Below, piece after piece: positions 1-64,000 of a DNA stretch of 64,000 nt (positions are counted from its first letter, which is position 1; every line of letters starts with the position of its first letter). The stretch comes from Tabrizicola oligotrophica. GTDB taxonomy: Bacteria; Pseudomonadota; Alphaproteobacteria; Rhodobacterales; Rhodobacteraceae. The stretch is taken from positions 186,001 through 250,000 of the forward strand of contig NZ_JAAIVJ010000003.1 in NCBI RefSeq assembly GCF_011008935.1, given 5' to 3'. The notes below the pieces were generated by a model. The model ran no database searches, had not been told where the DNA came from, and saw nothing but the letters and a program-made list of their open reading frames with translations. Both the position numbers and the translations under genes were made by a program.

Positions 1-150
1 TGCCGCCGAGGCCGGATATTCGGCGCGCAGGCGTTCGGCGTAGATGCGGTAGATGCGGGCATCATCCTCTTCGGACGAAATCGCCAGCGCCAGCACCTCT
101 TGCTCCGACAGATCGGCAAAACGGCGGCGCGAGGAAATGGCGGACAGCAT
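1..150 (-). CDS. mbfA: MbfA-like iron exporter (erythrin-VIT1 family), N-terminal part only
   Basis: The first 50 codons of a leftward gene lie here, starting at the ATG complementary to 148-150; the rest is outside the window. The translation begins MLSAISSRRRFADLSEQEVL and continues with an ISSEEDDARIYRIYAERLR stretch. That matches, from memory, the ferritin/rubrerythrin-like N-terminal domain of MbfA, a membrane iron exporter whose cytoplasmic erythrin domain binds iron through Glu residues and whose C-terminal VIT1-like domain crosses the membrane. A GGAG sits about 10 bases upstream of the ATG. Only the N-terminus is visible, so the VIT1 part is assumed. Confidence 0.7.
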   Translation of the reverse strand, partial: MLSAISSRRRFADLSEQEVLALAISSEEDDARIYRIYAERLRAEYPASAA

Positions 151-253
151 GGGGAAAACTCCGAAACGACTTTGCCCCAGTAAAGGCCCGCCGCCCCGGA
201 ATGAAAAGACCCCGACCGCCGCGCCGCGTAAGCCAACGCTTGAATATCAGGAT

Positions 254-1693
254 TCAGCCCGCGCCACGCAGATACTCCGCAAGAACATGCGCCGTGCCAT
301 CGCGCCAGAGCCGGGTCAGCGCCGCGTCAAAGGCCGCGACAAAGCGCGGGTCATCGGCCACCTCGCCATAGATCGTGCGCTGCGACAGCCAGACTTTCGG
401 GTCAGCCTTCGCCGCCAGCGCCAGCCCTTGCAGCGCGTCCCAGTTCGGATCGTTCGGCGGGATATGCGTGCCGCTGTCGGTCTCGCCATAGCAATAGCGG
501 CACCACAGCGCCGAGACCAAAGCCAGCCCCTTTACCGACCCTCCCGCCGCCAGCGCATCCCGGATCGATGGCACGATAAACTTCGGCTGCCGGTTGGAGC
601 CGTCAAGGCAAAGCCGGCGCTCCGTATCGGCCACTTCGGGGTTGGAAAACCGTTCGACGATCAGATCGAAATAGGCGTCGATATTGGTGTCAGGTACCGG
701 CGGGACATAGGGAATGATCTCCTCGCGCTCGACCTTTTCCAGAAAGCCCTTGATCAGCGGATGCGCCATCGCCTCGTGGACATATTCGATGTCCATCAAT
801 CCGCCGGGATAGGCGATGGTGGCATGGCCGCCGTTCAGGATGCGGATCTTCATCATCTCGAAGGCATGGACATGGGCAGTGAAGGTCACGCCCACCTTTT
901 CCAAGGCCGGGCGGCCGGCGGGGAAGTTGTCCTCCAGCACCCATTGCCGGAAGGGTTCGCAGGTAACCGGCACCGGATCGTCGCCAAGACCGAAGCTGGC
1001 CGCCATGGCGCGCTCCCGCGGGCCGGTGGCGGGGGTGATCCGGTCCACCATGCCGTTCGGAAAGGCGACATTGGCGGCGATCCAGCCGGCCAGGTCAGGG
1101 TCCGACAGCCGGGCCAGACCGACGACGGCGGCCTTGGTCACATGGCCATTGCCCGGAAGGTTGTCGCAGGACATCACGGTGAAGGGTTGCATCCCCGCCG
1201 CCCGCCGCGCCCTCAGCGCCGCGACGATGGCGCCAAAGGCGGTAGCGGGGCGGCCAGGGTTCGCGCCATCGGCGACGATCTCTGGCAAGCTCGGGTCGAA
1301 CTGCCCGGTCGAGGCATTGATGAAATAGCCGCCCTCGGTCACGGTCAGCGACACGATGCGGATTTCCGGCCGGGTCATGGCCGAAATCAGGCTCTGATTG
1401 CCCGCCTCGACTGGCAGGAAGTCGATCATCGCGCCGACACGGCGGGCGGTCTGGCCCTTCGGGTCCAGTTCGATCACGGTCGAAAGGCAGTCCTGCGCCT
1501 TCAGCGCATCGCGCATCGCCGCGTCCGGAGCACGCACCCCGGCTCCGATGATCGCCCAGTCATGGCTTTCGCCCAAGGCGAACAGGTCGTCGAGATAGAC
1601 CGCCATATGCGCCCGGTGAAAGTTACCAAGCCCGATATGCACGATGCCGGGGGTCAGACGCTTGCGGTCATAAGAGGGGGTTGCATAGGTCAT
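254..1693 (-). CDS. mtlK: Mannitol 2-dehydrogenase (polyol/long-chain mannitol dehydrogenase family)
   Basis: A 479-residue NAD-dependent polyol dehydrogenase oxidising D-mannitol to fructose (also D-arabinitol in some relatives). Visible motifs are an N-terminal nucleotide-binding segment GIVHIGLGNFHRAH near residue 15, the family signature MVDRITPAT, and the catalytic-region segment KIRILNGGHATIAYPGGL. The length matches the family. A longer reading frame starts at 1765, but the ATG at 1693 gives the expected N-terminus and lies one base after the stop of the upstream sorbitol dehydrogenase (TGACATG), so translation is probably coupled. It is the last gene of the smo polyol operon, in the same place as mtlK in Rhodobacter sphaeroides. 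Confidence 0.93.
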   Translation of the reverse strand: MTYATPSYDRKRLTPGIVHIGLGNFHRAHMAVYLDDLFALGESHDWAIIGAGVRAPDAAMRDALKAQDCLSTVIELDPKGQTARRVGAMIDFLPVEAGNQSLISAMTRPEIRIVSLTVTEGGYFINASTGQFDPSLPEIVADGANPGRPATAFGAIVAALRARRAAGMQPFTVMSCDNLPGNGHVTKAAVVGLARLSDPDLAGWIAANVAFPNGMVDRITPATGPRERAMAASFGLGDDPVPVTCEPFRQWVLEDNFPAGRPALEKVGVTFTAHVHAFEMMKIRILNGGHATIAYPGGLMDIEYVHEAMAHPLIKGFLEKVEREEIIPYVPPVPDTNIDAYFDLIVERFSNPEVADTERRLCLDGSNRQPKFIVPSIRDALAAGGSVKGLALVSALWCRYCYGETDSGTHIPPNDPNWDALQGLALAAKADPKVWLSQRTIYGEVADDPRFVAAFDAALTRLWRDGTAHVLAEYLRGAG

Positions 1694-1694
1694 G

Positions 1695-2462
1695 TCAGGC
1701 CATCCAGTTGCCGCCGTCCACGCCAAAGCACTGGGCGACGATGTATTTCGCTTCCGGTGTGGCAAGGAAGATCGCCATCCCGGTCAGGTCCGCGGCGGTG
1801 CCCATGCGGCCAAAGGGCACGGCGGCACCGACCTCGCGCTTCTTCTGGCCCGGCGCCTTGCCCTCATACTTGGCAAAGAAGGCATCGACGCCGTCCCAAT
1901 GCTCGCCATCCACCACGCCGGGCGCGATGGCGTTCACGTTGATGCCGTGCCGGATCAGATTCAGGCCGGCGGATTGGGTCAGGGAAATGACCGCCGCCTT
2001 GGTGGCGCAATAGACCGCGACAAGGCCTTCGCCGCGCCGCCCGGCCTGCGAGGCCATGTTGATGACAGTGCCCTCGCCGCGCGGAATCATATGGCGCGCG
2101 GCGGCTTGCAGGCAGAACAGGGTGCCCGCGACGTTCACCGCGAACAGCTTGTCATAATCGGCGCGGGTGATCTCGGCGATGGGCGCGGCAGAGAACAGCG
2201 CGGCGTTGTTGACAAGGATGTCGAGCTGCCCCATCTCGGCCACGGCGCGATCAAAGCCTGCGTCGATGCTGTCCTGCCGGGTCACGTCCATCTGCACCGC
2301 AATCGCCTGCGGACCAAGCGCAGCAGCAGCGCTGGCAACTGCCTCGGCATTGATATCGGCCAAAGCCACCTGCGCGCCCTCGGCGATATAGGCGCGGGCG
2401 AATTCCAGCCCGATCCCCCGCGCAGCCCCGGTGACAAGGGCGGTTTTGCCGGAAAGTCTCAT
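1695..2462 (-). CDS. smoS: Sorbitol (D-glucitol) dehydrogenase, SDR family
   Basis: A 255-residue classical short-chain dehydrogenase that oxidises D-glucitol to fructose with NAD. It shows the Rossmann motif TGAARGIG at about residues 11-18, NNAA at about 85-88, the catalytic Ser in INMASQAG and the YCATK active-site Tyr/Lys. The C-terminal VDGGNWMA is typical of SmoS/PolS. Its ATG overlaps the TGA of the upstream ATPase gene by four bases (ATGA). Cooperates with MtlK to send sorbitol and mannitol into fructose metabolism. Confidence 0.92.
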
Positions 2463-3454
2463 TTCAGCGCCAGTCCTTCCGCATCAAAGCGGTGCAGCTT
2501 GTCCATGTCCGGTGCCAGCCTGATCCGGTCGCCGTGACGCACGTCGATCTCGCCCCCGGCCCGTACGTTGATGGTGCCGATGCCGTCGACCTCGACCTTG
2601 ATGAAGCTGTCGGAACCCAGATGTTCCGAGAGGCCGACAACCCCTTGCCAGGGGCCATCGCCGACCCGGATATGCTCGGGCCGCACGCCCAGCGTGGTGC
2701 AGGTGTGCCTGGCCGCCTCGGGCCCGGTGATGAGGTTCATTTTCGGGCTGCCGATGAAGCCGGCCACGAACAGGTTGCGGGGGGAATGATACAGATCCAG
2801 CGGGCTGCCGACCTGTTCGACCCGCCCTGCATTCAGCACGACGATCTTGTCGGCCATGGTCATGGCCTCCACCTGATCGTGCGTCACATAGATCATCGTG
2901 GTCTTCAGGCTTTGGTGCAGCTCGGAGATTTCCTGCCGCATCGTCACCCGCAGGGCTGCATCAAGGTTCGACAGCGGCTCGTCGAACAGGAAGGCCGCCG
3001 GTTCGCGCACAATCGCACGGCCAATGGCGACGCGCTGGCGCTGGCCGCCGGACAATTGCCCCGGACGGCGGTCAAGATAGTTGGTCAGGTTCAGGATCTT
3101 CGCGGCATGCTGGACTTTCGCCTCTTGTTCTGCCGCACTCATCCCCGCCATCTTCAGCGGAAAGGCGATGTTTTTCCGCACCGTCATATGCGGATAAAGC
3201 GCATAGGACTGGAACACCATTGCCAGCCCGCGCTGCGCCGGAGGCAGCAGCGTGGCGTCGCGCCCGTCGATGTCGATCTTGCCCGACGTGGTATCTTCCA
3301 GCCCCGCGATCAGCCGCAGGAGCGTGGACTTGCCGCACCCGGACGGCCCGACAAAGACAACGAATTCCCCGTCCTCGATCGACAGGTCGATGCCCGGAAT
3401 GACGTCCACTTCCCCAAAGGACTTGCGGACCTGGCTGAGTGTGATCTTACCCAT
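2459..3454 (-). CDS. smoK: Polyol ABC transporter ATP-binding protein
   Basis: A 331-residue ATPase of the MalK/UgpC subfamily, energising the sugar-alcohol importer at the inner face of the cytoplasmic membrane. Walker A is GPSGCGKST at residues 36-44, followed by the Q-loop ([11 protein letters not shown]), the signature [15 protein letters not shown], Walker [14 protein letters not shown] and switch His in VTHDQVEAM. The C-terminal roughly 100 residues carry the OB-fold (TOBE-like) extension expected of MalK types. It sits six bases after the permease SmoG and overlaps smoS. Confidence 0.93.
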
Positions 3455-3460
3455 GTTCCC

Positions 3461-4291
3461 TCACTTCACCGCGCCAAAGGTCAGGCCGCGGACGAGTTGC
3501 TTTTGGCTGAACCAGCCCATGATCAGGATCGGCGCGATGGCCATGGTCGAGGCCGCCGAGAGTTTGGCGTAGAAAAGACCCTGCGGCGACGAGAAGCCCG
3601 AGATGAACTTGGTCAGGGGCGCGGCATCGGTGACGGTCAGGTTGATCGTCCAGAACGCCTCGTTCCATGCAAGGATGATGTTCAACAGCACCGTCGAAGC
3701 GATGCCCGGCACGGCCATCGGCGTCAGCACATGCAGGATCTCGGCCTTCAGGCTTGCCCCGTCCATCCGCGCGGCTTCCAGAATCTCGCCGGGGATTTCC
3801 TTGAAATAGGTATAGAGCATCCAGACGATGATCGGCAGGTTCATCAGCGTCAGCACGATGACCAGACCAATGCGGGTGTCGAGAAGTCCAAGCGTCTTGA
3901 ACAGAAGATAGATCGGCACCAGCACGCCCACGGCGGGCATCATCTTGGTCGACAGCATCCACATCAAGAGGTCCTTGGTCTTGCGACCGGGCACGAAGGC
4001 CATGGACCAGGCCGCGGGAACCGCCAAGGCCAAACCCAGCGCGGTAGACCCAAGCGCGATGATGATCGAGTTGACGAAGTAGCGGAAATATTCGCGCTGT
4101 TCGTTCACATCGACATAGTTCTGCAAGGTCCAGTCAAAGCCAAGAAAGATGGGCGGCGAGGCGACGGCCTGCGCTTCGGGTTTGAAACTGGTCAGCACGG
4201 TCCACAGGATCGGGAAGAACAGGATCAGCGCGACGGTCCAGGCGGCAGCCGTATTGATCGCGCGGCGTTGGGTGGTGACGTGACGGGCCAT
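3461..4291 (-). CDS. smoG: Polyol ABC transporter permease (MalG type)
   Basis: A 276-residue inner-membrane permease of the binding-protein-dependent sugar family. It has an N-terminal membrane segment (AAAWTVALILFFPILWTVLTSF) and further hydrophobic segments. The EAA loop that docks on the ATPase is EAARMDGASLKAEILHVLTPMAVPGIAS at about residues 172-199. The ATG at 4291 follows the SmoF stop by nine bases. Forms the channel with SmoF. Confidence 0.92.
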   Translation of the reverse strand: MARHVTTQRRAINTAAAWTVALILFFPILWTVLTSFKPEAQAVASPPIFLGFDWTLQNYVDVNEQREYFRYFVNSIIIALGSTALGLALAVPAAWSMAFVPGRKTKDLLMWMLSTKMMPAVGVLVPIYLLFKTLGLLDTRIGLVIVLTLMNLPIIVWMLYTYFKEIPGEILEAARMDGASLKAEILHVLTPMAVPGIASTVLLNIILAWNEAFWTINLTVTDAAPLTKFISGFSSPQGLFYAKLSAASTMAIAPILIMGWFSQKQLVRGLTFGAVK

Positions 4292-4300
4292 GATTATTCC

Positions 4301-5173
4301 TCACGCATCAAGGTTCTTGCCGATGGCGCGCATCAGGAAGAAGGCAACGATATTGGCAAGGATCACCGCGACGACCCCACCGGCGGCTGCAGTGCCGACG
4401 TCGAAATCGAGAAGTGCTTCCTTGTAGATCAGATAGGGCAAGGTGGTGGACGAGGTGCCGGGGCCGCCATTGGTCGTGACGAGGATCTCGCCGAAGATGC
4501 CCAGCAGGAAGATGGTCTGGATCAACACGACCACAGTGATCGCGCGCGCCAGATGCGGCAGCATGATGTACCAGAACCGCTTCAGCGCGTTGGCACCGTC
4601 CATTTCGGCCGCCTCCAGTTCTTCCGACGACAGCGACTGCAGCGCGGTCAACAGGATCAGCGTGGCGAAGGGCAGCCATTGCCAGGCGACGATCAGGATG
4701 ATCGAGGTCAGCGGCGCCTGCCCGAGGAAATCATAGGGCGAGAGGCCGATGACCTTTGCTGCCTCGGCAAACAGGCCATTGGTCGGGTTCATGAACATGT
4801 TCTTCCAGATCAGCGCCGCCACGGGCGGCATGATGAAGAAGGGCGAAATCACCAGAATGCGGACGATGCCCTGCCCCCAGATCGGCTGGTCGATCAGCAG
4901 CGCGATCAGGATGCCCAGAACTACGGTGATAACCAGAACGCCGATCACAAGAATCAGGGTGTTGACCACCGCACCGCCGAACGCCGGTGACAGCACGAAG
5001 CGCGTGTAGTTGCCGAAATCGTTGAAGCCGGTCCGGTCGGGATACAGCAGGTTGTAGCGTTGCAGCGAAAACCAGATCGTCATTGCCAGAGGCACGATCA
5101 TCCAGATCAGCAAGAGGATGACGGTCGGCGACAACATGGCGCGGGCGGCAGAGCGCGAGGATTGCGTGGCCAT
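4301..5173 (-). CDS. smoF: Polyol ABC transporter permease (MalF type)
   Basis: A 290-residue inner-membrane permease with about six hydrophobic segments. The EAA motif is ELEAAEMDGANALKRFWYIMLPHLARAI at about residues 185-212. It partners SmoG and is the first permease gene after the binding protein, from which it is separated by a 160-base spacer containing a strong hairpin (5252-5285). The start at 5173 gives a conventional short cytoplasmic N-terminus before the first membrane helix. Confidence 0.92.
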   Translation of the reverse strand: MATQSSRSAARAMLSPTVILLLIWMIVPLAMTIWFSLQRYNLLYPDRTGFNDFGNYTRFVLSPAFGGAVVNTLILVIGVLVITVVLGILIALLIDQPIWGQGIVRILVISPFFIMPPVAALIWKNMFMNPTNGLFAEAAKVIGLSPYDFLGQAPLTSIILIVAWQWLPFATLILLTALQSLSSEELEAAEMDGANALKRFWYIMLPHLARAITVVVLIQTIFLLGIFGEILVTTNGGPGTSSTTLPYLIYKEALLDFDVGTAAAGGVVAVILANIVAFFLMRAIGKNLDA

Positions 5174-5251
5174 GGAAAACTCCGCTTGGGAACGGGCCGC
5201 AATGGCCCTGAAAGACCAGTTTGGCAGGAGGCGGCTTGTCGGAAAAGAACG

Positions 5252-5285
5252 GGCGACCGCGGTGGCTTGCCGTGGCGCGGTCGCC
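5252..5285 (-). terminator. Intra-operon hairpin between smoE and smoF
   Basis: Perfect 10-bp arms GGCGACCGCG (5252-5261) and CGCGGTCGCC (5276-5285) enclose a 14-base loop. It lies between the binding-protein gene and the first permease gene and lacks a T-run, so it is more likely an mRNA-stabilising or attenuating structure than a full terminator. Such structures commonly keep binding protein in excess over permease; that role is inferred. Confidence 0.55.
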
Positions 5286-5333
5286 GTCAGGTGGGCCCCA
5301 CCCCGAAGGGAGGGACCGTCATCCTTGGGAGGA

Positions 5334-6644
5334 TTACTGGATGTAGCCCGCAGCGGTCATCTCGTCGGTGACAAGCGCCTGAGCCGCAGCCAGAGCCTCA
5401 TCCACCGACTTCTGGCCCGCCAGCGCCGCCGAGAATTCCTGACCGACACTGGTGCCAAGGCCCTGGAATTCCGGGATGGCGACGAACTGCACGCCGACAT
5501 AGGGCACCGGCTTCACGGTCGGGGCATTCGGGTCAGCCGCGTTGATCGAGTCGATCGTCATCTTGGCGAACGGGATGGCCGCATATTCCGGGTTGGAATA
5601 CAGCGAGGTCCGGGTGCCCGGAGGCACGTTGGCCCAGCCTTCCTTGGAGGCGACAAGCGCCAGATAGTCCTTGTTGGTCGCCCAGTTGATGAAGGTCTTG
5701 GCGGCGTCCTGCTTCTGGCTGGAGGCCGGGATCGCCAGCGACCAGGCCCAGAGCCAGTTGCCGCGCTTGCCCAGACCGTTGTCGGGGGCCAGAGCGAAGC
5801 CGACCTTGTCGGCCACGGTGGAATCCTTGCCGGTCACGAACGAAGCCGCAACCGTGGCGTCGATCCACATGCCGCACTTGCCCTGCTGGAACAGCGTCAG
5901 GTTTTCGTTGAAGCCGTTGTTCGACGCGCCGGGCGGGCCGTATTCGGTCATCACCCGCAGGTAGGTGTCCAGCGTCGCCTTCCACTCGGGCTGGTCGAAC
6001 TGCGGCTTCCAGGACTCGTCAAACCAGCGCGCGCCGAACGAGTTCGACATCGCGGTCAGGAAGGCCATGTTCTCGCCCCAGCCTGCTTTGCCGCGCAGGC
6101 AGATGCCATACTGTTCCTTCGACTTGTCGGTCATCGCCTTGGCGGCGGCTTCTATATCAGCCCAGGTCGGCGCGTCGGCCATGGTCAGGCCAGCGGCTTC
6201 CATCAGGTCCTTGCGATACATCACCATCGAGCTTTCGCCGTAGAAGGGCGAGGCCATCAGGTTGCCGTCCACCGTCAGACCGCCGCGGATCGCGGGCAGC
6301 AGATCGTCGACATCATAGTCGGCAGGCAGGTCGTTCAGGCTGGCAAGCCAGCCCTGCTTGCCCCAGATCGGAACCTCATAGGTGCCGATGGTCAGAACGT
6401 CATACTGCCCGCCATTGGTGGCGATGTCGGTGGTCACGTTCTGGCGCAGCACATTCTCTTCCAGCGTGACCCACTCGACCTTGATGTCGGGGTTCTTGGC
6501 ATAGAAGTCGTCCATCAGACCCTGCATGCGGATCATGTCGCCGTTGTTCACGGTGGCGACGGTGATGGTGGTTTCGGCCAGGGCCGCGCCGGTCAGCGCA
6601 ACGAAAGCCGTCGCGCCCAGAAGCGCGCGAAGCGTAACAGTCAT
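5334..6644 (-). CDS. smoE: Polyol-binding periplasmic protein
   Basis: A 436-residue extracellular solute-binding protein (family 1) for sorbitol/mannitol. The ATG at 6644 is preceded by a strong GGGAGGA site and opens a clear Sec signal peptide (MTVTLRALLGATAFVALTGAALA, cleavage before ETTITV). A longer frame from 6701 would put 19 residues ahead of the signal and is rejected. Family features include the VEWVTLEENVLRQNVTTDIA segment and the GWLASL/LPADYDVDDLLPA region. First structural gene of the smo transport operon, 170 bases downstream of the regulator gene. Confidence 0.92.
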   Translation of the reverse strand: MTVTLRALLGATAFVALTGAALAETTITVATVNNGDMIRMQGLMDDFYAKNPDIKVEWVTLEENVLRQNVTTDIATNGGQYDVLTIGTYEVPIWGKQGWLASLNDLPADYDVDDLLPAIRGGLTVDGNLMASPFYGESSMVMYRKDLMEAAGLTMADAPTWADIEAAAKAMTDKSKEQYGICLRGKAGWGENMAFLTAMSNSFGARWFDESWKPQFDQPEWKATLDTYLRVMTEYGPPGASNNGFNENLTLFQQGKCGMWIDATVAASFVTGKDSTVADKVGFALAPDNGLGKRGNWLWAWSLAIPASSQKQDAAKTFINWATNKDYLALVASKEGWANVPPGTRTSLYSNPEYAAIPFAKMTIDSINAADPNAPTVKPVPYVGVQFVAIPEFQGLGTSVGQEFSAALAGQKSVDEALAAAQALVTDEMTAAGYIQ

Positions 6645-6814
6645 GGTGTCCTCCCTCGGAAGCGATGTGAGCAAATGATCGCTATATGAGAAAATGCCCA
6701 TTACACAAGCAAATCGTCAAGCTTATTCTTCAGGCAGAATGAGAAATTCGTTGCCGCACCGCGGCATTGCGCAATGAAGCCATTGATACTGCTATTAGAT
6801 TTAAACAGGCCGGA
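6645..6814 (-). promoter_or_regulatory. smoE upstream region with TGAG-type repeats
   Basis: A spacer of 170 bases, AT-richer than its surroundings, between the regulator and smoE. Read on the + strand it holds three related decamers: TGAGCAAATG (6668-6677), TGAGAAAATG (6687-6696) and TGAGAAATTC (6740-6749). The first two start 19 bases apart. They are candidates for binding by the SorC-type regulator next door. No convincing sigma-70 pair could be fixed. The regulatory role is inferred. Confidence 0.4.
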
Positions 6815-7771
6815 TCAGGCCAGCAGCGCCCGCGCCGTCGGTTCGTCCGTCACCAGACCGTTGACGATTCGCGCCAGAAGCGCACCGCGAATGGCGGAAA
6901 CCTTGGTTTCCCCGGCTGCAATGCCGATCGAAGGGCGGTCCAGGCCCGGTTCCACCCGTACCCCGCCAGTGCGGCGGTTGGTGCCAAGATCCAGATACTG
7001 GCCCTGCGCATCGAACACCCAGCCGGCCACCTCGCCCACCGCGCCCGCCGCCTGCATCTCATCAAGCTCCGCCCGGCTGACGAATCCGTCTTTCAACAAG
7101 GGCGCGTCATTCGACATTTGCCCGACGCCGACGAAAACCACGTCCGCCTTGCGCGCCAGATCCACCACCTTGCGCACTGGCGGCAGGGCGTGGAACGCCG
7201 CGTTTTCCTCGGGCGTAGGCGAGATCACCGGCACCGGCATCGGGTAATGCGGCGCATGCACCTTGTCGGCAAGCCGCATGACGACATCGAAGAACGAAGC
7301 CGATCCATCTGGCGCGATGTTGCCGATCAGCGAAACCAGCCGGTGCTGGCCCGCCTCGATCCCGTCCTCCATCGCGTCCACCATGCCGCGCAGCGCCCGG
7401 CCCGTGCCAACCGCCACGACCGAAGGTTCCTCCATCCGCAGGAACCGCTCCAACTCGCCTGCGGCGGCCGAGGCAATCGCCCGCACCGCGTCGCCCCCGG
7501 CCCCAAGCCCCGGCGCCACCCGGCAGCGCGTCAGGCCGAAGCGGTCGGTCAGGGCCTGTTCAAGGTCGAGGCAGACGCCAATCCGATGGTTCAGCCGGAC
7601 ATGGATCAACCCTTCGGCCACCGCCCGGCTGACCAGCCGCTGCGCCCTTTGTCGGCTGACGCCCAGCTCGCGCGCGATCTGGTCCTGCGTCAGCCCGCCG
7701 ACGTAATAGAGCCAGCCCGCCCGGGCGGCCTCATCATGCAAGGAAGGTTCTGGATCGATGCGCGGGGTCAT
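6815..7771 (-). CDS. smoC: SorC-family sugar-binding transcriptional regulator of the smo operon
   Basis: A 318-residue regulator with an N-terminal sigma-70-region-4-like helix-turn-helix (GLTQDQIARELGVSRQRAQRLVSRAVAEGLI, about residues 26-56) and a SorC/DeoR-type sugar-phosphate effector domain. The latter includes TGRALRGMVDAM, the LIGNIAPDGSASFFDVVMRLA stretch and a C-terminal ALLARIVNGLVTDEPTARALL. Position upstream of smoE and same orientation fit the Rhodobacter regulator of polyol uptake. Its ATG overlaps the stop of the HAD gene upstream (ATGA at 7768-7771), so the two are co-translated. Confidence 0.85.
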   Translation of the reverse strand: MTPRIDPEPSLHDEAARAGWLYYVGGLTQDQIARELGVSRQRAQRLVSRAVAEGLIHVRLNHRIGVCLDLEQALTDRFGLTRCRVAPGLGAGGDAVRAIASAAAGELERFLRMEEPSVVAVGTGRALRGMVDAMEDGIEAGQHRLVSLIGNIAPDGSASFFDVVMRLADKVHAPHYPMPVPVISPTPEENAAFHALPPVRKVVDLARKADVVFVGVGQMSNDAPLLKDGFVSRAELDEMQAAGAVGEVAGWVFDAQGQYLDLGTNRRTGGVRVEPGLDRPSIGIAAGETKVSAIRGALLARIVNGLVTDEPTARALLA

Positions 7772-8436
7772 GGGTGGCCTGTGGTTGCCGGATCAATCTG
7801 GAAGAAATGCGCGAAAGAATCAAATTCCCGCTGCGGCCGGGCATCGTCGGGTGCCTCCATGGCCATTCCTTTCAGATGGCTGCCGCCGGTAAAACGCCAG
7901 ACCTCCATCCCCGCCGCCAACCCGGCCCGGACACCGGTCAGGCTGTCCTCGATCACCAGACAGCGGGCCGGATCAGCCCCCATCCGCGCCGCCGCATGCA
8001 GGAACAGATCCGGCGCCGGCTTGCCCCGCACCACTTCCGAAGCGGTGAACAGCCGGTCGCCCACCAACCCGGCCAGCCCTACCAGCCTGAGCGATATCGC
8101 CGCGCGCCGCGGGCTGGAGGAGGTGGCCACGCAGAACGGCAAGGCAAGCCGCTCCAACACCTCGGCCACATGCGGCATCACCCGCAACTCGCGCTCGAAC
8201 GCCGCCAGCAGCCGAGTGCGATAGGCCTCCTCGAAGCTTGGCGGCAGGTCCAGTCCGAAATCCTTGCGGATCGTCGCCATCACGGTGGGATAGCTGCGCC
8301 CCAGAAAATGCCGCGCGACATAGGCCATGTCGACACTCACGCCCAACCCGGCCAATTCGGCGATCAGCATCCGGGCCGAGATGACCTCGCTGTCAATCAG
8401 CACCCCGTCGCAATCGAAGATCACCAGATCAACCAT
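7768..8436 (-). CDS. HAD-family hydrolase (beta-phosphoglucomutase/GmhB-like)
   Basis: A 222-residue haloacid dehalogenase-type phosphatase. Motif I is VIFDCDGVLIDSE right at the N-terminus, motif II is in CVATSSS, and motifs III/IV are GKPAPDLFLHAA and CLVIEDSLTGVRAG. A cap of subclass I lies between. Two adjacent ATGs (8439, 8436) follow a GGAGGGAG site; 8436 has the better spacing. Reading further upstream gives only shadow sequence of the AraC gene, whose 3' end overlaps by about eight bases. Co-translated with the polyol regulator, it probably dephosphorylates a sugar or polyol phosphate; exact substrate unknown. Confidence 0.85.
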   Translation of the reverse strand: MVDLVIFDCDGVLIDSEVISARMLIAELAGLGVSVDMAYVARHFLGRSYPTVMATIRKDFGLDLPPSFEEAYRTRLLAAFERELRVMPHVAEVLERLALPFCVATSSSPRRAAISLRLVGLAGLVGDRLFTASEVVRGKPAPDLFLHAAARMGADPARCLVIEDSLTGVRAGLAAGMEVWRFTGGSHLKGMAMEAPDDARPQREFDSFAHFFQIDPATTGHP

Positions 8437-9277
8437 CATCTCCCTCCAGCCGCCGCCGATAGTCGCTGGCCGACATTCCCATACCCCGCCGAAACGCCCG
8501 CGCGAAATAGGCCGGGTCATCGAAACCCAACGCAAAGCCCACCTCCTGCGCCCGCATGCGGGTGTAGGCGAGCAGGCGACAGGCCTCGCGCAGCCGCGTC
8601 GCCTCCAGAAAGCCATGCGCCGAAAGGCCAGTACCGGCAAGGCACAGACGGCGCAGGTGGCGTTCGGACACGGCCAGCGCCCCGGCATAGTCGGCAAGCT
8701 GCCAGCCATCCGCCAGATGGGCGCGGATCAGTTCCTCAAACCGGGCAATCCGCGCATCGCCCTCCGACCTGTCCGGCCGCTCCCCCCCCGCCTCGGCCAC
8801 CGCACAACACAGGGCCAGCGCCGCCGCCCTCAGCTTCAGCCGCCGCAGCGGGTCGGGCGCGGCATGCAGGCGCGCGATATCCTGAAACAGCGGTTCCATG
8901 CCCCCTGCCGCCGCCACAAAGGGCCGTTCCAGCGCGGCGCGGGTTTCCGCCTCCGGCCGGAAAAGCTCCGGGAAATCGGCGGCGGGCAAGGTCAGCACAT
9001 AGCCCTGCGTGCCGGCGGCAAAGCCAAAGCCATGCACATGTCCGCGCGGCATGTTCATCAGCAGCGGCGGTACGCCGCGTTGTGCCCTGCCATCAATCGT
9101 AAGCCGCACCTCGCCCGACAGCACGAGAAACACCTGATGCAGATGCACATGCCGATGCGGCGCAATCTGCCAGTCCAACCCCGCCGCCCGGTCGGTGATG
9201 GTTTCGATATGGATCAGGTCCGGAAACGGGCTTTGCTCGCCGTAAAGCTGCCAAGAGGGAATTTTTGCCGTGACCAT
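8429..9277 (-). CDS. pobR: AraC-family regulator, PobR-like activator of pobA
   Basis: A 282-residue regulator with an N-terminal cupin-type sensing domain (WQIAPHRHVHLHQVFLVLSGEVRL, MPRGHVHGFGF) and a C-terminal AraC pair of helix-turn-helices (QLADYAGALAVSERHLRRL and AQEVGFALGFDDPAYFARAFRRGMGMSASDYRR). Divergent from pobA with an 84-base spacer, the usual place for a 4-hydroxybenzoate-responsive activator. An alternative ATG at 9313 adds 12 residues; neither start has a clear ribosome site. The function is inferred from context and family. Confidence 0.8.
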   Translation of the reverse strand: MVTAKIPSWQLYGEQSPFPDLIHIETITDRAAGLDWQIAPHRHVHLHQVFLVLSGEVRLTIDGRAQRGVPPLLMNMPRGHVHGFGFAAGTQGYVLTLPAADFPELFRPEAETRAALERPFVAAAGGMEPLFQDIARLHAAPDPLRRLKLRAAALALCCAVAEAGGERPDRSEGDARIARFEELIRAHLADGWQLADYAGALAVSERHLRRLCLAGTGLSAHGFLEATRLREACRLLAYTRMRAQEVGFALGFDDPAYFARAFRRGMGMSASDYRRRLEGDDG

Positions 9278-9361
9278 GGCCGAAAAATACCAGTTATTTG
9301 ACACATCGTCCATTCGGCTTTTCGCGGCAATCCGTCACTGTCAGTGAAAAGGGAGAGCACC
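9278..9361 (+). promoter_or_regulatory. pobR-pobA intergenic promoter region
   Basis: Contains a consensus-like -35 TTGACA at 9298-9303 reading toward pobA, though no good -10 was found at the right distance. A perfect 5+1+5 inverted repeat CACTG-T-CAGTG lies at 9336-9346, just before the GGGAG ribosome site of pobA. Both are candidates for control by the AraC regulator; unproven. Confidence 0.35.
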
Positions 9362-10531
9362 ATGCGCACACAGGTTGCCATCATCGGCGGCGGCCCCTCC
9401 GGGCTGCTGCTGTCGCAGCTGCTGAACAAGGCGGGCATTGCGACCGTGGTGCTGGAGCGCAAGAGCCGCGACTATGTGCTGTCACGCATCCGGGCCGGTG
9501 TGCTGGAAACCGGGGCGGCCGATCTGATCCGCGCCGCCGGGGCGGGCACGCGGATGGACCGCGAGGGGCATCTGCATGACGGCTGCTATCTGGCCTCGAA
9601 TGGCCGGATGTTCCATGTCGATTTCAAGGGCAGTTGCGGCAAGCAGGTGATGGTCTATGGCCAGACCGAGGTGACGAAAGACCTTTACGACGCACAGGAC
9701 GCCATAGGCGCGACGGTGATCCATGGGGCCGAGGAGGTCGCGCTGCACGATCTGACCAGCGATGCGCCTTACGTCAGCTATACCGTGAACGGCGCTGCGC
9801 ATCGGCTGGGCTGCGACTTTGTCGCCGGCTGCGACGGGTTCCACGGCGTCAGCCGTCCGTCGATGCCGGCCGAGGTCCGGCGCGAATACGAAAAGGTTTA
9901 TCCCTTTGGTTGGCTTGGGATCTTGTCGCGCACTCCACCGGTCGAACATGAGCTGATCTATGCCGCCCATGATCGGGGCTTTGCCCTTGCCTCGATGCGC
10001 CACGCCATGCTGTCGCGCTATTACATCCAGGTGCCGCTGACCGATACGGTCGAGGATTGGTCTGACGAGGCCTTCTGGGCCGAGTTCCGGCGGCGGATGC
10101 CCGAAGCCGTCGCCGCCCGGCTTGTCACCGGGCCGTCGATCGAGAAATCCATCGCGCCCCTGCGGTCCTTCGTGACCGAGCCGATGCGCTGGGGTCGGCT
10201 GTTCCTGTGCGGCGACGCCGCCCATATTGTGCCGCCGACCGGCGCCAAGGGGTTGAACCTTGCCGCCTCCGACGTGCATTACCTGTATGAAGGGCTGGTG
10301 CAGCACTACCGGCAGAACCAGAGCGCCGGGATCGACGCCTATTCCCAGCGCGCCCTTGCCCGGATCTGGCAGGCGATGCGGTTCTCCTGGTCGCTGACCA
10401 CCATGATGCACCGCTTTCCGGGGGCTTCCGACTATGACCGCCGGATGCAGGACAGCGAGCTTGCGCAGCTTGAGACCAATCCCGTCGCGCGTCGGTTGAT
10501 GGCCGAAAATTACACGGGACTGCCCTACTGA
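9362..10531 (+). CDS. pobA: 4-hydroxybenzoate 3-monooxygenase
   Basis: A 389-residue FAD- and NAD(P)H-dependent hydroxylase converting 4-hydroxybenzoate to protocatechuate, feeding the beta-ketoadipate pathway. The FAD dinucleotide motif AIIGGGPSGLLLSQLL lies at residues 7-22, then SRIRAGVLE, the DG motif GCDGFHGVSR and the second FAD motif GDAAHIVPPTGAKGLNLA. Length is exactly that of the family. The ATG at 9362 follows GGGAG; an upstream GTG at 9344 would add six residues. Ends convergently, overlapping the amidohydrolase gene by seven bases. Confidence 0.95.
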   Translation: MRTQVAIIGGGPSGLLLSQLLNKAGIATVVLERKSRDYVLSRIRAGVLETGAADLIRAAGAGTRMDREGHLHDGCYLASNGRMFHVDFKGSCGKQVMVYGQTEVTKDLYDAQDAIGATVIHGAEEVALHDLTSDAPYVSYTVNGAAHRLGCDFVAGCDGFHGVSRPSMPAEVRREYEKVYPFGWLGILSRTPPVEHELIYAAHDRGFALASMRHAMLSRYYIQVPLTDTVEDWSDEAFWAEFRRRMPEAVAARLVTGPSIEKSIAPLRSFVTEPMRWGRLFLCGDAAHIVPPTGAKGLNLAASDVHYLYEGLVQHYRQNQSAGIDAYSQRALARIWQAMRFSWSLTTMMHRFPGASDYDRRMQDSELAQLETNPVARRLMAENYTGLPY

Positions 10532-11397
10532 GCGCCCAGAATCCGCATCGCGTTGTCCTTCAGGATCAGCGGCCGCACCTCGTCCTTGAACGGGGCCTTC
10601 GCGAAAGCGTCCAGCCATTTTTCCGGCGCGATCATCGGCCAGTCGCTGCCGAACAGCATCTTGTGCTTCAAAAGGCTGTTGGCATAGCGGATCAGCGTCT
10701 CGGGGAAATACTTCGGCGACCAGCCCGACAGGTCGATGAAGACATTCGGCTTGTGCTGGGCCACCGCCAGCGCCTCGTCCTGCCAGGGAAAGGACGGATG
10801 CGCCAGAATGATCGTCATGTCGGGGAAGTCCACCGCCACATCATCGAGATACATCGGGTTCGAGTATTTCAGCCGCATGCCATTGCCGCCGCGCATCCCC
10901 GAGCCCACCCCGGTCTGCCCGGTGTGGAAGAGCGCGATGCCGCCCTCGTCGGCAATCGCCTCGTAAAGCCCATAGGCCGAACGGTCGTTCGGATAGAACC
11001 CCATCTGCGTCGGATGGAACTTGAAGCCCCGGACGCCGAAGTCGCGCATCAGCCGCCGCGCCTCGCGGGCGCCAAGCTTGCCCTTGGCCGGGTCGATGCT
11101 GGCAAAGGGGATCAGCACATCGGCATTCTCGGCGGCGATCCGCGCCACCTCCTCATTGGCATAACGCCGGTAGCCGGTCTCGCGCTCGGCATCGACGGGG
11201 AAGATCACCGCGGCGATGTTCTGGCTGCGGTAATGCGCGGCGGTCTCGGCCATGGTCGGCGGATGGGTCCAGGGCGCGCCGAAATAGGTCGCCATCGCCG
11301 CCTGCAGATCGTCATAGCCGTCATCGGCATGGCAGCCGCAGGGCTCTTCGGCATGGGTGTGAAAGTCGATGGCGCGGACCGCGGCGAAATCCACCAT
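10525..11397 (-). CDS. Amidohydrolase-2 family protein (metal-dependent hydrolase/decarboxylase)
   Basis: A 290-residue TIM-barrel amidohydrolase. Metal-ligand motifs are visible: DFHTHAEEP at about residue 11, the barrel segment GFKFHPTQMGFYPND, ILAHPSFPW and FGSDWPMI near the C-terminus. Relatives are decarboxylases or hydratases of aromatic catabolism (ACMSD/LigW/LigJ type) or lactone hydrolases. The closeness to pobA makes an aromatic-acid role plausible but not shown. The ATG at 11397 is one base after the stop of the GFA gene, so the two form an operon. Confidence 0.8.
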   Translation of the reverse strand: MVDFAAVRAIDFHTHAEEPCGCHADDGYDDLQAAMATYFGAPWTHPPTMAETAAHYRSQNIAAVIFPVDAERETGYRRYANEEVARIAAENADVLIPFASIDPAKGKLGAREARRLMRDFGVRGFKFHPTQMGFYPNDRSAYGLYEAIADEGGIALFHTGQTGVGSGMRGGNGMRLKYSNPMYLDDVAVDFPDMTIILAHPSFPWQDEALAVAQHKPNVFIDLSGWSPKYFPETLIRYANSLLKHKMLFGSDWPMIAPEKWLDAFAKAPFKDEVRPLILKDNAMRILGAQ

Positions 11398-11398
11398 C

Positions 11399-11851
11399 TC
11401 AGGCCCCCCGCAGCGCGGCAGGATCATCCTGCACCGGCGCATAGCTGGCGGTGGTTTCGGATTTCTCCGGCAGGTCGGTATGCACGAAGGGCGCAGCCGA
11501 GCGGGTGAAGATCTCGCGGCTGATCGGGAACCAGAAGCTGGGCGGGTCGAAACTGCCTGCCGCGATGCCGATCAGCTCGGGCGACAGGCCAAGGCGCCAC
11601 AGCACGTTGGAACCGCAATTCGGGCAGAACTGCGTGGTGAAGGGGCGACCGCTTTCGGTGGTAAAGGAGTAATCCTTCACCGGGCCGGACACCGTCACCT
11701 TGTCCTGCGGGAAATAGGCCGAAACACCAAAGGCCGAGCCGGTGCGCGTCTGGCAATAGCGGCAGTGGCAGACCGCCGCCTTGACCGGGGCGCCTTCGAC
11801 CCGATAGCGCAACTGCCCGCACTGGCAGCCGCCTTCGTGAATGTTGTCCAT
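11399..11851 (-). CDS. GFA-family zinc protein (Gfa/CENP-V domain)
   Basis: A 150-residue single-domain member of the glutathione-dependent formaldehyde-activating family. Zinc-binding cysteines are seen in GGCQCGQLRY (residues 7-16), CHCRYCQ (about 29-35) and FCPNCGSNVLW. The family includes Gfa but most members have no assigned substrate. First gene of a two-gene operon with the amidohydrolase; diverges from the IclR gene. Confidence 0.88.
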   Translation of the reverse strand: MDNIHEGGCQCGQLRYRVEGAPVKAAVCHCRYCQTRTGSAFGVSAYFPQDKVTVSGPVKDYSFTTESGRPFTTQFCPNCGSNVLWRLGLSPELIGIAAGSFDPPSFWFPISREIFTRSAAPFVHTDLPEKSETTASYAPVQDDPAALRGA

Positions 11852-11937
11852 GAGCCCCTCCCGCTTGCCCCGACGGGGCCCCTTGTCTTGTCAGTCTGGG
11901 CTTCGGGGGCTTGCCTTGCCAAGGCCGATCCTGCACC

Positions 11938-11954
11938 GTTTCACCAAGTGAAAC
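11938..11954 (+). promoter_or_regulatory. Palindromic operator candidate upstream of the IclR gene
   Basis: The sequence GTTTCACCAAGTGAAAC is a perfect 7+3+7 inverted repeat ending 12 bases before the IclR start codon and 87 bases from the GFA start. A near copy lies at the 3' end of the same gene (12767-12783). Position between divergent genes and duplication point to an IclR operator for autoregulation. The binding protein is inferred. Confidence 0.6.
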
Positions 11955-11965
11955 CGGAGCCGGCG

Positions 11966-12802
11966 ATGCAGGTGAAATCCATCAATGCCCTGGCGCGGGG
12001 GCTGGAGGTCTTGCAGATCCTGCAATCCTCGGGCGCGCTGACACTGGCCGATCTGCACCGGCTGACCGGCATCCCCAAGGCCTCGCTGCTTCGGATTCTG
12101 AAAACCCTGATGGAGCGCGGGTTCATCTGGCAGCGCATGGTCGATGACGCCTGGGCACCGTCGTTTTCGCTGGCCGAACTGGCCGGCCGGATGGACCGCG
12201 AAAGCCAGCTTGTCGAGGTCGCCTCGCCGGTGCTGGCGGCGCTGACGGCCGAGATCGAATGGCCCAGCGTGCTGGCCGTGCCGCGCCTGACCCATATGGA
12301 GGTGCTGGAGACCAACGCCGCCCGCGCCTATTTCGACCAGATTGCGCTCGGTCCGCTGGGGTTTCAGGTCAACATGCTGCGCTCGGCCTCGGGGCGGGCC
12401 TTCATCGCCACCTGCGAAGCGCCGCTGCGCGAGGCGATTCTGGAAACCCTGCGCAGGTCGGACCGGCCCGGCAACCGCATGGCGCGCAGCGCGGATTATG
12501 TGGCGCAGGTGCTGGCCGAAACCCGCGCGCAGGGCTTTGGCCTGCGCGATCCGGATTTCGGCGGCGATTTCGACAGGGGCCGGGCCGAGGCGGATGACGG
12601 CCGCGAGTCGCTGGGCGTCGCGATCCGCCTCGGCCACCATGTGCCCGGCACGCTGAACATCACCTGGACGCGGCGGGTGCTGAGCCGGGGCCGCGCCATC
12701 GAGCTTCTGGTCCCGCCCGCCCGGCGCGCCGCCGAGGAGATTGCCCGCCACCTGATGCGCCCCGGCGTTTCACAGGGTGAAATCACGCCCGAAGCCGGTT
12801 GA
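11966..12802 (+). CDS. IclR-family transcriptional regulator
   Basis: A 278-residue regulator. The N-terminal winged helix-turn-helix (SINALARGLEVLQILQSSGALTLADLHRLTGIPKASLLRILKTL) spans residues 4-47. The effector-binding IclR domain includes SVLAVPRLTHMEVLETN and a LGVAIRLGHHVPGTLNI core. The ATG at 11966 gives the standard N-terminus; the open frame extends far upstream only as antisense of the GFA gene. It precedes the carboxylase operon by 51 bases, and palindromes flank the gene, so it probably controls itself and that operon. Confidence 0.92.
   Translation: MQVKSINALARGLEVLQILQSSGALTLADLHRLTGIPKASLLRILKTLMERGFIWQRMVDDAWAPSFSLAELAGRMDRESQLVEVASPVLAALTAEIEWPSVLAVPRLTHMEVLETNAARAYFDQIALGPLGFQVNMLRSASGRAFIATCEAPLREAILETLRRSDRPGNRMARSADYVAQVLAETRAQGFGLRDPDFGGDFDRGRAEADDGRESLGVAIRLGHHVPGTLNITWTRRVLSRGRAIELLVPPARRAAEEIARHLMRPGVSQGEITPEAG
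12767..12783 (+). promoter_or_regulatory. Second IclR-type palindrome, ahead of the carboxylase operon
   Basis: GTTTCACAGGGTGAAAT contains the perfect 6+3+6 repeat TTTCAC-AGG-GTGAAA and matches the palindrome at 11938-11954 in both arms and spacing. It lies inside the last codons of the IclR gene, 71 bases before the biotin-carrier start, where it could act as the operator of the downstream operon. Confidence 0.6.
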
Positions 12803-12853
12803 GCCGCAAGGGCGCCGCGCCCTAGCCTCAGGGCCTCTAACAGGAGGGCCACC

Positions 12854-13312
12854 ATGCTGACGCGCGCCGAGATTGACGACATCCTGAGGCTGATCGACGG
12901 CTCGGACTTTACCGAGCTGAAACTCGAGATGGGCGATCTGAAGCTGGAGCTGCGCAAGGGGGGCCTCGCCCAGCCCTTTCATACTGGCCAAAATATCCCC
13001 GCCGGAGGCATCCAACCGCAGCCGCCGGCCCCGCCCGCAGCCGTTCCGGCCCCGGTTGTCGCCTCGGGCGGCGGGTCGGAGATTCCGGCCCCGCTGCTCG
13101 GCACCTTCTGGCATGCCCCGCGTCCCGGTGCCGAGCCTTTTGTCAGGCCGGGCGATAGTGTCGGCGCCGATACGGTCATCGGCATCATCGAGGTGATGAA
13201 GCTGATGAACTCGGTCGCCGCCGGCATCGCCGGGACGGTTCTGGAAATCACCGCCCCGAATGGCGAACTGGTCGAGCATGGCCAGTGCCTTATCCGCATC
13301 CGGCCGCACTGA
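12854..13312 (+). CDS. Biotin carboxyl carrier protein of an acyl/ketone carboxylase
   Basis: A 152-residue AccB-like carrier. The biotinylation motif is EVMKLMN, with the acceptor Lys at about residue 116, in a C-terminal biotinyl domain (SEIPAPLLGTFWHAPRPGAEPFVRPGDSVGADTVIGIIEVMK onward). The N-terminal 36 residues resemble the AccB helix. The linker at residues 41-70 is Pro/Ala-rich, and its first part (PFHTGQNIPAGG) is encoded by a copy of an intergenic repeat. Begins after AGGAGG and leads the operon; biotin carboxylase follows after one base. Since it is tied to a pyruvate-carboxylase-type transferase, it is probably not the housekeeping AccB. Confidence 0.9.
   Translation: MLTRAEIDDILRLIDGSDFTELKLEMGDLKLELRKGGLAQPFHTGQNIPAGGIQPQPPAPPAAVPAPVVASGGGSEIPAPLLGTFWHAPRPGAEPFVRPGDSVGADTVIGIIEVMKLMNSVAAGIAGTVLEITAPNGELVEHGQCLIRIRPH
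12974..13009 (+). repeat. Dispersed repeat copy inside the biotin-carrier linker
   Basis: The segment CCTTTCATACTGGCCAAA and following TATCCCC-GG-GG bases resemble 19711-19745 (CCTTTCAGACTGGCCCAAA then TATCCTCGGGG), which lies in a non-coding gap. Here it is in frame and encodes linker residues 41-52 of the carrier protein. Confidence 0.6.
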
Positions 13313-13313
13313 A

Positions 13314-14675
13314 ATGACGCCGATCCGCCGCATCTTCATCGCCAACCGGGGCGAGATTGCCGTGCGCATCATCCGCACCGCGCGGGCGCTGGGGATTGAA
13401 ACCGTGCTGGGAGTGTCGCAGACCGACCGCGACAGCCTTGGGGCGCGGCTTGCCACGCGGGCGGTTTGCCTTGGCCCCGGCCCGTCGCGCGACAGTTACC
13501 TGAAGGTGGACACCGTGATGCAGGCCGCGCTGGGCACCGGCTGCGACGCCCTGCATCCGGGCTATGGCTTCCTGTCGGAAAACCGCGATCTGGCGCTGGC
13601 CTGCGACAAGGCCGGGATCACCTTCATCGGCCCCAGCCCGGCCAATCTGGAGGCCGTGGGCGACAAGCTGACCGCCCGCAGTCACGCCGTTGCCGCCGGG
13701 GTGCCTTTGGTGCCCGGCGGCAATGCGGCAAGCCTGACCGAGGCGCAAGAGGTGGCCCGCGACATCGGCTATCCGCTGCTCATCAAGGCGGTGGCGGGTG
13801 GTGGTGGCAAGGGGATGAAGCGGGTGAACCGCCCGCAAGACCTTGCCCCGCAGCTTGATCTGGCGATGGCCGAGGCCGCCGCGGCCTTTGGCGACGGGCG
13901 GGTCTATCTGGAACGCTTCGTCACTTCCGGCAGGCATGTCGAGGTGCAGATCCTGTCGGATGGCGAGACGGTGATCCACGCCGGCGAGCGCGACTGTTCG
14001 GTGCAGCGCCGCTATCAGAAAGTGGTAGAGGAGGCCCCGGCGCCGGGTCTGTCCCCGGCCCTGCGCACCTGTCTTTGCGAGGCTGCCACGGCCTTTGCCC
14101 GCCATATCTGCTATCGCTCGCTCGGGACCGTGGAGTTCATGGTCGATGTGGACCGGGCGGCCTTCTATTTTCTGGAAATGAACGCGCGGATTCAGGTGGA
14201 GCATCCGGTGACCGAGACCATCACCGGGCTGGATCTGGTCGCCCGCCAGATTGCCATCGCCGAGGGCCGGCCCTTGGGGCTGCAGCAGGACGATATCACC
14301 CTGTCCGGCCATGCCATCGAATGCCGGCTGAACGCCGAGGATGTTGCGCATGACTTCCGCCCTTCACCGGGGCGGGTCTCGCTGGCGTGGTTTCCGGCGC
14401 TGCCGGGGCTGCGGGTGGACAGCCATATGACCAGCGGCGCGACAGTCCCGCCGCATTACGACAGCATGGTGGCCAAGCTGATCGCCCATGGTCCGAGCCG
14501 CGCCGCCGCGATTGCCACCATGGCCGAGGCGCTGCGGGTGCTGCGACTGGAAGGCATCGCCACCAACGCGCCCTTGCATGCCGCGATCATGGCCGACCCG
14601 GAGTTCGCGGCGGGCGGCGTCGATACCAATTACCTCGCGGGACTGCTGCCCCGCCTTGCCGGAGGCTGCCCATGA
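13314..14675 (+). CDS. Biotin carboxylase (AccC-like) subunit
   Basis: A 453-residue ATP-grasp enzyme that carboxylates the biotin of the partner carrier using bicarbonate and ATP. Seen: N-terminal domain IRRIFIANRGEIAVRIIRTARALGIE, the glycine-rich ATP lid AVAGGGGKGMKRV at about residues 159-171, HVEVQILSD, and the catalytic segment FLEMNARIQVEHPVTE. Length matches AccC. One base separates it from the carrier stop; its own stop overlaps the next ATG. The ATG at 13314 is preferred to 13260, which would overlap the carrier gene. Confidence 0.94.
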   Translation: MTPIRRIFIANRGEIAVRIIRTARALGIETVLGVSQTDRDSLGARLATRAVCLGPGPSRDSYLKVDTVMQAALGTGCDALHPGYGFLSENRDLALACDKAGITFIGPSPANLEAVGDKLTARSHAVAAGVPLVPGGNAASLTEAQEVARDIGYPLLIKAVAGGGGKGMKRVNRPQDLAPQLDLAMAEAAAAFGDGRVYLERFVTSGRHVEVQILSDGETVIHAGERDCSVQRRYQKVVEEAPAPGLSPALRTCLCEAATAFARHICYRSLGTVEFMVDVDRAAFYFLEMNARIQVEHPVTETITGLDLVARQIAIAEGRPLGLQQDDITLSGHAIECRLNAEDVAHDFRPSPGRVSLAWFPALPGLRVDSHMTSGATVPPHYDSMVAKLIAHGPSRAAAIATMAEALRVLRLEGIATNAPLHAAIMADPEFAAGGVDTNYLAGLLPRLAGGCP

Positions 14676-16132
14676 CCATGTCGCTGATCGACACCACGCT
14701 GCGCGACGGCAACCAGTCGAACTGGGGCGCGACGGGGCTGGACACCGCGATGATGCTGGGCATCGCCCCGGCGATGGACCGGGTGGGGTTCGAGGCAATT
14801 GACTTCACCACATCGACCCATATGGCGGTGGCGGTGCGGTTTTCGAAACAAGACCCCTGGGAGCGGCTGCGCCTGTTCCGCGCCGCCGCGCCGAAAACCA
14901 AGTTGTCTTTCCTGACCACCGGGATGCGCTTTATCTCATGGGAAACCGCCAGCCATGAGTTGATGGAATTCGCCTTCCGGCTTCTGGTCAACAGCGGCAT
15001 CGACCGTTTTGCGGTGATGGACCCGATGAACAATGTCGCCGCGATGCGGACCATGGCGGACCTCACGCGCAAGGCTGGGGGGCGCGACATCGTGGCGGCG
15101 CTGACCTTCACGCTTTCGCCGCTGCATGACGATGCGCATTTCGCCGAGGCGGCGCGCAAGCTGACCGAGGCCGGCCAGTTCGACCGACTTTACCTGAAAG
15201 ACCCCGGCGGGCTGGTGACGCCGGACCGCGCCCGCACGCTGATCCCGGCGATCGGCGCGGCCATCGCCGTGCCGCTGGAGTTTCATTCGCATTCAACCAT
15301 CGGCCTTGCGCCCTTCAGCTATCTGGAGGCCGCGGAGCTGGGTGCGCACTGCCTGCATACCTCGTCCTCCGCCGCCGCCAATGGCACCGGCCAGCCCGCC
15401 ATGACGCCGACCATCCGCAACCTGCGCGATCTGGGGCTGACGGTGGACGTCGATGACGAGGCGGTGGCCGAAATGGACGACTGGTTCACCGCGCTGGCGC
15501 AGGCCGAAGGCTTGGCGCATGGCGTGCCCGGCGAGTTCGACCGCAGCTATTTCCGCCACCAGATGCCCGGCGGCATGATGGGCACGATGAAGCGCCAGCT
15601 TGCCGAAATGAAGCGCCTGCACCTTCTGCCGCAAGTGCTGGAGGAGGTGGAGCATGTCCGCGCTGATCTCGGCTATCCGATCATGGTGACGCCGTTTTCG
15701 CAGCTTGTGGGGTCTCAGGCGCTGATGAACGTGCTGTCGGGCAAGCGCTATGAAACCGTGCCGGATGAGGTGACGCGCTATGTTCTGGGCCGGTTCGGCG
15801 CGCCCGCGATGCCGCTTGACCCACAAGTCGAGGACCGGATCAGGTCGTCGAAACGCGCGCGGGAACTGGAGGACGAGCCGCATATGGCCTCGCTCGATGA
15901 GCTGCGCGCCAAGGTCGGCCGGGGCTATTCGGACGAGGAGTTCCTTTTGCGCGCCGTGATGCCCGCCGATCAGGTCGACGCGATGAACGCCGCCGGACCT
16001 GCGCCGCGCGGCTATGATCCCCGGACGCGGGCCTTGAAATATCTGGTCGGCGAGTTGACAAGGCGGCCGACCCTGTCGGGCGTGAAGATCACCAAGCCCG
16101 GCTTTTCCCTGCAATTGAACGGAGGCCGCTGA
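14672..16132 (+). CDS. Carboxyltransferase subunit, pyruvate-carboxylase/oxaloacetate-decarboxylase-like, substrate unknown
   Basis: A 486-residue HMGL-like TIM-barrel protein with the C-terminal conserved carboxylase domain but no biotinyl domain. The start is LIDTTLRDGNQSNWG: Arg11, Asp12 and Gln15 correspond to the PC R-D-x-x-Q set. The carboxylated-Lys motif is YLKDPGG (Lys176) and the metal pair is FHSHS (His205, His207), against HTHD in PC. The pyruvate-contacting Arg of the PC LLRxxN motif is replaced by Thr (FLTTGMR). The catalytic core is thus kept but the acceptor pocket altered. Together with the carrier and the biotin carboxylase it forms a three-gene carboxylase; I infer an enolisable ketone or oxoacid acceptor other than pyruvate. 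Confidence 0.85.
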   Translation: MTMSLIDTTLRDGNQSNWGATGLDTAMMLGIAPAMDRVGFEAIDFTTSTHMAVAVRFSKQDPWERLRLFRAAAPKTKLSFLTTGMRFISWETASHELMEFAFRLLVNSGIDRFAVMDPMNNVAAMRTMADLTRKAGGRDIVAALTFTLSPLHDDAHFAEAARKLTEAGQFDRLYLKDPGGLVTPDRARTLIPAIGAAIAVPLEFHSHSTIGLAPFSYLEAAELGAHCLHTSSSAAANGTGQPAMTPTIRNLRDLGLTVDVDDEAVAEMDDWFTALAQAEGLAHGVPGEFDRSYFRHQMPGGMMGTMKRQLAEMKRLHLLPQVLEEVEHVRADLGYPIMVTPFSQLVGSQALMNVLSGKRYETVPDEVTRYVLGRFGAPAMPLDPQVEDRIRSSKRARELEDEPHMASLDELRAKVGRGYSDEEFLLRAVMPADQVDAMNAAGPAPRGYDPRTRALKYLVGELTRRPTLSGVKITKPGFSLQLNGGR

Positions 16133-16950
16133 TGCATTCCCACCCGATCCGCGCCGCGGTGTTCGACATCGACGGCACGCTGGCCATGATGGACAAGGAC
16201 AGCGGCACCTATGCTGCCCTGCCCGGCGCGGTCGAGGCGCTAGCCGCGCTCAGGGCGCGTGGGCTGCCGGTGGTGGCCTATACCAACGGCACCTTCTTTC
16301 CGCCGGCGCATTACTATCCGCTCCTCGCCGATGCCGGGCTGGTGCTGGCGCCGGGGCATATCCTGACCCCGGCCACGGTGGCGGCGCGGCAACTGGCGAA
16401 GATGGGGGTGAAGCGGCTTTTGACCATCGCCGCCGATGGCACCCGCGTGCCGCTGCGCGACGCCGGGATCGAGGTGGCGCTGACAGGTGAGGGCGGCGAG
16501 GTGGATGGCGTCATCCTCGGCTGGACCAAGGATTTCGGCGCGCAGGATCTGGAGGAGGCAGCGCAGCTTCTCTGGGCCGGCAAGCCGCTTTACGCCACTT
16601 CGATCGCGCCACATTTCGCCGGGGCCAAGGGGCGGCTTCTGGGGATTTCGGGCGCGGTGGCGGCGGCCTTGCACAACGCGACCGGGGTGAAGGCCCGGGT
16701 GTTCGGCAAGCCGGAAACCGTCGGGCTTGAGGACATCTCGGACATGCTGGGCATTCCGGCGGCCGAGATGGTGGTGATCGGCGACGACCCCAAGCTGGAG
16801 ATCGCCATGGCCCGCAAGGCCGGGGCCTTTGCCGTGGGGGTGACGACGGGCACGGTCGACGGGGCCGGGTTCGAGGCCGCCGAGGCCGCGCTGCGTGCCC
16901 ATGTCGTGCTGCCGGGGCTCGCCGGGTTGATGGCGCAGGGGTGGTGGTGA
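16132..16950 (+). CDS. HAD-IIA (NagD-like) phosphatase
   Basis: A 272-residue haloacid-dehalogenase hydrolase of the NagD/PGP type. Motif I is AAVFDIDGTLAMMD, motif II VVAYTNGT, and the C-terminal part is KPETVGLEDISDMLGIPAAEMVVIGDDPKLEIAMARKAG. A C2-type cap lies between about residues 80 and 190. ATG overlaps the carboxyltransferase TGA by one base and its TGA overlaps the ligase ATG, so it is a committed member of the operon. Its phosphorylated substrate is unknown; a phospho-intermediate or a by-product of the pathway are options. Confidence 0.85.
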   Translation: MHSHPIRAAVFDIDGTLAMMDKDSGTYAALPGAVEALAALRARGLPVVAYTNGTFFPPAHYYPLLADAGLVLAPGHILTPATVAARQLAKMGVKRLLTIAADGTRVPLRDAGIEVALTGEGGEVDGVILGWTKDFGAQDLEEAAQLLWAGKPLYATSIAPHFAGAKGRLLGISGAVAAALHNATGVKARVFGKPETVGLEDISDMLGIPAAEMVVIGDDPKLEIAMARKAGAFAVGVTTGTVDGAGFEAAEAALRAHVVLPGLAGLMAQGWW

Positions 16951-18929
16951 TGGTCGCGGAGGGCGCGCTGCTCTGGACCGCCTCCGACGCCCGCAAGGCG
17001 GACCTGAACCTGACGCAGTTCCTCGGCTGGCTGAAGGCGCGGGGTCATGGCTTTTCCGGCTACGCCGATCTGTATCAGTGGTCGATCACCGACCTTGCCG
17101 GCTTCTGGGGCGCGGTGCGCGATTACTTCGGCCTGATCCTTGAGGGCCAGCCCGAGCCGGTGCTGACCGATGCCGCCATGCCCCGCACCCGCTGGCTGCC
17201 GGCGGCGCGGCTGAACTATGCCGAACATGTCCTGCGGCACGAGACCGCGGGCGATGCCGCCCGCCCGATGCTGCACCATGTCTCGGAACTGCGCCCGATG
17301 GCCGAGATGAGCTGGGCGGAGGTCGGCGGCGCGGTGCGCAAGCTGGCCACCCGGCTGCGCGCCATGGGCATCGGCCCCGGCGACCGGGTGGTGGCCTATA
17401 TGCCGAACCTGCCGGAAACCGTGATCGCCATGCTGGCGACCACCGCGATTGGCGCCGTCTGGTCCTCGGCCGCGCCGGAGTTTGGCGCCCAGACCGTGAT
17501 CGACCGCTTTTCGCAGATCGCACCGAAGCTGGTCTTCGCCGTCAACGGCTATCGCTATGGCGGCAAGGACTTCGACCGCTCCGCCGATCTGGACCGCATC
17601 CTTGCGGCGCTGCCGACGGTCGAAACCGTGGTGATGCTCGACTATCTGTCCGGCGCCGGCATGCGGGAAACCGCCCTGCCATGGGACAGCCTCTTCACCG
17701 GCCCCGAAGTGCCGCCCGAGGCCTTCACCTTTACCCGTGTCGATACCAACCATCCGCTGTGGGTCCTGTTCACCTCCGGCACCACCGGCCTGCCGAAACC
17801 CATCACCCACGGCCACCACGGCATCGTGCTGGAACACCTGAAAACCGCCGCCTTCCATTATGAACTGAAGCCGGGACAGGCGCTTTTGTGCTATTCCACC
17901 ACCGGCTGGATGGTGTGGAACACGCTGATGATGGCGCCGCTGATGAACGGCCGCGCCGTGCTTTATGACGGCCATCCCAGCTTTCCCGATGCCCGCCGGA
18001 TGTGGCAGATTGCCGAAGAAACCCGCGCCTCGGTCTTTGCCACCTCGCCGACCTTTCTGCAGATGGTGCGCAGTCAGGGCATCGACCCGGCGCGGGAGTT
18101 TGCCCTGCCGGCGCTGGAAACCCTGCTGCTGGTCGGCTCGCCCGCGACGCCCGAAACCTTCGCCTGGGCGCAGACGGCTGTGAAACCCGACCTCTGGGTC
18201 ACCTCGCAGTCCGGTGGCACCGAATTCTGCTCCGGCACGCTGGCCGGCTCGCCACTGCTGCCCACGCGGGCCGGTGAAATTCAGGCCCCGGCGCTGGGGG
18301 TCGACGTGCGCGCGCTCTCGGAGGAGGGCGAAACGCTGATCGGTGCCGAGGGCGAGCTTGCCATCCTGAAACCGATGCCCTCGATGCCGCTCTGTCTCTG
18401 GGGCGATGCGGAGTTCGCCCGCTACGAGGCCAGCTATTTCGACACCTGGCCCGGCATCTGGCGCCATGGCGACCGGCTGCGGATGCTGGCGCATGGCAGC
18501 AGCTTCGTGCTGGGCCGCTCCGACGCCACGCTGAACCGCTTCGGCGTGCGGATCGGCTCGGCCGAGGTCTACCGCACGATGGAGGGTATCGCGGGGGTGG
18601 CCGACAGCCTCATCCTTTGTGTCGAGGATGGCAAGGGCGGCTACTGGATGCCGCTCTTCGTGCAGATGGCCGCGGGCGCCGATCTGGACGAGGCCAAGCG
18701 CCACGAAATCATCCACCGGCTGCGCAGCGAACGCTCGCCCCGCCATGTGCCGGACGAGATCATCGCGGCGCCGGAAATTCCCGTCACCCTGACCGGCAAG
18801 AAGATGGAGGTTCCGGTGCGCAAGCTGATGCTGGGTCTGCCGCTGGACAAGGCCGCCAGCCGGGATGCAGCCCGCAACCCCGCCGCGCTAGACTGGTTCG
18901 CCGACCTCGCGCGGAAGCGGCAGGCATGA
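16950..18929 (+). CDS. Acetoacetate-CoA ligase-like acyl-CoA synthetase
   Basis: A 659-residue ANL-superfamily enzyme with the length and N-terminal ACS_N-like extension (LTQFLGWLKARGHGFSGYADLYQWSITDLAGFWGAVRDYFG) of acetoacetyl-CoA synthetases. The P-loop is VLFTSGTTGLPKPITHGHHG, followed by the SQSGGTEFCSG adenylate motif, WRHGDRL and a C-terminal LTGKKMEVPVRKLM Lys region. It would adenylate a beta-keto or short branched acid and ligate CoA. Directly after a carboxylase, it fits activation of the beta-keto acid made by ketone carboxylation. GTG/ATG choices upstream exist; ATG 16950 overlaps the HAD stop. Confidence 0.88.
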   Translation: MVAEGALLWTASDARKADLNLTQFLGWLKARGHGFSGYADLYQWSITDLAGFWGAVRDYFGLILEGQPEPVLTDAAMPRTRWLPAARLNYAEHVLRHETAGDAARPMLHHVSELRPMAEMSWAEVGGAVRKLATRLRAMGIGPGDRVVAYMPNLPETVIAMLATTAIGAVWSSAAPEFGAQTVIDRFSQIAPKLVFAVNGYRYGGKDFDRSADLDRILAALPTVETVVMLDYLSGAGMRETALPWDSLFTGPEVPPEAFTFTRVDTNHPLWVLFTSGTTGLPKPITHGHHGIVLEHLKTAAFHYELKPGQALLCYSTTGWMVWNTLMMAPLMNGRAVLYDGHPSFPDARRMWQIAEETRASVFATSPTFLQMVRSQGIDPAREFALPALETLLLVGSPATPETFAWAQTAVKPDLWVTSQSGGTEFCSGTLAGSPLLPTRAGEIQAPALGVDVRALSEEGETLIGAEGELAILKPMPSMPLCLWGDAEFARYEASYFDTWPGIWRHGDRLRMLAHGSSFVLGRSDATLNRFGVRIGSAEVYRTMEGIAGVADSLILCVEDGKGGYWMPLFVQMAAGADLDEAKRHEIIHRLRSERSPRHVPDEIIAAPEIPVTLTGKKMEVPVRKLMLGLPLDKAASRDAARNPAALDWFADLARKRQA

Positions 18930-19690
18930 CGGCCGCCGAGATCTTCTCGGTCAAGGGCAAGACCGCCTTTCTCACCGGCGCGGCGCAAGGGTTGGGCCGC
19001 GCCATGGCCGAGGCTCTGGCCGAGAACGGCGCCGCCCTGGCGCTCTTTGACCGCGACGCGGACCGGCTGGAAGACACCGCCGCCGACTTGCGCCGGCAGG
19101 GTGGGAAAGTCCTGACCCTGCCGGGAGATGTCACCGACGCCCGCGCCGTCACCGCCGCCATCACCGAAACCGCCGCCCGCCTTGGCCCACTCGACATCTG
19201 CATCGCCAATGCCGGTATCTCCGACGCCCGGCCGGGCCTCCTGCATGAGATCACCGACGCCGACTGGCAGAAGGTACTCGATGTCAACCTGACCGGGCTC
19301 TTTCACACCTGCCGCGCGGCGCTTGCCGCGATGCTGCCGCAGGGCCGGGGCAAGCTCATCACCGTCGCCTCGATGTGGGGCCTCGCCGCTCCAGCCGGGG
19401 CCTTCCCGCGCCCGGCCTATGCCGCCTCCAAGGGTGCGGTTGTCAACCTTACGCGCGAAATGGCGCTGCACTATGCCGACAAGGGCATTCAGGTGAACGC
19501 GCTCTGCCCCGGCATCTTCCAGACCGAAACACGGCCCAGAGACCCCGCCGCCGCCATCGCCTATACCCCGATGGGCCGCCTCGGCCGCCCCGACGAGATC
19601 AAGGGCGCCACCCTGTTCCTCGCCTCCACCGCCTCGGATTTCGTCACCGGCACGACGCTGGTGATCGACGGCGGCGTGCTGGCGCGCTGA
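18926..19690 (+). CDS. SDR-family alcohol dehydrogenase/oxidoreductase
   Basis: A 254-residue classical short-chain dehydrogenase. Rossmann motif TGAAQGLGRAMAEAL at about residues 17-31, ANAG at about 93-96, catalytic Ser in TVASMWGL and YAASKGAVV active site; the end LVIDGGVLAR is typical. Overlaps the ligase stop by four bases (ATGA) and is the last gene of the carboxylase operon, ahead of a pair of terminator-like hairpins. Probably oxidises an alcohol to the ketone handled by the operon; substrate inferred. Confidence 0.88.
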   Translation: MTAAEIFSVKGKTAFLTGAAQGLGRAMAEALAENGAALALFDRDADRLEDTAADLRRQGGKVLTLPGDVTDARAVTAAITETAARLGPLDICIANAGISDARPGLLHEITDADWQKVLDVNLTGLFHTCRAALAAMLPQGRGKLITVASMWGLAAPAGAFPRPAYAASKGAVVNLTREMALHYADKGIQVNALCPGIFQTETRPRDPAAAIAYTPMGRLGRPDEIKGATLFLASTASDFVTGTTLVIDGGVLAR

Positions 19691-19710
19691 GGGGTATCCG
19701 GCCGGCCCCG

Positions 19711-19745
19711 CCTTTCAGACTGGCCCAAATATCCTCGGGGGGAAG
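19711..19745 (+). repeat. Dispersed intergenic repeat copy
   Basis: CCTTTCAGACTGGCCCAAA followed by TATCCTCGGGG resembles the segment at 12974-13009 inside the biotin-carrier gene. It sits just after the SDR stop and leads into two hairpins. Confidence 0.55.
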
Positions 19746-19785
19746 CGGGCTTGGCACAAGCCCGCGCGGGGGGCGAAGCGCCCCC
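19745..19785. terminator. Tandem hairpins between convergent operons
   Basis: First hairpin: GCGGGCTTG (19745-19753), loop GCA, CAAGCCCGC (19757-19765). Second: GGGGGCG (19769-19775), loop AAG, CGCCCCC (19779-19785). A further perfect 16-base palindrome, TTCGCTGCGCAGCGAA, lies at 19820-19835. They occupy the 176-base gap between the + strand SDR and the - strand ferredoxin gene and could terminate from both sides, though T-runs are absent. No gene is seen in the gap. Confidence 0.6.
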
Positions 19786-19866
19786 GGTGCTGTGGCTGCC
19801 AAAGAAGAAATGCTGCAGTTTCGCTGCGCAGCGAAGAGTGTCCGGAACGGGCTCGATGAGCGCCCT

Positions 19867-20187
19867 CTAGCGCCCCGTCGCCACCTGAAACACCGCGCCC
19901 TCCAGCGCCGGCGTCACGACAATCTGGCAGGTCAGCCGGCTGTTTTCCCGAGGTTCATGGGCGTTGAACTCCACTGTGTCGGCTTCGTCCTGCTTCGGGG
20001 CCGCCAGCGCGCCCTCGGGGGCCGCGATCACATAGCAATGGCAGGTGGCGCACATCGCGCTGCCGCCGCATTCGGCGATGATGCCCCGCACCCCGGCGTT
20101 GCGCGCCGGATACATCAGCGGCTCGCCCACCACCGCCGCAATCGCGCGCCGCGTGCCATCCGCCTCGATGAACGTCACCTGAACCAT
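19867..20187 (-). CDS. [2Fe-2S] ferredoxin, putidaredoxin/adrenodoxin type
   Basis: A 106-residue plant/vertebrate-hybrid ferredoxin of the class that feeds bacterial P450s. The cluster cysteines are arranged as ECGGSAMCATCHCYV and LTCQIV, that is C-x5-C-x2-C and a distal C, as in putidaredoxin. Starts after a GGGGAA site. Last gene of the P450 operon, so it is the natural electron donor for the P450 eight genes upstream. No ferredoxin reductase gene is visible in the window; a reductase must come from elsewhere. Confidence 0.9.
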   Translation of the reverse strand: MVQVTFIEADGTRRAIAAVVGEPLMYPARNAGVRGIIAECGGSAMCATCHCYVIAAPEGALAAPKQDEADTVEFNAHEPRENSRLTCQIVVTPALEGAVFQVATGR

Positions 20188-20197
20188 TGCATTCCCC

Positions 20198-20941
20198 TCA
20201 GATAAACTGCCGCCCGCCGTCGATCACCAGCGTCTGCCCGGTCATGTAGCCCGCGAGCGGCGAGGCCAGCATCAGCGCGCCGCCGACGATGTCTTCCACC
20301 TCGGCCGGCCGCTTCAGCGCCGCGCGGTCGATGCCATAGCTGCGGGCGTTCTCGATCAGGCCAAGGCTGGCCTCGGTCATGGTGAAGCCCGGCGCCAGCA
20401 CGTTCACCCGCACCCCGTCGGCGCCCATCTCCTTGGCCATGGTGCGGCTGAGGCCGATCACCGCGCCCTTGGAGGCGACATAATGCATCCATTGCGGCGA
20501 GCCGGAGAACACCGTGGCCGAGGCGATGTTGACGATCGCCCCTTTCGCGGCGCGCAGGGCGGGCGAGAAGGCCCGGCACATCTGCCAGACGCCTTTGACG
20601 TTGACCGCCATGACCCGGTCCCAGACCTCTTCGTCGAGATCCTCGAAATCGCGCCGCTCCAGCCCGCCATAGATCGCGGCGTTGTTCACCAGCACATCCA
20701 CCCCGCCCATCCGCGCCTGCGCCAGATCGGCCAGCGCGCGGCAACTCGCGGTGTCGGTCACATCGACCTGCGCGGCAAGCCCGCCGGTTGCGGCGGCGGT
20801 TTCCTCGCAGCCTGCAAGGTTCAGATCGCAGGCCAGCACCCGCGCCCCGGCCCCGGCGAAGGCCAGCGCGAAGGCGCGGCCAAGGCCCCCCGCTGCGCCG
20901 GAGACGACCACCCGTTTGCCCGACAGTCCCAGATCGGTCAT
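20198..20941 (-). CDS. SDR-family oxidoreductase
   Basis: A 247-residue classical SDR with VVVSGAAGGLGRAFALAF at residues 10-27, VNNAAIYGG, INIASATVF-type Ser region (IVNIASATVFS) and YVASKGAVIGLSRT as active site; ends LVIDGGRQFI. ATG overlaps the HD-protein stop (ATGA). It belongs to the P450 operon and would oxidise a hydroxylated intermediate. Cofactor preference and substrate are not readable. Confidence 0.87.
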   Translation of the reverse strand: MTDLGLSGKRVVVSGAAGGLGRAFALAFAGAGARVLACDLNLAGCEETAAATGGLAAQVDVTDTASCRALADLAQARMGGVDVLVNNAAIYGGLERRDFEDLDEEVWDRVMAVNVKGVWQMCRAFSPALRAAKGAIVNIASATVFSGSPQWMHYVASKGAVIGLSRTMAKEMGADGVRVNVLAPGFTMTEASLGLIENARSYGIDRAALKRPAEVEDIVGGALMLASPLAGYMTGQTLVIDGGRQFI

Positions 20942-21543
20942 GCGCCCGTCTCCATATATCGTGTCAGTTGCCGTTCCGCCCGCAGGCTGGCGGTGAACCC
21001 CTCGGCCATCGCCTTGCCCGGCGCCGTCAGGAGCCGCGGGTTCGACACCACCGTCACCATGTCGATGTAGTCGGCCAGCGACCAGTCATACCAGCCGCGG
21101 ATGATCCGCATGCCATGCGGCGTGGTGCGCCAGCCCTTGTCGGCATCCTTCATCACCGCATCGTTCAAGGACCGCGCCTCGGTCGTGGTGTCGTGCCCGT
21201 CGATGATGGCAAGGATTTCGTCGACCCGGCCCAGACCGTGCCGCGTCAGGATCTCCCGCGCGATGACGACCGAATGGCGTTCGTGTTCAAACACCAGATC
21301 GCGCCGCGTCGGGTTGCGGCCGATGGCGGCCAGCAGAAGATCGGGCGGGATACGCTTCCAGCCGACGTCATGCAGCAGGATCGCCGGCAGCACCACATCG
21401 GCCTCGGCCTCGGGCAGGGCGGCGAGCAGCGCCCTGGCGACGCCGTAGGCGACCAGCGTGTGTTCGTCATTGTTGCGCACGTCAAGGAAGGGCCGGGCCT
21501 CGTGCCACAGCACCTCGTCCTGCGGGCGCAGAAGCGCGGTCAT
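20938..21543 (-). CDS. HD-domain protein 1 with six candidate metal ligands
   Basis: A 201-residue single-domain HD protein. His28, His58-Asp59 (LLHDVGW), His87 (FEHER), His117 (IDGHD) and Asp135 (KDADKGW) form an H...HD...H...H...D set that fits a dinuclear centre. This pattern is known both from phosphohydrolases and from mixed-valent diiron oxygenases (PhnZ, myo-inositol oxygenase), which cannot be told apart by eye. It is a paralogue of the HD protein at 22986-23582, with all six positions conserved. ATG overlaps the aldehyde dehydrogenase stop; the next SDR overlaps its own stop. Confidence 0.82.
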   Translation of the reverse strand: MTALLRPQDEVLWHEARPFLDVRNNDEHTLVAYGVARALLAALPEAEADVVLPAILLHDVGWKRIPPDLLLAAIGRNPTRRDLVFEHERHSVVIAREILTRHGLGRVDEILAIIDGHDTTTEARSLNDAVMKDADKGWRTTPHGMRIIRGWYDWSLADYIDMVTVVSNPRLLTAPGKAMAEGFTASLRAERQLTRYMETGA

Positions 21544-22976
21544 CGCGGCACCTCGTAACTCAGATACATGGTCTTGTATTCCAGATAGCTTTCCACCCCG
21601 TAGCGCCCCTTCTCGCGCCCCAGCCCGCTTTCCTTGACGCCGCCGAAGGGTTCGTAATGCGAGGAGCGCTGGATGTCGTTCAGCCAGACCGACCCGGCCT
21701 CCATCCCTTCGCAGAGCGTCAGGCCGCGGGCGAGATCGCGGGTAAAGACGAAGCCGGCGAGGCCATAGCGGTTGTCATTGGCGAATTTCAAGCCCTGCCA
21801 GGGGTCATCGACCGGGCAGATCCCCAGCACCGGGCCGAAGGTTTCCTCGGTCAGCACCAGCATCTCATGGCTCGCATCGGCCACCAGTGTCGGCTGATAG
21901 TAGAAGCCGCCGTCAAAGCCGGGCCCGGTCTGGCGCTGGCCGCCGCAGAGGATGCGGGCGCCCTTGGCGCGGGCGTCGTCGACCTGAACGGCGCTGTTTG
22001 CATAGATCTTCTCGTTGACCAGCGGGCCAAGGTCGCCCTCGCCGCCGGCGGGCGCGAGGGTGAACTGCCGCACCCGCGCCAGCAGCTTTTCAAGGAAGGC
22101 CTCATAGACCGGGCGCTCGACATAGATCCGGTTCACCCGGTAGCAGAACTGGCCGGAATTGGCGAAGCCGTGGCGGGCAATCGCCTCGGCCGCCTTGTCG
22201 ATGTCGGCATCGGCACAGACGATGGCCGCCGACTGGCCGCCCAGCTCCAGCGTCACGCGTTTCATGGTCTGCACCGCGGCGGCGGCAATCGCCTTGCCCG
22301 CCGTGGTGCCGCCGGTGAAGGCGATTTTCCGCGGGACCGGATGGTTGACCAGCGCCTCGCCAATCGCCCGGCCCGCGCCGGTGACGACGTTGAACACGCC
22401 CTTCGGCAGCCCCGCCTTGTGGAACAGCTCGGCCAGAAGAAGCGTCGAGGTCGGCGTGTCGGCCGAGGGCTTGGCGACGACGGTGCAGCCCGCCACCAGC
22501 GCGGCGCCGAGTTTGAACATCAGCAGGTTCAGCGGATAGTTGAACGGCGTGATCGCCACCACCACCCCGACCGGATCGCGGGTGACGACGGTTTTCTCGC
22601 CGGGGCCGCCCGAGGTCATGGCGGCGTGCAGCCGCAGGCCTTCCTCGGCGTAGATGTCAAGAAGGTCGGCAGCGCGGTTCACCTCTTGCAGACATGCGGG
22701 CAGCGGGCGGCCAAGCTCGCGGTGCAGCGCGGTGCCGATGGTTTGGCCGGCGTCGCGCATCGCCTGCGCCAGTTTCTTTTGCAGGCGCACCCGGTCCGCC
22801 ATGGGGGTCTTGCGCCACAGCTCGAACGCGGCGGCGGCAGAGCGGATGGCGAGGTCGGCATCCTGCGCATTGCCCTGCGGCACGGTGTCGAACTGGGCGC
22901 CCGAGCGCGGATCGGTCACGGGTTGCGTGGCGCCGGTGACCGAAGCCGTCCAGGCCCCGTTGATGAACATCTCCAT
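21540..22976 (-). CDS. NAD(P)-dependent aldehyde dehydrogenase
   Basis: A 478-residue ALDH. Seen: VVVAITPFNYPLNLLMFKLGAALVAGC near residue 135, the glycine motif FTGGTTAGKAI, catalytic Glu in TLELGGQSAA, catalytic Cys in NSGQFCYRVNRIYV, and EETFGPVLGI. Closest in feel to succinate-semialdehyde/benzaldehyde/vanillin-type dehydrogenases. Nine bases after the second HD gene and overlapping the first HD gene, so it is in the P450 operon and should oxidise an aldehyde produced in that pathway. Confidence 0.92.
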   Translation of the reverse strand: MEMFINGAWTASVTGATQPVTDPRSGAQFDTVPQGNAQDADLAIRSAAAAFELWRKTPMADRVRLQKKLAQAMRDAGQTIGTALHRELGRPLPACLQEVNRAADLLDIYAEEGLRLHAAMTSGGPGEKTVVTRDPVGVVVAITPFNYPLNLLMFKLGAALVAGCTVVAKPSADTPTSTLLLAELFHKAGLPKGVFNVVTGAGRAIGEALVNHPVPRKIAFTGGTTAGKAIAAAAVQTMKRVTLELGGQSAAIVCADADIDKAAEAIARHGFANSGQFCYRVNRIYVERPVYEAFLEKLLARVRQFTLAPAGGEGDLGPLVNEKIYANSAVQVDDARAKGARILCGGQRQTGPGFDGGFYYQPTLVADASHEMLVLTEETFGPVLGICPVDDPWQGLKFANDNRYGLAGFVFTRDLARGLTLCEGMEAGSVWLNDIQRSSHYEPFGGVKESGLGREKGRYGVESYLEYKTMYLSYEVPR

Positions 22977-22985
22977 GGCCCGCTC

Positions 22986-23582
22986 CTACAGCACATGCAC
23001 TTTCAGCGCCTTGCGGGTTTCCGCCAGCGCCGCCGTGGCCATGGCCCGGCCCGGCTCGGTTTCGAATTTCGGCAGGATCTTCTCGTTGCGCCGGCAGTTC
23101 TCGGCCGGTGTCTCGCCGAACCAGTCGCAGCCCACCGCCGTGCCCGTCACCTCGTAGCGCCAGAGCTTGTCACTGTCGCGGACGATGCGGTCGTTGAGAT
23201 GGCGCGGTTCTGGCCGCGTGTCATGGCCGTCGATGATCTCGCAGACCTGCGCGATGATGTCTTCGCTCCAGCCGGTCGCGCGCAGCACCTCGGTGCCCAG
23301 CCGCACGCCCTCGGCCTCGTGCCGGTAGCGCACATCGGATTGCAGGATGTTTTCCGACCGGAAGCCTTCGGAAATGATGGTCTCCATGTCGATCGCCCAC
23401 CAGCCGATGTCGTGCAAGAGGATCGCCAGCAGGCAGACGTCGCGGTCGGCCTGCGGGAAATGCTCCAGAAGCCGGACGCACCAGTCGAAGGACAGGGGGA
23501 TATGCACATCGTTCTTGCGAGCGCGCATGTAGGGTTCGGCGGCACGCCAGACCGGGTCATAGCGCGAGAGGTCGAGGCTCAT
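22986..23582 (-). CDS. HD-domain protein 2, paralogue with six candidate metal ligands
   Basis: A 198-residue HD protein. The ligand set is His27, His57-Asp58 (LLHDIGW), His88 (YRHEA), His120 (IDGHD) and Asp138 (RDSDKLWR). It aligns over most of its length with HD protein 1 (shared LLHD-GW, -IIDGHDT, R-LND, D-DK-WR). Both copies keep the complete set, so neither looks degenerate; a heterodimer or two sequential steps are possible. The ATG at 23582 is chosen because upstream codons run into the phosphotransferase gene. Not recognised as a named enzyme. Confidence 0.82.
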   Translation of the reverse strand: MSLDLSRYDPVWRAAEPYMRARKNDVHIPLSFDWCVRLLEHFPQADRDVCLLAILLHDIGWWAIDMETIISEGFRSENILQSDVRYRHEAEGVRLGTEVLRATGWSEDIIAQVCEIIDGHDTRPEPRHLNDRIVRDSDKLWRYEVTGTAVGCDWFGETPAENCRRNEKILPKFETEPGRAMATAALAETRKALKVHVL

Positions 23583-23617
23583 GGCAAGGGTCCAACAGGT
23601 TGCGGGAAAGGCGGCCC

Positions 23618-23639
23618 CCCTCCCCACGAGGGGGGAGGG
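23618..23639 (-). other. G/C-tract hairpin between phosphotransferase and HD genes
   Basis: Arms CCCTCCCC (23618-23625) and GGGGAGGG (23632-23639) with a six-base loop lie in the 68-base gap ahead of HD protein 2. No T-run follows, so it may stabilise or segment the mRNA rather than terminate it. Confidence 0.35.
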
Positions 23640-23650
23640 AGGCGCCCGGT

Positions 23651-25462
23651 TTACTCCAGAATCGTCACGGTGCCGGTGTTGCCATCGACCCGCAGCCGCA
23701 TGCCGGTCTTGATCTTCGCCGTCGCGGTGCCGGTGCCGGTCACCGCCGGCAGGCCGTATTCGCGGCAGACGATCGCGGCGTGGCTCATCATGCCGCCGAT
23801 GTCGGTGACAGCGGCTGCAATCTTGCCAAAGACCGGAGCCCAAGAGGGGGCGGTGACCGGCGTGACCAGAATCTCGCCCTTCTGCAACTCGCCCAATTGG
23901 TCAGGGCTGCGCAGCACGCGGGCGATGCCCTCCACCGCGCCCGGCGCGGCCGCCATGCCCTTCAGCCCGGCCCCGTCGTCGCCCTTCCCGGTCCAGCGGT
24001 CGATGGCGTCTGAGGTGATGCCCCAAAGCATGATGGTGAAGGGTTCGGTGATGACCTCGGGCGGCTCGTTCAGCGCGGGCAGCGGCGGCTGGCTGGCCAG
24101 CGCCTTGACCAGCGCGCGGCGGCGGGACACTTCTTCAGGCCAGACGGCAGAGCCGACATTCGGCGTGCCGATCGCCCAAGAGGCGGCATAGTCCCACAGC
24201 ACGTCGCGCACCTCGTTGCGGTGCAGGAAAAACATGCCGTCCTCCTCGGCCCAGAAGTCGGCGCCTTGCAGGAGCTTCGACAGCTCGCGCATCTTGCGCC
24301 AGAATACGCCCAGCGCCCAATGCTCGATGTAGAAGTTGTGATCCTCAACGTAGGGAAACACGGTGCGGGCAAGGCCCAGCTTGCCGTCGAACACCGCCTG
24401 CGCCTCTTCGTCCATCATGTCGCGGTATTCGCTAGTGATCCGGTCGCGCTCTGTCAGCAGCCGCTCGGTCGGGCGTTCGATCTGCTCGCCGGCCTTGGCG
24501 CGGGGGATGTAGTCGCGCAGATAGCCGAGCGGAATGTCGAGGTGGTCGATCCAGTATTTGTCGGTCGAGTAAAAGCCGTTTCCGCTGGTGAAGTTGAACC
24601 ACGGGTCCTGCGCCTGTTTCCAGGCGGTCAGCCATTTCTGGCCGTTCGGGGCCTTGCCCACCGCCGCCAAAGCCTCGTCCACCGTGCCGCTCATCAGCGC
24701 GCCATCGACGCCCAACTCCACCGCCAGCCGCGCCAGCTTCTTGATCTCGTCATCGGGGCGGAACAGTTCGCTGTCCACTCCCTGCACCATCTTGGCAATC
24801 GCTTGATCGGGGATGGTGGGGAACTGCGATTTCACGAAGCCGAAGAAATCGAGATAGGCGGCATAGCCGAGGTTCAGAAATTCGAAGTGGTATTGCCAGA
24901 TCTTGTAGGAAAGCTCGATCGCCTTGTCATAGGCCTCGAACAGGGCGTTGGTATTGTCGAGCCCGACGCCACCCTTGACCCATTCCACCGGCACGACATC
25001 CGGCAAGTCGGTGAAGGAAATCGCGTCCAGCTCGGCGATCATCGCCAGAACCTTCTTCTTCCAATTGGCGTAAAGGTCGTTCCAGTTGCCGAAGTAATGC
25101 CCGGCCCGGTCAAGGAATTGCGGGATGCGGGCCTCGATGTTCTCGGGCGCCACAGCGACGGGCGAGAAATACACGAAGCCGTTCAGGATGCGGTAGTCGA
25201 TGCCGTTGGCGGGCGGCACCAGAAGATGGCGGCTGTTGTATTGCCCGAGGCATTTGATGGCAAAATCCAGAAAGATCACGTCAAAGGGTCTGAGCGGGTT
25301 CGGCCAGTGCTGGCTGTTGCAGAACCAGAACTTCGCGTCGTCTTCGGCGCGGCGGCTGGGCTGGAAGCGGGTGTAATAGGGGTAAAGGCTTTCCCAGCCT
25401 TCCGCCCCCTTCGGCGCCTTCACGTCAAAGGCACTGGGGAACATCGGGGTCTTGGCGTCCAT
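23651..25462 (-). CDS. PEP-utilising mobile-domain protein, catalytic subunit of a split PEP-synthase-like phosphotransferase
   Basis: A 603-residue protein. The C-terminal domain is the swivelling phosphohistidine domain of PEP synthase/PPDK: TDIGGMMSHAAIVCREYGLPAVTGTGTAT, phospho-acceptor His at about 561. Residues 1-500 are an aromatic-rich substrate-binding region (FWFCNSQHWPNPLRPFD, YNSRHLLVPPANGIDYRI) without the PEP-binding barrel. Size and layout match the 70-kDa subunit of phenylphosphate synthase and the substrate half of rifampicin phosphotransferase. It should receive phosphate from the ATP-grasp partner and pass it to an alcohol, enol or phenol. Strong GGGAGGA site; 43 bases after the partner gene. 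Substrate unknown. Confidence 0.82.
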   Translation of the reverse strand: MDAKTPMFPSAFDVKAPKGAEGWESLYPYYTRFQPSRRAEDDAKFWFCNSQHWPNPLRPFDVIFLDFAIKCLGQYNSRHLLVPPANGIDYRILNGFVYFSPVAVAPENIEARIPQFLDRAGHYFGNWNDLYANWKKKVLAMIAELDAISFTDLPDVVPVEWVKGGVGLDNTNALFEAYDKAIELSYKIWQYHFEFLNLGYAAYLDFFGFVKSQFPTIPDQAIAKMVQGVDSELFRPDDEIKKLARLAVELGVDGALMSGTVDEALAAVGKAPNGQKWLTAWKQAQDPWFNFTSGNGFYSTDKYWIDHLDIPLGYLRDYIPRAKAGEQIERPTERLLTERDRITSEYRDMMDEEAQAVFDGKLGLARTVFPYVEDHNFYIEHWALGVFWRKMRELSKLLQGADFWAEEDGMFFLHRNEVRDVLWDYAASWAIGTPNVGSAVWPEEVSRRRALVKALASQPPLPALNEPPEVITEPFTIMLWGITSDAIDRWTGKGDDGAGLKGMAAAPGAVEGIARVLRSPDQLGELQKGEILVTPVTAPSWAPVFGKIAAAVTDIGGMMSHAAIVCREYGLPAVTGTGTATAKIKTGMRLRVDGNTGTVTILE

Positions 25463-25505
25463 TTGCGTTTCCTCCCTGAAACGGACTTTTGGTTGGACCG
25501 CGCAG

Positions 25506-26570
25506 CTAGCGCTTGACGGTCAAGGCAGAGTTCAGCGTGCCGACGATCCCCATAATGCCGGTTGCATAGGTCTTTTTCGGGGTTTCGGCCTTCTTCTGAC
25601 TCCAGATGGTTTCGGGGCGCGATTGCAGCGCCAGAAGGTTTTCGCCTTCGGGCAGATCGGCATCTATCGCCCATTCCACGTCTTGCGGGCATTTGTTCTG
25701 CCGCTCCAGCCGCTTGGCCAGCGCGGCCACGGCGACCACCTCGGCGTCAGACAGGCACTGGATGCGGCGGCGGTCTTCGGGCACCTCGCGCTCCACCGCC
25801 TCGCCGCGGACGGCATCGCCCACCAGCTCGACATGCTTGTCGGAAATCTTGCGGTTGGTGATTTCCATCAGCACCTTTTCAACGGTGAAGTTGTCCGGCG
25901 TCACCACGCCCGAGACCACCATCTCGCCAAGGCCCCAGGAAGCGTCGATCACGATCTTCGTCTGGTCGCCGTTCACCGGGTCGATCGACATCACCACCCC
26001 GGCGGCGCGGGCGTTGACCATCTTCTGCACGCCGACGCTCATCAGCACGTCAATATGCGGGATGCGGTTCTTTTCACGGTAGGCCACGGCGCGGGTGGTA
26101 TAAAGCGAGGCCCAGCAATCGCGGACTTTTTCCACCACCTGATCGGCGCCGCGCACCCAGAGGTAGGTGTCCTGCTGGCCGGCAAAGGAGGCGTCCGGCA
26201 GATCCTCGGCCGTGGCCGAGGAGCGCACGGCGACCGGCATGTCGGCGCCCATCTGGGCATAGGCGGTGCGGATCGCCGTCTCGACCGCCGGCGGCAGCTT
26301 GTGGCTGCGGATGCGGATGCGGATCGCCTGCGCAGCGCGGTCGACCTGATCAATGTCGAAGGGGTCGACCCCCGCGAGATGTCGTTCGATCTCGGCGCGC
26401 ATGTCGTGATGGGCCAGCATCGCCTGATAGGCATCGGTCGTCACCGCAAAGCCTGGTGGCACGGCCACGCCGGCCTGCGTCATCTCGCCAAGGCTGGCGC
26501 ATTTGCCGCCGACGCGGGCAAAATCGGCTTGGCTGATGCGGGAAAAATCCAGCGTGAAAAGATCGGTCAT
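25506..26570 (-). CDS. ATP-grasp (PEP/pyruvate-binding domain) subunit of the split phosphotransferase
   Basis: A 354-residue protein equal to the N-terminal nucleotide-binding domain of PEP synthase/PPDK. Seen: VGGKCASLGEMTQAGVAVPPGFAVTTDAY (residues 20-48), MPVAVRSSATAEDLPDASFAGQQDTY (111-136), GVQKMVNARAAGVVMS and a C-terminal LLALQSRPETIW. It ends soon after, so it has no His domain; that domain is the next gene. This is the 40-kDa/70-kDa split known from phenylphosphate synthase. ATG 26570 overlaps the P450 stop by four bases; a longer frame upstream is P450 shadow. Confidence 0.85.
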   Translation of the reverse strand: MTDLFTLDFSRISQADFARVGGKCASLGEMTQAGVAVPPGFAVTTDAYQAMLAHHDMRAEIERHLAGVDPFDIDQVDRAAQAIRIRIRSHKLPPAVETAIRTAYAQMGADMPVAVRSSATAEDLPDASFAGQQDTYLWVRGADQVVEKVRDCWASLYTTRAVAYREKNRIPHIDVLMSVGVQKMVNARAAGVVMSIDPVNGDQTKIVIDASWGLGEMVVSGVVTPDNFTVEKVLMEITNRKISDKHVELVGDAVRGEAVEREVPEDRRRIQCLSDAEVVAVAALAKRLERQNKCPQDVEWAIDADLPEGENLLALQSRPETIWSQKKAETPKKTYATGIMGIVGTLNSALTVKR

Positions 26571-27823
26571 TTCCCCACCTCTGCTTTCCCCGTCTCCACC
26601 ATGACCGATTGCGGCACGCGGAAGCCGAGGTTGCGATGATATTGCGCCTCGAACCCGTCGACGAGCTTCATGTCGGGGAAGCGTTCGGGAAGCTGCCGGA
26701 ACAGTTCGGTGGCCTCCATCTTGGCCAACTGGAAGCCAAGGCAATAGTGGATGCCATAGCCGAACGACAGATGCGTGCGGGCGTTGGGGCGCGTCAGGTC
26801 CAGCTTTTCGCCGTCGGGGAACTGCGCCTCATCGCGGTTGGCAGAGCCGGTAATCATCAGGATTTCCGCGCCTTCCGGCAGGTCCACCCCGCCCACCGTG
26901 GCGGCATGGCGGGCCTTCCGGCGCCAGCCGACAACCGAAGGCGTGAAGCGCAGCATTTCTTCCACCGCATTGGGGATCAGCGCAGGGTCGGCCTTGAGCT
27001 GATCCCAGGCGTCGCGGTGCTGCATGATGGTCAGCACATAGTTGCCCATGAAGGTCGAGGTCGTCTCGTGGCCCGCAAAGAGCGTGGAGTAGAGGACGCC
27101 GGCGATTTCCTCGTCGGTGATCTCGGCCCCTTCGGCCTGCAGGCGCAGCAGGTCGGATGGAAAGTCGTCGCCCGGATTGGCGCGGCGCATGTCCAGAAGG
27201 TCGTGGATGTATTTCCAATAGGCCACCATGTCATGGGCAACCTCGACCTGTTCCTCGTCGGTCAATTCGCCCCAGGTCATCTTGCCGCGCGAGGCGCCAT
27301 ATTGCTTGATCTTCGGCACATCCGCGTCGGGAATGCCCATCAGGGTGAACAGCACATAGGCCGGCACCGGATAGGCCACCACCTCCCAGAAGTTGACCGG
27401 ACCGTTCGCGCCCTTAGCCTCCAGCTCGTCGAGATGCCGGCGCACGATGCCTTCGATCTGCGGCTGGATCGACTTGAACCGGCGCGGGCCGAAACAGGAC
27501 TGCGCCACCTTGCGGATGCGGGTGTGATCGGGGGGGACGCGGGCGGTCAGGCCGGAATAGGCGGTAAAGCCGCCGTCGGTCAGAACCTTGCGGCCCGCCT
27601 CGCACATCGCCCGCACCGGCTTTTGCGCGTTTTCGGAACTGAAGGTCTTGTAGTCGTCAAAGATCGCCTTGATGTCCTCATAGCGCGTCACGACCCAGTA
27701 GTTGGTCGGCTCGTGAAAGAAGATCGGTTCCTCCTTGCGAAGCTCGGCCCATCGGGCATGGGGTTTGTTCAGATCGAACGGGTCAAAGCCGTCAGACGGC
27801 GCGGCGCCTGCGTGGTCCTTCAT
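26567..27823 (-). CDS. Cytochrome P450 (bacterial class I, soluble)
   Basis: A 418-residue P450. The I-helix oxygen-binding motif is LFAGHETTS near residue 246, ExxR is in AVEEMLRFTPSVVGWRRKA context further on, and the haem motif is SFGYGIHYCLG with the Cys ligand at about residue 361. No membrane anchor, so cytosolic and ferredoxin-driven. A GGGAGGA site precedes the ATG. First gene of an eight-gene operon, 126 bases after the regulator gene and 82 bases downstream of CCAAAG direct repeats. It probably hydroxylates the imported hydrophobic substrate; CYP family not assigned by eye. Confidence 0.93.
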   Translation of the reverse strand: MKDHAGAAPSDGFDPFDLNKPHARWAELRKEEPIFFHEPTNYWVVTRYEDIKAIFDDYKTFSSENAQKPVRAMCEAGRKVLTDGGFTAYSGLTARVPPDHTRIRKVAQSCFGPRRFKSIQPQIEGIVRRHLDELEAKGANGPVNFWEVVAYPVPAYVLFTLMGIPDADVPKIKQYGASRGKMTWGELTDEEQVEVAHDMVAYWKYIHDLLDMRRANPGDDFPSDLLRLQAEGAEITDEEIAGVLYSTLFAGHETTSTFMGNYVLTIMQHRDAWDQLKADPALIPNAVEEMLRFTPSVVGWRRKARHAATVGGVDLPEGAEILMITGSANRDEAQFPDGEKLDLTRPNARTHLSFGYGIHYCLGFQLAKMEATELFRQLPERFPDMKLVDGFEAQYHRNLGFRVPQSVMVETGKAEVGK

Positions 27824-27880
27824 CGCGGTATCCTCCCTGATATGCCGGGCCGCTCTCTCCCAAAAGCTGAGCCTGACATG

Positions 27881-27922
27881 TTGAGAATCAGCCTAAGTCC
27901 GGTGGCTTTGGTTTTTCTTTGG
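27881..27922 (-). promoter_or_regulatory. P450 operon promoter/operator with CCAAAG direct repeats
   Basis: Read on the - strand: CCAAAGAAAAACCAAAG, nine bases, then TTAGGCTGATTC. The two CCAAAG units start 11 bp apart, one helical turn, the spacing used by SARP-type activators. The same element occurs ahead of the GMC gene (29441-29474). It ends about 58 bases before the P450 start. SARP binding is inferred. Confidence 0.7.
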
Positions 27923-27948
27923 TGATTTTTCGGGATCGGCGGAAACCC

Positions 27949-29394
27949 TCAACCCGCTTTGGAAAGCTCGCGGTAAAGCGATTTGATTTCAAGCCCTTCG
28001 CTGGCGCCGATCGCCTCCAGCGCCGCGCGGTATTGCCGGTATTGCCGGTGCATGGCATCCAGCCGGCCCTGCGCGACGAAGATCTTCATCGCCTCGGCGT
28101 TGGCGCCTTCGCTGGCCGGGTCGATGCTGAGCGCCTTCTGACAATGCGCCAGCGCCTCGCGGGTGCGGCCCGAGGACATGCAGACCTTGGAGAAGTCGTA
28201 TTGCAGCTTCACCGCCATTTCACGCAGCCAGATCCGGCGCGGCATGCACCAGTCGTCGGTTTCGGACCGCACATATTCCAGCGGCAAATCTTCAAACAAA
28301 TCGCCCCCATAAAGCTGGTCGGCCGCGGCATAGACCCGCAACGCCGCATTCAACTCGCCCCGCTTGTAGAGCGACAGGCCGCGGCGGCAGAGCTGCTCGA
28401 AGGTGTCGATGTCGATCCAGCTTCCGGGCGGGGCGCTCAGCCGGTAGGTCTCGCCCACCCGCTCCACCGCGCCCGGTTCGCCCAGCGTCTTGCGCAGCAT
28501 GGCGACGGTGTGGTGCAGCCGGGTGCGCTTCACCTCCTCCGATTCGCCCTCGGGCCAGAGGAGTTCGCCAAGCTGGTCGGCATGGGCGCCCTTGTCACCG
28601 CTTTGCAGCAGATAGGCGAACAGCGTCCGGGTCTTTTTCGGCGCGCCGCCGGGAAGCTGCCAGTTCACTTCCTGCCCTCCGATGAAGACCTTCAGCCGGC
28701 CAAGGCAATGCACATGCCAGCGCGCCGCCTTGGCCGGGTTGCCAAGCCCGGCGCGCGGCGGGGCAAGCCAGGACGGCGTCGCGCCGCGGGCAAACATCTG
28801 GCCCTGCTGGCGGCGGGCCAGAAGCCCGGTATAATCGGGCACCACCCGGCCCAGCATGAAGGAAAGCTGTTCATCCAGCGCGCCGCCTTCCAGCAGGCTG
28901 GCGGGAATCCAGTAGGGGTTTTCGTAAAGTCCCGAGGGCGCGAGGAATTGCCGGTGCGCGCGCAGCGCGGCCTGAATCTGCTCCTCGATCGTCAGGTCCT
29001 GATTGTAGAGCGAGATCACCGGCAGGTCGAAATGCGCCGCCAGCCGGTCGGCCACGCCGCCCCAGTTCTCCAGCCCGGTGACGCCTTGCAGGTTGCCGAC
29101 GACCCAGCCCATGTCGACCACCAGCGCGGCGATGCCGCGGGCCTTTTCCAGCTCTTGCCGCAGCCGCACAAAGGCCTCTTCCGGGTCCATCGGCGAATGG
29201 TCCAGCCCGGCTTGATCGAAGCTGATCCGCCGCGCGGCGGGCATGTCCGGCAAGAGCCGCAAATCGTCGCTGACCAGCCAGGTCTTGCCGGGGCTGGCCA
29301 TCAGCGCCAGCGCCTTGGCGACAAAGCCGGCCACCGCGAAATCGGCGATCAGCGCGGCATTGATGCGTTCGTCAGGTTTGGGTTTGCGGGCCAT
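27949..29394 (-). CDS. MEDS-like sensory domain fused to a SARP/BTAD transcriptional activator
   Basis: A 481-residue regulator. Residues about 10-195 resemble the MEDS/DcmR sensory domain (GKTWLVSDDLRLLP, DMGWVVGNLQGVTGLENWGG, LPVISLYNQDLTIEEQIQAALRAHRQFL, GLYENPYWIP). Residues about 225-330 form an OmpR-like SARP winged helix (HCLGRLKVFIGGQEVNW, RTLFAYLLQSGDKGAHADQLGELLWPE, TRLHHTVAMLRKTLGE). The rest is a BTAD TPR domain ending in YRQYRAALEAIGASEGLEIKSLYRELSKAG. Start at 29394 follows an A/G-rich site; 29436 would add 14 residues. It lies between the P450 operon and the divergent GMC gene and likely activates both. Confidence 0.85.
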   Translation of the reverse strand: MARKPKPDERINAALIADFAVAGFVAKALALMASPGKTWLVSDDLRLLPDMPAARRISFDQAGLDHSPMDPEEAFVRLRQELEKARGIAALVVDMGWVVGNLQGVTGLENWGGVADRLAAHFDLPVISLYNQDLTIEEQIQAALRAHRQFLAPSGLYENPYWIPASLLEGGALDEQLSFMLGRVVPDYTGLLARRQQGQMFARGATPSWLAPPRAGLGNPAKAARWHVHCLGRLKVFIGGQEVNWQLPGGAPKKTRTLFAYLLQSGDKGAHADQLGELLWPEGESEEVKRTRLHHTVAMLRKTLGEPGAVERVGETYRLSAPPGSWIDIDTFEQLCRRGLSLYKRGELNAALRVYAAADQLYGGDLFEDLPLEYVRSETDDWCMPRRIWLREMAVKLQYDFSKVCMSSGRTREALAHCQKALSIDPASEGANAEAMKIFVAQGRLDAMHRQYRQYRAALEAIGASEGLEIKSLYRELSKAG

Positions 29395-29440
29395 GGGTTC
29401 TCTTTCTTTGGGAAAACTATAGTCGGTGACCGGCAAATGT

Positions 29441-29474
29441 CCAAAGAAAATCCAAAGATAACCCGTTAAGCTGA
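29441..29474 (+). promoter_or_regulatory. GMC/liv promoter element, twin of the P450 element
   Basis: CCAAAGAAAATCCAAAG (29441-29457), eight bases, then TTAAGCTGATTC (29466-29477). The repeats again start 11 bp apart and point in the direction of the GMC gene. It matches the P450 element (27881-27922) over nearly the whole length, which argues for common control. Confidence 0.7.
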
Positions 29475-29616
29475 TTCGCAGGAGACCCCGGAAAACCGGG
29501 GCTGGGAGGTTCTGACGGAAAGCATGGGTCCGGCGTTTGCCGGGGCGCTGGCCTTGTGCGGCCAGTGCAGGGATGCCCCATGGCCGCAGCCTCTGGAACA
29601 GGAGTTGGCGCGGCGC

Positions 29617-31200
29617 ATGTCGGTTGAGGGTTCGTTCGATTACGTCATCGTCGGCGCCGGGTCATCCGGGGCGGTGCTGGCCAATCGGCTGTCGGCCGAT
29701 CCGCGCGTCTCGGTCTGCCTGATCGAGGCCGGACCGGCCGACCGCAGCCCGTTCATCACCGTGCCGCTGGGCGTGATGAAGCTGTCGAAGGATGCCCGGC
29801 TGAACTGGCTTTACACCTCGGCGCCGCAGGTGGCGCTGGACGGGCGCGAGGTGTCGATCCCGCGCGGCAAGGTGCTGGGCGGCTCCTCGGCGATCAATGG
29901 CATGATCTACATCCGCGGTCACCGGGCCGATTATGACGGCTGGGCGGCGGCGGGCTGCACTGGCTGGGGCTATGACGAGGTGCTGCCGTTCTTCCGCCGT
30001 TCCGAGGACAACCGCCGCGACGGCATCGACCCGCAGCATCACGGCCGGGGTGGCGAGCTGGCGGTGTCGGACCTGCGCGACGCGAACCCGGTGGACCGCG
30101 ATTTCATCGCGGCGGCGGAGCAGTTGCAGTTCCGCCCCTGCCCGGATTTCAACGTGGCCGAGCCCGAGGGCATGGGCATCTATCAGGTGACGCAGGCAGC
30201 GGGCAAACGCCATTCCACCGCCCGCGCCTTCCTTGCCCCGATCAAGGCGAGGGCGAACCTGCACATCCTGACCGGGGCCGAGGTTCTGGGTCTGGTGCTG
30301 GCGGGCAAACGCGCCACGGGCGTGACGCTGCGCCGGGCCGGGCAGACTGAAACCGTCACCGCCCGAGGCGAGGTGATCCTGTCCGCGGGGGCCATCGGCT
30401 CGCCCGACATTCTTTTGCGCTCGGGGATCGGGGGCGGGCTGGCGCATGACCTGCCGGGCGTCGGCCAGAACCTGCAGGATCATGTCGACTGCATGGTGAT
30501 CTGCCAGAGCCGCTCGCGCACGCCCTATGGCATCTCGGTCGCCGCCCTGCCGCGGCTGGCGCTGGAGGGCGCGCGCTGGGTGTTCGGCAACCGCGGGATG
30601 CTGGCCTCGAACATGGTCGAGGCCGGGGGCTTTGTCCGCACCTCGCCGGCCGAGCCGCGCCCCGACATCCAGTTTCACATCATTCCGGGGCGCAAGAGCC
30701 ACCGGGGCCGGATGGTGGAATATGGCCACGGGGTTTCGGTGCATACCTGCGTGCTGCGCCCCGACAGCCGGGGCTCGGTGACACGCGGCGGCGCGGACGG
30801 GCCGCCCCGCATCGACCTTGGCCTTTTGACCGATGACCGGGACATGCAACGGCTGCTGAAGGGTGTGCGCCTTGCCCGCCAGATCCTGCGCCAAGGGCCG
30901 ATGGCCCGCCATGGCCTGACCGAGATCATCCCCGGCGACAATGTGGAAAGCGAGGCGGAACTGCGCGCCTATATCCGCGCCAATGCCCGCACCGTCTATC
31001 ACCCGGTCGGCACCTGCGCGATGGGCACCGGCCCGATGGCCGTCACCGATCCGCGCCTGCGCGTCCACGGCCTGCAGGGGCTGCGCGTGGTCGATGCCTC
31101 GATCATGCCGACCATCGTGTCGGGCAACACCAACGCCCCCGCCATCATGATCGCCGAGAAAGCCGCCGAGATGATCCTTGAGGATCGCAGGACCGCCTGA
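29617..31200 (+). CDS. GMC-family FAD alcohol dehydrogenase/oxidoreductase
   Basis: A 527-residue glucose-methanol-choline oxidoreductase. The FAD motif is FDYVIVGAGSSGAVLANRLS at residues 7-26, then GKVLGGSSAINGMIYIRGHRADYD (GMC signature 1), SAGAIGSPDILLRSGIG (signature 2) and the active-site HPVGTCAMG with GLRVVDASIMPTIVSGNTNAPAIMIAEKAA. Most like alkanol/choline dehydrogenases (AlkJ, BetA). An upstream ATG at 29524 would add 31 unlikely residues. Lies ahead of the transporter genes and shares the promoter element of the P450 operon; it probably oxidises the incoming alcohol or a hydroxylated intermediate. Confidence 0.9.
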   Translation: MSVEGSFDYVIVGAGSSGAVLANRLSADPRVSVCLIEAGPADRSPFITVPLGVMKLSKDARLNWLYTSAPQVALDGREVSIPRGKVLGGSSAINGMIYIRGHRADYDGWAAAGCTGWGYDEVLPFFRRSEDNRRDGIDPQHHGRGGELAVSDLRDANPVDRDFIAAAEQLQFRPCPDFNVAEPEGMGIYQVTQAAGKRHSTARAFLAPIKARANLHILTGAEVLGLVLAGKRATGVTLRRAGQTETVTARGEVILSAGAIGSPDILLRSGIGGGLAHDLPGVGQNLQDHVDCMVICQSRSRTPYGISVAALPRLALEGARWVFGNRGMLASNMVEAGGFVRTSPAEPRPDIQFHIIPGRKSHRGRMVEYGHGVSVHTCVLRPDSRGSVTRGGADGPPRIDLGLLTDDRDMQRLLKGVRLARQILRQGPMARHGLTEIIPGDNVESEAELRAYIRANARTVYHPVGTCAMGTGPMAVTDPRLRVHGLQGLRVVDASIMPTIVSGNTNAPAIMIAEKAAEMILEDRRTA

Positions 31201-31256
31201 ACCACCACCGGCCACGGGAGAGCCGGGTCAACCGAAACCAAACGGGAGGAACGCAG

Positions 31257-32510
31257 ATGAAACTGAGAAACGGACTGGCCGGGGCCTTTGCCCTTGGCCT
31301 CGGCATGATCGCGGGGGCCGCCTTTGCCGCGCCCTCCTGCGGCGCCAACACCGGGCAGGCCGCGACCGGCGCGCCGATCATCGTCGGGGGCATCTTCTCG
31401 AACGGGGCGCCGGGGGACTGGTCGTCATCGACCGATGCGGCGGCGGCCTATTTCGCCTGCGTCAACGCCAATGGCGGCATTGGCGGGCGGCCGATCGAAT
31501 ATCATGTCGAAGATGACCAATGGAACCCCGAAGCCGCGGCGGCCGCGGCCGCCAAGCTGGTGAATGACCAGAAGGCCGTGGCGATGGTCGGCAACGGCTC
31601 GTTCACCGAAATGGCAGTGAATGCGCAGACTTATGTCGATCAGGGCATCATGGCGATGGCCTCGGCCTGCGCGATTTCGGAATGTTTCGAGACGCCGAAC
31701 CTTGTCTCCACCAACCAGGGCCCGCTCGCCTCGAACCTGGGCGCGGCGCAATATGCGCAGGAGGAACTTGGGTCGAAGAATGTCGCCTGCATCGGGCTGA
31801 ACATCCCGAACAACGGCATCTGGTCGTGCCAGGCGGTCATCGACTACATGACGTCGAAAGGCGGCACCGGCAGCATGGCCATGCTGAACCCCGGCGCGCC
31901 GGATGTGAACTCGGCGCTTCTGGAGGCGGTGGCCTCGGGGGCCGACACCATCCTGATGAACCTGCCCGCCGGGCTGGCGCTGGCCGTGCTGAAGGCGGCG
32001 CAGGAACAGGACCTGCGCGATGCCTACACTTGGATCGCGCCGACGCCGCTTTACGACCTGTCGGTGCCGGATGCCGTGGGCGAATACTGGCACGGCAAGA
32101 TCTGGGTCAACGCCGAGCTGGCGCCGATCAATCAGGGCGGGCCGGATGGGCAGAACTGGCTGGCGGTGCTGGACGCCTTCGGCAAGGCCGACGATCCGCG
32201 CGACACCTTCAGCCAGGCCGGCTATCTGTCGGCGCAGTTCTTCGTGAAGGCGCTGCTGGAGATGGACCCGGCGGGCCTTGATGACCGCGCCGCGGTGACC
32301 GCCGCAATCAAGGGCATCAAGGGTTATACCTCGGATCTGATGTGCGGTCCCTACTATGTCGGCGACGCGGCTTTCCACCAGCCGAACCACGCGGGCCAGA
32401 TGGTCAAGGTCGTGGCAGGTGGGTTCGAAGTGGTGCGCCCCTGCTATGAATATGACAGCGCCTATTTCGACCGCCACAAGGAGGTTGAAAAGGCTCTTGG
32501 CCTGAACTGA
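31257..32510 (+). CDS. Liv-type ABC transporter substrate-binding protein
   Basis: A 417-residue periplasmic-binding-fold protein with a signal peptide (MKLRNGLAGAFALGLGMIAGAAFA, cleavage before APSCG). Family features: IIVGGIFSNGAPGD, AAYFACVNANGGIGGRPIEYHVEDDQWNPEAAAAAAAKLVNDQKAVAMVG. Cysteines near residue 28 and in SACAISECFE are unusual for the family. GGGAGGA precedes the ATG. This HAAT family binds amino acids but also many aromatic and hydrophobic acids; ligand here unknown, probably the pathway substrate. Confidence 0.88.
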   Translation: MKLRNGLAGAFALGLGMIAGAAFAAPSCGANTGQAATGAPIIVGGIFSNGAPGDWSSSTDAAAAYFACVNANGGIGGRPIEYHVEDDQWNPEAAAAAAAKLVNDQKAVAMVGNGSFTEMAVNAQTYVDQGIMAMASACAISECFETPNLVSTNQGPLASNLGAAQYAQEELGSKNVACIGLNIPNNGIWSCQAVIDYMTSKGGTGSMAMLNPGAPDVNSALLEAVASGADTILMNLPAGLALAVLKAAQEQDLRDAYTWIAPTPLYDLSVPDAVGEYWHGKIWVNAELAPINQGGPDGQNWLAVLDAFGKADDPRDTFSQAGYLSAQFFVKALLEMDPAGLDDRAAVTAAIKGIKGYTSDLMCGPYYVGDAAFHQPNHAGQMVKVVAGGFEVVRPCYEYDSAYFDRHKEVEKALGLN

Positions 32511-32518
32511 GCCAACTG

Positions 32519-32550
32519 CCCCCGGCCCGCAATCCGGGCCGGGGGTCTTT
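32519..32550 (+). terminator. Terminator-like attenuator after the binding-protein gene
   Basis: Perfect 11-bp arms CCCCCGGCCCG (32519-32529) and CGGGCCGGGGG (32535-32545) with a five-base loop, followed by TCTTT. It lies between the binding-protein stop and the permease ribosome site. It probably lowers expression of the membrane and ATPase genes relative to the binding protein. Confidence 0.75.
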
Positions 32551-32565
32551 GCAAGAGGGGCAAGG

Positions 32566-33522
32566 ATGACGCGCGGCGCAATGGTGAACTGGCTGGTCTA
32601 TGCCGCCCTGATGGCGGGCATCTGGCTTTGGCTGGCGGGCGGCATGCCCTTCAAGGTGACGGGGATGTTTCTGGCCTCGGGGCTGGCCATCGGCTCGCTT
32701 TATGCGCTGGGCGGCATCGGCATGGTGGTGCTGTATCGCGCCTCGGGCGTGCTGAACTTTTCCGCCGGCGCGGCGGGTGCGGCCGGGGCGATGACCGCAT
32801 GGCAACTGGGGCAATGGGGGGTCTGGCCGCCGCTGGCCTGGGCCGGTTGCATCGGTGTCGCGCTGGCGCTGACGCTGACCTATGGCCGCTATCTCGCGCC
32901 GCTTCTGGCATGGCGCGAGACCGTGGTGAAGGCGGTGGCGACGCTGGGCTTTGCGCTGATCATCCTCGGGCTTGTCAGCTTTATCTGGATCGACGATCCC
33001 CGCAGTCTGGAACTGCCCACCGACCAGATCGGCATCGTGCTGTTTGGCCTGCGCGTCACTGCGACCCGGCTCCTGGCCTTTGCTGCCGCCATTGGCATTG
33101 TCGTCGGCATCTGGGCCTTTCTGGGTCGCACCGAGATTGGCCTGCAGATGCGCGCCGTTGCCAATGCGCGCGACCTGTCCGCGCTTCTCGGCATTCCCAT
33201 TCGCCGGGTGGAGACCATCGCCTGGGGCATCTCGGGCCTCCTGGCCGGCTTCACCGGGCTGATGTTCGCCAACCTGATCCGGCTGGAGCCGGTGGTCATC
33301 ACCTTCATGGTCATTCCCTCGATCGCCGCTGCGCTGGCGGGCCGGCTGAACAGCCTTGCCCTCGTGCTGGTCGGGGGGCTTTCCATGGGAGTCATCGAAA
33401 GCCTGCTGACGCTGTCGCCCACCCTGAAGGGCGTCCGCCCCATCGCCCCCTTCGTCATCGCCGCCCTTGTGCTTCTGTGGTCGCAGCGCGGCACGAAACT
33501 CACCTTCGGAGGGCGCGACTGA
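32566..33522 (+). CDS. Branched-chain-type ABC permease (LivH-like)
   Basis: A 318-residue inner-membrane permease with about eight hydrophobic segments. LivH-family features are ASGLAIGSLYALGGIGMVVLYRASGVLNFSAGA near residues 36-68, RTEIGLQMRAVANARDLSALLGIPIRRVETIAWGISGLLAGFTGLMFA and the C-terminal GGLSMGVIESL. Follows the attenuator hairpin; its TGA overlaps the next ATG by one base. Confidence 0.9.
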   Translation: MTRGAMVNWLVYAALMAGIWLWLAGGMPFKVTGMFLASGLAIGSLYALGGIGMVVLYRASGVLNFSAGAAGAAGAMTAWQLGQWGVWPPLAWAGCIGVALALTLTYGRYLAPLLAWRETVVKAVATLGFALIILGLVSFIWIDDPRSLELPTDQIGIVLFGLRVTATRLLAFAAAIGIVVGIWAFLGRTEIGLQMRAVANARDLSALLGIPIRRVETIAWGISGLLAGFTGLMFANLIRLEPVVITFMVIPSIAAALAGRLNSLALVLVGGLSMGVIESLLTLSPTLKGVRPIAPFVIAALVLLWSQRGTKLTFGGRD

Positions 33523-34508
33523 TGGACCGTTCGCTGTTCCGCCTTACCGCTTCGGGTGCCTCGGGCCTGAGCTTTGCGGCGCTGTGCTTTGTCTTTCTGC
33601 CGATGCTGGCCGGCTCTTACTGGCTGTCGATCTTCACCTCGGCGGCGATCTTCGCCATGGCGATTTCGGGCGTTGCGTTCATGTATGCCCGTCTTGGCAT
33701 GGTCAGCCTGACGCAAGTCGGGCTGATGGGGCTTGGCGGCTGGGTCACGCTGCGGCTGAACCACCTCTGGGACCTGCCCTTCGAGGTGAACATGGTGCTG
33801 GCCGCCCTTGCCACCATGATCTGCGGCTGGGTGCTGGCGCTGCCGGCGCTGAGGATGCGCGGGCTTTATCTAGCGCTGGTCACGCTGATGGCCGCCGGGG
33901 GGCTGGAGATCCTGTTCGCCACCTACCAGTTCCCGAACGGCGGGACAGGGTTCTGGGGCGTCAAGATCGGCTCCACCGCGCCCTTCCGTCGCCCGGCGCT
34001 GGCGCAGTCGCCCGAGGCCTATCTGCGCTACTGCATCGCCATTGCCACGCTGGGCTTTCTGTTCATCGAAGCCCATCGCCGGCTGTTTCCCGGCCGCGCC
34101 TGGGCGCTGATCCGCCGGTCCGAGGCCGCCGCCATGGCCGCCGGTGTCAACGTGACGCTCTACAAGACCTGGGCCTTCGGCATCGCCGGCGCGATTGCCG
34201 GAGCGGCGGGCGCGCTGCTGGCGGGGAGCCTTGGGCTTCTTGATGACGGCACCTTCCGGTCGTCGGAATCGATCATGCTCTTTGCGCTGGCGGTGGTCGG
34301 CGGGGCGCGGTTCTGGCTGGGCGCGGTGATCGCCGCCGTGCTGTTCCGGGTGCTGCCAGGGCTTCTGAACACCTGGGGCGTCGATACCGATCTGGCCTTC
34401 GTGATCTTCGGCGCGGGGCTGTTGCACGCGCTCATCACCGCGCCGAACGGCATTGCCGGGCAGGTCCATGACCTTGTGGCCAAAGTGCGGGGCAAGCGCC
34501 ATGATTGA
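33522..34508 (+). CDS. Branched-chain-type ABC permease (LivM-like)
   Basis: A 328-residue membrane protein of the LivM family: AISGVAFMYARLGMVSLTQVGLMGLGGWVTLRL, LALPALRMRGLYLALVTLMAAGGLEILF, ALIRRSEAAAMAAGVNVTLYKTWAFGIAGAIAGAAGALLAG and the C-terminal VGGARFWLGAVIAAVLFRVLPGLL. Starts within the LivH stop and overlaps the ATPase gene by eight bases. Confidence 0.9.
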   Translation: MDRSLFRLTASGASGLSFAALCFVFLPMLAGSYWLSIFTSAAIFAMAISGVAFMYARLGMVSLTQVGLMGLGGWVTLRLNHLWDLPFEVNMVLAALATMICGWVLALPALRMRGLYLALVTLMAAGGLEILFATYQFPNGGTGFWGVKIGSTAPFRRPALAQSPEAYLRYCIAIATLGFLFIEAHRRLFPGRAWALIRRSEAAAMAAGVNVTLYKTWAFGIAGAIAGAAGALLAGSLGLLDDGTFRSSESIMLFALAVVGGARFWLGAVIAAVLFRVLPGLLNTWGVDTDLAFVIFGAGLLHALITAPNGIAGQVHDLVAKVRGKRHD

Positions 34509-35220
34509 GATCGACGCCGTCACCGTCCGCTTTGGCGGGCTTGTCGCCCTGAACGAGGTCTCCGCCCGCCTGACCGCGCCGGTCGCCGGGATCATCGGGC
34601 CGAACGGGGCGGGCAAGACCACGCTGATGAATGTGGTCTCGGGCTTCATCACCGCGAAATCGGGGCGGGTGCTGGTCGAGGGGCAGGACTTTCTTCGCCT
34701 CGCGCCGCACCGGCGGGCGCAAGGTGGGCTGCGCCGGTCGTTCCAAAAGGAACAGATCGCCGATGATCTGACGGTTCTGGAAAATGTGCTGGTTCAGACC
34801 GACTGGTCGCTGACCAACGCGCGCGCCAAACGGGCCGAAGCGATGGAGATGCTGGCGGTGGTGGGCCTTGCGGACCGCGCCCACAAGATCGGAGCGGCGC
34901 TTTCGGGCTTTGAACGCCGCCTCACCGACGTCGCGCGCTGCATGGCGGGCAGGCCCCGGCTCATCATGTTCGACGAACCGGCAGGCGGGCTTTCGGTGGA
35001 GGAAACCCGGCAACTCGGCGATCTTGTTCTGCAAATTCACGGGCTGACCGGGGCGCAGACCGTCATCATCGACCATGATGTCGAGCTGATCAGCCGCATC
35101 TGCGCCGAAACACTCGTGCTGGATTTCGGCCGCCGCATCGCCTTTGGCCCGACCGCCGAAGTGCTGGCCGATCCGAAGGTGAAAGCCGCCTATCTGGGCA
35201 CCGAGGAGGGGATGCAATGA
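34501..35220 (+). CDS. Branched-chain-type ABC ATPase (LivG-like)
   Basis: A 239-residue ATPase with Walker A GIIGPNGAGKTTL (about residues 28-40), Q-loop RRSFQKEQIADDLTVLENVL and Walker B RLIMFDEPAGGLS; switch His in IIDHDVELI. The ABC signature is ALSGFERRLTDVARCM instead of the usual L-x-Y-G-Q/LSGGQ, a notable divergence. ATG 34501 overlaps the LivM end; TGA overlaps LivF ATG. Confidence 0.9.
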   Translation: MIEIDAVTVRFGGLVALNEVSARLTAPVAGIIGPNGAGKTTLMNVVSGFITAKSGRVLVEGQDFLRLAPHRRAQGGLRRSFQKEQIADDLTVLENVLVQTDWSLTNARAKRAEAMEMLAVVGLADRAHKIGAALSGFERRLTDVARCMAGRPRLIMFDEPAGGLSVEETRQLGDLVLQIHGLTGAQTVIIDHDVELISRICAETLVLDFGRRIAFGPTAEVLADPKVKAAYLGTEEGMQ

Positions 35221-35921
35221 CACTGGTGGTCACAGGGCTGGTGGTGCAGGACGGAAACCGAACGGCGGTTCACAATGTCGACCTGACGGTGGAGCCGGGC
35301 AAGGTCACCGCTGTCATCGGCGCCAACGGGGCGGGCAAGTCGGAACTGGTGCTGGCGCTGGCGGGCGTGCTGCCCGTCACCGGCGGCGAGGTGCGGCTGG
35401 ACGGGGCGGCGCTGACCGGCAAGGGGCCGGAGGCCATCCGCCGCGCCGGCATCGCCGCCGTGCCCGAAGGCCACCGGGTGCTGACCGACCTGTCCATCGA
35501 CGACAACCTGCGCGCCGCCGGAAGCCTGATCCGGGGCGGGCTGGCCGAGCGGCTGGCGGAAACCTATGCGGTCTTTCCCGAACTGGCCGAGCGCAAGGCC
35601 CAGCTTGCCGGCACGCTCTCGGGTGGGCAGCAGCAGATGGTGGCGCTGGCCCATGCCCTGATGAGCCGGCCGCGCTTCCTTCTGATCGACGAAATGTCGC
35701 TGGGCCTTGCGCCGCTGATCGTCAAGCGGCTTCTGGGCGTGGTGACGGATCTCAAGGCCAGGGGCGTCGGCATCCTGTTGATCGAGCAGTTCACCGACCT
35801 TGCACTGGGCATTGCCGAAAGCGCCGTCGTGCTGCGCGGCGGCAAGATGCGCTATAACGGCCCGGCAAGCGCATTGGCCGAGGATTCCCGGCTGTTGCAC
35901 GAGGCCTATTTCGGGATCTGA
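35217..35921 (+). CDS. Branched-chain-type ABC ATPase (LivF-like)
   Basis: A 234-residue ATPase of the LivF family with Walker A VIGANGAGKSEL, VPEGHRVLTDLSIDDNLRAAG, canonical signature TLSGGQQQMVALAHALM, and Walker B RFLLIDEMSLGLAPLIVKRL. Completes the importer (binding protein, two permeases, two ATPases). Overlaps LivG by four bases. Confidence 0.92.
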   Translation: MTLVVTGLVVQDGNRTAVHNVDLTVEPGKVTAVIGANGAGKSELVLALAGVLPVTGGEVRLDGAALTGKGPEAIRRAGIAAVPEGHRVLTDLSIDDNLRAAGSLIRGGLAERLAETYAVFPELAERKAQLAGTLSGGQQQMVALAHALMSRPRFLLIDEMSLGLAPLIVKRLLGVVTDLKARGVGILLIEQFTDLALGIAESAVVLRGGKMRYNGPASALAEDSRLLHEAYFGI

Positions 35922-35931
35922 AGGAGGCAGG

Positions 35932-36687
35932 ATGTTCGGACTTCAGGGCAAGACCTGTCTCATCACCGGTGGCGCGGGCAGCATCGGGCTGGCCTCGGCG
36001 CAACTTTTGCAAAGCCATGGGGCGCTGGTTGCCTTGGTAGACCGTGACGAAGATGCTCTGGACAAGGCCGCCCAGACGCTTTCCCCCGGCGCTCTGTCCA
36101 TCGCCGCCGATGTCGCATCGGAACCTGACACCGCCCGCTATGTCGCCGAAACCGTCGCGCAGTTCGGCAAGATCGACGTGCTGTTCTCCAATGCCGGGAA
36201 CTTCGGCACCGTGGCCCCGATCGAGACCTATCCGACCGAAACCTTCGACGCGGTGCTGGCGGTGCATGTGCGCGGGGCGTTTCTCGCGGCGAAACATGCC
36301 GTGCCACATATGGGCACGGGCGGCAGCATCATCATCACCTCGTCAGTCGCAGGCCTGCGCGGCGATCCTGGCGTCTACGGCTATATCACCGCCAAACACG
36401 CCCAGACCGGGCTGATGCGGGTCTTGGCCAAGGAACTTGCGCCGCGCGGCATCCGGGTGAACACCATCAACCCCGGTCCGGTGGCCAATGCCTTTCAGCA
36501 AAGGGTCGAAGACGACCTGACCCCGCTTCTCGGCCGCGATGCCACGCAGTTCTTTGACGCCAACATCCCGATGGGCCGCCACGCCAGACCCGAGGAAATT
36601 GCCGCCTCGGTGCTGTATCTCGCTTCCGACCAATCGGCTTTTACCACCGGGCTGATCCTGTCGGTCGATGGCGGGATGAGCGTTTAG
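35932..36687 (+). CDS. SDR-family oxidoreductase
   Basis: A 251-residue classical SDR: CLITGGAGSIGLASAQLL at residues 9-26, FSNAGNFG, IIITSSVAGLRG and YGYITAKHAQTGLMRVLAKEL as active site; ends LILSVDGGMSV. A strong AAGGAGG site nine bases ahead of the ATG, ten bases after LivF. Last gene of the GMC-liv operon; a third dehydrogenase of the island. Substrate unknown. Confidence 0.88.
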   Translation: MFGLQGKTCLITGGAGSIGLASAQLLQSHGALVALVDRDEDALDKAAQTLSPGALSIAADVASEPDTARYVAETVAQFGKIDVLFSNAGNFGTVAPIETYPTETFDAVLAVHVRGAFLAAKHAVPHMGTGGSIIITSSVAGLRGDPGVYGYITAKHAQTGLMRVLAKELAPRGIRVNTINPGPVANAFQQRVEDDLTPLLGRDATQFFDANIPMGRHARPEEIAASVLYLASDQSAFTTGLILSVDGGMSV

Positions 36688-36743
36688 GATGCAGCCCCGC
36701 CCGCTGCCGGCAGCTGCGGTAATGCTCAGGTTGTTTGTTTCAG

Positions 36744-36990
36744 CTACTGCATTTGATCTCTGAAGATGGCGTTTGCGATGGCGAGCACGCGCCCTGCAAT
36801 TGCGATGAGTCTGCGCGGTCTTCCCTTTGTCACGTAGGCGCCGGACATTGTTTGCGAAGGGGCTGGCGGCGCGCGGCGCCGAAGGGATCTGTGCCACGCC
36901 ATTGCCGCCCTAGTGGGCGCGGAGCGGGGCGATCCCGTCCGCTGAGGCGATAGCCTTGCGGTCCAACTGGCCCAGGTCGGGCAGATGGGC
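36744..36990 (-). pseudogene. IS110-family transposase remnant (C-terminal part)
   Basis: Two fragments in different frames on the - strand match the C-terminal part of IS110/IS116/IS902 transposases: GQLDRKAIASADGIAPLRAH (36912-36981 region) and the end GRPRRLIAIAGRVLAIANAIFRDQ (36744-36842). The segment between them is shortened, and the first piece ends in a stop. No terminal repeats or N-terminal DEDD catalytic part could be found. The 439-base gap 36688-37126 holds nothing else that I recognise. It marks the right edge of the catabolic island. Confidence 0.65.
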
Positions 36991-37126
36991 CGGTGGTGGC
37001 CCTGTCCGAGGACCGGCCTGACTTGTTCAGGCCGGCACAGGGGCTCACCACCGGTTCCAATCCTGGCATGTGACAACCAGACAGGAAGGTGCCGGGTGTT
37101 CGGGCTGGCGCTTGTGGCGCTGCCGG

Positions 37127-39496
37127 TTACTTCTTTTTCGGCGGCACGAAGCGTTTGGAGGTGTCGCGCGCATCGGTTCTGGGCGCGGCCGGTTTTGCCT
37201 TGGCGAAGGGCTTCTTGCCTTCGGCGGCGTGGCTCTTGAAGCCCGCGGCCTTGGCCGGCCCGGATTTCTTGGCGAAAGGCCGGGCCTCGGCGCCGTCCTT
37301 GCGCGGGGCATAGGGGCGTTTTTCTTCGCCGTAGCTGTCGCTGCGCGGCTTGGCAGGGCCCTCGCTGCGGTGGCTCTTGTAGCCCTCGGCGCGGGCCGGG
37401 CGGTCGGCCGAGCCGCCATGGGACTTGTAGCCAGCCGATTTCGGCGCCGGCTTGTCCCCGGCACTCCAACGCGGCTTGCGCTCGTCATCCTCGCGTTTGG
37501 CATAGGGCTTCGGCCCATCCTCGCTGCGCTTGGGGTAGGGCTTGCGCTCGCCATCCTCGCGCTTGGCGTAGGGCGCGCGCGGCGCCTCATCACGCTTGGC
37601 GTAGGGCTTGCGATCCTCGCCATCGCGCGAGCCATAGGGCTTGCGCTCGCCGGCGGCGCGCGGAGCATAGGGTTTGCGCTCGCCGTCCTCGCGGGGCGCG
37701 TAGGGCTTGCGCTCGGCAGCCTCACGCGGGGCGTAGGGTTTGCGCTCACTCTCTTCGCGGGGTGCGCGTGGCGGGCGGGCGGGGCCGTCGCCCTCGTCCT
37801 CGATAAAGCGCGAGGGCTTGGGCGTGTAGACCGGCTTGTCGGCGCGCGGCGCACGGGGCGCACGCGGAGCCGGAGCGCCACGCGGTGCCCGTTCGGGGCG
37901 TTCAAGGTTCGGCTCGCCCGCGATCTTTTCCATGCTCAGGCCGGATTCCAGCTCTTGCGCGGCGGGGAAGCGCCCGGCAACGGCTTCGGCGATCTGGACG
38001 AAGGTTTCGTCCTGTTGCACGCGGATTGCGCCGATGCTGTCCCGCGAAATGCCGCCTGCCTCGCAGATCTTCGGCAAAAGCCAGCGCGCCTCGGCGCGGC
38101 CGGTGTGGCCGACCGACAGCTTGAACCAGGTCGAGGGGCCGAACTCGCCACGCTCGCGTGGGGCGCGCGGTTCGGCGGGGGGCAGGGCGTCGGACAGCAC
38201 CTCAGGGGCCGAGCGGCCCTCGCGCCACATCCGCACGAAGGCGGCGGCGACCTGTTCGGCGCCGAAGCGCGACAGCAGGGTGTCGGCCATCGCGGCCTCG
38301 TCGCCGGGGGCAGAGGCCAGGGCGGGATGTTCCAGAATGCGCAGGTCATCCTTGGCCTGCACATCGTCGGCGCTGGGGGCCGGGCCCCATTCGGCGACAA
38401 CCTTGGCGCCCGCCAGCAGGCGTTGGGCCTTGCGGAATTCGGACGGCGCGGCGATCAGCGCCGAGACGCCCTTCTTGCCGGCGCGGCCCGTACGGCCCGA
38501 GCGGTGCAGCAGCGTTTCAGAGTTTTGCGGCAGGTCGGCGTGGATCACCAGCTCCAGCCCCGGCAGGTCAATGCCGCGCGCGGCAACGTCGGTTGCAATG
38601 CAGACGCGGGCGCGGCCGTCGCGCAGCGCTTGCAAGGCGTGCATGCGTTCGGTCTGGCTGAGTTCGCCCGACAGCGCCACAACCTGAAAGCCGCGGTTGC
38701 CCATGCGGGCCAGAAGGTGGTTCACATTGGCGCGGGTCTTGCAGAACACGATCGCCGTGCGCGCCTCATAGAACCGCAGAATGTTGAAGATCGCATGTTC
38801 GCGGTCGCGCACGGCGACCGAGATGCCGCGATATTCGATGTCGGAATGCTGCTTGGCCTCGCCCTGCGCCACGATCCGCAGCGCGTCTTTCTGGAAGGTC
38901 TGCGCCAGTTTGGCGATTTCCTGCGGCACGGTGGCCGAGAACATCAGCGTGCGGCGGGTGTCCGGCGCAGCGGCGAGGATGAATTCCAGATCTTCGGCAA
39001 AGCCGAGGTCGAGCATCTCGTCGGCCTCGTCCAGCACCACCGCCTTGATCCCAGACAGATCAAGGCTGCCGCGTTCGATATGGTCGCGCAGGCGGCCCGG
39101 CGTGCCGACGACGATATGGGCGCCACGATCGAGCGCGCGCTTTTCGGTGCGATAGTCCATGCCGCCGACGCAGGTGGCCAGCTTGGCGCCGGCCGAGCCA
39201 TAGAGCCATTCCAGCTCGCGCGCGACCTGCTGGGCCAACTCGCGCGTCGGCGCGATGATGAGAGCGGCAGGGGTGTCGGCATAGAGAAGCTGGTCGGCGC
39301 CGTTCAGGATTTCCGGGGCAATCGCCAGACCGAAGGCCACTGTCTTGCCCGAGCCGGTCTGCGCCGACACCAGTGCGTCGCGCCCGGCGACACCATCGGC
39401 CAGAACGGCCTCTTGCACGGGGGTCAGGGATGCGTAGCCACGGGCCGACAAAGCCGCCGCGAGCGGCGCGGCGATATTCAGGTTCTGCATGTTCAT
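37127..39496 (-). CDS. DEAD-box ATP-dependent RNA helicase with repeat-rich basic tail
   Basis: A 789-residue RNA helicase. Motifs in order: GYASLTPVQ (Q motif), SAQTGSGKT, PTRELAQQV, TPGRLRDH, VLDEADEMLDLGF, SAT, RTGRAGKKG. A DbpA/DeaD-type RNA-binding fold follows (about residues 470-540: FKLSVGHTGRAEARWLLPKICEAGGI). The tail from about residue 590 is Lys/Arg/Pro/Tyr-rich with a degenerate ten-residue repeat around ERKPYAPRED, nine or more copies, then RPARAEGYKSH elements. Likely cold-shock or ribosome-assembly helicase (DeaD-like). Two ATGs (39496, 39490) are possible; a GGAA site favours the second slightly. Confidence 0.92.
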   Translation of the reverse strand: MNMQNLNIAAPLAAALSARGYASLTPVQEAVLADGVAGRDALVSAQTGSGKTVAFGLAIAPEILNGADQLLYADTPAALIIAPTRELAQQVARELEWLYGSAGAKLATCVGGMDYRTEKRALDRGAHIVVGTPGRLRDHIERGSLDLSGIKAVVLDEADEMLDLGFAEDLEFILAAAPDTRRTLMFSATVPQEIAKLAQTFQKDALRIVAQGEAKQHSDIEYRGISVAVRDREHAIFNILRFYEARTAIVFCKTRANVNHLLARMGNRGFQVVALSGELSQTERMHALQALRDGRARVCIATDVAARGIDLPGLELVIHADLPQNSETLLHRSGRTGRAGKKGVSALIAAPSEFRKAQRLLAGAKVVAEWGPAPSADDVQAKDDLRILEHPALASAPGDEAAMADTLLSRFGAEQVAAAFVRMWREGRSAPEVLSDALPPAEPRAPRERGEFGPSTWFKLSVGHTGRAEARWLLPKICEAGGISRDSIGAIRVQQDETFVQIAEAVAGRFPAAQELESGLSMEKIAGEPNLERPERAPRGAPAPRAPRAPRADKPVYTPKPSRFIEDEGDGPARPPRAPREESERKPYAPREAAERKPYAPREDGERKPYAPRAAGERKPYGSRDGEDRKPYAKRDEAPRAPYAKREDGERKPYPKRSEDGPKPYAKREDDERKPRWSAGDKPAPKSAGYKSHGGSADRPARAEGYKSHRSEGPAKPRSDSYGEEKRPYAPRKDGAEARPFAKKSGPAKAAGFKSHAAEGKKPFAKAKPAAPRTDARDTSKRFVPPKKK

Positions 39497-39642
39497 TTCC
39501 AAAAGGGGGGCGGTCTTGCCGCCCGAGGGCACCAGTCCGGCACCTTTCCCCTTTGCTGGCAGCCGGGCCTCCCTGCCCGAACGCTGCCCAAGGATGCTTG
39601 CGCCGATGGGGGGCCATAACGGAAAAGGTGGCGCCTGTATAG

Positions 39643-39982
39643 CCCCGCCTGCGCGTGCTGCGGGGGATTTTGCGGCACGACCCGAATGTGATCCTGATCG
39701 GGGAAATCCGCGATGAGGAGACCGCCGAGATTGCGGTTCGGGCGGCGCAGGTGGGGCGGCTGGTCTTGTCGACCCTGCACACCAATTCCGCTGCCGGGGC
39801 AGTGACGCGGCTGGTCGATCTTGGGGGTGCCGGAGTTTTTGGTGCGCGATGTTTTGCGCGGCGTGCTGGGGCAGGAGTTGCTGGTCACCCCCTGCCTGGC
39901 TTGCAGCGGGGCGGGCTGTGCTGCATGCGGCGGGGCGGGGGTGGGGGAGCGGCGCTTGGCGGCGGAGTTGTGGGAGGGGTGA
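39643..39982 (+). pseudogene. GspE/PilB-type secretion ATPase fragment, frameshifted
   Basis: Starts in mid-protein right after a TAG at 39640. The first frame reads [56 protein letters not shown], the Walker B/Asp-box/His-box region of type II secretion or pilus ATPases. The frame then shifts at a five-G run (39823-39827) and continues as [36 protein letters not shown], including the zinc cysteines, to a TGA at 39980-39982. N-terminal and Walker A parts are absent, so it is dead. From 39983 to 40110 nothing recognisable was seen. Confidence 0.8.
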
Positions 39983-40110
39983 GGGGGTGTCCCGAGTCGG
40001 GACATTATTTTTGTTGTTTCATTTCAATCGGATAGGGTGGTTGGATTAGAGGTTTGTTAGGGTTTGGCGTCGGGTGTCTTGGGCACAGCGTAGCGCACAA
40101 ATTGCGTATA

Positions 40111-40455
40111 CTATGGCATGCCTACCTTCTTTAGACCATTTTGGAGGCTTCGCATTGAAATAGGTCTGTCAATCCTGTCATTTGCCGCTAGCCATTTACT
40201 AAAGGCGTTTATCGGAGGTTTAAACAATAAAGCTCCGTGAGGCTTAATGTCGGAATACCTCAATACACAGGTTCTAAACTCCTCCTTGGTCATCGTTTGA
40301 GCGCTGTCACTAAAGAGATCGTTGGAAGTCAAGAACTCAAAAAGCGAGTCGATCAACTTTACGGAGTGTTCGTAAAATTCTGGAATGTGCTCAACCGACT
40401 GCAACATCAACGCGAAGCTTGTAATCGCTCTGTCATTCCTTTCTGAAGTGCTCAT
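40111..40455 (-). CDS. Hypothetical protein, putative immunity protein for the RHS toxin tip
   Basis: A 114-residue acidic-to-neutral protein with no motif I recognise and no signal or membrane segment. Base composition is clearly AT-richer than the flanking genes. Its ATG overlaps the stop of the RHS toxin tip by four bases (ATGA at 40452-40455), the usual position of an immunity gene in RHS/polymorphic toxin cassettes. Function is inferred only from position and composition; it stays intact although the toxin gene is broken. Confidence 0.6.
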   Translation of the reverse strand: MSTSERNDRAITSFALMLQSVEHIPEFYEHSVKLIDSLFEFLTSNDLFSDSAQTMTKEEFRTCVLRYSDIKPHGALLFKPPINAFSKWLAANDRIDRPISMRSLQNGLKKVGMP

Positions 40456-41329
40456 GGTCTTCGCTCCACTCTGCTGATTAGGCCCGATATCTCAACAAGA
40501 TTGCCAGTTGTCCGATCCCGAACAAAAACACTGCTGTTCGCATGTATTGATGCTTCACGACTGAGTTGTTGCCTTTTCGAGGCGTTCATACTTGTGACCT
40601 CAATAGGGTTCCCTACGACTTTTCCGTCCTTGATGACAACAATGTCAAGTCTTCGGCCCCTGTTATCATCTCCCTTTAGAATTTTTCCATTCGAGTCCCT
40701 AAGGTATTGCTCGGTTTGCACGCTCGCACCTGGGTTCTTGGCCTTCTGTATGGCAACTTCCTCTGCTTGTCTCCGTGCACCATCAATTTGGTTTTGTCGA
40801 ATACCGCGAGGGCGGTCTAAGATGGCATCGGCTACTTTCTTTCCAACTGCAACGTTCCGCCTTGACATGTCGGTCATCATGTCAAGGACTTGCATAGACA
40901 GGCTCATGATCTCATTGACCGTGGAATGGTCGATTTGAGACTGGATTGCATCTCTCTCAGCAACCAAATCGGCAATGTCAGAAGGGTCAATACTTTCTCC
41001 GTTCGACATTGCGTCGTATGCCGAGTCGATCATGCCAGACAGTTGGTCGTGCTGCCGCTCGAGCGACCCCAGCGTTTCATTCCCCCCGGATCCATCTTGT
41101 TGACCGGATCCCCAAACGAATAGGCATACCGGTTGGTCCCGACGCCGGGTTTGGTGACTTCGAACCAATCCGGCTGGAGGAACATGCCAAGCTCGGGGTC
41201 GTAGTAGCGGGCGTTGAGGTATTGGAGGCCCGTTTCAGGATCAAACCGCTCGCCTATCCAGCCTTTGTCCTCGCGGTCTTCAGGTCCCGTGGCGAGATTG
41301 ATGGTTGCCACCCGCTCGCCAAAGGGCTT
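40452..41329 (-). pseudogene. RHS-repeat toxin C-terminal tip, truncated and frameshifted
   Basis: The upstream part reads KPFGERVATINLATGPEDRE, then the RHS core end LQYLNARYYDPELGMFLQPDWF and NRYAYSFGDPVNKMDPGG. At a six-base G-run (41082-41087 as C on the + strand) the frame breaks. One extra G would join NKMDPGG to the second frame NETLGSLERQHDQLSG, which runs 200 residues to the stop. This tip ends in LDIVVIKDGKVVGNPIEVTSMNASKRQQ and a VFVRDRTTGNLVEI stretch, reminiscent of a PD-(D/E)XK nuclease, though not certain. The RHS shell is missing: the remnant begins about 49 bases after the hlyD-like stop. Confidence 0.75.
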
Positions 41330-41377
41330 GCAGACCGTCGCCGGGTGCCGCTGCCCTTGCCGCTTTCGCCCGCGCCC

Positions 41378-42793
41378 TCAGCTTTCGCGGAAAGCGACCG
41401 AGAAGTAATCGGTGAAGGGCTTCAGCAGATAGGCCATCGGGCTGCGGGCGCCGGTTTCGATGAAGGCTTCAACCGGCATGCCCGGGATCAGGGTCAGGCC
41501 TTCAAGCCGCTGCATCTCGCCGGGGTCGAGCACGATTTCGGCCTTGTAGAAGGCCATCTTGGCCTGTTCGTCCACCAGTGCATCGGCGGAAACCGAAACC
41601 ACATGGCCCCAGAGTTCCGGCGTGGTGCGCGACGAAAACGCCGGGAACATCAGCCGCACTTTCTGGCCGACATGCACTTCGTCGACGTGGATCGTCTGCA
41701 CCTGCGCGTTGATGACCAGCGGCCGGTCCTGCGGGATGAGATACAGCACCGGCTCTGCCGCCCGGATAACCGAGCGCGGCGTGGTTACGGCAAGGCCCAG
41801 AACCGTACCTGACACCGGCGCGCGAATCTCCAGCCGGGCGATCTGTTCGGACAGGGCGCGGCGGCGTTCGGCCAGTTCCAGCACCTTGGCGCCGATGTCG
41901 CGCAACTGGGTGTTGGCCTCTTCACGGCGCACGGCGGCCAGCCGCAAGACCTCCAGCTCGACTTCGGTCGCCCGGCCCTCGGCCTGCGCGCGCGAGGATT
42001 GCAGCTCGCCGACCGAACCCTGCAGGCGCGAAGCTTCGCGCTCCAGCGCCAGCACGCGGGACGATTGCGCCAACCCCTTTTCCAGCAGGCTGCGCTGGTC
42101 GGAAAGCTCTTGCTCGATCAGCGCCAGCTGTTCGGACAGCGAGGCGACCTGCGCGTCGATACCTTCGATCTGGGCGGCAATCTGGGCCGAACGTTTCTGC
42201 AACTGTTCGGACTGCTTCAAGATCGTTTCACGGCGGGCGACGAACAGGCTGCGCTGCCCTTCGACCAGTTCGGCAACCTCCGGCCGCTCCTTGGCCAGTG
42301 CCGCGATCTCGCCGGAAAACACCGGCTCTGCCGCGTCGTCGCGTTCGGCTTCCAGCCGGACCGAGCGGGCCATGACCTCGAACAGCTGGCCCTCGACGAT
42401 GGCGAGTTCCGATTTCACCAGCGCCCCGTCAAGCCGGATCAGAAGATCGCCCTGCTTGACCGGCTGGGCCTCTTTCACCGCGATTTCGGCCACGACGCCA
42501 CCATCGGGGTGCTGCACGATCTGGCGGTTCTGCGACACCTCGATCTGGCCCGAGGCCACGACCGCGCCCGAGATTTCCGACAAGACCGCCCAAAGGCCAA
42601 AGCCAAAGACCAGCACGCCCGCCGTGATGCCGCCCAGCAACAGCGATTTGCGCGCCGAAAGCAGATCCTGCACCTCGGCCTCGGTTGGCGGCTTCACCGG
42701 GGCGGCGAGATCGGTCCTGGCCGGTTTCGCCGGCAGCTTGGCGTCCTTTGCCTCGACGGCCCCGTCGGCAGGTTTCTTGCGCAACAGGCTCAT
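41378..42793 (-). CDS. Type I secretion membrane-fusion protein (HlyD/PrtE family)
   Basis: A 471-residue periplasmic adaptor. A single N-terminal membrane helix (SLLLGGITAGVLVFGFGLWAVLS, about residues 50-72) follows a cytoplasmic tail. A biotinyl-lipoyl-like half motif (GGVVAEIAVKEAQPVKQGDLLIRLD), a long coiled coil (about residues 140-320) and the second half motif (LEIRAPVSGTVLGLAV) follow. It ends in a HlyD C-terminal beta domain. ATG overlaps the ABC gene stop (ATGA). Connects the ABC exporter to an outer-membrane TolC not present here. Confidence 0.92.
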   Translation of the reverse strand: MSLLRKKPADGAVEAKDAKLPAKPARTDLAAPVKPPTEAEVQDLLSARKSLLLGGITAGVLVFGFGLWAVLSEISGAVVASGQIEVSQNRQIVQHPDGGVVAEIAVKEAQPVKQGDLLIRLDGALVKSELAIVEGQLFEVMARSVRLEAERDDAAEPVFSGEIAALAKERPEVAELVEGQRSLFVARRETILKQSEQLQKRSAQIAAQIEGIDAQVASLSEQLALIEQELSDQRSLLEKGLAQSSRVLALEREASRLQGSVGELQSSRAQAEGRATEVELEVLRLAAVRREEANTQLRDIGAKVLELAERRRALSEQIARLEIRAPVSGTVLGLAVTTPRSVIRAAEPVLYLIPQDRPLVINAQVQTIHVDEVHVGQKVRLMFPAFSSRTTPELWGHVVSVSADALVDEQAKMAFYKAEIVLDPGEMQRLEGLTLIPGMPVEAFIETGARSPMAYLLKPFTDYFSVAFRES

Positions 42794-44526
42794 GACACGC
42801 CTCCCGGCCCGGCAGAGCGGACAATTTCCGTGTGATTCTTGACCATTTCCTTCAGCACCTGATCGCGCGGGCCAAAAGCGCGACGCATGCCATCCTCGAT
42901 GACCAGCAACAGGTCACATTCCTGAATGGCGGCGGGGCGGTGCGCCATGATGATGACCGATCCGCCAGCGGCTTTCAGGCTGCGGATGGCGACGTTCAGC
43001 GCCACCGTACCGTCATTGTCGAGGTTCGAGTTCGGCTCATCCAGCACCAGCAGCACCGGGTTGTCGTAAAGCGCCCGGGCAAGGCCGATGCGCTGGATCT
43101 GGCCGCCGGAAAGCCGCCCGCCAAGTGTGGAGACGCGGGTGTCATAGCCTTCGGGCAGACGCAGGATCATCTCATGCGCGGCGGCTTTCTGGGCGGCCTC
43201 GACGATCTTGGCGCTGTCCGCGTTCGGATGCAGACGGGCGATGTTTTCGGCAATCGTCCCCTCGAACAGCGTCACGCGCTGCGGAAGATAGCCGATATAG
43301 CTGCCCAGAACGTCAGGATCATACTGATCCAGCGCCGCACCATCCAGCCGCACCTTGCCCGCGGCGGGGCGCCAGACGCCGATGATGGCGCGGGCCAGCG
43401 TGGATTTGCCGGCGCCCGACGGCCCGATGATGCCAAGCGCCTGGCCTTCACCCAACTGGAAGGTCACGCCACGCAGAACGGCCTGGGTTTCTCCCGGCGG
43501 CACCACCGAAAGCGCCTGCACGTCCAGGTTGGCGCGCGGGCGCGGCAGGGCGGTGCGCTGCGGTTCCGGCGGCACGCGGGTCAGGAGTTCTGCCAGACGA
43601 TGCGTGCCTTCCTGCGCCCGGGTCACCATGGCCCACTGGCTCACCGCCTGCTCGATCGGTTGCAGCGCCCGTCCCATCAGGATCGAGCCGGCAATCATCG
43701 CGCCGGGCGACAGTTCGTTCTGCAACACCAGCCATGCGCCCACGCCCAGCATGGCCGATTGCAGGAACAGTCGGAACGTCTTTGACACCGAGCCGAAGCG
43801 GCCGCCAAGATCGCCGGCCTTGAGGCCCTCGGCCAACGCCGCGCCGCGCGCCTTGTGCCAGCGCTGGAAGGCCGCGCCGGTCATGCCAAGGGCCTGCACC
43901 GCCTCGGCCTCGGTCTTGATGAGATCGGACATCCGCTCGGCCTGCAGGGTCAACCCGTTGGTGCGGTTGACCGGGGCCTGGGTCATGCTCTGGTTCAGGA
44001 TCGTGACGGCGATCAGGAAAGCGCCACCAGCGACGGCCAGCCAGCCCAGAAGCGGATGAAAGACGAAGATCGCGGCCACGAAGAACGGCGTCCAGGGAAT
44101 GTCGAAGATCGCCATCAGCACCGGCGAGGCCCAAAGCCTCTGCACTGCCTCGAGATCGCGCTGGGCGGCAAGTCCGACCTGATCGGTCGGCATCAGTGCC
44201 AGTCGCTTCATCGCGGCGGCAAAGACCCGGCGGTCCAGCTTGTCCTGCATGGCCGCGCCGATGCGGGCCATGACCCGGCCGCGGGCGTGGTCAAGCAGAC
44301 CCATGGCCAGAAACAGGAAGCCGACCAGCAGGGACAGCGCGACCAGCGTCGCCTCGGACCGGCTGCCCAACACGCGGTCATAGACCTGAAGCATGTAAAG
44401 CGGCCCGGTCAGCATCAGAAGGTTGACCAGAACCGAAAAGAGACCCACCGCCCAGAACAGCTTGCGATGATCGGCCCGTGCGGCCTTCAGCTCGGCATAG
44501 CCCCGAGCGAATTCACTTTGAGACAT
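42790..44526 (-). CDS. Type I secretion ABC exporter (PrtD family)
   Basis: A 578-residue fused membrane-ATPase exporter. The membrane domain occupies residues 1-300 (FWAVGLFSVLVNLLMLTGPLYMLQVYDRVLGSRSEATLVAL is the PrtD hallmark). The ATPase has Walker A GIIGPSGAGKSTLARAI, signature RLSGGQIQRIGLARAL and Walker B VLLVLDEPNSNLD. No C39 peptidase or CLD domain. ATG 44526 is preferred over 44589. The exported RTX-type substrate is not encoded in the window. Confidence 0.92.
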   Translation of the reverse strand: MSQSEFARGYAELKAARADHRKLFWAVGLFSVLVNLLMLTGPLYMLQVYDRVLGSRSEATLVALSLLVGFLFLAMGLLDHARGRVMARIGAAMQDKLDRRVFAAAMKRLALMPTDQVGLAAQRDLEAVQRLWASPVLMAIFDIPWTPFFVAAIFVFHPLLGWLAVAGGAFLIAVTILNQSMTQAPVNRTNGLTLQAERMSDLIKTEAEAVQALGMTGAAFQRWHKARGAALAEGLKAGDLGGRFGSVSKTFRLFLQSAMLGVGAWLVLQNELSPGAMIAGSILMGRALQPIEQAVSQWAMVTRAQEGTHRLAELLTRVPPEPQRTALPRPRANLDVQALSVVPPGETQAVLRGVTFQLGEGQALGIIGPSGAGKSTLARAIIGVWRPAAGKVRLDGAALDQYDPDVLGSYIGYLPQRVTLFEGTIAENIARLHPNADSAKIVEAAQKAAAHEMILRLPEGYDTRVSTLGGRLSGGQIQRIGLARALYDNPVLLVLDEPNSNLDNDGTVALNVAIRSLKAAGGSVIIMAHRPAAIQECDLLLVIEDGMRRAFGPRDQVLKEMVKNHTEIVRSAGPGGVS

Positions 44527-44693
44527 GCGTCCCCCTGCCTGCTGCCCGCGGATGCCAAACTGGCATCGGCGGAAAATGTCCTGCGTCACCCGATGGCCAC
44601 GTTTGGCCGTTGTCTTGGTCCGGGTGGCAACTTATCCCTTGCCTTCCGCGGCGCCAGTCTATGCTAGCTTGCTTCCGGCGGGAACCTAGACCC

Positions 44694-45464
44694 ATGCAGC
44701 TTGCGATTCCATCACTTTCGATGCCCATGACACGGAAATTTGTGCCCTCGGTTCTGCTCTGTTGCCTTGTCGGCGCAGGGTTTTGCGGATGTTCGCGGAC
44801 GGTCGATCCGATGGCGACGCGCGATCCGCTTGAGCCTTTCAATCGGCAGGTTCACGCCTTCAACCGAAGCGTTGACGAATTCGTGCTGCGACCGATGGCG
44901 GTTTCGGCCAAGGGGAATGGAGAGCTGGCCGAGCGGATCAGTGATTTCTCGGCCAACCTCGGCAAGCCCGCGGATATCGTGAACAACGTGCTGCAATTGC
45001 GGCTGGTGAAGGCGGGCGAGAACGTGTTGCGCTTTGGCATGAACACCGTTTTTGGCGTGGGCGGGCTGTTTGATGTGGCGACCGCCGCCGGCATGCCGGA
45101 AAACGACACCGACTTTGGCGAAACCCTGCATGTCTGGGGCTTTGGCGAAGGGGCCTATCTTGAGGTTCCCTTCATCGGGCCCTCGACGACGCGCGATCTT
45201 GCCGGCTCGCTGGTCGATCTGGCGATTGACCCGCTGAACCATCTGAACCGCGATCAGGTGCGCGGCGCAACTGTCGCCCGGCTGGCCTCAAGGATTGGTG
45301 ACCGCGGGCGCTATTCCGAACTGGTTGATTCCGTTCTATATGAAAGTGCCGACAGCTATGCGCAGGCGCGTCTTCTGTATTTGCAGAACCGCCGCTACAA
45401 GCTGGGCCAGACTGCGGACGAAGGCAACTTCGTTGACCCCTACGAGGACCCCTATGCTGAATGA
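44694..45464 (+). CDS. mlaA: MlaA outer-membrane phospholipid transport lipoprotein
   Basis: A 256-residue VacJ/MlaA protein. A lipoprotein signal with the Cys in the GAGFCGCSRT segment is followed by DPLEPFNRQVHAFNRSVDEFVLRPMA, the family core. Further features are NNVLQLRLVKAGENVLRFGMNTVFGVGGLFDVAT and GFGEGAYLEVPFIGPSTTRDLAGSLVD. It removes misplaced phospholipid from the outer leaflet and passes it to MlaC. Starts at 44694, 44721 or 44727 are possible; 44694 has a GGGAA site. Overlaps mlaC by 11 bases. Confidence 0.9.
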   Translation: MQLAIPSLSMPMTRKFVPSVLLCCLVGAGFCGCSRTVDPMATRDPLEPFNRQVHAFNRSVDEFVLRPMAVSAKGNGELAERISDFSANLGKPADIVNNVLQLRLVKAGENVLRFGMNTVFGVGGLFDVATAAGMPENDTDFGETLHVWGFGEGAYLEVPFIGPSTTRDLAGSLVDLAIDPLNHLNRDQVRGATVARLASRIGDRGRYSELVDSVLYESADSYAQARLLYLQNRRYKLGQTADEGNFVDPYEDPYAE

Positions 45465-46065
45465 CACCTCCACCCTTTCGCGCCGCCGCTTCGCGGCCGG
45501 TCTGGCGCTTGGCACCGTGGCCTTCGCCTTGCCGATGCGCGCCGCAGCGCTGACGGTGGATCAGGCCCGCTCGCTGATTGACAAGGCTGTGGGCGACATC
45601 AACGCCGTCATCGGCTCGGGCAAGTCCGAAAGCGCGATGATCGGCGATTTCGAGCGCATCTTCGCCAAATATGCCGACGTGCCGGTCATTGCGCGTTCGG
45701 CCCTTGGTCCGGCCGCGAAACAAGCCTCCAAGGCGCAGATGAGCGCCTTTACCAAGGCGTTTCAGGGCTACATCAGCCGCAAGTACGGCCGTCGTTTCCG
45801 TGAATTCATCGGCGGCACCATCGAAGTGACCGACGCCAAGCCGGTGAAAAGCTACTATGAAGTGATCTCGATTGCCCGGCTGAAGGGCGAAGCGCCGTTC
45901 GACCTGCGCTGGCATGTGTCGGATAAATCCGGCTCGCTCAGGTTCTTCAACCTCATCATCGAAGGCGTGAACATGCTGGCCAGCGAACGTGCCGAAATCG
46001 GCGCCATGCTGGACAAGCACAAGGGCGACGTGGACGCGCTGACGGCGGCACTGAAGAACACCTGA
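45454..46065 (+). CDS. mlaC: MlaC-type periplasmic phospholipid-binding protein
   Basis: A 203-residue Tol/Ttg2D (MlaC) protein with a twin-arginine-type leader (LSRRRFAAGLALGTVAFALPMRAAA) and the core IFAKYADVPVIARSALGP and FTKAFQGYISRKYGRRFREFIGGTIEV. Paired with mlaA by an 11-base overlap; the MlaFEDB inner-membrane complex is not in the window. The RRRF motif suggests Tat export, which is unusual for MlaC outside this group. Confidence 0.88.
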   Translation: MLNDTSTLSRRRFAAGLALGTVAFALPMRAAALTVDQARSLIDKAVGDINAVIGSGKSESAMIGDFERIFAKYADVPVIARSALGPAAKQASKAQMSAFTKAFQGYISRKYGRRFREFIGGTIEVTDAKPVKSYYEVISIARLKGEAPFDLRWHVSDKSGSLRFFNLIIEGVNMLASERAEIGAMLDKHKGDVDALTAALKNT

Positions 46066-46115
46066 TCCTTGCAAGCCGGGCTTTCCTGCCAGAGCGGGGT
46101 GCGGTATACGATAGT

Positions 46116-47198
46116 ATGCAGATGACCCTGACCGAGATCTATGACGCCAAGGCGGCCGCAGGCGCATTGCGCCCTGATCCGGCGCAGCACGCGGTCTTGC
46201 CGGCGCTGGAGGCTTTGCGGATCTGGCTTGAGGCCAACGCGACACGCAAGGTCGGGCTTTTTGCCGGGCTGTTCGCCAGACCTGTCACGCCGCCACCGGG
46301 GCTTTACCTTTGGGGCGGGGTCGGGCGCGGCAAGTCCATGGTGATGGACCTGTTCGTCGAAAACACCGCGATCAGCCAGAAGCGCCGGGTGCATTTCCAC
46401 GCCTTCATGCAGGAAATCCACCACGGCATGCACGAGGCCCGCAAGCAGGGCGTGGACGATGCCCTGGCCCCGGTTGCCGAGGCTGTGGCGCGCGACATCC
46501 GCCTTCTGGCCTTTGACGAAATGCAGATCACCGACATCACCGACGCGATGATCGTCGGGCGGCTGTTTGAAAAGCTGATGGCGGCGGGGGTGGTGATCGT
46601 CACCACCTCGAACCGGGCCCCGGAAGAGCTGTACAAGAACGGCCTCAACCGCCAGCTTTTCCTGCCCTTCATCGCCATGCTGCGCGACCGGCTGCAGGTG
46701 GTGGAGCTGGAAAGCCCGAACGACTATCGCCAACACCGTCTGGCCGGCGCGCAGGTCTATTTCCACCCTTCCGGCAAGGTGAAGGGCGAAATTCAAGGCA
46801 TTTGGGACGACCTCACCGGCGGGGCGCCGGGCATGGCGCTGGTTCTGCCGGTCAACGGCCGCACCATCGATGTGCCGCGTTTTGCCAATGGCGTGGCGCG
46901 GGCGACGTTTTGGGATCTCTGCTCCCGTCCGCTGGGCCCCGGCGACTATCTGGCCATTGCGCAGGCGGTGCGGGTGCTGATCCTTGAGGATGTTCCCCAG
47001 CTTTCGGCGGAAAACTACAACGAGGCCAAGCGCTTCGTCACGCTGATCGACGCGCTTTACGAATCCAGGGTGCGGCTGATCTGTTCGGCCGCCGATGTGC
47101 CGGAGCGGCTTTATCTGGAAGGTTCGGGCGCCTTCGAATTCGAACGCACCGCCAGTCGCCTGCGGGAAATGCAGGGCGCGGGTTGGGGACAGGACTGA
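46116..47198 (+). CDS. zapE: Cell division ATPase ZapE (AFG1-like)
   Basis: A 360-residue AFG1/ZapE ATPase. Walker A is GLYLWGGVGRGKSMVMDLF (about residues 63-81), with VHFHAFMQEIHHGMHE, Walker B IRLLAFDEMQITDITDAMI, sensor VIVTTSNRAPEELYKNGLNRQLFLPFI, and C-terminal FERTASRLREMQ. It acts on the Z-ring during division under stress. Follows mlaC by 50 bases, possibly in the same transcript. Confidence 0.92.
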   Translation: MQMTLTEIYDAKAAAGALRPDPAQHAVLPALEALRIWLEANATRKVGLFAGLFARPVTPPPGLYLWGGVGRGKSMVMDLFVENTAISQKRRVHFHAFMQEIHHGMHEARKQGVDDALAPVAEAVARDIRLLAFDEMQITDITDAMIVGRLFEKLMAAGVVIVTTSNRAPEELYKNGLNRQLFLPFIAMLRDRLQVVELESPNDYRQHRLAGAQVYFHPSGKVKGEIQGIWDDLTGGAPGMALVLPVNGRTIDVPRFANGVARATFWDLCSRPLGPGDYLAIAQAVRVLILEDVPQLSAENYNEAKRFVTLIDALYESRVRLICSAADVPERLYLEGSGAFEFERTASRLREMQGAGWGQD

Positions 47199-47279
47199 CG
47201 GCCGGCGCTTGTTCGCGGCGAGGCGGGCTACACGAGGCCAAAACCCTCTCCCCATCCCCCTGTGCCTTCACAGATGACG

Positions 47280-47732
47280 TGCAGCACAGCTGAGGTTGTG
47301 TTGCGAAGGACAAGCCATATATGCACCTGAGCGGCGTGGAGCGGCTTTGCGATGCGCCATTTTGCACAATGCTGCCACTGCCACAGAGCGCAAGCCTCGG
47401 CGCGGCATCACAGATCCTGACTGCCCTGCCCGCCGCTTGCTGACACACGACAACAGCGGCAAGTTCGTCGCCCATGCCGGGATCGTGACCCACCTCACCC
47501 TCGCCTGCTGGCCCTTCGCGCCCCAACGCCCCCCGGCAGAAAGACAGCGCCGGAAACGCGGCGATCTCAGGCGCGTCCTGCCCCGCAAAACCTCGCAAAG
47601 ACCGAATTTGACTGCAGGCTCGAACCATACATCGAGACACCCGGAAGATTCCTCGGATACAAACCTCCCCAAGCGAAGTTTTCAATCAAACCCTTGCACT
47701 TCAAACGTGGACCGAGAGGCAGCGGCCGGGGG
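47280..47732 (+). repeat. Non-coding repeat element, copy A
   Basis: The 540-base gap 47199-47738 holds no gene but carries a copy of an element repeated in inverse orientation at 52936-53247. Shared blocks: TGCAGCACAGC...GGTTGTG.TGCG at the outer end, CGGCTTTGCG and GAGCGCAAG.CTCGGCGCGGC in the middle, and CCAAGCGAAG..TTCAATCAAACCCTTGCA then CGTGGACCGA at the inner end. The outer end can fold GCAGCACA with TGTGTTGC. Copy A has an extra inner segment (about 47430-47660) that I could not match. Confidence 0.7.
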
Positions 47733-47738
47733 ACTGGT

Positions 47739-48353
47739 TCAGCCGATCATCGCCTTGATCGCCGCGGCGTGTCCCGGTTTGGCGACCAGCACATCGGCGG
47801 CCAGCGTCTTTGCGGTTTCCATCAGCGCGTCACCCGGCACGATGCGGTCGATCAGACCGCAGGCCAGGGCCTCCTCGGTCTCGATCCGCGCGCCGGCCAT
47901 CAGGATCAGCTTGGCGCGCGCCGGACCGACCAGCGCCACCAGCCGGGCGGGGTCGGACGGCTGGGGCAGGAACCCGAGCTTCATCACCGGGTAGAAGAAT
48001 TTCGCACCCGGCACCGCCAGTCGCAGGTCACAGGCCAGCGCCATGCCCATCGACCCTCCCGCGAGCGTGCCATTCAGCGCCGCGATGGTCAGACCGGGGA
48101 AGCCCGCGATGGCCGCGGACAGACGCTCCCAGACCGGATCGGTCGCCAGCCCGGCGCGGGCATCGTCCAGATCGGCCCCGGCAGAAAACACCTTGCCCGT
48201 GCCGGTCAGGATGAGCGCCGCTACACCAGCAGCGCGCGCCGCATCCACGGCGTCGGCAAGCGCGGTCAGCATGGCCTTCGTCACCGAATTGGCCTTGTCG
48301 GGGCGGTTGAGTGTCAGCACCCACAGCCCGGTATCGCGTGAAATCTCGATCAT
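47739..48353 (-). CDS. Enoyl-CoA hydratase/isomerase family protein
   Basis: A 204-residue crotonase-fold protein, shorter than the usual 255-260 because the C-terminal helical part is reduced. Seen: LWVLTLNRPDKANSVTKAML, oxyanion-hole segments GKVFSAGADLDDA and ALNGTLAGGSMGMALACDLRLA, and KLGFLPQPSD. The catalytic Glu pair of classical hydratases is not evident, so reaction uncertain. ATG overlaps the SDR stop (ATGA), making a two-gene operon. Confidence 0.85.
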   Translation of the reverse strand: MIEISRDTGLWVLTLNRPDKANSVTKAMLTALADAVDAARAAGVAALILTGTGKVFSAGADLDDARAGLATDPVWERLSAAIAGFPGLTIAALNGTLAGGSMGMALACDLRLAVPGAKFFYPVMKLGFLPQPSDPARLVALVGPARAKLILMAGARIETEEALACGLIDRIVPGDALMETAKTLAADVLVAKPGHAAAIKAMIG

Positions 48354-49096
48354 GAGTAAAGCCCCGCTGCCTTGCGCACCGCTTCATCGCGCAAGGAGAT
48401 GTCGTTGCCAAGCCATGGATCGGCCTCCGGCCCGCACATCCACAACAGCGCCCGTGCAGGCCAGCGTGCCGGGATATGCACAGAGGGGTCCAGCTGGCTG
48501 ACCGGGTTGAGACCGCTCGCCTTGATCTTGACCTGCATTTCGGTCGCCACGGTTCCGGGTGACAGGCCCAGAACCCGGATGCCGTGCGGGCCTTCCTCCA
48601 GATGTGCAGCCTGTGTCAGCATCAGGGCTCCGGCCTTGCCGGCGCAATAGCTGGACCAGCCCTCATAGGCGTTGCGCGCCGCGCCCGACGAGACCGTGAT
48701 GACCGTGCCGCCACCTTGCGCCCGCATCACCGGCAGCGCCGCGCGCATGCCGTGAAACACGCCTTTCAGGTTCACATCAATGCCGCGGCCCCAGGCCCCG
48801 GGCTCTGCCTCGGCCAGCCGGGCAATCGGTTCGATGGTGCCGGCGTTGTTGATGAACACATCCAGCCTGCCGAAATGCTGCACCGTCGTCGCCACCGCCC
48901 GCTGCACCGAACTCCAGTCGGACACATCGCAGCGCAAGGCGAGCGCCTGCGGCCCGATCTCGGCGGCAAGCGCGTCAATCTCGGCCCGGTTCCGCGCCAG
49001 AAGCACCACCTTGGCGCCAGCTTCGGCGAAAACGCGCGCCGCCGCCGCTCCGATCCCGCGGCTGGCGCCGGTTATCGCCACCACCTTACCCTGCAT
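48350..49096 (-). CDS. SDR-family oxidoreductase
   Basis: A 248-residue SDR: VVAITGASRGIGAAAARVFAEAG at residues 5-27, NNAGTIEPI, VITVSSGAARNA and YEGWSSYCAGKAGALML as active site. Start 49096 gives the standard N-terminus; the longer frame upstream is antisense to the DUF2125 gene. Co-operonic with the hydratase; diverges from the DUF2125 gene. Probably a 3-hydroxyacyl or similar dehydrogenase; substrate unknown. Confidence 0.87.
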   Translation of the reverse strand: MQGKVVAITGASRGIGAAAARVFAEAGAKVVLLARNRAEIDALAAEIGPQALALRCDVSDWSSVQRAVATTVQHFGRLDVFINNAGTIEPIARLAEAEPGAWGRGIDVNLKGVFHGMRAALPVMRAQGGGTVITVSSGAARNAYEGWSSYCAGKAGALMLTQAAHLEEGPHGIRVLGLSPGTVATEMQVKIKASGLNPVSQLDPSVHIPARWPARALLWMCGPEADPWLGNDISLRDEAVRKAAGLYS

Positions 49097-49232
49097 CACG
49101 CACCTCTTGCTGGCCCCCGCCCCAGTGTTACCCCATGGCAAAGCCGAAGGGGAACCGCCGATTTGAAGCTTGACGCTGGTCTGCGGCGGGCGGATGTTTC
49201 GGGCGATCCATTTCTCGCAAAAGGGCTTCAAG

Positions 49233-50717
49233 ATGCAACCGTGGAAATTGGCCGGCAGCGCCGCCATTCTGGCCCTGACGACCGGCACCGCCGCCCTTGC
49301 CGATGTGACGCCGGAAGAGGTCTGGCAAAGCTGGCAGGACTTTTTCGCCACCTCGGGCAGCACTATCACCACCGGATCGGCGGCGCGGGACGGCGACAGC
49401 CTGGTCATCACCGATTTCAAGGCCGCCTTTGACGGCGCAGAAGGCAAGGGCGAGACCGCCATTGCCGAGATCCGCCTGCGCGACAAGGGCGATGGCACGG
49501 TCGAAATGACCCTGTCGGAAGAGGCGAGTTTCTCGTCTTCCTCGCCGGGAAGCGAGGGCGGCAAACCGCGGGGGGCAACCGGCACCATGAAGATGCCCGG
49601 CCTTGTCGGCACGGTTTCCGGTTCTGCCGAGGATATGGCCTATGCCTTTGATTTCCCAAGTGTCGAAATCGCGCTGGAACCGAGCGAGGATGGCAAGCCG
49701 GTGGGCACGTTCGGTGTTCTGCTGTCAGGCAGCACCTCCAGCTATCACCTGACCGGGCCGGCCGAGGCCAAGGTGTTCGACGGCAGCTTTACCGCGGCTT
49801 CGGCGGCGATGAACCTTGAAGGCAAGGATGAGGCGACAACCTTTATGGGCTCCGTCAATGTCGCCGATCTGTCAGGCTCGACGAAGGGCACCTTCGCCGG
49901 TGTCGAACACGAGGACATCGCGGTGGCGCTGGGCAAGGGCTTTGCGCTGGACAGCAGCCTGTCGTTCGGCGCGCTGAGCTATGATTTCGACATCACCGAC
50001 GACACCGGCCCGGCCAAGCTGACGGGCGGGTCGGAAGGCGGGTCGTTCCAGATGGCGATGGACGCGGCGAAAATGCTGCTGGCCGCGGCAGGCAAGAACG
50101 TCGAAGTCACCTTCTCGGGTGCGCAACTGCCATTCCCCGAGGTGAAGCTGACCTATGCCGAAAGCGGCTTCAACCTGACCATGCCCCTGTCGAAATCCGA
50201 CGAGGCGCAGGAGTTCTCCTTCCTCACCAAGATCGTCGACCTGCAGGTCTCCGAGGAAATCTGGGGCATGTTCGACCCGACCGCGGCGCTGCCGCATGAT
50301 CCGGCGACCGTGGTGATCGACACGGCCGGCAAGGCGCGGCTGAAGGCCGACCTGATGGCGACGCCGGAAGGTGGTCAACCGGACGGCGAGCTTCTGGCGC
50401 TGGATGTCAAGGATCTGACCGCGCGCATTGCCGGGGCGGAACTGACGGGCAACGGGGCCTTCACCTTCGACAACACCGACCTTGCAACCTATGACGGCCT
50501 GCCGGCGCCGACCGGGACGCTGGATCTGAAGATGACAGGCGGCAACACGCTGCTGGACAAGCTGGTGGCGATGGGTCTGGTCAGCGAGGATGAGGTCATG
50601 GGCATCCGCATGATGGTCGCCATGTTTGCCAAGGCGGGCGAGGGTGAGGATGTGCTGACCTCGACCCTGGAGTTCAAGGACAAGCATTTCTTCGCCAACG
50701 GCCAACAGCTGCAATAG
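49233..50717 (+). CDS. DUF2125 domain protein, predicted periplasmic
   Basis: A 494-residue protein with a signal peptide (MQPWKLAGSAAILALTTGTAALA, cleavage before DVTPEE). The body resembles the rhodobacterial DUF2125 family: beta-rich, acidic, with repeated DL/G.GAF.F motifs, segments such as LPFPEVKLTYAESGFNLTMPL and NGAFTFDNTDLATYDGLP. No enzymatic motif is visible. ATG at 49233 is chosen over 49170/49194 because it opens the signal peptide. Function unknown; likely an envelope or lipid-handling protein by analogy with beta-repeat families, which is a guess. Confidence 0.82.
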   Translation: MQPWKLAGSAAILALTTGTAALADVTPEEVWQSWQDFFATSGSTITTGSAARDGDSLVITDFKAAFDGAEGKGETAIAEIRLRDKGDGTVEMTLSEEASFSSSSPGSEGGKPRGATGTMKMPGLVGTVSGSAEDMAYAFDFPSVEIALEPSEDGKPVGTFGVLLSGSTSSYHLTGPAEAKVFDGSFTAASAAMNLEGKDEATTFMGSVNVADLSGSTKGTFAGVEHEDIAVALGKGFALDSSLSFGALSYDFDITDDTGPAKLTGGSEGGSFQMAMDAAKMLLAAAGKNVEVTFSGAQLPFPEVKLTYAESGFNLTMPLSKSDEAQEFSFLTKIVDLQVSEEIWGMFDPTAALPHDPATVVIDTAGKARLKADLMATPEGGQPDGELLALDVKDLTARIAGAELTGNGAFTFDNTDLATYDGLPAPTGTLDLKMTGGNTLLDKLVAMGLVSEDEVMGIRMMVAMFAKAGEGEDVLTSTLEFKDKHFFANGQQLQ

Positions 50718-50729
50718 CCGTCGCAGAAG

Positions 50730-50764
50730 GCAGGGGCGGCCCCGTATCGGGTGGCCCCCTGCTT
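50730..50764 (+). terminator. Terminator-like hairpin after the DUF2125 gene
   Basis: GCAGGGG (50730-50736) can pair with CCCCTGC (50756-50762), with additional pairing of inner GGCC bases, followed by TTT. A moderate terminator in the 104-base gap ahead of the pmbA gene. Confidence 0.45.
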
Positions 50765-50821
50765 TGGCCTTGCGGACCGGCCGCGCTTGTGGCCCAAAGC
50801 ACGGGACAAAGGAGTTTTCCC

Positions 50822-52165
50822 ATGCCCGAGATGCTTCAGCGCCTGACCCAAGCCCTGCTGGACGCCGCCCGCAAGGCCGGAGCCGAGAGTGCCGATGCCA
50901 TGGCGCTGGATGGCAGCGCGACGTCGATCGACATTCGCGGCGGCGCGCTGGAACAGGCCGAACGGTCCGAGGCGGTGGAGATCGGGCTCAGGGTGCTGAT
51001 CGCTGGACGGCAGGCTTGCGTTTCGGCCTCGGATACGTCGCTGGCCACGATTGCGGCGCTGGCCGAACGCGCCGTCGCCATGGCGCGCGAGGCGCCGGAG
51101 GACCCGACGGCGGGACTGGCCGACCCCTCGCAGATCGCCCGGACCTGGGATCTGGCGGGCCTTGAGCTTGCCGATCCTGCCGAAGAACCTTCGGCCGCCG
51201 CCTTGGAACGCGATGCCCGCGCGGCCGAGTCCGCGGCCATGGCGGCCAAGGGGATTACCCAGGTGCAGGCGAGTGCAGGCTATTCTGCCCGGCGGGTTTA
51301 CCTGGCGGCCAGCAATGGTTTTTCCGGCCATTACGCCCGCACCTCGCGGTCGGTTTCCGCCGTGGCCTTCACCGGCAGCGGAACGGGAATGGAGCGGGAT
51401 TTCGCGGGCGAGGGCCGGGTGTTTCAGGCCGATCTGCCGGATGCGGGCGGCATCGGCGCCCTTGCGGCCGAGCGCGCCTTGGCCCGCGCGGGGGCGGTGA
51501 AGCCAAAGACCGGCCATTTTCCGGTGCTGTTCGATGAGCGCATCGCCGCATCGCTGGTCGGGCATCTCTTGTCTGCCGTGAACGGCACCTCGATCGCGCG
51601 GGGGGCAAGCTGGTTGCTGGATGCCTTGGGTAGCCAGGTGCTGCCCAAGGGGATGTCGATCCTCGAAGATCCGCTGCGCCCACGGATTTCCGGCTCGCGG
51701 CCCTTCGACGGCGAGGGGCTGCCGACGGCGCGGCGGATGATCGTGCGGGATGGCGTGCTGATGGGCTGGACGCTGGATCTGGCCACCGGACGCAAGCTGG
51801 GGATGGCCAGCACGGCAAACGCGGCGCGGGGCACCTCCTCACCGCCCTCGCCCGCCACTTCGAACATTGACCTTGCGCCGGGGGCATATAGCCGTGACGA
51901 TCTGATCGCCCGGATGGGCACCGGATTGCTGGTAACCTCGCTGATCGGGTCCACCATCAACCCCACCACCGGCGATTATTCGCGCGGAGCCTCGGGCTTC
52001 TGGGTCGAGGGCGGCGAGGTGACATTCCCGGTCAATGAATGCACCATCGCCGGCAACCTGCGCGACATGCTGCGCAGCATGATCGCCGCGAACGATGCCC
52101 GCCCGCATCTGTCGACCCGCGTGCCCAGCCTCCTGGTCGAAGGTCTGACCCTTGCCGGGGCCTGA
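50822..52165 (+). CDS. pmbA: PmbA/TldE-type metalloprotease-family subunit
   Basis: A 447-residue TldD/PmbA family protein. Seen: ADAMALDGSATSIDIRGGALEQAERSEAVEIGLRVLI at residues 25-61, the VLFDERIAASLVGHLLSAVNGTSIARGASWLL segment, and the C-terminal GSTINPTTGDYSRGASGFWVEGGEVTFPVNECTIAGNLRDML. PmbA pairs with TldD, which carries the zinc motif; PmbA itself lacks HExxxH, as here. GGAG-containing site (AAAGGAG) before the ATG. tldD is not in the window. Confidence 0.92.
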   Translation: MPEMLQRLTQALLDAARKAGAESADAMALDGSATSIDIRGGALEQAERSEAVEIGLRVLIAGRQACVSASDTSLATIAALAERAVAMAREAPEDPTAGLADPSQIARTWDLAGLELADPAEEPSAAALERDARAAESAAMAAKGITQVQASAGYSARRVYLAASNGFSGHYARTSRSVSAVAFTGSGTGMERDFAGEGRVFQADLPDAGGIGALAAERALARAGAVKPKTGHFPVLFDERIAASLVGHLLSAVNGTSIARGASWLLDALGSQVLPKGMSILEDPLRPRISGSRPFDGEGLPTARRMIVRDGVLMGWTLDLATGRKLGMASTANAARGTSSPPSPATSNIDLAPGAYSRDDLIARMGTGLLVTSLIGSTINPTTGDYSRGASGFWVEGGEVTFPVNECTIAGNLRDMLRSMIAANDARPHLSTRVPSLLVEGLTLAGA

Positions 52166-52925
52166 CCTTCTTCTGATCGCCGCGGCCGCCCGTGACGCCG
52201 GCCTCCTTGCGTTGCGCTACTGGAAAGCAGGTCCCAAGGTCTGGGAAAAGCCGGGCCTTGGCCCGGTGACAGAGGCCGATCTGGCGGTCAACGAGATGCT
52301 CGCCGACCGTCTGCGGGGCGCGCGTCCGGGCTATGGCTGGCTGTCCGAGGAAACCCCGGACGATCCCGCACGGCTTGATTGCGAACGGGTGTTCATCCTT
52401 GATCCGATTGACGGCACGCGCGCCTTTATTGCCGGAGAAAGGCACTTCGCCGTGTCGATTGCCGTGGCGGAAAAGGGCAACGTGGTCGCGGGGGCAATCT
52501 ATCTGCCCGCACTGGATCGGCTTTACACGGCAAGCACAGATGGCTCCGCGCTATGCGACGGCCAACCGATCCGCTGCGCGCAAAGGGGCAGCTTGAACGG
52601 GGCCAACCTGCTGATGTCGAAAAGTTTTCTTGCGCCGGACCATTGGCGCCATCCGCCGCCGGATCTGAAGCGCAGCTTCCGGTCCTCCATCGCCTACCGG
52701 CTGTGCCTGACGGCGGAGGGCGCGTTCGACGGCATGATATCCACCCGCGACGCCTGGGAATGGGACATCGCGGCCGGCAGCCTGATTGCCGCACGGGCAG
52801 GGGCTGCGGTCAGCGACCGGCAGGGCGGACCGCTGCGCTTCAACTCGCCCGCCGCAAAAACCGCCGGCATCCTCGCCGCGCCGGGGCCGCTTCATCGGGA
52901 AATTCTGGCCGGGTTTCGGGCCTGA
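52152..52925 (+). CDS. Inositol monophosphatase family, CysQ-like 3'(2'),5'-bisphosphate nucleotidase
   Basis: A 257-residue Mg-dependent, Li-sensitive-type phosphatase. Metal motifs: WLSEETPDD, FILDPIDGTRAFIAGERHFAVSIAV (DPIDGT) and the C-terminal DAWEWDIAAGSLIAARAG. The start is TTG at 52152, inside the pmbA end (14-base overlap); no in-frame ATG precedes the first motif. Either pAp nucleotidase in sulfur assimilation or a general inositol phosphatase; CysQ favoured by the PGYGWLSEE form. Confidence 0.87.
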   Translation: MPGPDLLLIAAAARDAGLLALRYWKAGPKVWEKPGLGPVTEADLAVNEMLADRLRGARPGYGWLSEETPDDPARLDCERVFILDPIDGTRAFIAGERHFAVSIAVAEKGNVVAGAIYLPALDRLYTASTDGSALCDGQPIRCAQRGSLNGANLLMSKSFLAPDHWRHPPPDLKRSFRSSIAYRLCLTAEGAFDGMISTRDAWEWDIAAGSLIAARAGAAVSDRQGGPLRFNSPAAKTAGILAAPGPLHREILAGFRA

Positions 52926-52935
52926 TCCGCCCACT

Positions 52936-53247
52936 TCCCCCGGCCGCTCCCTGTCGGTCCACGATTGAAATGCAAGGGTTTGATTGAAGGCTTCGCTTGG
53001 GGGTCGCAGGGCCAACGAGCGGCTGGCCCTGGGCGGTCAGGACCGGCGATGCCGCGCCGAGACTTGCGCTCCGTGGCGGTGGCCGCATTCTGCAAGATGG
53101 GTACGCCGCAAAGCCGCCTCGGACACAGGCCTGCAGGCCCGACGCAGGCACCGAATCCCCACGCTCGCGCCCGTGAGAGTGCGCAAGCCGCGCCGCTCAA
53201 ACGCACCTATGGCTGGCCCATCGCAGCACAACCTTGGCTGTGCTGCA
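52936..53247 (-). repeat. Non-coding repeat element, copy B (inverted relative to copy A)
   Basis: The gap 52926-53287 has no gene. It carries the inverse copy of the element at 47280-47732, with the same inner end (CAATCAAACCCTTGCA on the - strand) beside the cysQ-like stop and the same outer hairpin. In this copy GCAGCACA and TGTGCTGC pair perfectly; in copy A one pair is G-T. About 75 bases in the middle have no match in copy A. Confidence 0.7.
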
Positions 53248-53287
53248 CCTTATCCGTGAAGGTTCAGGGGTGGGGAGCCCTGACGCC

Positions 53288-56200
53288 TCAGGTCGCCAGG
53301 CGTGGCCCGAACAGCCACCACTTGCGGCGGGGTTTCTTCGCCCCGTCGCGGCTGACCAGCATCAGCAGCGACGGCGTGACGATCAGCGTCAGGATGGTGG
53401 CGAAGGCAAGGCCGTAGACGATGGCCGAGGACAGCGAGATCCACCATTGCGTCGAGGGTGCGCCGATGGTGGTCTCGTGGTTCAAAAGCTCAAGGTTCAG
53501 CCCGAAGGCAATCGGCAACACCCCGAAGATCGCGGTCAGTGCCGTCAGCACCACCGGCCGCGCCCGCTCGCGGCAGGTTTCCAGAATTGCCTCGATCTTC
53601 GACATGCCGTGGTGGCGCAGATCGTCATAGGTGGCGATCAGCACGATGTTGTTGTTCACCACCACCCCGGCAAGCGCGATCACGCCGATGCCGGTCATCA
53701 CCACGCCAAAGGGCTGGCCCATGATCATCAGGCCAAGGAACACTCCGATGGTCGACATCAGCACCGCCGACAGCACCAGCCCGACCGAGACGAATTTGTT
53801 GAACTGCGCCAGAAGGACACCGAAGATCAGGAAGACCGCCGCGCCGAAGGCCTTGGTCAGGAAGGCCCCGGCCTCGGCCTGTTCTTCGTCCTCGCCCGCC
53901 ATGGTCCAGCGATAGCCGGCGTTTGCCAGACCCTTGTCGCGGAACGCAGCCTCGACCAGCTTTGCCACCGCGTCACGCACCGGCTGCTCCTGCACGCCTG
54001 CCGCGATGCCCGCCTGAATGGTGATGGCGCGCGCGCCGTCGATACGGGTCAGCGTGCCGACAGTGGGCGCCGGCTGGCGGCTGACAAAGTTGGAAATCGG
54101 CACCGGACCATCCTCGGTTTCGATGCGCAACTGGTCCAGCGCGGCAATGTTGCGCTGTTCGGGTGGCAGACGCAGCACGATGTCCACTGCATCATCGCTG
54201 CCCGCCGGACGGTATTCCGACAGTTTCAGCCCCGAGGTGACCATTTGCACCACCGCCCCCACGGCCCCCGGCGAAGCGCCATAGCGCGCGGCCTCGGCCC
54301 GGTCGACCCGCAGCTCCCAGTCGATGCCGGGCAGCGGCAGACCGTTCGAGACATCAATCACATGTTCGACGGCTGCGATCTTTTCGGCCAGATCGCGGGC
54401 AACCTCATTCAAACCGGCCGGATCATCGGCCGAAAGCCGAAGCTGGATGGCCTTGCCGGTGGGCGGCCCTGCCTGCGGCACCGATACCTCGATATCGACA
54501 CCCGGAATGCCGACCATCGCGGCGCGCAGGTCATTCAGGATCTCGTTGGCGTTCTTTCGCTCGCGCCAGTCGACGAATTCGTATTGCAGCACCCCCACCG
54601 CATCGGCCGGGCCTTCGCCCATCGACTGCCCGGCGCTGCCGACGCGGGTGTAGATAGCCTTGACCCCCGGCCAGCCCAAGAGCCGCGCCTCGGCCTGCTT
54701 GACCAGCGCGTCCTTCTCATGGATCGACAGGTTGCCGCGCGCCTTGACATACAGAAGGCCGTAATCCGGCTCGACGTTCGGGAAGAACTCCACCCCCTTG
54801 CCGATCACGCTATAGCTCGCCGGCACCGCCACCAGACTGCCGACCGCCAGCATCAACACGATCCAGGGATGCCGGATGGCCCGGCCGACCAGCATCATAT
54901 AGGCCCCGTCCTTGTGGCGCGGTGGCTCCTTGAACGGCCGGGCGATCAGCGCGCCCAGAACGGGGACGAAGATCAGCGCATAGGCCATGGAGGCGGAAAG
55001 CGTGGCGATCAGGGTGATCGGCATGTATTTCATGAACTCGCCCACCACGCCGGGCCAGAACAACAGCGGCGAGAAGGCGGCAATGCGCGTCATGGTCGAG
55101 GCGATCACCGGACCCGACATCCGATGACTGGCTTCGGCAAAGGCCTGACGGCGCTCCTGCCCCTCGGCCATGCGGCGTTCGGCATATTCCACCACGATGA
55201 TCGCATCGTCGACCAGCATGCCGACAGCCAGGATCAGGCTGAACAGCACGACAAGGTTCACAGTCAACCCGGCCATTTGCAGGCCAAGGATGCCCATCAG
55301 GAAACTCGCCGGAATGGCAAGGCCGATCAGGATCGAAGACCGCACCGTCAGCGCATAAAGGATGACGATGAACACCAGCACCACAGCGGTCAGCACCGAG
55401 TTCTGCAGGTCTGACAGCAACTGCCGGATGGTGGTGGACTTGTCCTGACTGAACGACACCGCCACGCCTTCGGGCAGGTCTTTCAGCAGGGCCTCGGTGG
55501 TGGCTTTGACCGCATCCACCGTCTCGATCAGGTTGGCGCCGATCCGCTTTGACACTTCGATGGCCACGGCGGGCTTGCCGTCCAGCCGGGTGATTGTCTC
55601 GGGGTCCTTGTGCGTCGGGCGGATCTCGGCCAGATCCAGCGCCCGCACCACCGCGGTTTCCGAGGCGACCACGGGCAGGCGGGCCACATCTTCGGCGGTT
55701 TCGATCAGCGAAGGAACCTTGATGGCATAGCGGCCCTCGGCCCCCTCCATCGACCCCGCCGCGATCAGCTGGTTGTTGGCCATGACGCCGGCGATCATCG
55801 TATCGGGGCGCAGGCCATAGGACGACAGTTTCGCCGGGTCGATGATGATTTCCACCAGATCGTCCCGCGTGCCGCGCAGGCCGGCCTCCAGAACGCCGGG
55901 AATCTCCTCGATCCGGTCGCGCAGCGTGCGGCCTGCCGCCGTCAGCACCCGCTCCGGCACATCGCCCGACAGGGTGACAACCAGCACCGGAAATTCCGAG
56001 ATGTTGACCTCGTTCACCGTCGGCTCGTCGGCCTCGGTGGGCAGGTCGCGCCGGGCATCGTCAACCTTGTTGCGCACATCGGTCAGCGCCTTGTCCAGAT
56101 CGGCCCCGGCCTGAAACTCCATCAGCACGTTGCCGCCGCCCTGATAGGCGGTCGCGGTCATCTTCTTGATGCCCTGAATGGATTTCAGCGCGGTTTCCAT

Positions 56201-56398
56201 CGGGCGCAGCAAGAGCCGCTCGCTGTCTTCGGGCGAGATGCCCTCGTAATGCATCGAGACATAGATGATCGGAATCTTGATGTCCGGCTCGGCCTCTTTC
56301 GGGATGGTCATATAGGCCATGGCCCCCGACAGGATCAGGAACACCAGAATCGACAGGGTCAGCCGCGTGTTGCGGATTGCGAATTCGACAAGATTCAT
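53288..56398 (-). CDS. RND-family efflux permease (AcrB/MdtB type)
   Basis: A 1036-residue inner-membrane proton-driven pump. First membrane helix TRLTLSILVFLILSGAMAYMTIPKEAEPDI, porter domain, then AVGMLVDDAIIVVEYAERRMAEGQ with the proton-relay Asp pair (VDDA) in TM4, and GVIALAGVVVNNNIVLIATYDDLRHHG in the second half. The ending resembles the MMPL/heavy-metal-independent HAE1-like group. ATG overlaps the adaptor TGA (ATGA). Substrates unknown; outer-membrane channel not linked. Confidence 0.93.
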   Translation of the reverse strand: MNLVEFAIRNTRLTLSILVFLILSGAMAYMTIPKEAEPDIKIPIIYVSMHYEGISPEDSERLLLRPMETALKSIQGIKKMTATAYQGGGNVLMEFQAGADLDKALTDVRNKVDDARRDLPTEADEPTVNEVNISEFPVLVVTLSGDVPERVLTAAGRTLRDRIEEIPGVLEAGLRGTRDDLVEIIIDPAKLSSYGLRPDTMIAGVMANNQLIAAGSMEGAEGRYAIKVPSLIETAEDVARLPVVASETAVVRALDLAEIRPTHKDPETITRLDGKPAVAIEVSKRIGANLIETVDAVKATTEALLKDLPEGVAVSFSQDKSTTIRQLLSDLQNSVLTAVVLVFIVILYALTVRSSILIGLAIPASFLMGILGLQMAGLTVNLVVLFSLILAVGMLVDDAIIVVEYAERRMAEGQERRQAFAEASHRMSGPVIASTMTRIAAFSPLLFWPGVVGEFMKYMPITLIATLSASMAYALIFVPVLGALIARPFKEPPRHKDGAYMMLVGRAIRHPWIVLMLAVGSLVAVPASYSVIGKGVEFFPNVEPDYGLLYVKARGNLSIHEKDALVKQAEARLLGWPGVKAIYTRVGSAGQSMGEGPADAVGVLQYEFVDWRERKNANEILNDLRAAMVGIPGVDIEVSVPQAGPPTGKAIQLRLSADDPAGLNEVARDLAEKIAAVEHVIDVSNGLPLPGIDWELRVDRAEAARYGASPGAVGAVVQMVTSGLKLSEYRPAGSDDAVDIVLRLPPEQRNIAALDQLRIETEDGPVPISNFVSRQPAPTVGTLTRIDGARAITIQAGIAAGVQEQPVRDAVAKLVEAAFRDKGLANAGYRWTMAGEDEEQAEAGAFLTKAFGAAVFLIFGVLLAQFNKFVSVGLVLSAVLMSTIGVFLGLMIMGQPFGVVMTGIGVIALAGVVVNNNIVLIATYDDLRHHGMSKIEAILETCRERARPVVLTALTAIFGVLPIAFGLNLELLNHETTIGAPSTQWWISLSSAIVYGLAFATILTLIVTPSLLMLVSRDGAKKPRRKWWLFGPRLAT

Positions 56399-57522
56399 GG
56401 CTCGGCCGCCTTTTGCGCTGCCTCGGCCTCGGCCCGGGTCATTTCCTTGGCAATGACCGGATCACCGTCGCGCACCAGATCCTGCCCCGCCACGATGACC
56501 CGCGCGCCCTGCGGTACGCCCGCGACGACGAAACCCTCCTCGGTGTCGTCGATCAGTTGCACGGGCAGAAAACCCGCCACGTCGCCCTCGTTCACCACGC
56601 GCAGGCCCACCTGCCCGGCCTCGTTCAAGGTCAGGACCGAGCGCGGCACCGTCAGCGCGGGTTGCATCGCTGCGGAAAGCCGCACCTCGGCTGTCATGCC
56701 TGACGGAATGTTGCCTTCCGGATTCGGCAGATCGACCTCCAGCGCGAAAGTGCGGGTCTTGTCGCTGGCCTTGCGCGCCAGATGCCGCACTGTGCCCTCC
56801 AGCTCCACCCCCGACACCAGCCGGACCAAGGCCTTTGCCCCGACGGTGACATGGGCCACATCCTGTTCGCTGACCTCGGCCTTGACCACGATGGGATCAA
56901 GCGCAATCAGGGTTGCAATCGGCGTTCCGGCCTGCACCCATTCGCCGATCTCGACGTTTACCGCATCCACCGTGCCCGCAAAAGGCGCGGTCAGCGACAG
57001 GCGGTCGGCGGCGGCCTGCGCCTGTGCCAGCCCGCCCTCGGCGGCGGTCTTGGCCGCCCGGCGCGAGGTGACTTCGGTTTCGGGCAAGCTGCCCTTGGCG
57101 TTCAACGCCTCGCCCACGGCCAATTGCTCGGCGGCCTGCGCCAGCTGATCCTCGGCGGCCTTGACTGCGGCGCGCACATCCTCGCCCTCCAGCAGCAGGA
57201 CGGTCGCCCCGCGTTCGAGAACATCGCCCGGCTCTGCCCCCAGTTCCTGCACAACGCCATTGGACCGCGCGGCCAGGATTGCCAGCTTGTCCGCCTCGGT
57301 CACACCCGGGATGCGGATCAGCCGCGCATAATCGGCCACCTCGGCCCGAACCACGGCAACGGTGCGTTTCGGCGTTTCCACCAAGGGCTCGGCGGCCTTC
57401 GCCTCGCTTGCCTCGGCTTCTTCGCTGCCTACGGCGGCGAAATGGCCGGTCAAGACCCAAAGGGCAGCAGCCACAAAGACCACCAAAGCCAGAAGTCGGT
57501 GAAGAGGAATGCGGGAGAACAT
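56395..57522 (-). CDS. RND efflux periplasmic adaptor (AcrA/MdtA type)
   Basis: A 375-residue membrane-fusion protein with an N-terminal anchor (LLALVVFVAAALWVLTGHF). The lipoyl halves are ILAARSNGVVQELGAEPGDVLERGATVLLL and LSLTAPFAGTVDAVNVEIGEWVQAGTPIATLI, with a short coiled coil (about residues 115-160), then a beta-barrel domain (VKAEVSEQDVAHVTVGAKALV). ATG 57522 is preferred to 57579. Co-translated with the pump gene. Confidence 0.9.
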   Translation of the reverse strand: MFSRIPLHRLLALVVFVAAALWVLTGHFAAVGSEEAEASEAKAAEPLVETPKRTVAVVRAEVADYARLIRIPGVTEADKLAILAARSNGVVQELGAEPGDVLERGATVLLLEGEDVRAAVKAAEDQLAQAAEQLAVGEALNAKGSLPETEVTSRRAAKTAAEGGLAQAQAAADRLSLTAPFAGTVDAVNVEIGEWVQAGTPIATLIALDPIVVKAEVSEQDVAHVTVGAKALVRLVSGVELEGTVRHLARKASDKTRTFALEVDLPNPEGNIPSGMTAEVRLSAAMQPALTVPRSVLTLNEAGQVGLRVVNEGDVAGFLPVQLIDDTEEGFVVAGVPQGARVIVAGQDLVRDGDPVIAKEMTRAEAEAAQKAAEP

Positions 57523-57663
57523 GTCAAATGCCTTTGCAAAAGCCGCCACACTGCGGAGCATGCCCGGCAGCCGTGACACATGGGCGGAAAGATCATGGCT
57601 TTTCAGAAAAGGTCAATGGCGCGTGCAGCTTTTCTTCCGGCAACGCCCGTACCTTCCCTTACG

Positions 57664-58365
57664 TCAAATCATTTTCAGCGCGTCCTTGCCCACTGCCAGC
57701 ACATAGCCGCGGCGCGCAATGGTCTTGACCAGCAGTTCACTCACCAGCTGATTGCCCAGCGCATCGCGCAGCCGCTTTACCCGCGTCGCGCCGGCCGCTT
57801 CGTCGCAATCGGCCTCGCTCCGCCCCGAGATCACCGCTTCAATCTGCGCGCCGGTCAGCACCTCGTCATCCATGCGCGCCTCGGCCAGCACGGCCAGCGT
57901 TTCCAGCGCGGCTTCGGTCAGCGCGAACTCCATGTCGTTGATATAGACCGCCCTCGCCTCACGCGAGATGAGCATGGTGGCCACCTGAATGCCCGAGCGC
58001 TGGATGGCCGAAATACGGCGGTTCAGCGCGACGATGGTGACAAGAAACACCAGCGACGCAATCAACAGCGCGGTGGCAAAGACCAGCAGCACGAAGATCA
58101 CCGAGCGATAGCTGGTCAGCACTTCGGAAAACGAGGTGCCAGACTGGGCGAGAATCTCCAGCAGCTTGATCTCGGCCCCCGATTTCAGGTCGCTTTCGAC
58201 GAACAGCCGCTCCACCCGCGCGTTGAAGGCGTTGGCGTCGGGCAGGTTCAGGAACAGGAACACCGCCGCACCCAGCAGGATCAGGACGATCGCCGCGATA
58301 CCGAAAGCCACCACGCGGTTGCCCGCGCGCAAACTGTCAGAAGCGGAGGAAGTATTCGGCTGCAC
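57664..58365 (-). CDS. Membrane protein with C-terminal winged-helix domain, inverted ToxR-like topology
   Basis: A 233-residue protein. Two hydrophobic segments (VVAFGIAAIVLILLGAAVFLFLNL, about residues 17-40; VIFVLLVFATALLIASLVFLVTIVAL, about 87-112) flank a periplasmic loop of about 45 residues. The cytoplasmic C-terminus resembles an OmpR-type winged helix: INDMEFALTEAALETLAVLAEA, LTGAQIEAVISG, ATRVKRLRDALGNQLVSELLVKTIARRGYVLA. Start is GTG 58365, overlapping the small secreted gene by 29 bases. No receiver or kinase part. Function unknown; a membrane-bound regulator is inferred. Confidence 0.75.
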   Translation of the reverse strand: MQPNTSSASDSLRAGNRVVAFGIAAIVLILLGAAVFLFLNLPDANAFNARVERLFVESDLKSGAEIKLLEILAQSGTSFSEVLTSYRSVIFVLLVFATALLIASLVFLVTIVALNRRISAIQRSGIQVATMLISREARAVYINDMEFALTEAALETLAVLAEARMDDEVLTGAQIEAVISGRSEADCDEAAGATRVKRLRDALGNQLVSELLVKTIARRGYVLAVGKDALKMI

Positions 58366-58615
58366 TCGGTTTCCTTTCCTCCAGCCCCTCGGGGCCAAAG
58401 ACACTCAGCACATTCAACAACGTCCAGCCGGCGGCGGCAAGACGGTCGGCAAGTTCGGCCTTGGCGGCGGCCTTGTTGCACTCTGCCACCTGCGCCACGC
58501 CGTAATGCAGCCGCAAGGGCGCGTCCTGCTTGGCCTTGTAATCGGCATAACATTCGGCCTGCGCCGGCAGGGCAAAGGCCAGCATCAAGCTCAGGGCAAG
58601 GGGTAGGTGGCGCAT
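58337..58615 (-). CDS. Small secreted protein, conserved hypothetical
   Basis: A 92-residue protein with a signal peptide (MRHLPLALSLMLAFALPAQA, cleavage before ECYADYK). The mature part has two Cys (ECYADYKAKQDAPLRLHYGV and AECNKAAAKAEL), which may form a disulfide, and an amphipathic helix. I have the impression of a family conserved in Rhodobacteraceae but cannot name it. Overlaps the following membrane regulator gene, so translation is coupled. Confidence 0.75.
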   Translation of the reverse strand: MRHLPLALSLMLAFALPAQAECYADYKAKQDAPLRLHYGVAQVAECNKAAAKAELADRLAAAGWTLLNVLSVFGPEGLEERKPSAAEYFLRF

Positions 58616-58799
58616 GGGAACGCACTCCTGAAAGGTCTGGGGCCATCCTGCGCATGGCCGGCGGGCTATTCAATATCCAATCGGGTTTATGGCATTGTTA
58701 TCGCCTAGCAGCGCGGCGTTATTGCGTGGCCTTGCCCGCCGCCCTCAGGGTTTGCCCATGAGACGCAATCCCGGAACGGGCCCAAAGCAGGAGACACCC

Positions 58800-59003
58800 A
58801 TGGCAAAGACGATCCATTCCCCCACTCTCGCGGAAACCGCACTCGGCCTGAAGTCCGAAAGCCCGCTGGCGCGGATGATGGCGGGTTTTACCGGCTTTGC
58901 CGTAGCCGTGACGCTGATCCTTGCCACAGTCCTGCCGGTCGAAGCCCATCGCAACGTCTGCGCCAAACCCGTTGATGCCGTCGCGGCCTGCGTCGCCGAA
59001 TAG
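58800..59003 (+). CDS. Small single-pass membrane protein
   Basis: A 67-residue protein: a polar N-terminus (MAKTIHSPTLAETALGLKSESPLARMM) and one hydrophobic helix (AGFTGFAVAVTLILATVLPVEA) that may be anchor or signal, then a short tail with two Cys (NVCAKPVDAVAACVAE). AGGAG lies seven bases before the ATG and a strong terminator follows. Not recognised; the clean ribosome site and terminator support a real gene. Confidence 0.65.
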   Translation: MAKTIHSPTLAETALGLKSESPLARMMAGFTGFAVAVTLILATVLPVEAHRNVCAKPVDAVAACVAE

Positions 59004-59032
59004 GCGCCGGGACGATCCCGCCCGGCGCTGTC

Positions 59033-59068
59033 GGGGGCAGAGGGGTGAGCAGCCTCTGCCCCCTTTTT
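59033..59068 (+). terminator. Rho-independent terminator before rnhB
   Basis: Perfect 11-bp arms GGGGGCAGAGG (59033-59043) and CCTCTGCCCCC (59053-59063), nine-base loop, then TTTTTCTTT. Ends the transcript of the small membrane-protein gene. Confidence 0.88.
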
Positions 59069-59098
59069 CTTTGCCGCCATCCGCGCTAGGCCAGTGCC

Positions 59099-59735
59099 AT
59101 GGCCCGCATACCCCCCGATTTCAGTTTTGAATCCGCCGCGCTTGGCCGCGGCCTTGCCCGGGTGTGCGGGGTCGATGAGGTCGGGCGCGGCCCCTTGGCC
59201 GGCCCTGTCACCGCCGCCGCCGTGATCCTTGATCCGGCGCGGATTCCGCCGGGTCTGGGCGACAGCAAGGCGCTGACACCGGCGAAGCGCGAACGGCTGT
59301 TCGGCGAGATCATGGCCTCGGCGCAGGTTTGCATCGCCCATGCCACGGTCGAGGAGATCGACAGCCTGAACATCCTGCGCGCCAGCCATCTGGCGATGGA
59401 GCGCGCGGTGGCAGGGCTACCCATCACCCCGGCACATGCCCTGATCGACGGCAACCTGATTCCCGCCGGACTGAAAGGCCGCGCCGAAGCGATCGTCAAG
59501 GGCGACGCCAAATCATTATCCATCGCCGCCGCCTCGATCGTCGCCAAGGTGACGCGCGACCGCATCATGGTGGATTTGGCGCAACAGCACCCCGGCTATG
59601 GCTGGGAAGCCAATGCCGGCTACCCGACAAAAGCGCATCTTGAGGCGCTCCTAAATCTTGGTGTCACCCCTTGGCATAGACGTTCGTTCCGGCCCGTCCA
59701 CAATATCTTGTATCAAGACATTTCTGTAAGTGATT

Positions 59736-59737
<2 letters not shown>
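59099..59737 (+). CDS. rnhB: Ribonuclease HII
   Basis: A 212-residue RNase HII that removes ribonucleotides and RNA primers from RNA-DNA hybrids. Active-site motif [16 protein letters not shown] (residues 22-37) holds the first Asp-Glu pair, ALIDGN the third acidic residue and [11 protein letters not shown] with the [15 protein letters not shown] region complete the fold. Followed by the ccrM leader after 88 bases; an rnhB-ccrM pair is common in alphaproteobacteria. Confidence 0.95.
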
Positions 59738-60950
<1,213 letters not shown>

Positions 60951-60956
60951 TCCGGC

Positions 60957-61070
60957 GGATGGGCAACATCGCCCATCCCGCCCTTCCCCCGACCATATGG
61001 TTTACGCCTGTGCCGCAGTCCGCCTGCGGCACAACTAGCCCCGGCATGATCAACTCATGCCGGGGCCTTT
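60957..61070 (+). terminator. Three tandem hairpins after ccrM, the last an intrinsic terminator
   Basis: Hairpin 1: GGATGGGC (60957-60964)/GCCCATCC (60971-60978). Hairpin 2: TGTGCCGCAG (61009-61018)/CTGCGGCACA (61024-61033). Hairpin 3: CCCCGGCATGA (61039-61049)/TCATGCCGGGG (61055-61065) followed by CCTTTT. A further hairpin GGTGGGTT/AACCCACC lies at 61102-61120 and could end the convergent alkB transcript. The 210-base gap holds no gene. Confidence 0.75.
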
Positions 61071-61160
61071 TGGCATTTCCGTCTTGAGTTTGATCCGATC
61101 AGGTGGGTTGAAAACCCACCCAACAAGGAAGTGTGAACGTCAGGCGAACCTAGATGCGTC

Positions 61161-62264
61161 TCAGTCGGCCTTCCCCGCCTTCGCCCAATCCGTCACGCCG
61201 GGGTAGAACTGCTTGCGCCACGCCCGGACCCGCGGGTTCATCCTCCGCCGCCACAGGGGCGGAAACATCGCCAGCGTCGTCATCGCCGGATAGCCGAACG
61301 GCAGCATCGGCGCCTCGGTTTCCGGATAGGTCTGTAACAGGGGAAAGCGGCGGTCGGGTTTGTAGTGGTGGTCCGAGTGGCGCTGCAAATTGATGAGCAA
61401 CCAGTTCGACGCCCTTTGCGGCGCGTTCCAGCTGTGATGCGGGCGAACGGGTTCGTATTTGCCACTCGGCAGCTTTTGCCGCACCAGCCCGTAATGCTCG
61501 ACGTAATTGGTCAGCTCCAACTGCCAGACGGCAAAGAAAGCCTGCATCAGAAACAGCCCAAGGCCCTGGGCCCCGCCAACCAGCCATGCGGCCAGCAACG
61601 CCAAGACCTGCAGCCCCGCATAGCGCCAGAACGGGTTCGAGCTGTGCCAGACCGGACGACCCACCTTCGCCAGCCGCTCCGCTTCGGCCTGCCACGCCGA
61701 GCGCGGACAGGCGAACAGCACCCGCAGGAAGAAGCGATGAAATCCTTCGTTATAGGGCGCGGACACCGCATCGCGCGGAGTGCCGACATGGATGTGATGC
61801 ACCAGAAGATGTTCGGTGCGGAAATGGCTGTACAGCACCGTAGCCAGCAGAAGATCGCCCAGCCACCGCTCGCCGCGATGACCCTGATGCAGAAGCTCGT
61901 GGGCATAGACGATGCCGATGGTGCCTGAAGCCACCCCGACCCCGAACATCAGCGCGATGACCTCGATCCAGCCCATGTCGGCCCGCACCACCCACCAGAT
62001 CGCGCCATAGATGATCGCCGCCTGCACCGGAAACCAGACCAGCGTGACCAGCCGATACCAGAACAGCTCACGCTCGTCGGTCGTCGTGTCGGGGTTTTCC
62101 TCGTTCAGCCCCAGCAGCAGATCCAGCACCGTGACCAGCGCCCAGGCGTACAGCGGCATCAGCACCACCGACCAGCCGCCAACCGTGACACCGATCACGG
62201 CCAGGGGCACCAGCCCGAGCGACAGCCAGAACGGCAAGGCGGCACGCAAGGTCTTGGACATCAT
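61161..62264 (-). CDS. alkB: Alkane 1-monooxygenase (AlkB-type membrane diiron hydroxylase)
   Basis: A 367-residue integral-membrane non-haem diiron enzyme. Histidine boxes: HELLHQGHR, EHLLVHHIH and LQRHSDHH, plus NYVEHYGLVR. Four or more hydrophobic segments (LPFWLSLGLVPLAVIGVTVGGWSV, VVLMPLYAWALVTVLDLLLG) precede. It would hydroxylate terminal carbons of alkanes using a rubredoxin, which is not encoded nearby. ATG 62264 follows GGGGAG; the frame from 62333 is too long. Confidence 0.92.
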   Translation of the reverse strand: MMSKTLRAALPFWLSLGLVPLAVIGVTVGGWSVVLMPLYAWALVTVLDLLLGLNEENPDTTTDERELFWYRLVTLVWFPVQAAIIYGAIWWVVRADMGWIEVIALMFGVGVASGTIGIVYAHELLHQGHRGERWLGDLLLATVLYSHFRTEHLLVHHIHVGTPRDAVSAPYNEGFHRFFLRVLFACPRSAWQAEAERLAKVGRPVWHSSNPFWRYAGLQVLALLAAWLVGGAQGLGLFLMQAFFAVWQLELTNYVEHYGLVRQKLPSGKYEPVRPHHSWNAPQRASNWLLINLQRHSDHHYKPDRRFPLLQTYPETEAPMLPFGYPAMTTLAMFPPLWRRRMNPRVRAWRKQFYPGVTDWAKAGKAD

Positions 62265-62304
62265 GAAACTCCCCTTCGCCACAAGTCTAGGTGGGGATTT
62301 GCCA

Positions 62305-63351
62305 TCACTCAACCGCGCGCAGGGTCGCAGCATCCCAGGCCTTGCGCATCACGGTCGGAAGATCGTCAGGGCGGAAGTCGGCCATGAACCCACCCCGCTC
62401 GGGGTTACCCGCGCCGGTTGCCACCATCACCCGCAACTGCAGATGAAAATGCGTGAAGGTGTGCCGCACCTCACCCGCGTCCGTCCAATTGGCCGACACC
62501 GGGGCCGGGCCGCCACCGCCATCCCAGGCGTCGCCGGGAAACCCCAGCATCCCCCCCAAGAGCCCGCGCTCCGGCCGGCGCTCGACCAGCACTGCGCCGT
62601 CGGGCCGCTGCAAGACCCAGACCACCCCCTGCCGCACCGGCTTGACCGGTTTGGCAAGCTTGCGCGGCAGCTCCGCCGCAGCCCCTGCCGCCTGACCCGC
62701 ACAAAGCCCAAGCAACGGGCAAATGCCGCACGTCGGATTGCGCGGCGTGCAGATCGTTGCGCCGAGATCCATCATCGCCTGCGCATGATCGCCCGGGCGA
62801 AGGTCTGGCGTCAGAAGCCCGGCCAGCCGCACCAGCTCTGGCTTGGCCGCGGGCAGCGGCGTCTGCACGGCAAAGAGCCGCGCGCAAACCCGCTCCACAT
62901 TGCCGTCCACCACCACCGCAGGCGCATCAAAGGCGATCGAGGCCACCGCCGCCGCCGTGTAGGGCCCCACGCCCGGCAAGGCACGCAAGCCTTCCACCGT
63001 CTTGGGAAACTGCCCGCCATGGTCGCGCACCACCGCCCGCGCACAGGCCAGCAAATTCCGCGCCCGGGCGTAATAGCCAAGCCCGGCCCATTCCCCCATC
63101 ACCGCGGCATCCTCTGCCGCCGCCAGATCCTCCACCCGCGGCCAGCGCGCCAGGAACCGCCGGAAATAGTCGCGCACCGCTGCAACCGTGGTCTGCTGCA
63201 ACATCACTTCCGAAAGCCAGACGTGATAGGGATCGGGCCGCACCCCCACCGCCCGATCTGCCGGCCCGACGCGCCAAGGCATCGCCCGCGCGTGGGCGTC
63301 ATACCAGCGCAACAGCCGCGCCCCTGCCACTTCACAGTCGATCTCACGCAA
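62305..63351 (-). CDS. mutY: A/G-specific adenine glycosylase MutY
   Basis: A 348-residue base-excision repair glycosylase removing A mispaired with 8-oxoG. Helix-hairpin-helix GLRALPGVGPYTAAAVASIAF with the catalytic Asp in VVVDGNVERV, the 4Fe-4S cluster CTPRNPTCGICPLLGLC, and a C-terminal NUDIX-like domain (VRQGVVWVLQRPDGAVLVERRPERGLLGGMLGFPG). Divergent from the DUF721 gene. Confidence 0.94.
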   Translation of the reverse strand: MREIDCEVAGARLLRWYDAHARAMPWRVGPADRAVGVRPDPYHVWLSEVMLQQTTVAAVRDYFRRFLARWPRVEDLAAAEDAAVMGEWAGLGYYARARNLLACARAVVRDHGGQFPKTVEGLRALPGVGPYTAAAVASIAFDAPAVVVDGNVERVCARLFAVQTPLPAAKPELVRLAGLLTPDLRPGDHAQAMMDLGATICTPRNPTCGICPLLGLCAGQAAGAAAELPRKLAKPVKPVRQGVVWVLQRPDGAVLVERRPERGLLGGMLGFPGDAWDGGGGPAPVSANWTDAGEVRHTFTHFHLQLRVMVATGAGNPERGGFMADFRPDDLPTVMRKAWDAATLRAVE

Positions 63352-63545
63352 GATTTATCCCTGCCATCCCACTTCTGCCCCCCGACTGAAAACTCATATC
63401 CAGTTGAGAAAAATTGCCTTTCATCTGGTCCACAAATGGCCCACGGGGGGGTGGGGGGAGGATCCTCCCGGCGGCCAGAGCCACGCAATACGCTTCCCTT
63501 TCCACCCCGCCGCCGTAGAATAGCGCCAATTCCGGATAGGACCAG

Positions 63546-64000
63546 ATGGCCCGCACACCGACCCCTCCTCCCACCCGCCGCGAGCGCGGCTTTGAACCCA
63601 CCGGTGGGCTGTTGAAGCAGCAGATCCGTGCCGCCGGGGAAGCGCGGGGCTTTGCGGTGGCGCGGCTGTTGACCCATTGGGCCGAAGTCGCAGGCGAAGA
63701 CCTTGCCCGCGTCACCCGGCCGGTGAAGGTGGGTTACGGGCGTGAAGGCATGGGCGCGACGCTGACGCTGCTGACCACGGGTGCCATGGCCCCCATGGTC
63801 GAGATGCAGAAGGAACGCCTGCGCGAACGGGTAAACGCCATCTACGGCTATGCCGCGATTTCACGCATCCTGCTGACCCAGACCGCCGCCTCCGGCTTTG
63901 CCGAAGGACAGGCCGAATTCGCCCCGGCCCCGAAAGCCGTGCCAAGGCCCGATCCGGCCATCGTAGCCAAGGCCGCCGAAACCGCCGCCCCGGTGCAGGA
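63546..64000 (+). CDS. DUF721/DciA-like protein, 3' end outside the window
   Basis: 151 codons from ATG 63546 to the window edge. The protein starts MARTPTPPPTRRERGFEPTG and has the DUF721 core LLTHWAEVAGEDLARVTRPVKV and MQKERLRERVNAIYGYAAISRILL. DciA proteins of this family help load the replicative helicase DnaB; the family also contains uncharacterised members. Divergent from mutY with a 194-base spacer, an arrangement typical of Rhodobacteraceae. Confidence 0.82.
   Translation, partial: MARTPTPPPTRRERGFEPTGGLLKQQIRAAGEARGFAVARLLTHWAEVAGEDLARVTRPVKVGYGREGMGATLTLLTTGAMAPMVEMQKERLRERVNAIYGYAAISRILLTQTAASGFAEGQAEFAPAPKAVPRPDPAIVAKAAETAAPVQ

Follow-up and report, generated by a model that had tools for sequence, protein, structure and literature searches.

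A probable hydroxyacetophenone catabolic locus with a biotin-dependent carboxylase beside a cre-like kinase/P450 operon in Tabrizicola oligotrophica

Gene Content and Layout

The window analyzed here is a 64,000-nt stretch of the Tabrizicola oligotrophica genome (GCF_011008935.1, contig NZ_JAAIVJ010000003.1, forward strand 186,001-250,000), and all positions refer to it. One tight operon encodes a biotin carrier, a biotin carboxylase (BC), a PC-type transferase (CT), a HAD phosphatase, an acetoacetate-CoA-ligase-like enzyme, and an SDR dehydrogenase (table 1). An earlier reading based on the DNA letters (the sequence-only reading) had described a separate carrier, BC, and PC-type transferase followed by a CoA ligase in the span 12854-18929, and all four are indeed present as intact plus-strand reading frames that overlap or abut. 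That description passed over the HAD phosphatase within its span, however, left out the SDR gene that follows, and did not take in the convergent kinase/P450 operon (19867-27823), the HpeF-like amidohydrolase, or PobA; the SDR and the convergent operon decide the interpretation of the locus.

In most relatives among the alpha- and betaproteobacteria, an IclR gene likewise adjoins the carboxylase genes. A gene of the GFA (formaldehyde-activating) family lies between the IclR and amidohydrolase genes of the window and recurs in several relatives. Scans of the locus for promoters and terminators gave signals at or below chance level.

Table 1. Genes of the locus (window positions)
Feature	Position	Strand	Evidence or remark
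PobA, 4-hydroxybenzoate 3-monooxygenase	9344-10531	+	TIGR02360 equivalog, 659 bits (cut-off 539)
Amidohydro_2 protein, candidate HpeF-like beta-ketoacyl-CoA hydrolase	10525-11442	-	PF04909, 157 bits
IclR-type regulator of carboxylase operon	11948-12802	+	PF09339
Biotin carboxyl carrier protein, HpeC-like	12854-13312	+	PF00364, 57.7 bits; biotinyl motif EVMKLMN
Biotin carboxylase (BC) subunit	13314-14675	+	PF00289/PF02786/PF02785; ATG start at 13314
PC/OadA-type CT, phospho-acetophenone carboxylase family, 486 aa	14672-16132	+	PF02436, PF00682
HAD-IIA (NagD-like) phosphatase, HpeD-like	16132-16950	+	PF13344/PF13242, TIGR01460-type
Acetoacetate-CoA-ligase-like enzyme, HpeE/AcsA1-like	16950-18929	+	TIGR01217; alternative GTG start 16941
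SDR dehydrogenase, candidate secondary-alcohol dehydrogenase	18926-19690	+	PF13561/PF00106
2Fe-2S ferredoxin, probable P450 electron donor	19867-20187	-	PF00111
SDR dehydrogenase of cre-like operon	20198-20941	-	PF13561
HD-domain protein, probable phosphohydrolase	20938-21543	-	PF01966
Aldehyde dehydrogenase (ALDH) of cre-like operon	21540-22976	-	PF00171, 500 bits
Second HD-domain protein	22986-23726 (5' boundary approximate)	-	PF01966
Dikinase subunit with swivel phospho-His domain, CreH/HpeH type	23651-25462	-	PF00391; NF006150, 1006 bits
Dikinase ATP-grasp subunit, CreI/HpeI type	25506-26570	-	PF01326, 377 bits
CreJ-like cytochrome P450	26567-27823	-	Solved-structure matches
BTAD (SARP-like) regulator of cre-like operon	27949-29436	-	PF03704

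Carboxylase Subunits and Conserved Residues

The carboxylase consists of three separate subunits, and its CT matches the PYC_OADA profile at 106.7 bits (cut-off 27) as well as the HMGL-like one. The biotin carrier and BC rule out the acetone/acetophenone carboxylase type, which is ATP-dependent and biotin-free and has hydantoinase-type subunits. For comparison we used a kinase-kinase-carrier-BC-CT-phosphatase cluster on a 4,199,332-base chromosome, which we take to be acvABCDEF of Sphingobium SYK-6; identities to its products are 45% for the carrier, 64% for BC, 37% for the phosphatase, and 46-47% for the dikinase subunits. With approximately 45-55% identity or more to characterized Hpe/Acv/Hac members taken as the mark of the family, the CT falls in that range at 54%, a value obtained against the SYK-6-like genome alone.

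An alignment of 90 CTs revealed that the catalytic residues D12, Q15, K176, H205, and H207 are invariant, as is R86. The sequence-only reading had correctly noted that K176 and H205/H207 are retained and that Thr replaces the Arg with which pyruvate carboxylase and oxaloacetate decarboxylase bind pyruvate; this Thr83 is found in 89 of the 90 sequences and, judged from the alignment, characterizes the family as a whole and is not peculiar to the window CT. The same reading set FHSHS in the CT against HTHD in PC, and the letters are right; the motif is not distinctive, however, because OadA has HxHS as well (structure 2nx9 reads HCHST) and structure 5ks8 reads HAHAT, and we rejected it as a mark of new chemistry.

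Phosphatase, CoA Ligase, SDR, and Amidohydrolase

As in the Hpe/Acv/Hac systems, a NagD-like HAD phosphatase gene directly adjoins the carboxylase genes, an arrangement shared by almost every relative whose available sequence extends far enough. The assignment of the ligase to the acetoacetate-CoA ligase group also held: it scores 691 bits against the TIGR01217 acetoacetate--CoA ligase model (cut-off 521), and its nearest solved structure is the acetoacetate-CoA ligase 4wd1 (614 bits).

A cluster in Rhodococcus sp. JS3073 has the order kinase-kinase-carrier-BC-CT-phosphatase-CoA ligase-amidohydrolase, which agrees, family by family, with the hpe gene order in the literature, and all eight of its genes are homologous to window genes. 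Our HpeE and HpeF comparisons were made with the JS3073 genes in those positions. The window ligase is 41% identical to its JS3073 counterpart and, by analogy with HpeE and AcsA1, is a candidate 3-oxo-3-(4-hydroxyphenyl)propanoate-CoA ligase. The amidohydrolase shares 54% identity with the product of the final gene in the JS3073 cluster and 79-81% with proteins encoded near the CoA ligase in three related loci (L023, L037, and L143), and gene order suggests an HpeF-like role; its position on the opposite strand, ahead of the carboxylase operon, counts against an Hpe-type reading. The operon SDR is kept in the carboxylase operons of L023-L025, L030, L032, L034, L035, and L040, and at 52% identity in L053. 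It may be a secondary-alcohol dehydrogenase with a role like that of Hped1 in EbN1; searches of solved structures with either SDR of the window returned generic matches only.

The Convergent Cre-like Operon and Its Dikinase

The second operon is convergent to the carboxylase operon, an arrangement from which co-regulation of the kinase/P450 and carboxylase genes does not follow, and its dikinase genes lie 7 kb downstream. It combines in one operon a CreJ-like P450, a CreHI-type dikinase, an SDR, an ALDH, and a ferredoxin. The best solved-structure matches of the P450 are 5xjn/7ccf and 5gwe at approximately 425 bits (the next scores 251), which we take to be CreJ structures. Further comparison was with Rhodococcus cre-type operons, C. 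glutamicum entering through the P450 structures only: the P450 is 50% identical to that of a Rhodococcus cre-type operon, the SDR is 56% identical to that of a plasmid operon, the first HD protein is 46% identical to its counterpart, and the second is 38% identical to Rhodococcus HD_R2. The first HD protein had no match among solved structures at E 0.1. Ferredoxin genes are also part of cre-like operons in other genomes, and the BTAD regulator is conserved before the P450 in L059 and L146-L148. No ferredoxin reductase is encoded among the genes at 19867-27823, whereas the Rhodococcus operons carry one; it may be supplied from elsewhere.

The dikinase is the only one in the genome. The best solved match of its ATP-grasp subunit is the HpeI crystal structure (9goj). 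The kinase tree places the dikinase in the cre clade (support 100/100) and outside the Hpe clade, so that its activity on 4-hydroxyacetophenone is a prediction. This leaves the carboxylase assignment intact because carboxylases of this sort are served by kinases of the MarK type as well as the Hpe type.

Linkage and Co-occurrence

The carboxylase loci of other genomes encode one of two kinds of protein: some have a phenol dikinase, others a UPF0261 kinase-like protein. A kinase is linked to the carboxylase in most of the loci. The UPF0261 proteins of relatives that lack a dikinase are close to the solved structure 9mpy, which is presumably MarK. A UPF0261 protein of the T. oligotrophica genome itself was considered as an alternative kinase and rejected, as it shares just 32% identity with its carboxylase-linked counterparts and occurs in a different setting. 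Among 395 genomes of the family, the dikinase is encoded in 12 and the carboxylase in six, all six being among the 12 (hypergeometric 1.8e-10, kinship of the genomes ignored). The convergent layout recurs in eight related loci besides the window, including L031; culturable relatives that have it include Pararhodobacter marinus and Zhengella mangrovi. In L059, one apparent operon with all its genes in the same orientation comprises those for the P450, kinase, HD protein, SDR, and carboxylase. Conversely, L146 and L147 have the cre-like operon on its own, and in Rhodococcus plasmids it lies beside toluene-4-monooxygenase genes.

Proposed Pathway and Alternatives

The genes present, their homologies, the conserved residues, and the patterns of linkage and co-occurrence together make it very probable that the locus serves hydroxyacetophenone catabolism in the manner of Hpe, Acv, and Hac, with each reaction assigned by analogy to assayed homologs (HpeHI, HpeCBA, and HpeD) or to proposed roles (HpeE and HpeF). 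The dikinase (23651-26570, minus strand) would phosphorylate the phenolic hydroxyl; the carboxylase (12854-16132) would load its biotin carrier with ATP and bicarbonate, and the CT would deprotonate and then carboxylate the methyl carbon alpha to the carbonyl in 4-phospho-acetophenone. The HAD phosphatase would then remove the phosphate from the carboxylated product, the ligase would form the CoA thioester, and the amidohydrolase would cleave this to 4-hydroxybenzoate and acetyl-CoA. PobA would carry the expected 4-hydroxybenzoate on to protocatechuate and its pathway; pcaGH-type dioxygenase genes lie on the same contig (G000:C3:26642-27815).

The sequence-only reading proposed that a ketone is carboxylated to a beta-keto acid that is then activated with CoA, and this much agrees with HpeCBA/HpeE (PMC9618137) and HacABC/AcsA1 (PMC10715001), published biotin-type systems that contradict its implied premise that none was known. 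Its choice of a small or unphosphorylated ketone (acetone, butanone, or a cyclic ketone) as acceptor, with activation of acetoacetate, is very improbable. The ligase score above the acetoacetate--CoA ligase equivalog cut-off and the missing pyruvate Arg would fit such an acceptor, but the corresponding ligase of EbN1, AcsA1, is likewise "acetoacetyl-CoA ligase-like" and acts in 4-ethylphenol breakdown (PMC10715001), and HpeCBA, the only assayed enzyme of this kind, carboxylated the 4-phospho compounds and not free acetovanillone or 4-hydroxyacetophenone, its product being dephosphorylated by HpeD (PMC9618137). The phosphatase is moreover fixed in the operon, kinases are linked in most loci, and the neighboring PobA indicates an aromatic product. 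The generic annotation, a subunit of oxaloacetate decarboxylase or of pyruvate carboxylase, has next to no chance of being right: PC subunit B and OadA are the best generic HMMs, but scores are far under the equivalog cut-offs (oadA 283 vs. 756), the pyruvate Arg is replaced in nearly every relative, and another gene, on G000:C10, has a full PYC_OADA domain in a pyruvate carboxylase-sized open frame of 1159 residues. Homolog biochemistry, linkage, and residues thus led us to reject both small-ketone and pyruvate acceptors, which removes the false lead of a new small-ketone carboxylase class and indicates a phospho-ketone as the right assay substrate; assays of the kind suggested earlier, on acetone, butanone, or free ketones, would probably have come out negative. 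A methoxylated ketone such as acetovanillone is unlikely to be the natural substrate in place of 4-hydroxyacetophenone or 4-ethylphenol; the recurring GFA gene would be useful if a methoxyl group were removed later, but GFA proteins have many roles, PobA acts on 4-hydroxybenzoate, and HpeCBA favors the unmethoxylated ketone approximately 10:1 (PMC9618137).

The hydroxyacetophenone locus probably also takes 4-alkylphenols such as 4-ethylphenol because the sole kinase is of the Cre clade and lies within a nearly complete cre-like operon; the layout in eight loci and the co-occurrence in six of six genomes suggest that 4-alkylphenols are phosphorylated, oxidized to the phospho-ketone, and then carboxylated. 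We tentatively propose, at somewhat less than an even chance, that the two operons form one 4-ethylphenol/4-alkylphenol pathway in which the phosphate is kept until after carboxylation: the Cre-type kinase would add the phosphate, the P450 would hydroxylate the benzylic carbon, and SDR oxidation would directly yield 4-phospho-acetophenone, to be handed to the biotin carboxylase. The competing view, which contests this joint route and not the identity of the carboxylase, is that cre serves 4-cresol while the carboxylase operon serves 4-hydroxyacetophenone and borrows the cre kinase, so that the P450 never feeds the carboxylase. We give it close to an even chance, as the cre-like operon also occurs without the carboxylase and its SDR resembles that of a stand-alone Rhodococcus operon closely enough that an ethylphenol role is not required; the repeated adjacency and the co-directional genes of L059 speak against it. 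If true, the joint route would give Rhodobacterales and their relatives an aerobic, phosphate-tagged means of degrading 4-alkylphenols, compounds that derive from lignin as monomers and are also pollutants. It would then also account for the pairing of a 4-cresol-type kinase with a carboxylase family whose ketone substrate must be phosphorylated. The literature searched, which included Du 2016 as cited by others and lay apart from the MarK and Wohlbrand papers, contained no description of such a route.

Comparison with Known Systems

The Hpe system of Rhodococcus rhodochrous GD02 (PMC9618137) shares with the window the dikinase pair, carrier, BC, CT, NagD-like phosphatase, acetoacetate-ligase-like CoA synthetase, an amidohydrolase in the HpeF position, and PobA downstream. 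It differs in that the window genes are spread over three transcription units, include additional IclR and SDR genes, and have their kinase, of the Cre clade, in a cre-like operon, and GD02 does not grow on 4-ethylphenol. Production of HpeCBA in E. coli did not succeed. The Acv system of SYK-6 has a homologous kinase, carboxylase, and phosphatase, but its last steps are carried out by the nonhomologous VceA/VceB and its cluster has no CoA ligase. Aromatoleum aromaticum EbN1 uses a biotin carboxylase (HacABC, also XccBCA), a ligase (AcsA1), and an alcohol dehydrogenase (Hped1) for 4-ethylphenol; unlike the window system, it is anaerobic and without a P450, EmhCF performs the first oxidation, and a predicted thiolase (TioL1) yields the CoA ester. 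The Cre system of Corynebacterium glutamicum (CreHI, CreJEF, CreC, CreD, and CreG) resembles the convergent operon in its P450, SDR, HD proteins, ALDH, and ferredoxin, and the window dikinase shares a clade with Rhodococcus cre-type operons, whereas Cre has no carboxylase module and the window operon has no reductase gene. In Novosphingobium aromaticivorans, which has a very similar pathway, phosphorylation is reportedly the task of the single-component kinase MarK, which is not used at the window locus. The carboxylase belongs to an already published kind and the enzymology is ordinary; the less usual feature is that the kinase comes from a neighboring 4-cresol-type operon, and this pathway junction is of moderate interest.

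A carboxylase operon of a known kind

The four genes picked out by the sequence-only reading, encoding a biotin carboxyl carrier protein, a biotin carboxylase (BC), a carboxyltransferase (CT) and a CoA ligase, are all intact at the positions it gave, and its placement of the ligase in the acetoacetate-CoA ligase group agrees with the profile score. Stop and start codons of neighboring carboxylase genes abut or overlap in an operon-like manner. In the profile search, named equivalog cut-offs lie far above the CT scores.

Features of the window (nucleotide positions; strand where recorded)
Feature	Position	Strand	Observation
Amidohydrolase	10525-11442
GFA-family (formaldehyde-activating) gene	11399-11851	-	between amidohydrolase and IclR
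Carrier	12854-13312		gene intact
BC	13314-14675		gene intact
CT	14672-16132		PC/OadA-type transferase by profile
HAD phosphatase	16132-16950		further member of carboxylase operon
CoA ligase	16950-18929		passes acetoacetate--CoA ligase cut-off
SDR	18926-19690		further member of carboxylase operon
GMC (choline-dehydrogenase-like) oxidoreductase and branched-chain-amino-acid-type ABC transporter	29524-35921		past the cre-like operon

A CT scan of 84,980 species genomes yielded 422 relatives; among the best 80 of these 422, a phosphatase gene follows CT in nearly all for which the sequence extends far enough. In the mapped loci and genomes, a two-subunit dikinase is close to the carboxylase in 38 loci, most commonly arranged as kinase, kinase, carrier, BC, CT, phosphatase, an arrangement that by protein kinds matches the one published for hpeHICBAD and acvABCDEF (PMC9618137). 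HpeCBA carboxylates 4-phospho-acetophenone and 4-phospho-acetovanillone but not free ketones, and HpeD then removes the phosphate (PMC9618137). The proposed combination of a biotin-dependent ketone carboxylase with an acetoacetate-CoA-ligase-like enzyme therefore has a published precedent, in which phosphorylated rather than free ketones are the acceptors. CT and BC of the window are 54% and 64% identical, respectively, to those of a relative that we take to be Sphingobium SYK-6. On a Rhodococcus JS3073 plasmid, the full set of eight genes occurs in hpe order, and the two at its end are homologous to the window CoA ligase (41%) and amidohydrolase (54%). A PobA gene adjoins the window amidohydrolase, and pcaGH-type genes lie on the same contig. 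Taken together, the window has a homolog for each Hpe step, and its carboxylase is a member of this known kind.

Across 90 aligned CTs, D12, Q15, K176, H205, and H207 are invariant, and Thr83, at the pyruvate-Arg position of OadA and PC subunit B, occurs in 89. Three residues further, all family members carry R86, against Asn in OadA and PC subunit B; R86 may be a new substrate contact. The HxHS motif, pointed out by the sequence-only reading, carries no weight since OadA has it too. Several relatives also have the GFA gene, a possible hint of methoxylated substrates.

Four other alphaproteobacteria (L016-L019) encode less closely related CTs (35-40% identical). A carrier accompanies all four and BC three of them; no matching phosphatase or kinase was found in their vicinity. 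These may be biotin carboxylases that use another acceptor.

Kinases of the carboxylase loci

Most carboxylase loci without an adjoining dikinase belong to one of two sets. In 19 such mapped loci (L023-L025, L037, L039, L043, L045-L052, L054, L055, L067, L144, and L145), a Tm-1-like/UPF0261 protein is encoded within ~10 kb in place of the dikinase; the two never occur together in a mapped carboxylase locus. These loci include Pseudomonas putida YC-AE1 and Sphingomonas bisphenolicum pBAR1, strains we believe to be bisphenol A degraders. The solved structure closest to the UPF0261 protein, 9mpy (578 bits), is probably MarK, a single-component kinase of Novosphingobium that PMC13101465 mentions; the UPF0261 protein is thus probably a MarK-type single-component kinase.

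In the window and near relatives, the dikinase sits in an operon convergent to the carboxylase, ordered P450, ATP-grasp subunit, swivel subunit, HD, ALDH, HD, SDR, ferredoxin; a dikinase of such a cre-like operon accompanies the carboxylase in 10 of the loci and genomes mapped. The best solved matches of the P450 are structures we take to be CreJ. On two Rhodococcus plasmids, the same operon type adjoins genes for toluene-4-monooxygenase, which converts toluene to 4-cresol. Maximum-likelihood analysis groups the window kinase with 14 cre-associated kinases (100/100 support), separate from 36 hpe/acv-type kinases; a few long branches, JS3073 among them, are unplaced. The best solved match of the ATP-grasp subunit is 9goj, HpeI. 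Past this operon, three relatives (L146-L148) retain both the GMC gene and the gene for the substrate-binding protein; uptake of the aromatic substrate is therefore a possible role of the transporter.

Coupling of the two operons

The window layout recurs in eight relatives (L026, L029-L032, L034, L035, and L040), and in another (L059) P450, kinase, HD, SDR, carrier, BC, and CT all run in one direction until the contig ends inside CT. In the window's family (395 genomes), the dikinase is encoded in 12 genomes and the carboxylase in 6, each of which also has the dikinase (chance 1.8e-10, treating genomes as unrelated). Given this co-occurrence, the recurring layout, and the single dikinase of the window genome, the carboxylase of this group seems to rely on the Cre-type kinase. 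That the P450 also supplies the carboxylase, giving a phosphate-tagged 4-ethylphenol route, we consider somewhat short of an even chance; in the alternative, the kinase is shared and the P450 does not supply the carboxylase. Two relatives have carboxylase and cre operon at separate genome sites (L027/L146 and L028/L147).

In Mesobacterium pallidum, a carboxylase-operon remnant (L148:15113-18503) adjoins the cre-like operon. It consists of SDR, phosphatase, IclR, and a CT match of 154 residues; neither carrier nor BC was found in it. Another carrier, BC, CT, and ligase set lies elsewhere in the genome (L038).

A carboxylase paired with a Cre-clade kinase and a P450 operon is a variant; no description of such a pairing was found in the literature searched, and an earlier mention elsewhere is possible.

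Follow-up and report, generated by a model that had tools for sequence, protein, structure and literature searches.

Within the 64,000-nucleotide stretch of the Tabrizicola oligotrophica genome analyzed here (hereafter, the window), the minus strand between positions 20938 and 23582 consists of three genes, the outer two of which encode paralogous HD proteins; and the question that this locus raises is what function two such proteins would serve in a single operon. An earlier note had attributed to both of them a complete H/HD/H/H/D set, and the residue numbers given there proved exact: HD-B, a predicted CreD-type HD phosphohydrolase of 198 aa (22986-23582, minus strand), has H27/H57-D58/H88/H120/D138, and HD-A, of 201 aa and belonging to the clade that we call A (20938-21543, minus strand), has H28/H58-D59/H87/H117/D135. 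The location of the pair in one operon also held, the genes being tightly coupled: HD-B is separated by 9 bases from the aldehyde dehydrogenase (ALDH; 21540-22976, minus strand) that both HD genes flank, and ATGA overlaps occur at the junctions of the ALDH with HD-A and of HD-A with a short-chain dehydrogenase (SDR). The two proteins match the Pfam HD family PF01966 with 32.0 and 32.8 bits (cut-off 22), are 34% identical to each other, and constitute the sole two matches of their kind in the genome. The NCBIfam search gave no name to either one, and the PDB sequence search returned no useful match with HD-A alone as the query.

In an alignment of 156 homologues the six ligand positions were invariant in both clades—in 82 of 82 rows of clade A and 74 of 74 of clade B, the first His of the latter being counted on 73 rows (73/73) since one truncated row stops short of that residue—so that the ligand sets are not the product of chance. 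According to a review (PMC8177086), this six-residue motif is diagnostic of a dinuclear-type site and is common to YqeK and the HD oxygenases; both proteins possess the motif, which supports the dinuclear-type site predicted for them. An invariant Arg is located five residues before the first His (R23 in HD-A, R22 in HD-B), while the same review places the phosphohydrolase Arg about three residues before that His, where none was found in the HD-A and HD-B rows. With respect to the fold, the best among the matches listed for the predicted models were the HD hydrolases 2pq7, YpgQ, and yedJ, with VIA Z values of 17.2 and 16.8 against 2pq7 and of 15.9 and 15.8 against YpgQ.

The earlier note had linked the pair to a phosphotransferase and an ALDH, and the genes around them bear out that association, since the content of the operon—an aryl dikinase, a CreJ-like P450, a ferredoxin, an SDR, and an ALDH—matches that of the cre (4-cresol) pathway as judged by sequence. 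Upstream of HD-B are a CreH/HpeH/PpsA-type dikinase subunit comprising the substrate and swivel parts (23651-25462, minus strand; NF006150, 1006 bits, cut-off 650), with the swivel motif TDIGGMMSH and the phosphoryl His561, and a CreI/HpeI/PpsB-type ATP-grasp subunit (25506-26570, minus strand; PPDK_N, 377 bits), whose reading frame is open from 26744 and whose likely start, the ATG at 26570, overlaps the stop of the P450 gene. The P450 itself (26567-27823, minus strand) matches the PDB entries 5xjn, 7ccf, and 5gwe with an E value of 1e-126, the first of which we take to be CreJ. On the other side of the pair lie the SDR alcohol dehydrogenase at the creG position (20198-20941, minus strand) and a 2Fe-2S ferredoxin with a Fer2 match at the creF position (19867-20187, minus strand); these two proteins and the ALDH, which occupies the creC position, are respectively 54, 42, and 36% identical to their counterparts in L149, a locus closely related to the operon of Corynebacterium glutamicum. 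A ferredoxin-reductase gene was not found in the operon of the window, the candidates elsewhere in the genome being at 42% and 40%. A BTAD-TPR protein with a weak N-terminal MEDS-like match (27949-29436, minus strand) adjoins the operon in many loci and is the probable regulator.

The assignment of HD-B draws on the comparison with L149. The gene order of that locus, P450-CreI-CreH-SDR-Fdx-FdR-HD-ALDH, is the same creJ-to-creC order given for C. glutamicum cg0645-cg0637 in a table of PMC7764795, where creD is labelled a phosphohydrolase; moreover, the L149 P450 is nearly identical to 5xjn. The only HD protein of L149, for which the PDB sequence search gave no match, belongs to clade B and sits at the creD position; because HD-B groups with that protein, HD-B is most likely the orthologue of the aryl-phosphate phosphohydrolase CreD, with the activity being predicted. 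The kinase points in the same direction: among 14 control genomes C. glutamicum alone matched NF006150 (E up to 1e-40), and the kinase of the window belongs to the P450-linked clade, which has 70 members and excludes the 4 kinases linked to hpe, pps, or biotin-carboxylase genes. An identity as the kinase of phenylphosphate carboxylation (pps/ppc) was rejected, since the Azoarcus locus L036, having that gene set, contains no HD gene, and its kinase clusters with the other non-P450 kinases. For p-cresol in Rhodococcus opacus 1CP, PMC13101518 describes a different, meta-cleavage route.

We therefore consider it probable that HD-A and HD-B are both metal-dependent phosphohydrolases of a cre-type pathway, the likeliest reading being that of two phosphatases for different phosphorylated intermediates; of the alternatives in the earlier note, then, chemistry driven by dephosphorylation is the one that the predicted pathway for 4-alkylphenols favors. 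In such a pathway the CreH-CreI dikinase would act on a 4-alkylphenol (4-cresol, for example), phosphorylating its phenolic hydroxyl, the CreJ-like P450 and the ferredoxin would oxidize the alkyl carbon in the resulting phosphate ester, the HD phosphohydrolases would next strip off the phosphate, and the SDR and the ALDH would complete the oxidation to 4-hydroxybenzoate, with HD-A serving as a second, anciently separated phosphohydrolase alongside HD-B. The conversion of 4-hydroxybenzoate to protocatechuate would then fall to PobA (4-hydroxybenzoate 3-monooxygenase; 9344-10531, plus strand; TIGR02360, 659 bits, cut-off 538.7), which is the next step after both the cre and the hpe routes.

The distribution of the two clades fits that proposal. 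In the HD tree, B (74 members) and A (82 members) form two separate branches, and every one of the 73 loci with two HD genes has one of each, though HD-A-bearing loci are over-represented in a set that was ranked by likeness to HD-A; on the stretches fetched for those 73, CreH was present in 69, the P450 in 68, and the ALDH in 69. Within the Rhodobacteraceae, the family of the organism itself, the kinase exceeded the cut-off in 12 of 394 genomes, the genomes with two HD genes being precisely the same 12; one of the other 382 has a single HD, an HD-B that lies with an ALDH beside a TRAP transporter and without the kinase. Because of that genome, and of one from the Acidobacteria with an A-type HD but no CreH, neither clade is strictly bound to the pathway; in terms of sequence, nevertheless, HD-A is a separate clade found almost only with a cre-type pathway, in three phyla. 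Other loci of the set have toluene-4-monooxygenase genes as neighbors, and protocatechuate dioxygenase, PcaB-like, PcaCD-like, and CoA-transferase genes are likewise found next to such loci.

Gene neighborhood suggests how the labor might be divided. HD-B adjoins the ALDH in 70 of the 73 two-HD loci and HD-A the SDR in 58, so that dephosphorylation by HD-A may yield the benzyl alcohol and that by HD-B the aldehyde; this split rests on two phyla, the Pseudomonadota and the Bacteroidota, because in all 12 of the actinobacterial two-HD loci HD-A lies away from the SDR. Since corynebacterial-type and other genomes, some of Rhodococcus among them, manage with HD-B alone in a complete operon, the HD-A step would be dispensable in certain lineages. 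That dispensability, together with the position of HD-A beside an IclR regulator in actinobacteria, might be taken to mean that HD-A is a safety valve or regulator that hydrolyzes the kinase product or an unwanted phosphate ester such as an unoxidized aryl phosphate; we regard this role as unlikely, however, for in the Pseudomonadota and Bacteroidota HD-A is placed between the ALDH and the SDR, a position that, along with the overlapping starts and stops in the window, suggests expression as a pathway enzyme. The retention of both genes had been read in the earlier note as two steps or a heterodimer. Two steps, with two substrates, remain plausible; an obligate heterodimer in which one chain is catalytic and the other structural is decidedly improbable, even if the genes are retained together in 73 loci and several HD phosphatases are dimers (PMC8177086), because all six ligands are kept in both proteins, a conservation not called for in a structural chain, and because the actinobacterial HD-A is located apart from HD-B—in Enteractinococcus and Citricoccus on a different contig from the operon with which it nonetheless co-occurs. 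As a requirement, that pairing was rejected on the grounds that HD-B stands alone in several lineages. Least credible of all is the oxidative C-C cleavage also contemplated in that note, whereby one of the two proteins (HD-A would be the likelier candidate) would act as a PhnZ/MIOX-like mixed-valent diiron oxygenase on a hydroxylated intermediate: the six-ligand motif is compatible with such an enzyme without being diagnostic of it, and HD-A has invariant residues that are absent from HD-B, such as K132 of its clade, but the YxxE loop of PhnZ and TmpB—which MIOX also lacks—was not found at the equivalent position of 58 A-type and 50 B-type rows, a profile search of the PDB with E values up to 10 gave no HD oxygenase, the best folds listed were hydrolases (the absence of HD oxygenases from that list deciding nothing by itself), and the P450 already supplies the oxidation in a pathway that needs dephosphorylation. 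It was the YxxE result, together with the context of the pathway, that led to the rejection of a PhnZ-type oxygenase.

Opposite the cre-type operon lies a second module, composed of an hpeC-like biotin carboxyl carrier (12854-13312), an hpeA-like biotin carboxylase (13260-14675), an hpeB-like carboxyltransferase (14675-16132), an hpeD/NagD-like HAD phosphatase (16132-16950), and an hpeE-like acyl-CoA ligase of the acetoacetyl-CoA type (16941-18929), all on the plus strand; the carboxylase, HAD phosphatase, and CoA ligase of the Hpe pathway are all represented, as they are in the loci L035 and L182. An HpeHI kinase belonging to the module was not found, the one such kinase of the genome being of the cre type and encoded in the opposite operon; and, unexpectedly, a kinase-less carboxylase module beside a cre operon occurs here and in 11 fetched loci, in genomes with a single kinase, again cre-type. 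That HD-A pertains to this module was rejected, inasmuch as the fetched stretch lacks a carboxyltransferase gene in the majority of two-HD loci. The single cre-type kinase beside a kinase-less hpe module suggests a merged cre/hpe route, whose substrate may be 4-ethylphenol. In its fullest form—to which we give tentative credence at best—the cre-type kinase would tag 4-alkylphenols, and side-chain oxidation by the P450 would take place while the phosphate is attached; 4-ethylphenol would thereby yield 4-phosphoacetophenone as a substrate for the biotin carboxylase, with no need of an acetophenone kinase, and the phosphate would be removed by HD-A at the benzyl alcohol, by HD-B at the aldehyde, and by the HAD phosphatase at the carboxylated ketone.

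If these predictions are right, a pathway described in Corynebacterium would also be present in marine Rhodobacteraceae, rhizobia, and Bacteroidota, and would gain a putative second conserved phosphatase, HD-A. Neither a role for that protein nor two HD phosphatases nor a kinase shared by cre and hpe was found described in the literature searched, although key cre papers lay outside that search and such accounts may be published. If the HD enzymes sort intermediates by their oxidation level, the phosphate tag would be a routing label besides an activating group; and the shared-kinase arrangement, if true, would mean that ethylphenols and phenols derived from lignin have an aerobic route in which alkylphenols are carboxylated and three phosphatases sort the intermediates.

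Among the known systems, YpgQ, YedJ, and 2pq7 offer the best fold matches and have the DAD(K/R)L region in common with both proteins, but YpgQ is reported to be mononuclear and to act on dNTPs (PMC8177086), whereas HD-A and HD-B carry the six-ligand set. The dinuclear HD phosphatase YqeK has the identical order of the six-ligand motif, although YqeK acts on Ap4A, according to the same review, and is not the closest to the pair by either fold or sequence in the comparisons made here. The Hpe/Acv pathway of Rhodococcus rhodochrous GD02 and Sphingobium SYK-6 shares with the window the biotin-carboxylase parts, the NagD-like HAD phosphatase, and the CoA ligase, but differs in that the module of the window is without a kinase of its own and the genome's only one is the cre-type enzyme of the opposite operon. 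With respect to the cre system of C. glutamicum (creC-creJ), finally, the window has two HD genes where the relative examined has one, a regulator of the BTAD rather than the IclR type, no ferredoxin reductase in the operon, a different gene order, and an hpe module alongside, whereas the kinase pair and its clade, the P450, the ferredoxin, the SDR, the ALDH, and the HD-B gene corresponding to the creD position are held in common.

Two paralogous HD-domain proteins are encoded on the minus strand at either side of an ALDH gene (22976-21540)—HD-B at 23582-22986 and HD-A at 21543-20938—and the proposal of the earlier note that both possess a complete six-ligand metal set was borne out by the coordinates, by Pfam HD matches over the cut-off for each protein, and by the residues themselves, these being H28/H58-D59/H87/H117/D135 in HD-A and H27/H57-D58/H88/H120/D138 in HD-B. 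The two proteins are 34% identical, and no third HD copy of this kind was found in the genome. From the regulator inwards, the minus-strand operon comprises a regulator that combines BTAD and TPR domains and shows weak MEDS-like similarity at its N-terminus (29436-27949), a P450 (27823-26567), the ATP-grasp kinase subunit CreI (likely start 26570, end 25506), the swivel kinase subunit (25462-23651), HD-B, the ALDH, HD-A, an SDR (20941-20198), and a 2Fe-2S ferredoxin (20187-19867); the ATGA overlaps at P450/CreI, ALDH/HD-A, and HD-A/SDR indicate that the genes are coupled. Between the kinase gene and HD-B lies an inverted repeat very rich in G+C, CCTCCCTCCCCCC...GGGGAGGGGGG (23611-23643), perhaps an mRNA-processing or attenuation hairpin.

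Regulators of the BTAD/TPR type adjoin the operon in many loci of Pseudomonadota and Bacteroidota, an IclR-type gene taking their place in Actinomycetota. Despite the ferredoxin, the operon of the window contains no ferredoxin reductase; two candidates, at 42% and 40% to that of Rhodococcus, are encoded at other sites in the genome. Beyond the regulator, on the opposite strand (29524-33522), are a choline-dehydrogenase-like GMC oxidoreductase—a family with members in 13 of 85 stretches under comparison, the window included—and a branched-chain-type ABC transporter.

With an E of about 1e-126, the P450 matched the PDB chains 5xjn/7ccf and 5gwe, which carry the label cytochrome P450 only and which we take to be CreJ of Corynebacterium glutamicum, the P450 of the cre pathway for 4-cresol degradation via phosphorylation. 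The swivel subunit scored 1006 bits against NF006150 (cut-off 650), a family that among 14 named control genomes was found in C. glutamicum only, at E up to 1e-40, and it carries the T/SxxGGxxxH motif named in the available text of PMC12167813. That text groups HpeHI, CreHI, and PpsAB as two-component small-molecule dikinases, of which group the window kinase subunits are members.

To compare the HD proteins across genomes, an alignment of five of them was run against 84,980 species genomes, giving 335 relatives whose best 80 were kept; the ranking followed likeness to HD-A, so that the resulting locus set favours loci with that gene. Together with four plasmid loci and the window, 85 stretches were examined, and 83 of these held HD genes (156 in all; two in 73 stretches, one in 10). 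The FastTree tree of the 156 proteins split into 74 of clade B and 82 of clade A, the branches having supports of 0.95 and 1.0, and each of the 73 two-HD loci—47 from Pseudomonadota, 12 from Bacteroidota, 12 from Actinomycetota, and two without label, the window among these—had one member of either clade. Judged from the sequences, HD-A and HD-B represent two separate clades and not a pair of recent duplicates. The six ligands are invariant in both clades (82/82 in A, 74/74 in B, one truncated row leaving 73/73 for the first His of B); K132 is likewise invariant in clade A, where clade B has Arg, whereas R20 (72/73), R85, R123, and R135, invariant or nearly so in clade B, are not fixed in clade A.

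Six ligands are described in the consulted part of PMC8177086 as diagnostic of dinuclear sites such as those of YqeK and the HD oxygenases. The earlier note had considered dephosphorylation as well as oxidative cleavage. The same source gives a YxxE loop as a feature of PhnZ and TmpB, and, for phosphohydrolases, describes a retained Arg whose usual place is three residues ahead of the first His. The loop was looked for in clades A and B and found in neither, while an invariant Arg stands five residues before the first His in both, so that the oxygenase reading is unsupported and the best reading of HD-A and HD-B is that of metal-dependent phosphatases. With the AlphaFold2 models (mean pLDDT 95.1 for HD-A and 94.7 for HD-B), neither protein gave a Foldseek match at E 0.001 or better; in a second look with VIA the nearest structure was 2pq7 for both (HD-A: Z 16.8, rmsd 3.0, 163 aligned; HD-B: Z 17.2, rmsd 2.9, 161 aligned), followed by YpgQ (Z 15.8 and 15.9, respectively) and then by relatives including yedJ. 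A PDB profile search likewise gave 2pq7 for HD-B (E 0.0046), and nothing below E 0.6 for HD-A.

As a check less biased than the HD-A-ranked scan, we counted genes family-wide in 394 and 401 genomes. In the window's own family the kinase exceeded the cut-off in 12 of 394 genomes, and exactly those 12 carry two HD genes; one further genome (G777) has a single HD, nearer HD-B by BLAST, and no kinase. At that locus (L181, 6797-8940), which lacks kinase and P450, the HD-B-like gene and an ALDH have a complete TRAP transporter as their neighbour and may use an imported phosphate ester. In the actinobacterial family, HD genes occurred in 17 of 401 genomes (two in 10, one in six, fragments in one), and all six single genes were of class B; Enteractinococcus and Citricoccus have both, with HD-A on a different contig from HD-B and the kinase. 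Against a strict pathway link count an Acidobacteria genome (L107) with an A-type HD but no CreH, and a Rhodobacteraceae MAG (L039) in which HD-A, on a contig of 6.4 kb, is present without a full kinase. The A-type gene of L107 lies among genes for a TPP enzyme, an ATPase-like protein, and a glyoxalase/dioxygenase (8362-13688), and is possibly part of another phosphate-ester pathway. The two-piece CreH of L060 and L065 (Tropicibacter naphthalenivorans and a Maritimibacter MAG), like the lack of HD-B in L060, would represent decay or assembly error.

One fetched locus (L149, genome G375) has a P450 almost identical in sequence to 5xjn, and its gene order is P450, CreI, CreH, SDR, ferredoxin, ferredoxin reductase, HD, ALDH, which is the creJ-to-creC order of C. 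glutamicum (cg0645-cg0637) as far as PMC7764795 was available, where creD is termed a phosphohydrolase. Its sole HD is of class B by profile (259 versus 158 bits). HD-B is accordingly a predicted phosphatase of the CreD type, whose enzymology was reportedly described by Du et al. in 2016. HD-B adjoins the ALDH in 70 of the 73 two-HD loci and HD-A the SDR in 58 (in none of the 12 from Actinomycetota); because of these adjacencies, the step of HD-A may precede that of the SDR, and the step of HD-B that of the ALDH. In the proposed route 4-cresol, sometimes derived from toluene, would be oxidised to 4-hydroxybenzoate and on to protocatechuate, which fits the toluene-4-monooxygenase adjoining the operon in some other loci, the protocatechuate dioxygenase, PcaB-like lyase, PcaCD-like protein, and CoA transferase of others, and PobA (9344-10531) in the window.

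The plus-strand genes at 12854-18929, for a biotin carrier, biotin carboxylase, carboxyltransferase, NagD-like HAD phosphatase, and CoA ligase, form the set of the Hpe pathway as outlined in the accessible part of PMC9618137. This module lacks a kinase, in contrast to the Rhizobium locus L035 and to each of the three Hpe operons compared in the portion of PMC13101465 at hand, where the kinase is inside the operon. Besides the window, 11 of the fetched loci have the carboxyltransferase next to a cre operon. A single NF006150-type kinase locus was found in each of these 12 genomes, those of G467 and G481 being split into two pieces; when 74 kinases were placed in a tree, that of the window grouped with the P450-linked kind, 70 in number, and the four hpe-, pps-, or BC-linked kinases stood apart. 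CreJ is able to oxidise ethylphenyl phosphates. Since HpeCBA carboxylates the phosphorylated ketone only (PMC9618137, same part), and since the module has no kinase of its own and the sole kinase is cre-type, we infer a shared kinase, in which case the P450 would make the ketone phosphate from phosphorylated 4-ethylphenol. No description of a second HD phosphatase or of such sharing was found in the literature searched, a scope outside which the main cre papers lie. Compared with the known systems, the HD pair is, on the sequence evidence, ordinary in kind, its members being predicted phosphatases of a known pathway; what goes beyond that pathway is a conserved, uncharacterised second phosphatase, itself a prediction, and the unexpected arrangement in which two modules would share one kinase.

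Follow-up and report, generated by a model that had tools for sequence, protein, structure and literature searches.

A candidate SARP-type activator with an N-terminal MEDS-like domain and its putative operators at a catabolic locus of Tabrizicola oligotrophica

The regulator locus

The window analyzed here is a 64,000-nucleotide stretch of the Tabrizicola oligotrophica genome (contig NZ_JAAIVJ010000003.1, positions 186,001 to 250,000). A regulatory gene on the minus strand starts at an ATG at 29394 and ends with a stop at 27949. The gene is single copy; that is, no second copy was found in its own genome. On either side of it lies a short direct repeat, box 1 (CCAAAGAAAAACCAAAG) or box 2 (CCAAAGAAAATCCAAAG). 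Box 1 faces a string of genes on the same strand, beginning with a cytochrome P450 gene, and box 2 faces a divergent operon for a GMC oxidoreductase and an ABC transporter (Table 1). Placement of the regulator in a catabolic island, as originally predicted, is borne out by the Pfam annotations of these neighbors.

In the ORF listing, the PPDK_N reading frame opens with a TTG that falls within the P450 gene. Because the Pfam match begins at residue 77, the true start is probably near 26570.

Table 1. Features at the regulator locus, in window coordinates.
Feature	Position	Strand	Basis
MEDS-like/SARP fusion regulator, 481 aa	27949..29394	-	ORF; Pfam BTAD and MEDS; 13-member alignment
MEDS-like domain, about residues 9-190, KaiC/RecA-like fold without Walker A	28825..29370	-	AlphaFold; Pfam; hhalign
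OmpR-type winged-helix DNA-binding part, about residues 224-320	28435..28725	-	AfsR/EmbR superposition over 224-481; Trans_reg_C weak, E 0.03
BTAD domain, residues 327-477	27964..28416	-	Pfam E 1.3e-14
Candidate operator box 1, towards P450 operon	27906..27922	-	Exact match
TAGGCT, -10-like hexamer 10 bp after box 1	27890..27895	-	Read from sequence
Candidate operator box 2, towards GMC/transporter operon	29441..29457	+	Exact match
TAAGCT, -10-like hexamer 9 bp after box 2	29467..29472	+	Read from sequence
Candidate sigma-70-like promoter of the regulator, TGGACA-16-TATAGT	29416..29443	-	Consensus scan, 10/12 matches
Cytochrome P450, first gene after box 1	26567..27823	-	Pfam p450
PPDK_N (ATP-grasp) kinase subunit	25506..26744	-	Pfam PPDK_N E 1e-112
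PEP-utiliser (swivel) kinase subunit, 603 aa	23651..25462	-	Pfam PEP-utilizers; NCBIfam PRK08296 subfamily over cut-off
HD-domain protein 1 (ORF reaches 23843)	22986..23600	-	Pfam HD E 9.9e-8
Aldehyde dehydrogenase	21540..22976	-	Pfam Aldedh E 8.5e-150
HD-domain protein 2	20938..21543	-	Pfam HD E 1.7e-7
Short-chain dehydrogenase	20198..20941	-	Pfam adh_short_C2 E 2.2e-57
GMC oxidoreductase, first gene after box 2	29524..31200	+	Pfam GMC_oxred_N/C
Branched-chain-type ABC transporter (binding protein, two permeases, two ATPases)	31257..35921	+	Pfam

The two halves of the regulator

The C-terminal half is a complete SARP unit, i.e., an OmpR-type winged helix followed by a BTAD domain. The BTAD match scores 55.2 bits against a Pfam cut-off of 22.1 and is found in all 13 aligned relatives; the weak Trans_reg_C match to the winged helix that precedes it falls under its cut-off. 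An AlphaFold model of the regulator was built from the 13-member alignment (mean pLDDT 79.5). In this model, residues 224-481 superpose on Streptomyces AfsR (8k60; Z 20.3, rmsd 2.8, 243 residues) and on mycobacterial EmbR (2fez; Z 19.8, rmsd 2.3, 243 residues), and the next structural matches are TPR proteins at Z 13 or less. EmbR was also picked by a profile search of PDB sequences (E 0.0026).

The N-terminal half is a MEDS-like domain with an inactive KaiC-type fold. The Pfam MEDS family (PF14417) matches residues 56-148 of the full-length protein at E 7.2e-5 and 23.1 bits, and matches the N-terminal 195 residues scanned alone at E 5.8e-5 and 23.4 bits; both scores are below the curated cut-off of 29.8. 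When the N-terminal halves of the aligned proteins were scanned alone, 12 of the 13 matched MEDS at E of 1 or less, and MEDS was the only Pfam family found there besides one chance match in one member. Alignment with hhalign to a profile of 12 canonical MEDS domains, taken from the phylum, gave a probability of 93.5% (E 2.3e-7) that applies to residues 64-148 only. HMM searches assigned no other fold to residues 1-200. The fusion of a MEDS-like sensor to a SARP/BTAD activator, predicted originally from the sequence, is thus upheld by the BTAD match, the AfsR and EmbR superpositions, the MEDS match, and the hhalign result.

The 12 canonical domains share the invariant residues H2, F78, R103, E125, C141, and Y143. 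The regulator keeps only Y143, as Y130. Other residues stand at F78, R103, E125, and C141; H2 is not covered by the alignment, and by eye nothing in the regulator corresponds to it. We write MEDS-like rather than MEDS domain because the score is below the cut-off and most of the canonical invariants are replaced. Stretches that are strongly conserved in the alignment include VDMxW, WG, SLYN, and HRQFLAPSG.

Folded alone, residues 1-195 give an AlphaFold model with pLDDT 87.3 and pTM 0.85. Its best structural match is 2ekd (Z 10.7, rmsd 3.7, 150 residues), and it bears a moderate similarity, at Z of about 9, to KaiC, Rad51, and FlaH. A sensor of the Walker A/ATPase kind was ruled out, as the G/A....GK[S/T] motif is absent from 13 of 13 members. 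A domain census, in the portion available, lists MEDS as an inactive form of KaiC, "MEDS (iKaiC)" (PMC5847659).

Distribution of the regulator

The regulator is conserved on four MAG contigs labeled Rhodobacteraceae, at 67-90% identity, and in nine further genomes of the family, at 43-66% identity. Among 295 family genomes, 11 match the regulator, and 10 of these, including its own, encode MEDS-like/SARP fusions. The eleventh, G064, encodes a PAS-SARP protein that is similar in the C-terminal half alone. The fourteen regulator loci thus assembled should not be taken as fourteen proven independent species, because the MAG contigs may duplicate species already represented among the genomes. The 13-member alignment includes L013 translated from a TTG, about 30 residues shorter than its ATG reading frame, and omits L014, the start of which is unclear, and L015, a weakly matching PAS-SARP that is a different protein.

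A wide spread of MEDS-SARP proteins through the class was considered and rejected: only the own genome matched over the full length among 385 class genomes, and 12 others matched in the SARP half only.

Candidate operators and promoter geometry

The sequence CTTTGG-N5-CTTTGG was seen to recur beside the regulator gene in relatives. Read on the other strand, the box is CCAAAGAAAA(A/T)CCAAAG, that is, a CCAAAG direct repeat with an 11-bp period; the 11-bp repeat of box 2 was also recovered by a template-free search. The window holds exactly two matches, those flanking the regulator gene, with 0.15 expected at three mismatches or fewer. In the whole genome the box occurs twice at 0 mismatches, not at all at 1-2 mismatches, and nine times at 3. 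A wider regulon in this genome was dismissed, since the reversed control gave 7 such matches against the nine.

The P450-side box is present at 14 of 14 regulator loci and the regulator-upstream box at 10 of 14; these sites were picked by hand from lists of matches at two mismatches or fewer, with the spacer free and matches in coding regions dropped. A scan of the 19-19.5 kb stretches of nine relatives, with the spacer specified and no hand selection, gave 15 matches at two mismatches or fewer, and all 15 are P450-side, regulator-upstream, or monooxygenase-side sites. Within the stretches covered, the divergent GMC gene occurs at 10 of the 14 loci, nine of which have the regulator-upstream box. 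Of the four loci that lack the GMC gene there, one (L017) keeps an upstream box with 1 mismatch and without a TANNNT.

The tenth GMC locus is that of G153 (L019:8624-8890), where the GMC/transporter operon adjoins the regulator gene and its box is absent even at 6 mismatches. The operon may be uncoupled from the regulator in this genome because the box is missing.

A -10-like hexamer, TANNNT, starts 9 bp (14 sites) or 10 bp (9 sites) past the 3′ CCAAAG at 23 of 25 boxes, the exceptions being the L017 upstream box and the L024 P450-side box. With the downstream sequences shuffled (2000 rounds), such hexamers numbered 0.5 on average and never more than 4. SARP targets, according to the available part of PMC10936776, consist of direct repeats whose spacing is 11 or 22 bp, and the 3′ repeat stands 8 bp from the -10. 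In the AfsR box, which extends from -40 to -19, the upstream repeat lies over the -35. Taking TANNNT as the -10 would place the start of the present boxes near -38, nearly the position of the AfsR box. The distance of 9-10 bp to this putative -10 departs from the 8 bp of the SARP rule, unless the repeat is 7-8 bp long; counted as a 7-mer, it lies 8-9 bp from TANNNT. The regulator is predicted to bind the CCAAAG boxes, and the MEDS-like/SARP protein would act as an activator.

Box 2 and the -35 of the candidate promoter from which the regulator itself would be transcribed have 3 bp in common. Because of this overlap, occupancy of box 2 could damp expression of the regulator. Close to where the regulator gene starts there is also an inverted half-site (29403-29411); it was set aside, as it is absent upstream of L001 by eye.

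Co-inheritance of regulator, operator, and pathway

The exact box is found in 8 of the 295 family genomes. All eight are among the 10 that encode the fusion regulator, and none of the 285 genomes without this regulator has the exact box. The reversed-box control gave 0 of 295. The box-regulator association has a Fisher p of 3.5e-14, a value that treats related genomes as independent. The other two regulator genomes, G153 and G292, have boxes with 1 mismatch next to the regulator gene. The PEP-utiliser kinase subunit occurs in exactly the 10 regulator genomes of the 295 (p 8.5e-19, kinship ignored). Gene order is also conserved: the series regulator-P450-PPDK_N-PEP-utiliser-HD-ALDH-HD-SDR is kept at all 11 loci that are long enough to show it (L002, L004, and L016-L024). 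Direct sensing of the pathway's substrate or of a metabolite by the regulator, as originally suggested, would fit this joint inheritance of regulator, pathway, and operator, but the N-terminal domain keeps few of the conserved MEDS residues. The original reading had included neither the boxes nor the probable identity of the pathway.

The catabolic genes

Among PDB sequences, the P450 is nearest to 5xjn and 5gwe (about 425 bits), and the next P450 scores 251. Both entries are labeled just "Cytochrome P450"; we take them to be CreJ, the P450 of the Corynebacterium glutamicum 4-cresol route. In that route the phenol is phosphorylated, the methyl group is oxidized by the P450, an HD-type hydrolase removes the phosphate, and dehydrogenases then oxidize the product. 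The gene content of the Tabrizicola cluster, set beside this general picture of Cre biochemistry, resembles a phosphorylation route for 4-cresol. The kinase has its PPDK_N and PEP-utilizers subunits on separate genes. This split matches that of the two-part aromatic or phenol kinases HpeHI, CreHI, and PpsAB described in the available portions of PMC12167813 and PMC9618137. A search for solved structures by sequence found no match for HD proteins 1 and 2.

At every long locus the aldehyde dehydrogenase has an HD protein on either side. The two are paralogs, about 35% identical as judged from tblastn cross-matches in the relatives.

In G140, an operon for a phenol/toluene-type diiron monooxygenase lies upstream of the regulator gene (L023:10499-16975). 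It encodes Phenol_Hydrox monooxygenase components (E 1.8e-72 and 3.1e-45), a reductase, a ferredoxin, and an OmpW-type outer-membrane protein/porin. An extra exact box precedes this operon, with a TANNNT 10 bp on, about 6.7 kb from the regulator. Monooxygenases of the phenol/toluene type can make cresol from toluene. An aromatic effector would therefore fit, because the boxed enzyme is of a type that can yield cresol.

A cre-like cluster under a different regulator was sought and rejected. The kinase pair is present in two class-sample genomes (46-47% identity in the PEP-utiliser subunit), and the stretches covered there contain neither the P450, nor the regulator, nor the box. The pair at L067 adjoins an AraC-type gene, by eye.

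Proposed mechanism and alternatives

We propose that the fusion is a one-component SARP-type activator with an N-terminal MEDS-like sensor that controls a regulon for cresol or alkylphenol catabolism, and we put the probability of this reading at about 0.7. Starting from the computed domains, folds, boxes, promoter geometry, and co-inheritance, the following steps are envisioned. A small aromatic effector, such as 4-cresol, a related alkylphenol, or an aryl phosphate intermediate, would bind the N-terminal domain; the sensed ligand is most likely of the alkylphenol type or its phosphate. Binding would free or orient the SARP part, so that two SARP units could occupy CCAAAG-N5-CCAAAG next to each other, its upstream repeat taking the -35 position. 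The SARP units would then recruit RNA polymerase to promoters that offer only a weak TANNNT -10, switching on two operons: that of the P450, kinase, HD, ALDH, HD, and SDR genes, and that of the GMC oxidoreductase and ABC transporter. At box 2, the regulator may also lower its own transcription.

A more specific version of this proposal is offered tentatively, at slightly under even odds. It holds that a divergent, catalytically dead KaiC-type (MEDS-like) domain serves as an intramolecular, aromatic-ligand switch of a SARP activator. Rhodobacteraceae-type bacteria would then sense alkylphenols through a single protein that has a SARP-type operator to itself, and in one lineage this operator would have moved onto an upstream aromatic hydrocarbon monooxygenase. 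If so, SARP "sigma adaptation" would work with alphaproteobacterial RNA polymerase and control catabolism.

The pathway substrate might be another phenolic or an alcohol, e.g., a lignin-derived aryl ketone or a non-aromatic alcohol, in which case the effector would differ as well. The kinase family phosphorylates several phenols, and the branched-chain-type transporter and the GMC oxidoreductase fall outside the 4-cresol route as we understand it. We consider such a substrate unlikely, though a serious contender, given the gap between the P450's score to the presumed CreJ structures and its next match, the box before the aromatic monooxygenase operon of G140, and the different gene setting of the two class-sample kinase relatives. 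Somewhat less probable still is that the same SARP unit and boxes are at work while the N-terminal domain is an interaction or oligomerization module, or reads some other signal (a nucleotide, redox state, or a partner protein). The loss of most conserved MEDS residues and the KaiC/RecA-like fold without Walker A would agree with this. There are also precedents of a kind in the portions of two papers available to us: an additional NOD domain modulates the SARP of AfsR (PMC10936776), and the MEDS protein EtnR2 is proposed to act with a separate DNA-binding partner, EtnR1 (PMC8784404). Against it, the regulator gene lies within the pathway locus and shares the pathway's inheritance, the window genes scanned showed no second regulator alongside, and the conserved stretches of the N-terminal domain are preserved as strongly as a binding site would be.

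It is improbable, in our judgment, that the CCAAAG boxes serve another regulator or an alternative sigma factor and that the MEDS-SARP gene is merely their neighbor. The boxes do adjoin the gene, and physical linkage alone would link the two. Yet the 11-bp repeat and its spacing to the -10 are close to those of SARP sites, every one of the 285 regulator-free genomes lacks the exact box, and the G140 box stands well away from the regulator, before another operon.

Relation to known systems and novelty

The SARP unit belongs to a known family. Like AfsR and EmbR, the regulator has an OmpR-type winged helix and then a BTAD domain, superposable at Z of about 20, and its candidate operators resemble SARP sites in consisting of direct repeats with an 11-bp period that closely precede a -10-like hexamer. 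It differs from AfsR and EmbR in that its sensor is N-terminal, whereas theirs is C-terminal (NOD-TPR in AfsR, FHA in EmbR), and in its alphaproteobacterial host, catabolic targets, and CCAAAG repeat. To our knowledge, SARPs have been studied almost wholly as activators of antibiotic production, with a C-terminal sensor or none.

DcmR, EtnR2, and the M. crimeensis MEDS-HTH protein, as described in the source portions available, resemble the regulator in having a related sensor domain and in lying close to genes that deal with small organic or hydrocarbon compounds. MEDS proteins of other bacteria are reported to accompany alkene or epoxide genes (PMC8784404). In contrast to these proteins, the domain described here is divergent and below the Pfam cut-off, and it is fused to a SARP unit, whereas the others rely on a different HTH or on a partner protein encoded separately. 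Of the 12 canonical MEDS reading frames found, 10 were scanned, and no BTAD domain was seen in any of these.

With the cre genes of C. glutamicum the cluster shares a two-part kinase (CreHI in the parts consulted of PMC12167813 and PMC9618137). It differs from them in phylum, in its two HD proteins, in the added GMC oxidoreductase and ABC transporter, and in the MEDS-like/SARP regulator. Its P450 is nearest to the presumed CreJ entries, and its content of HD, aldehyde dehydrogenase, and alcohol dehydrogenase genes is one that we take the cre genes to have as well.

The pairing of MEDS and BTAD was not found in the literature searched; there, DcmR and "transcriptional activator domain" were not mentioned jointly, and no SARP with an 11 bp direct repeat was reported from Proteobacteria. 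Searches for cresol or alkylphenol work in Rhodobacteraceae or Roseobacter brought nothing relevant among the matches listed, and the cre gene names searched for are absent from PMC13101518. The combination of a MEDS-like domain with a SARP unit likewise did not turn up in the literature searched, nor did its operator or the catabolic regulon. The candidate operator, short and near-invariant, would predict the regulator's whole regulon genome by genome from sequence, and the regulator-operator pair is a candidate alkylphenol biosensor. The system also opens for study how a MEDS-like domain transmits ligand binding, whether the SARP promoter mechanism extends beyond Actinobacteria, and whether this clade uses the phosphorylation route to degrade cresols.

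The presence of a SARP protein in an alphaproteobacterium had been presented as unusual. It is less surprising than was stated, because 12 other class-sample genomes carry SARP-type proteins, mostly PAS-SARP among those scanned. The alphaproteobacterial PAS-SARP proteins, mostly about 410-450 aa, parallel the layout of an N-terminal sensor followed by SARP; they differ in that PAS replaces the MEDS-like domain, and similarity is confined to the SARP half. The CCAAAG box is absent from the PAS-SARP genome G064. Domain scans covered L015 and nine of the 15 further SARP-matching reading frames of the class sample: eight of the ten proteins have PAS before SARP, one has a cyclase after it, and one has TPRs after it. 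The PAS-SARP regulators (L015, L040-L042, L046, and L048-L050) are scattered through Alphaproteobacteria.
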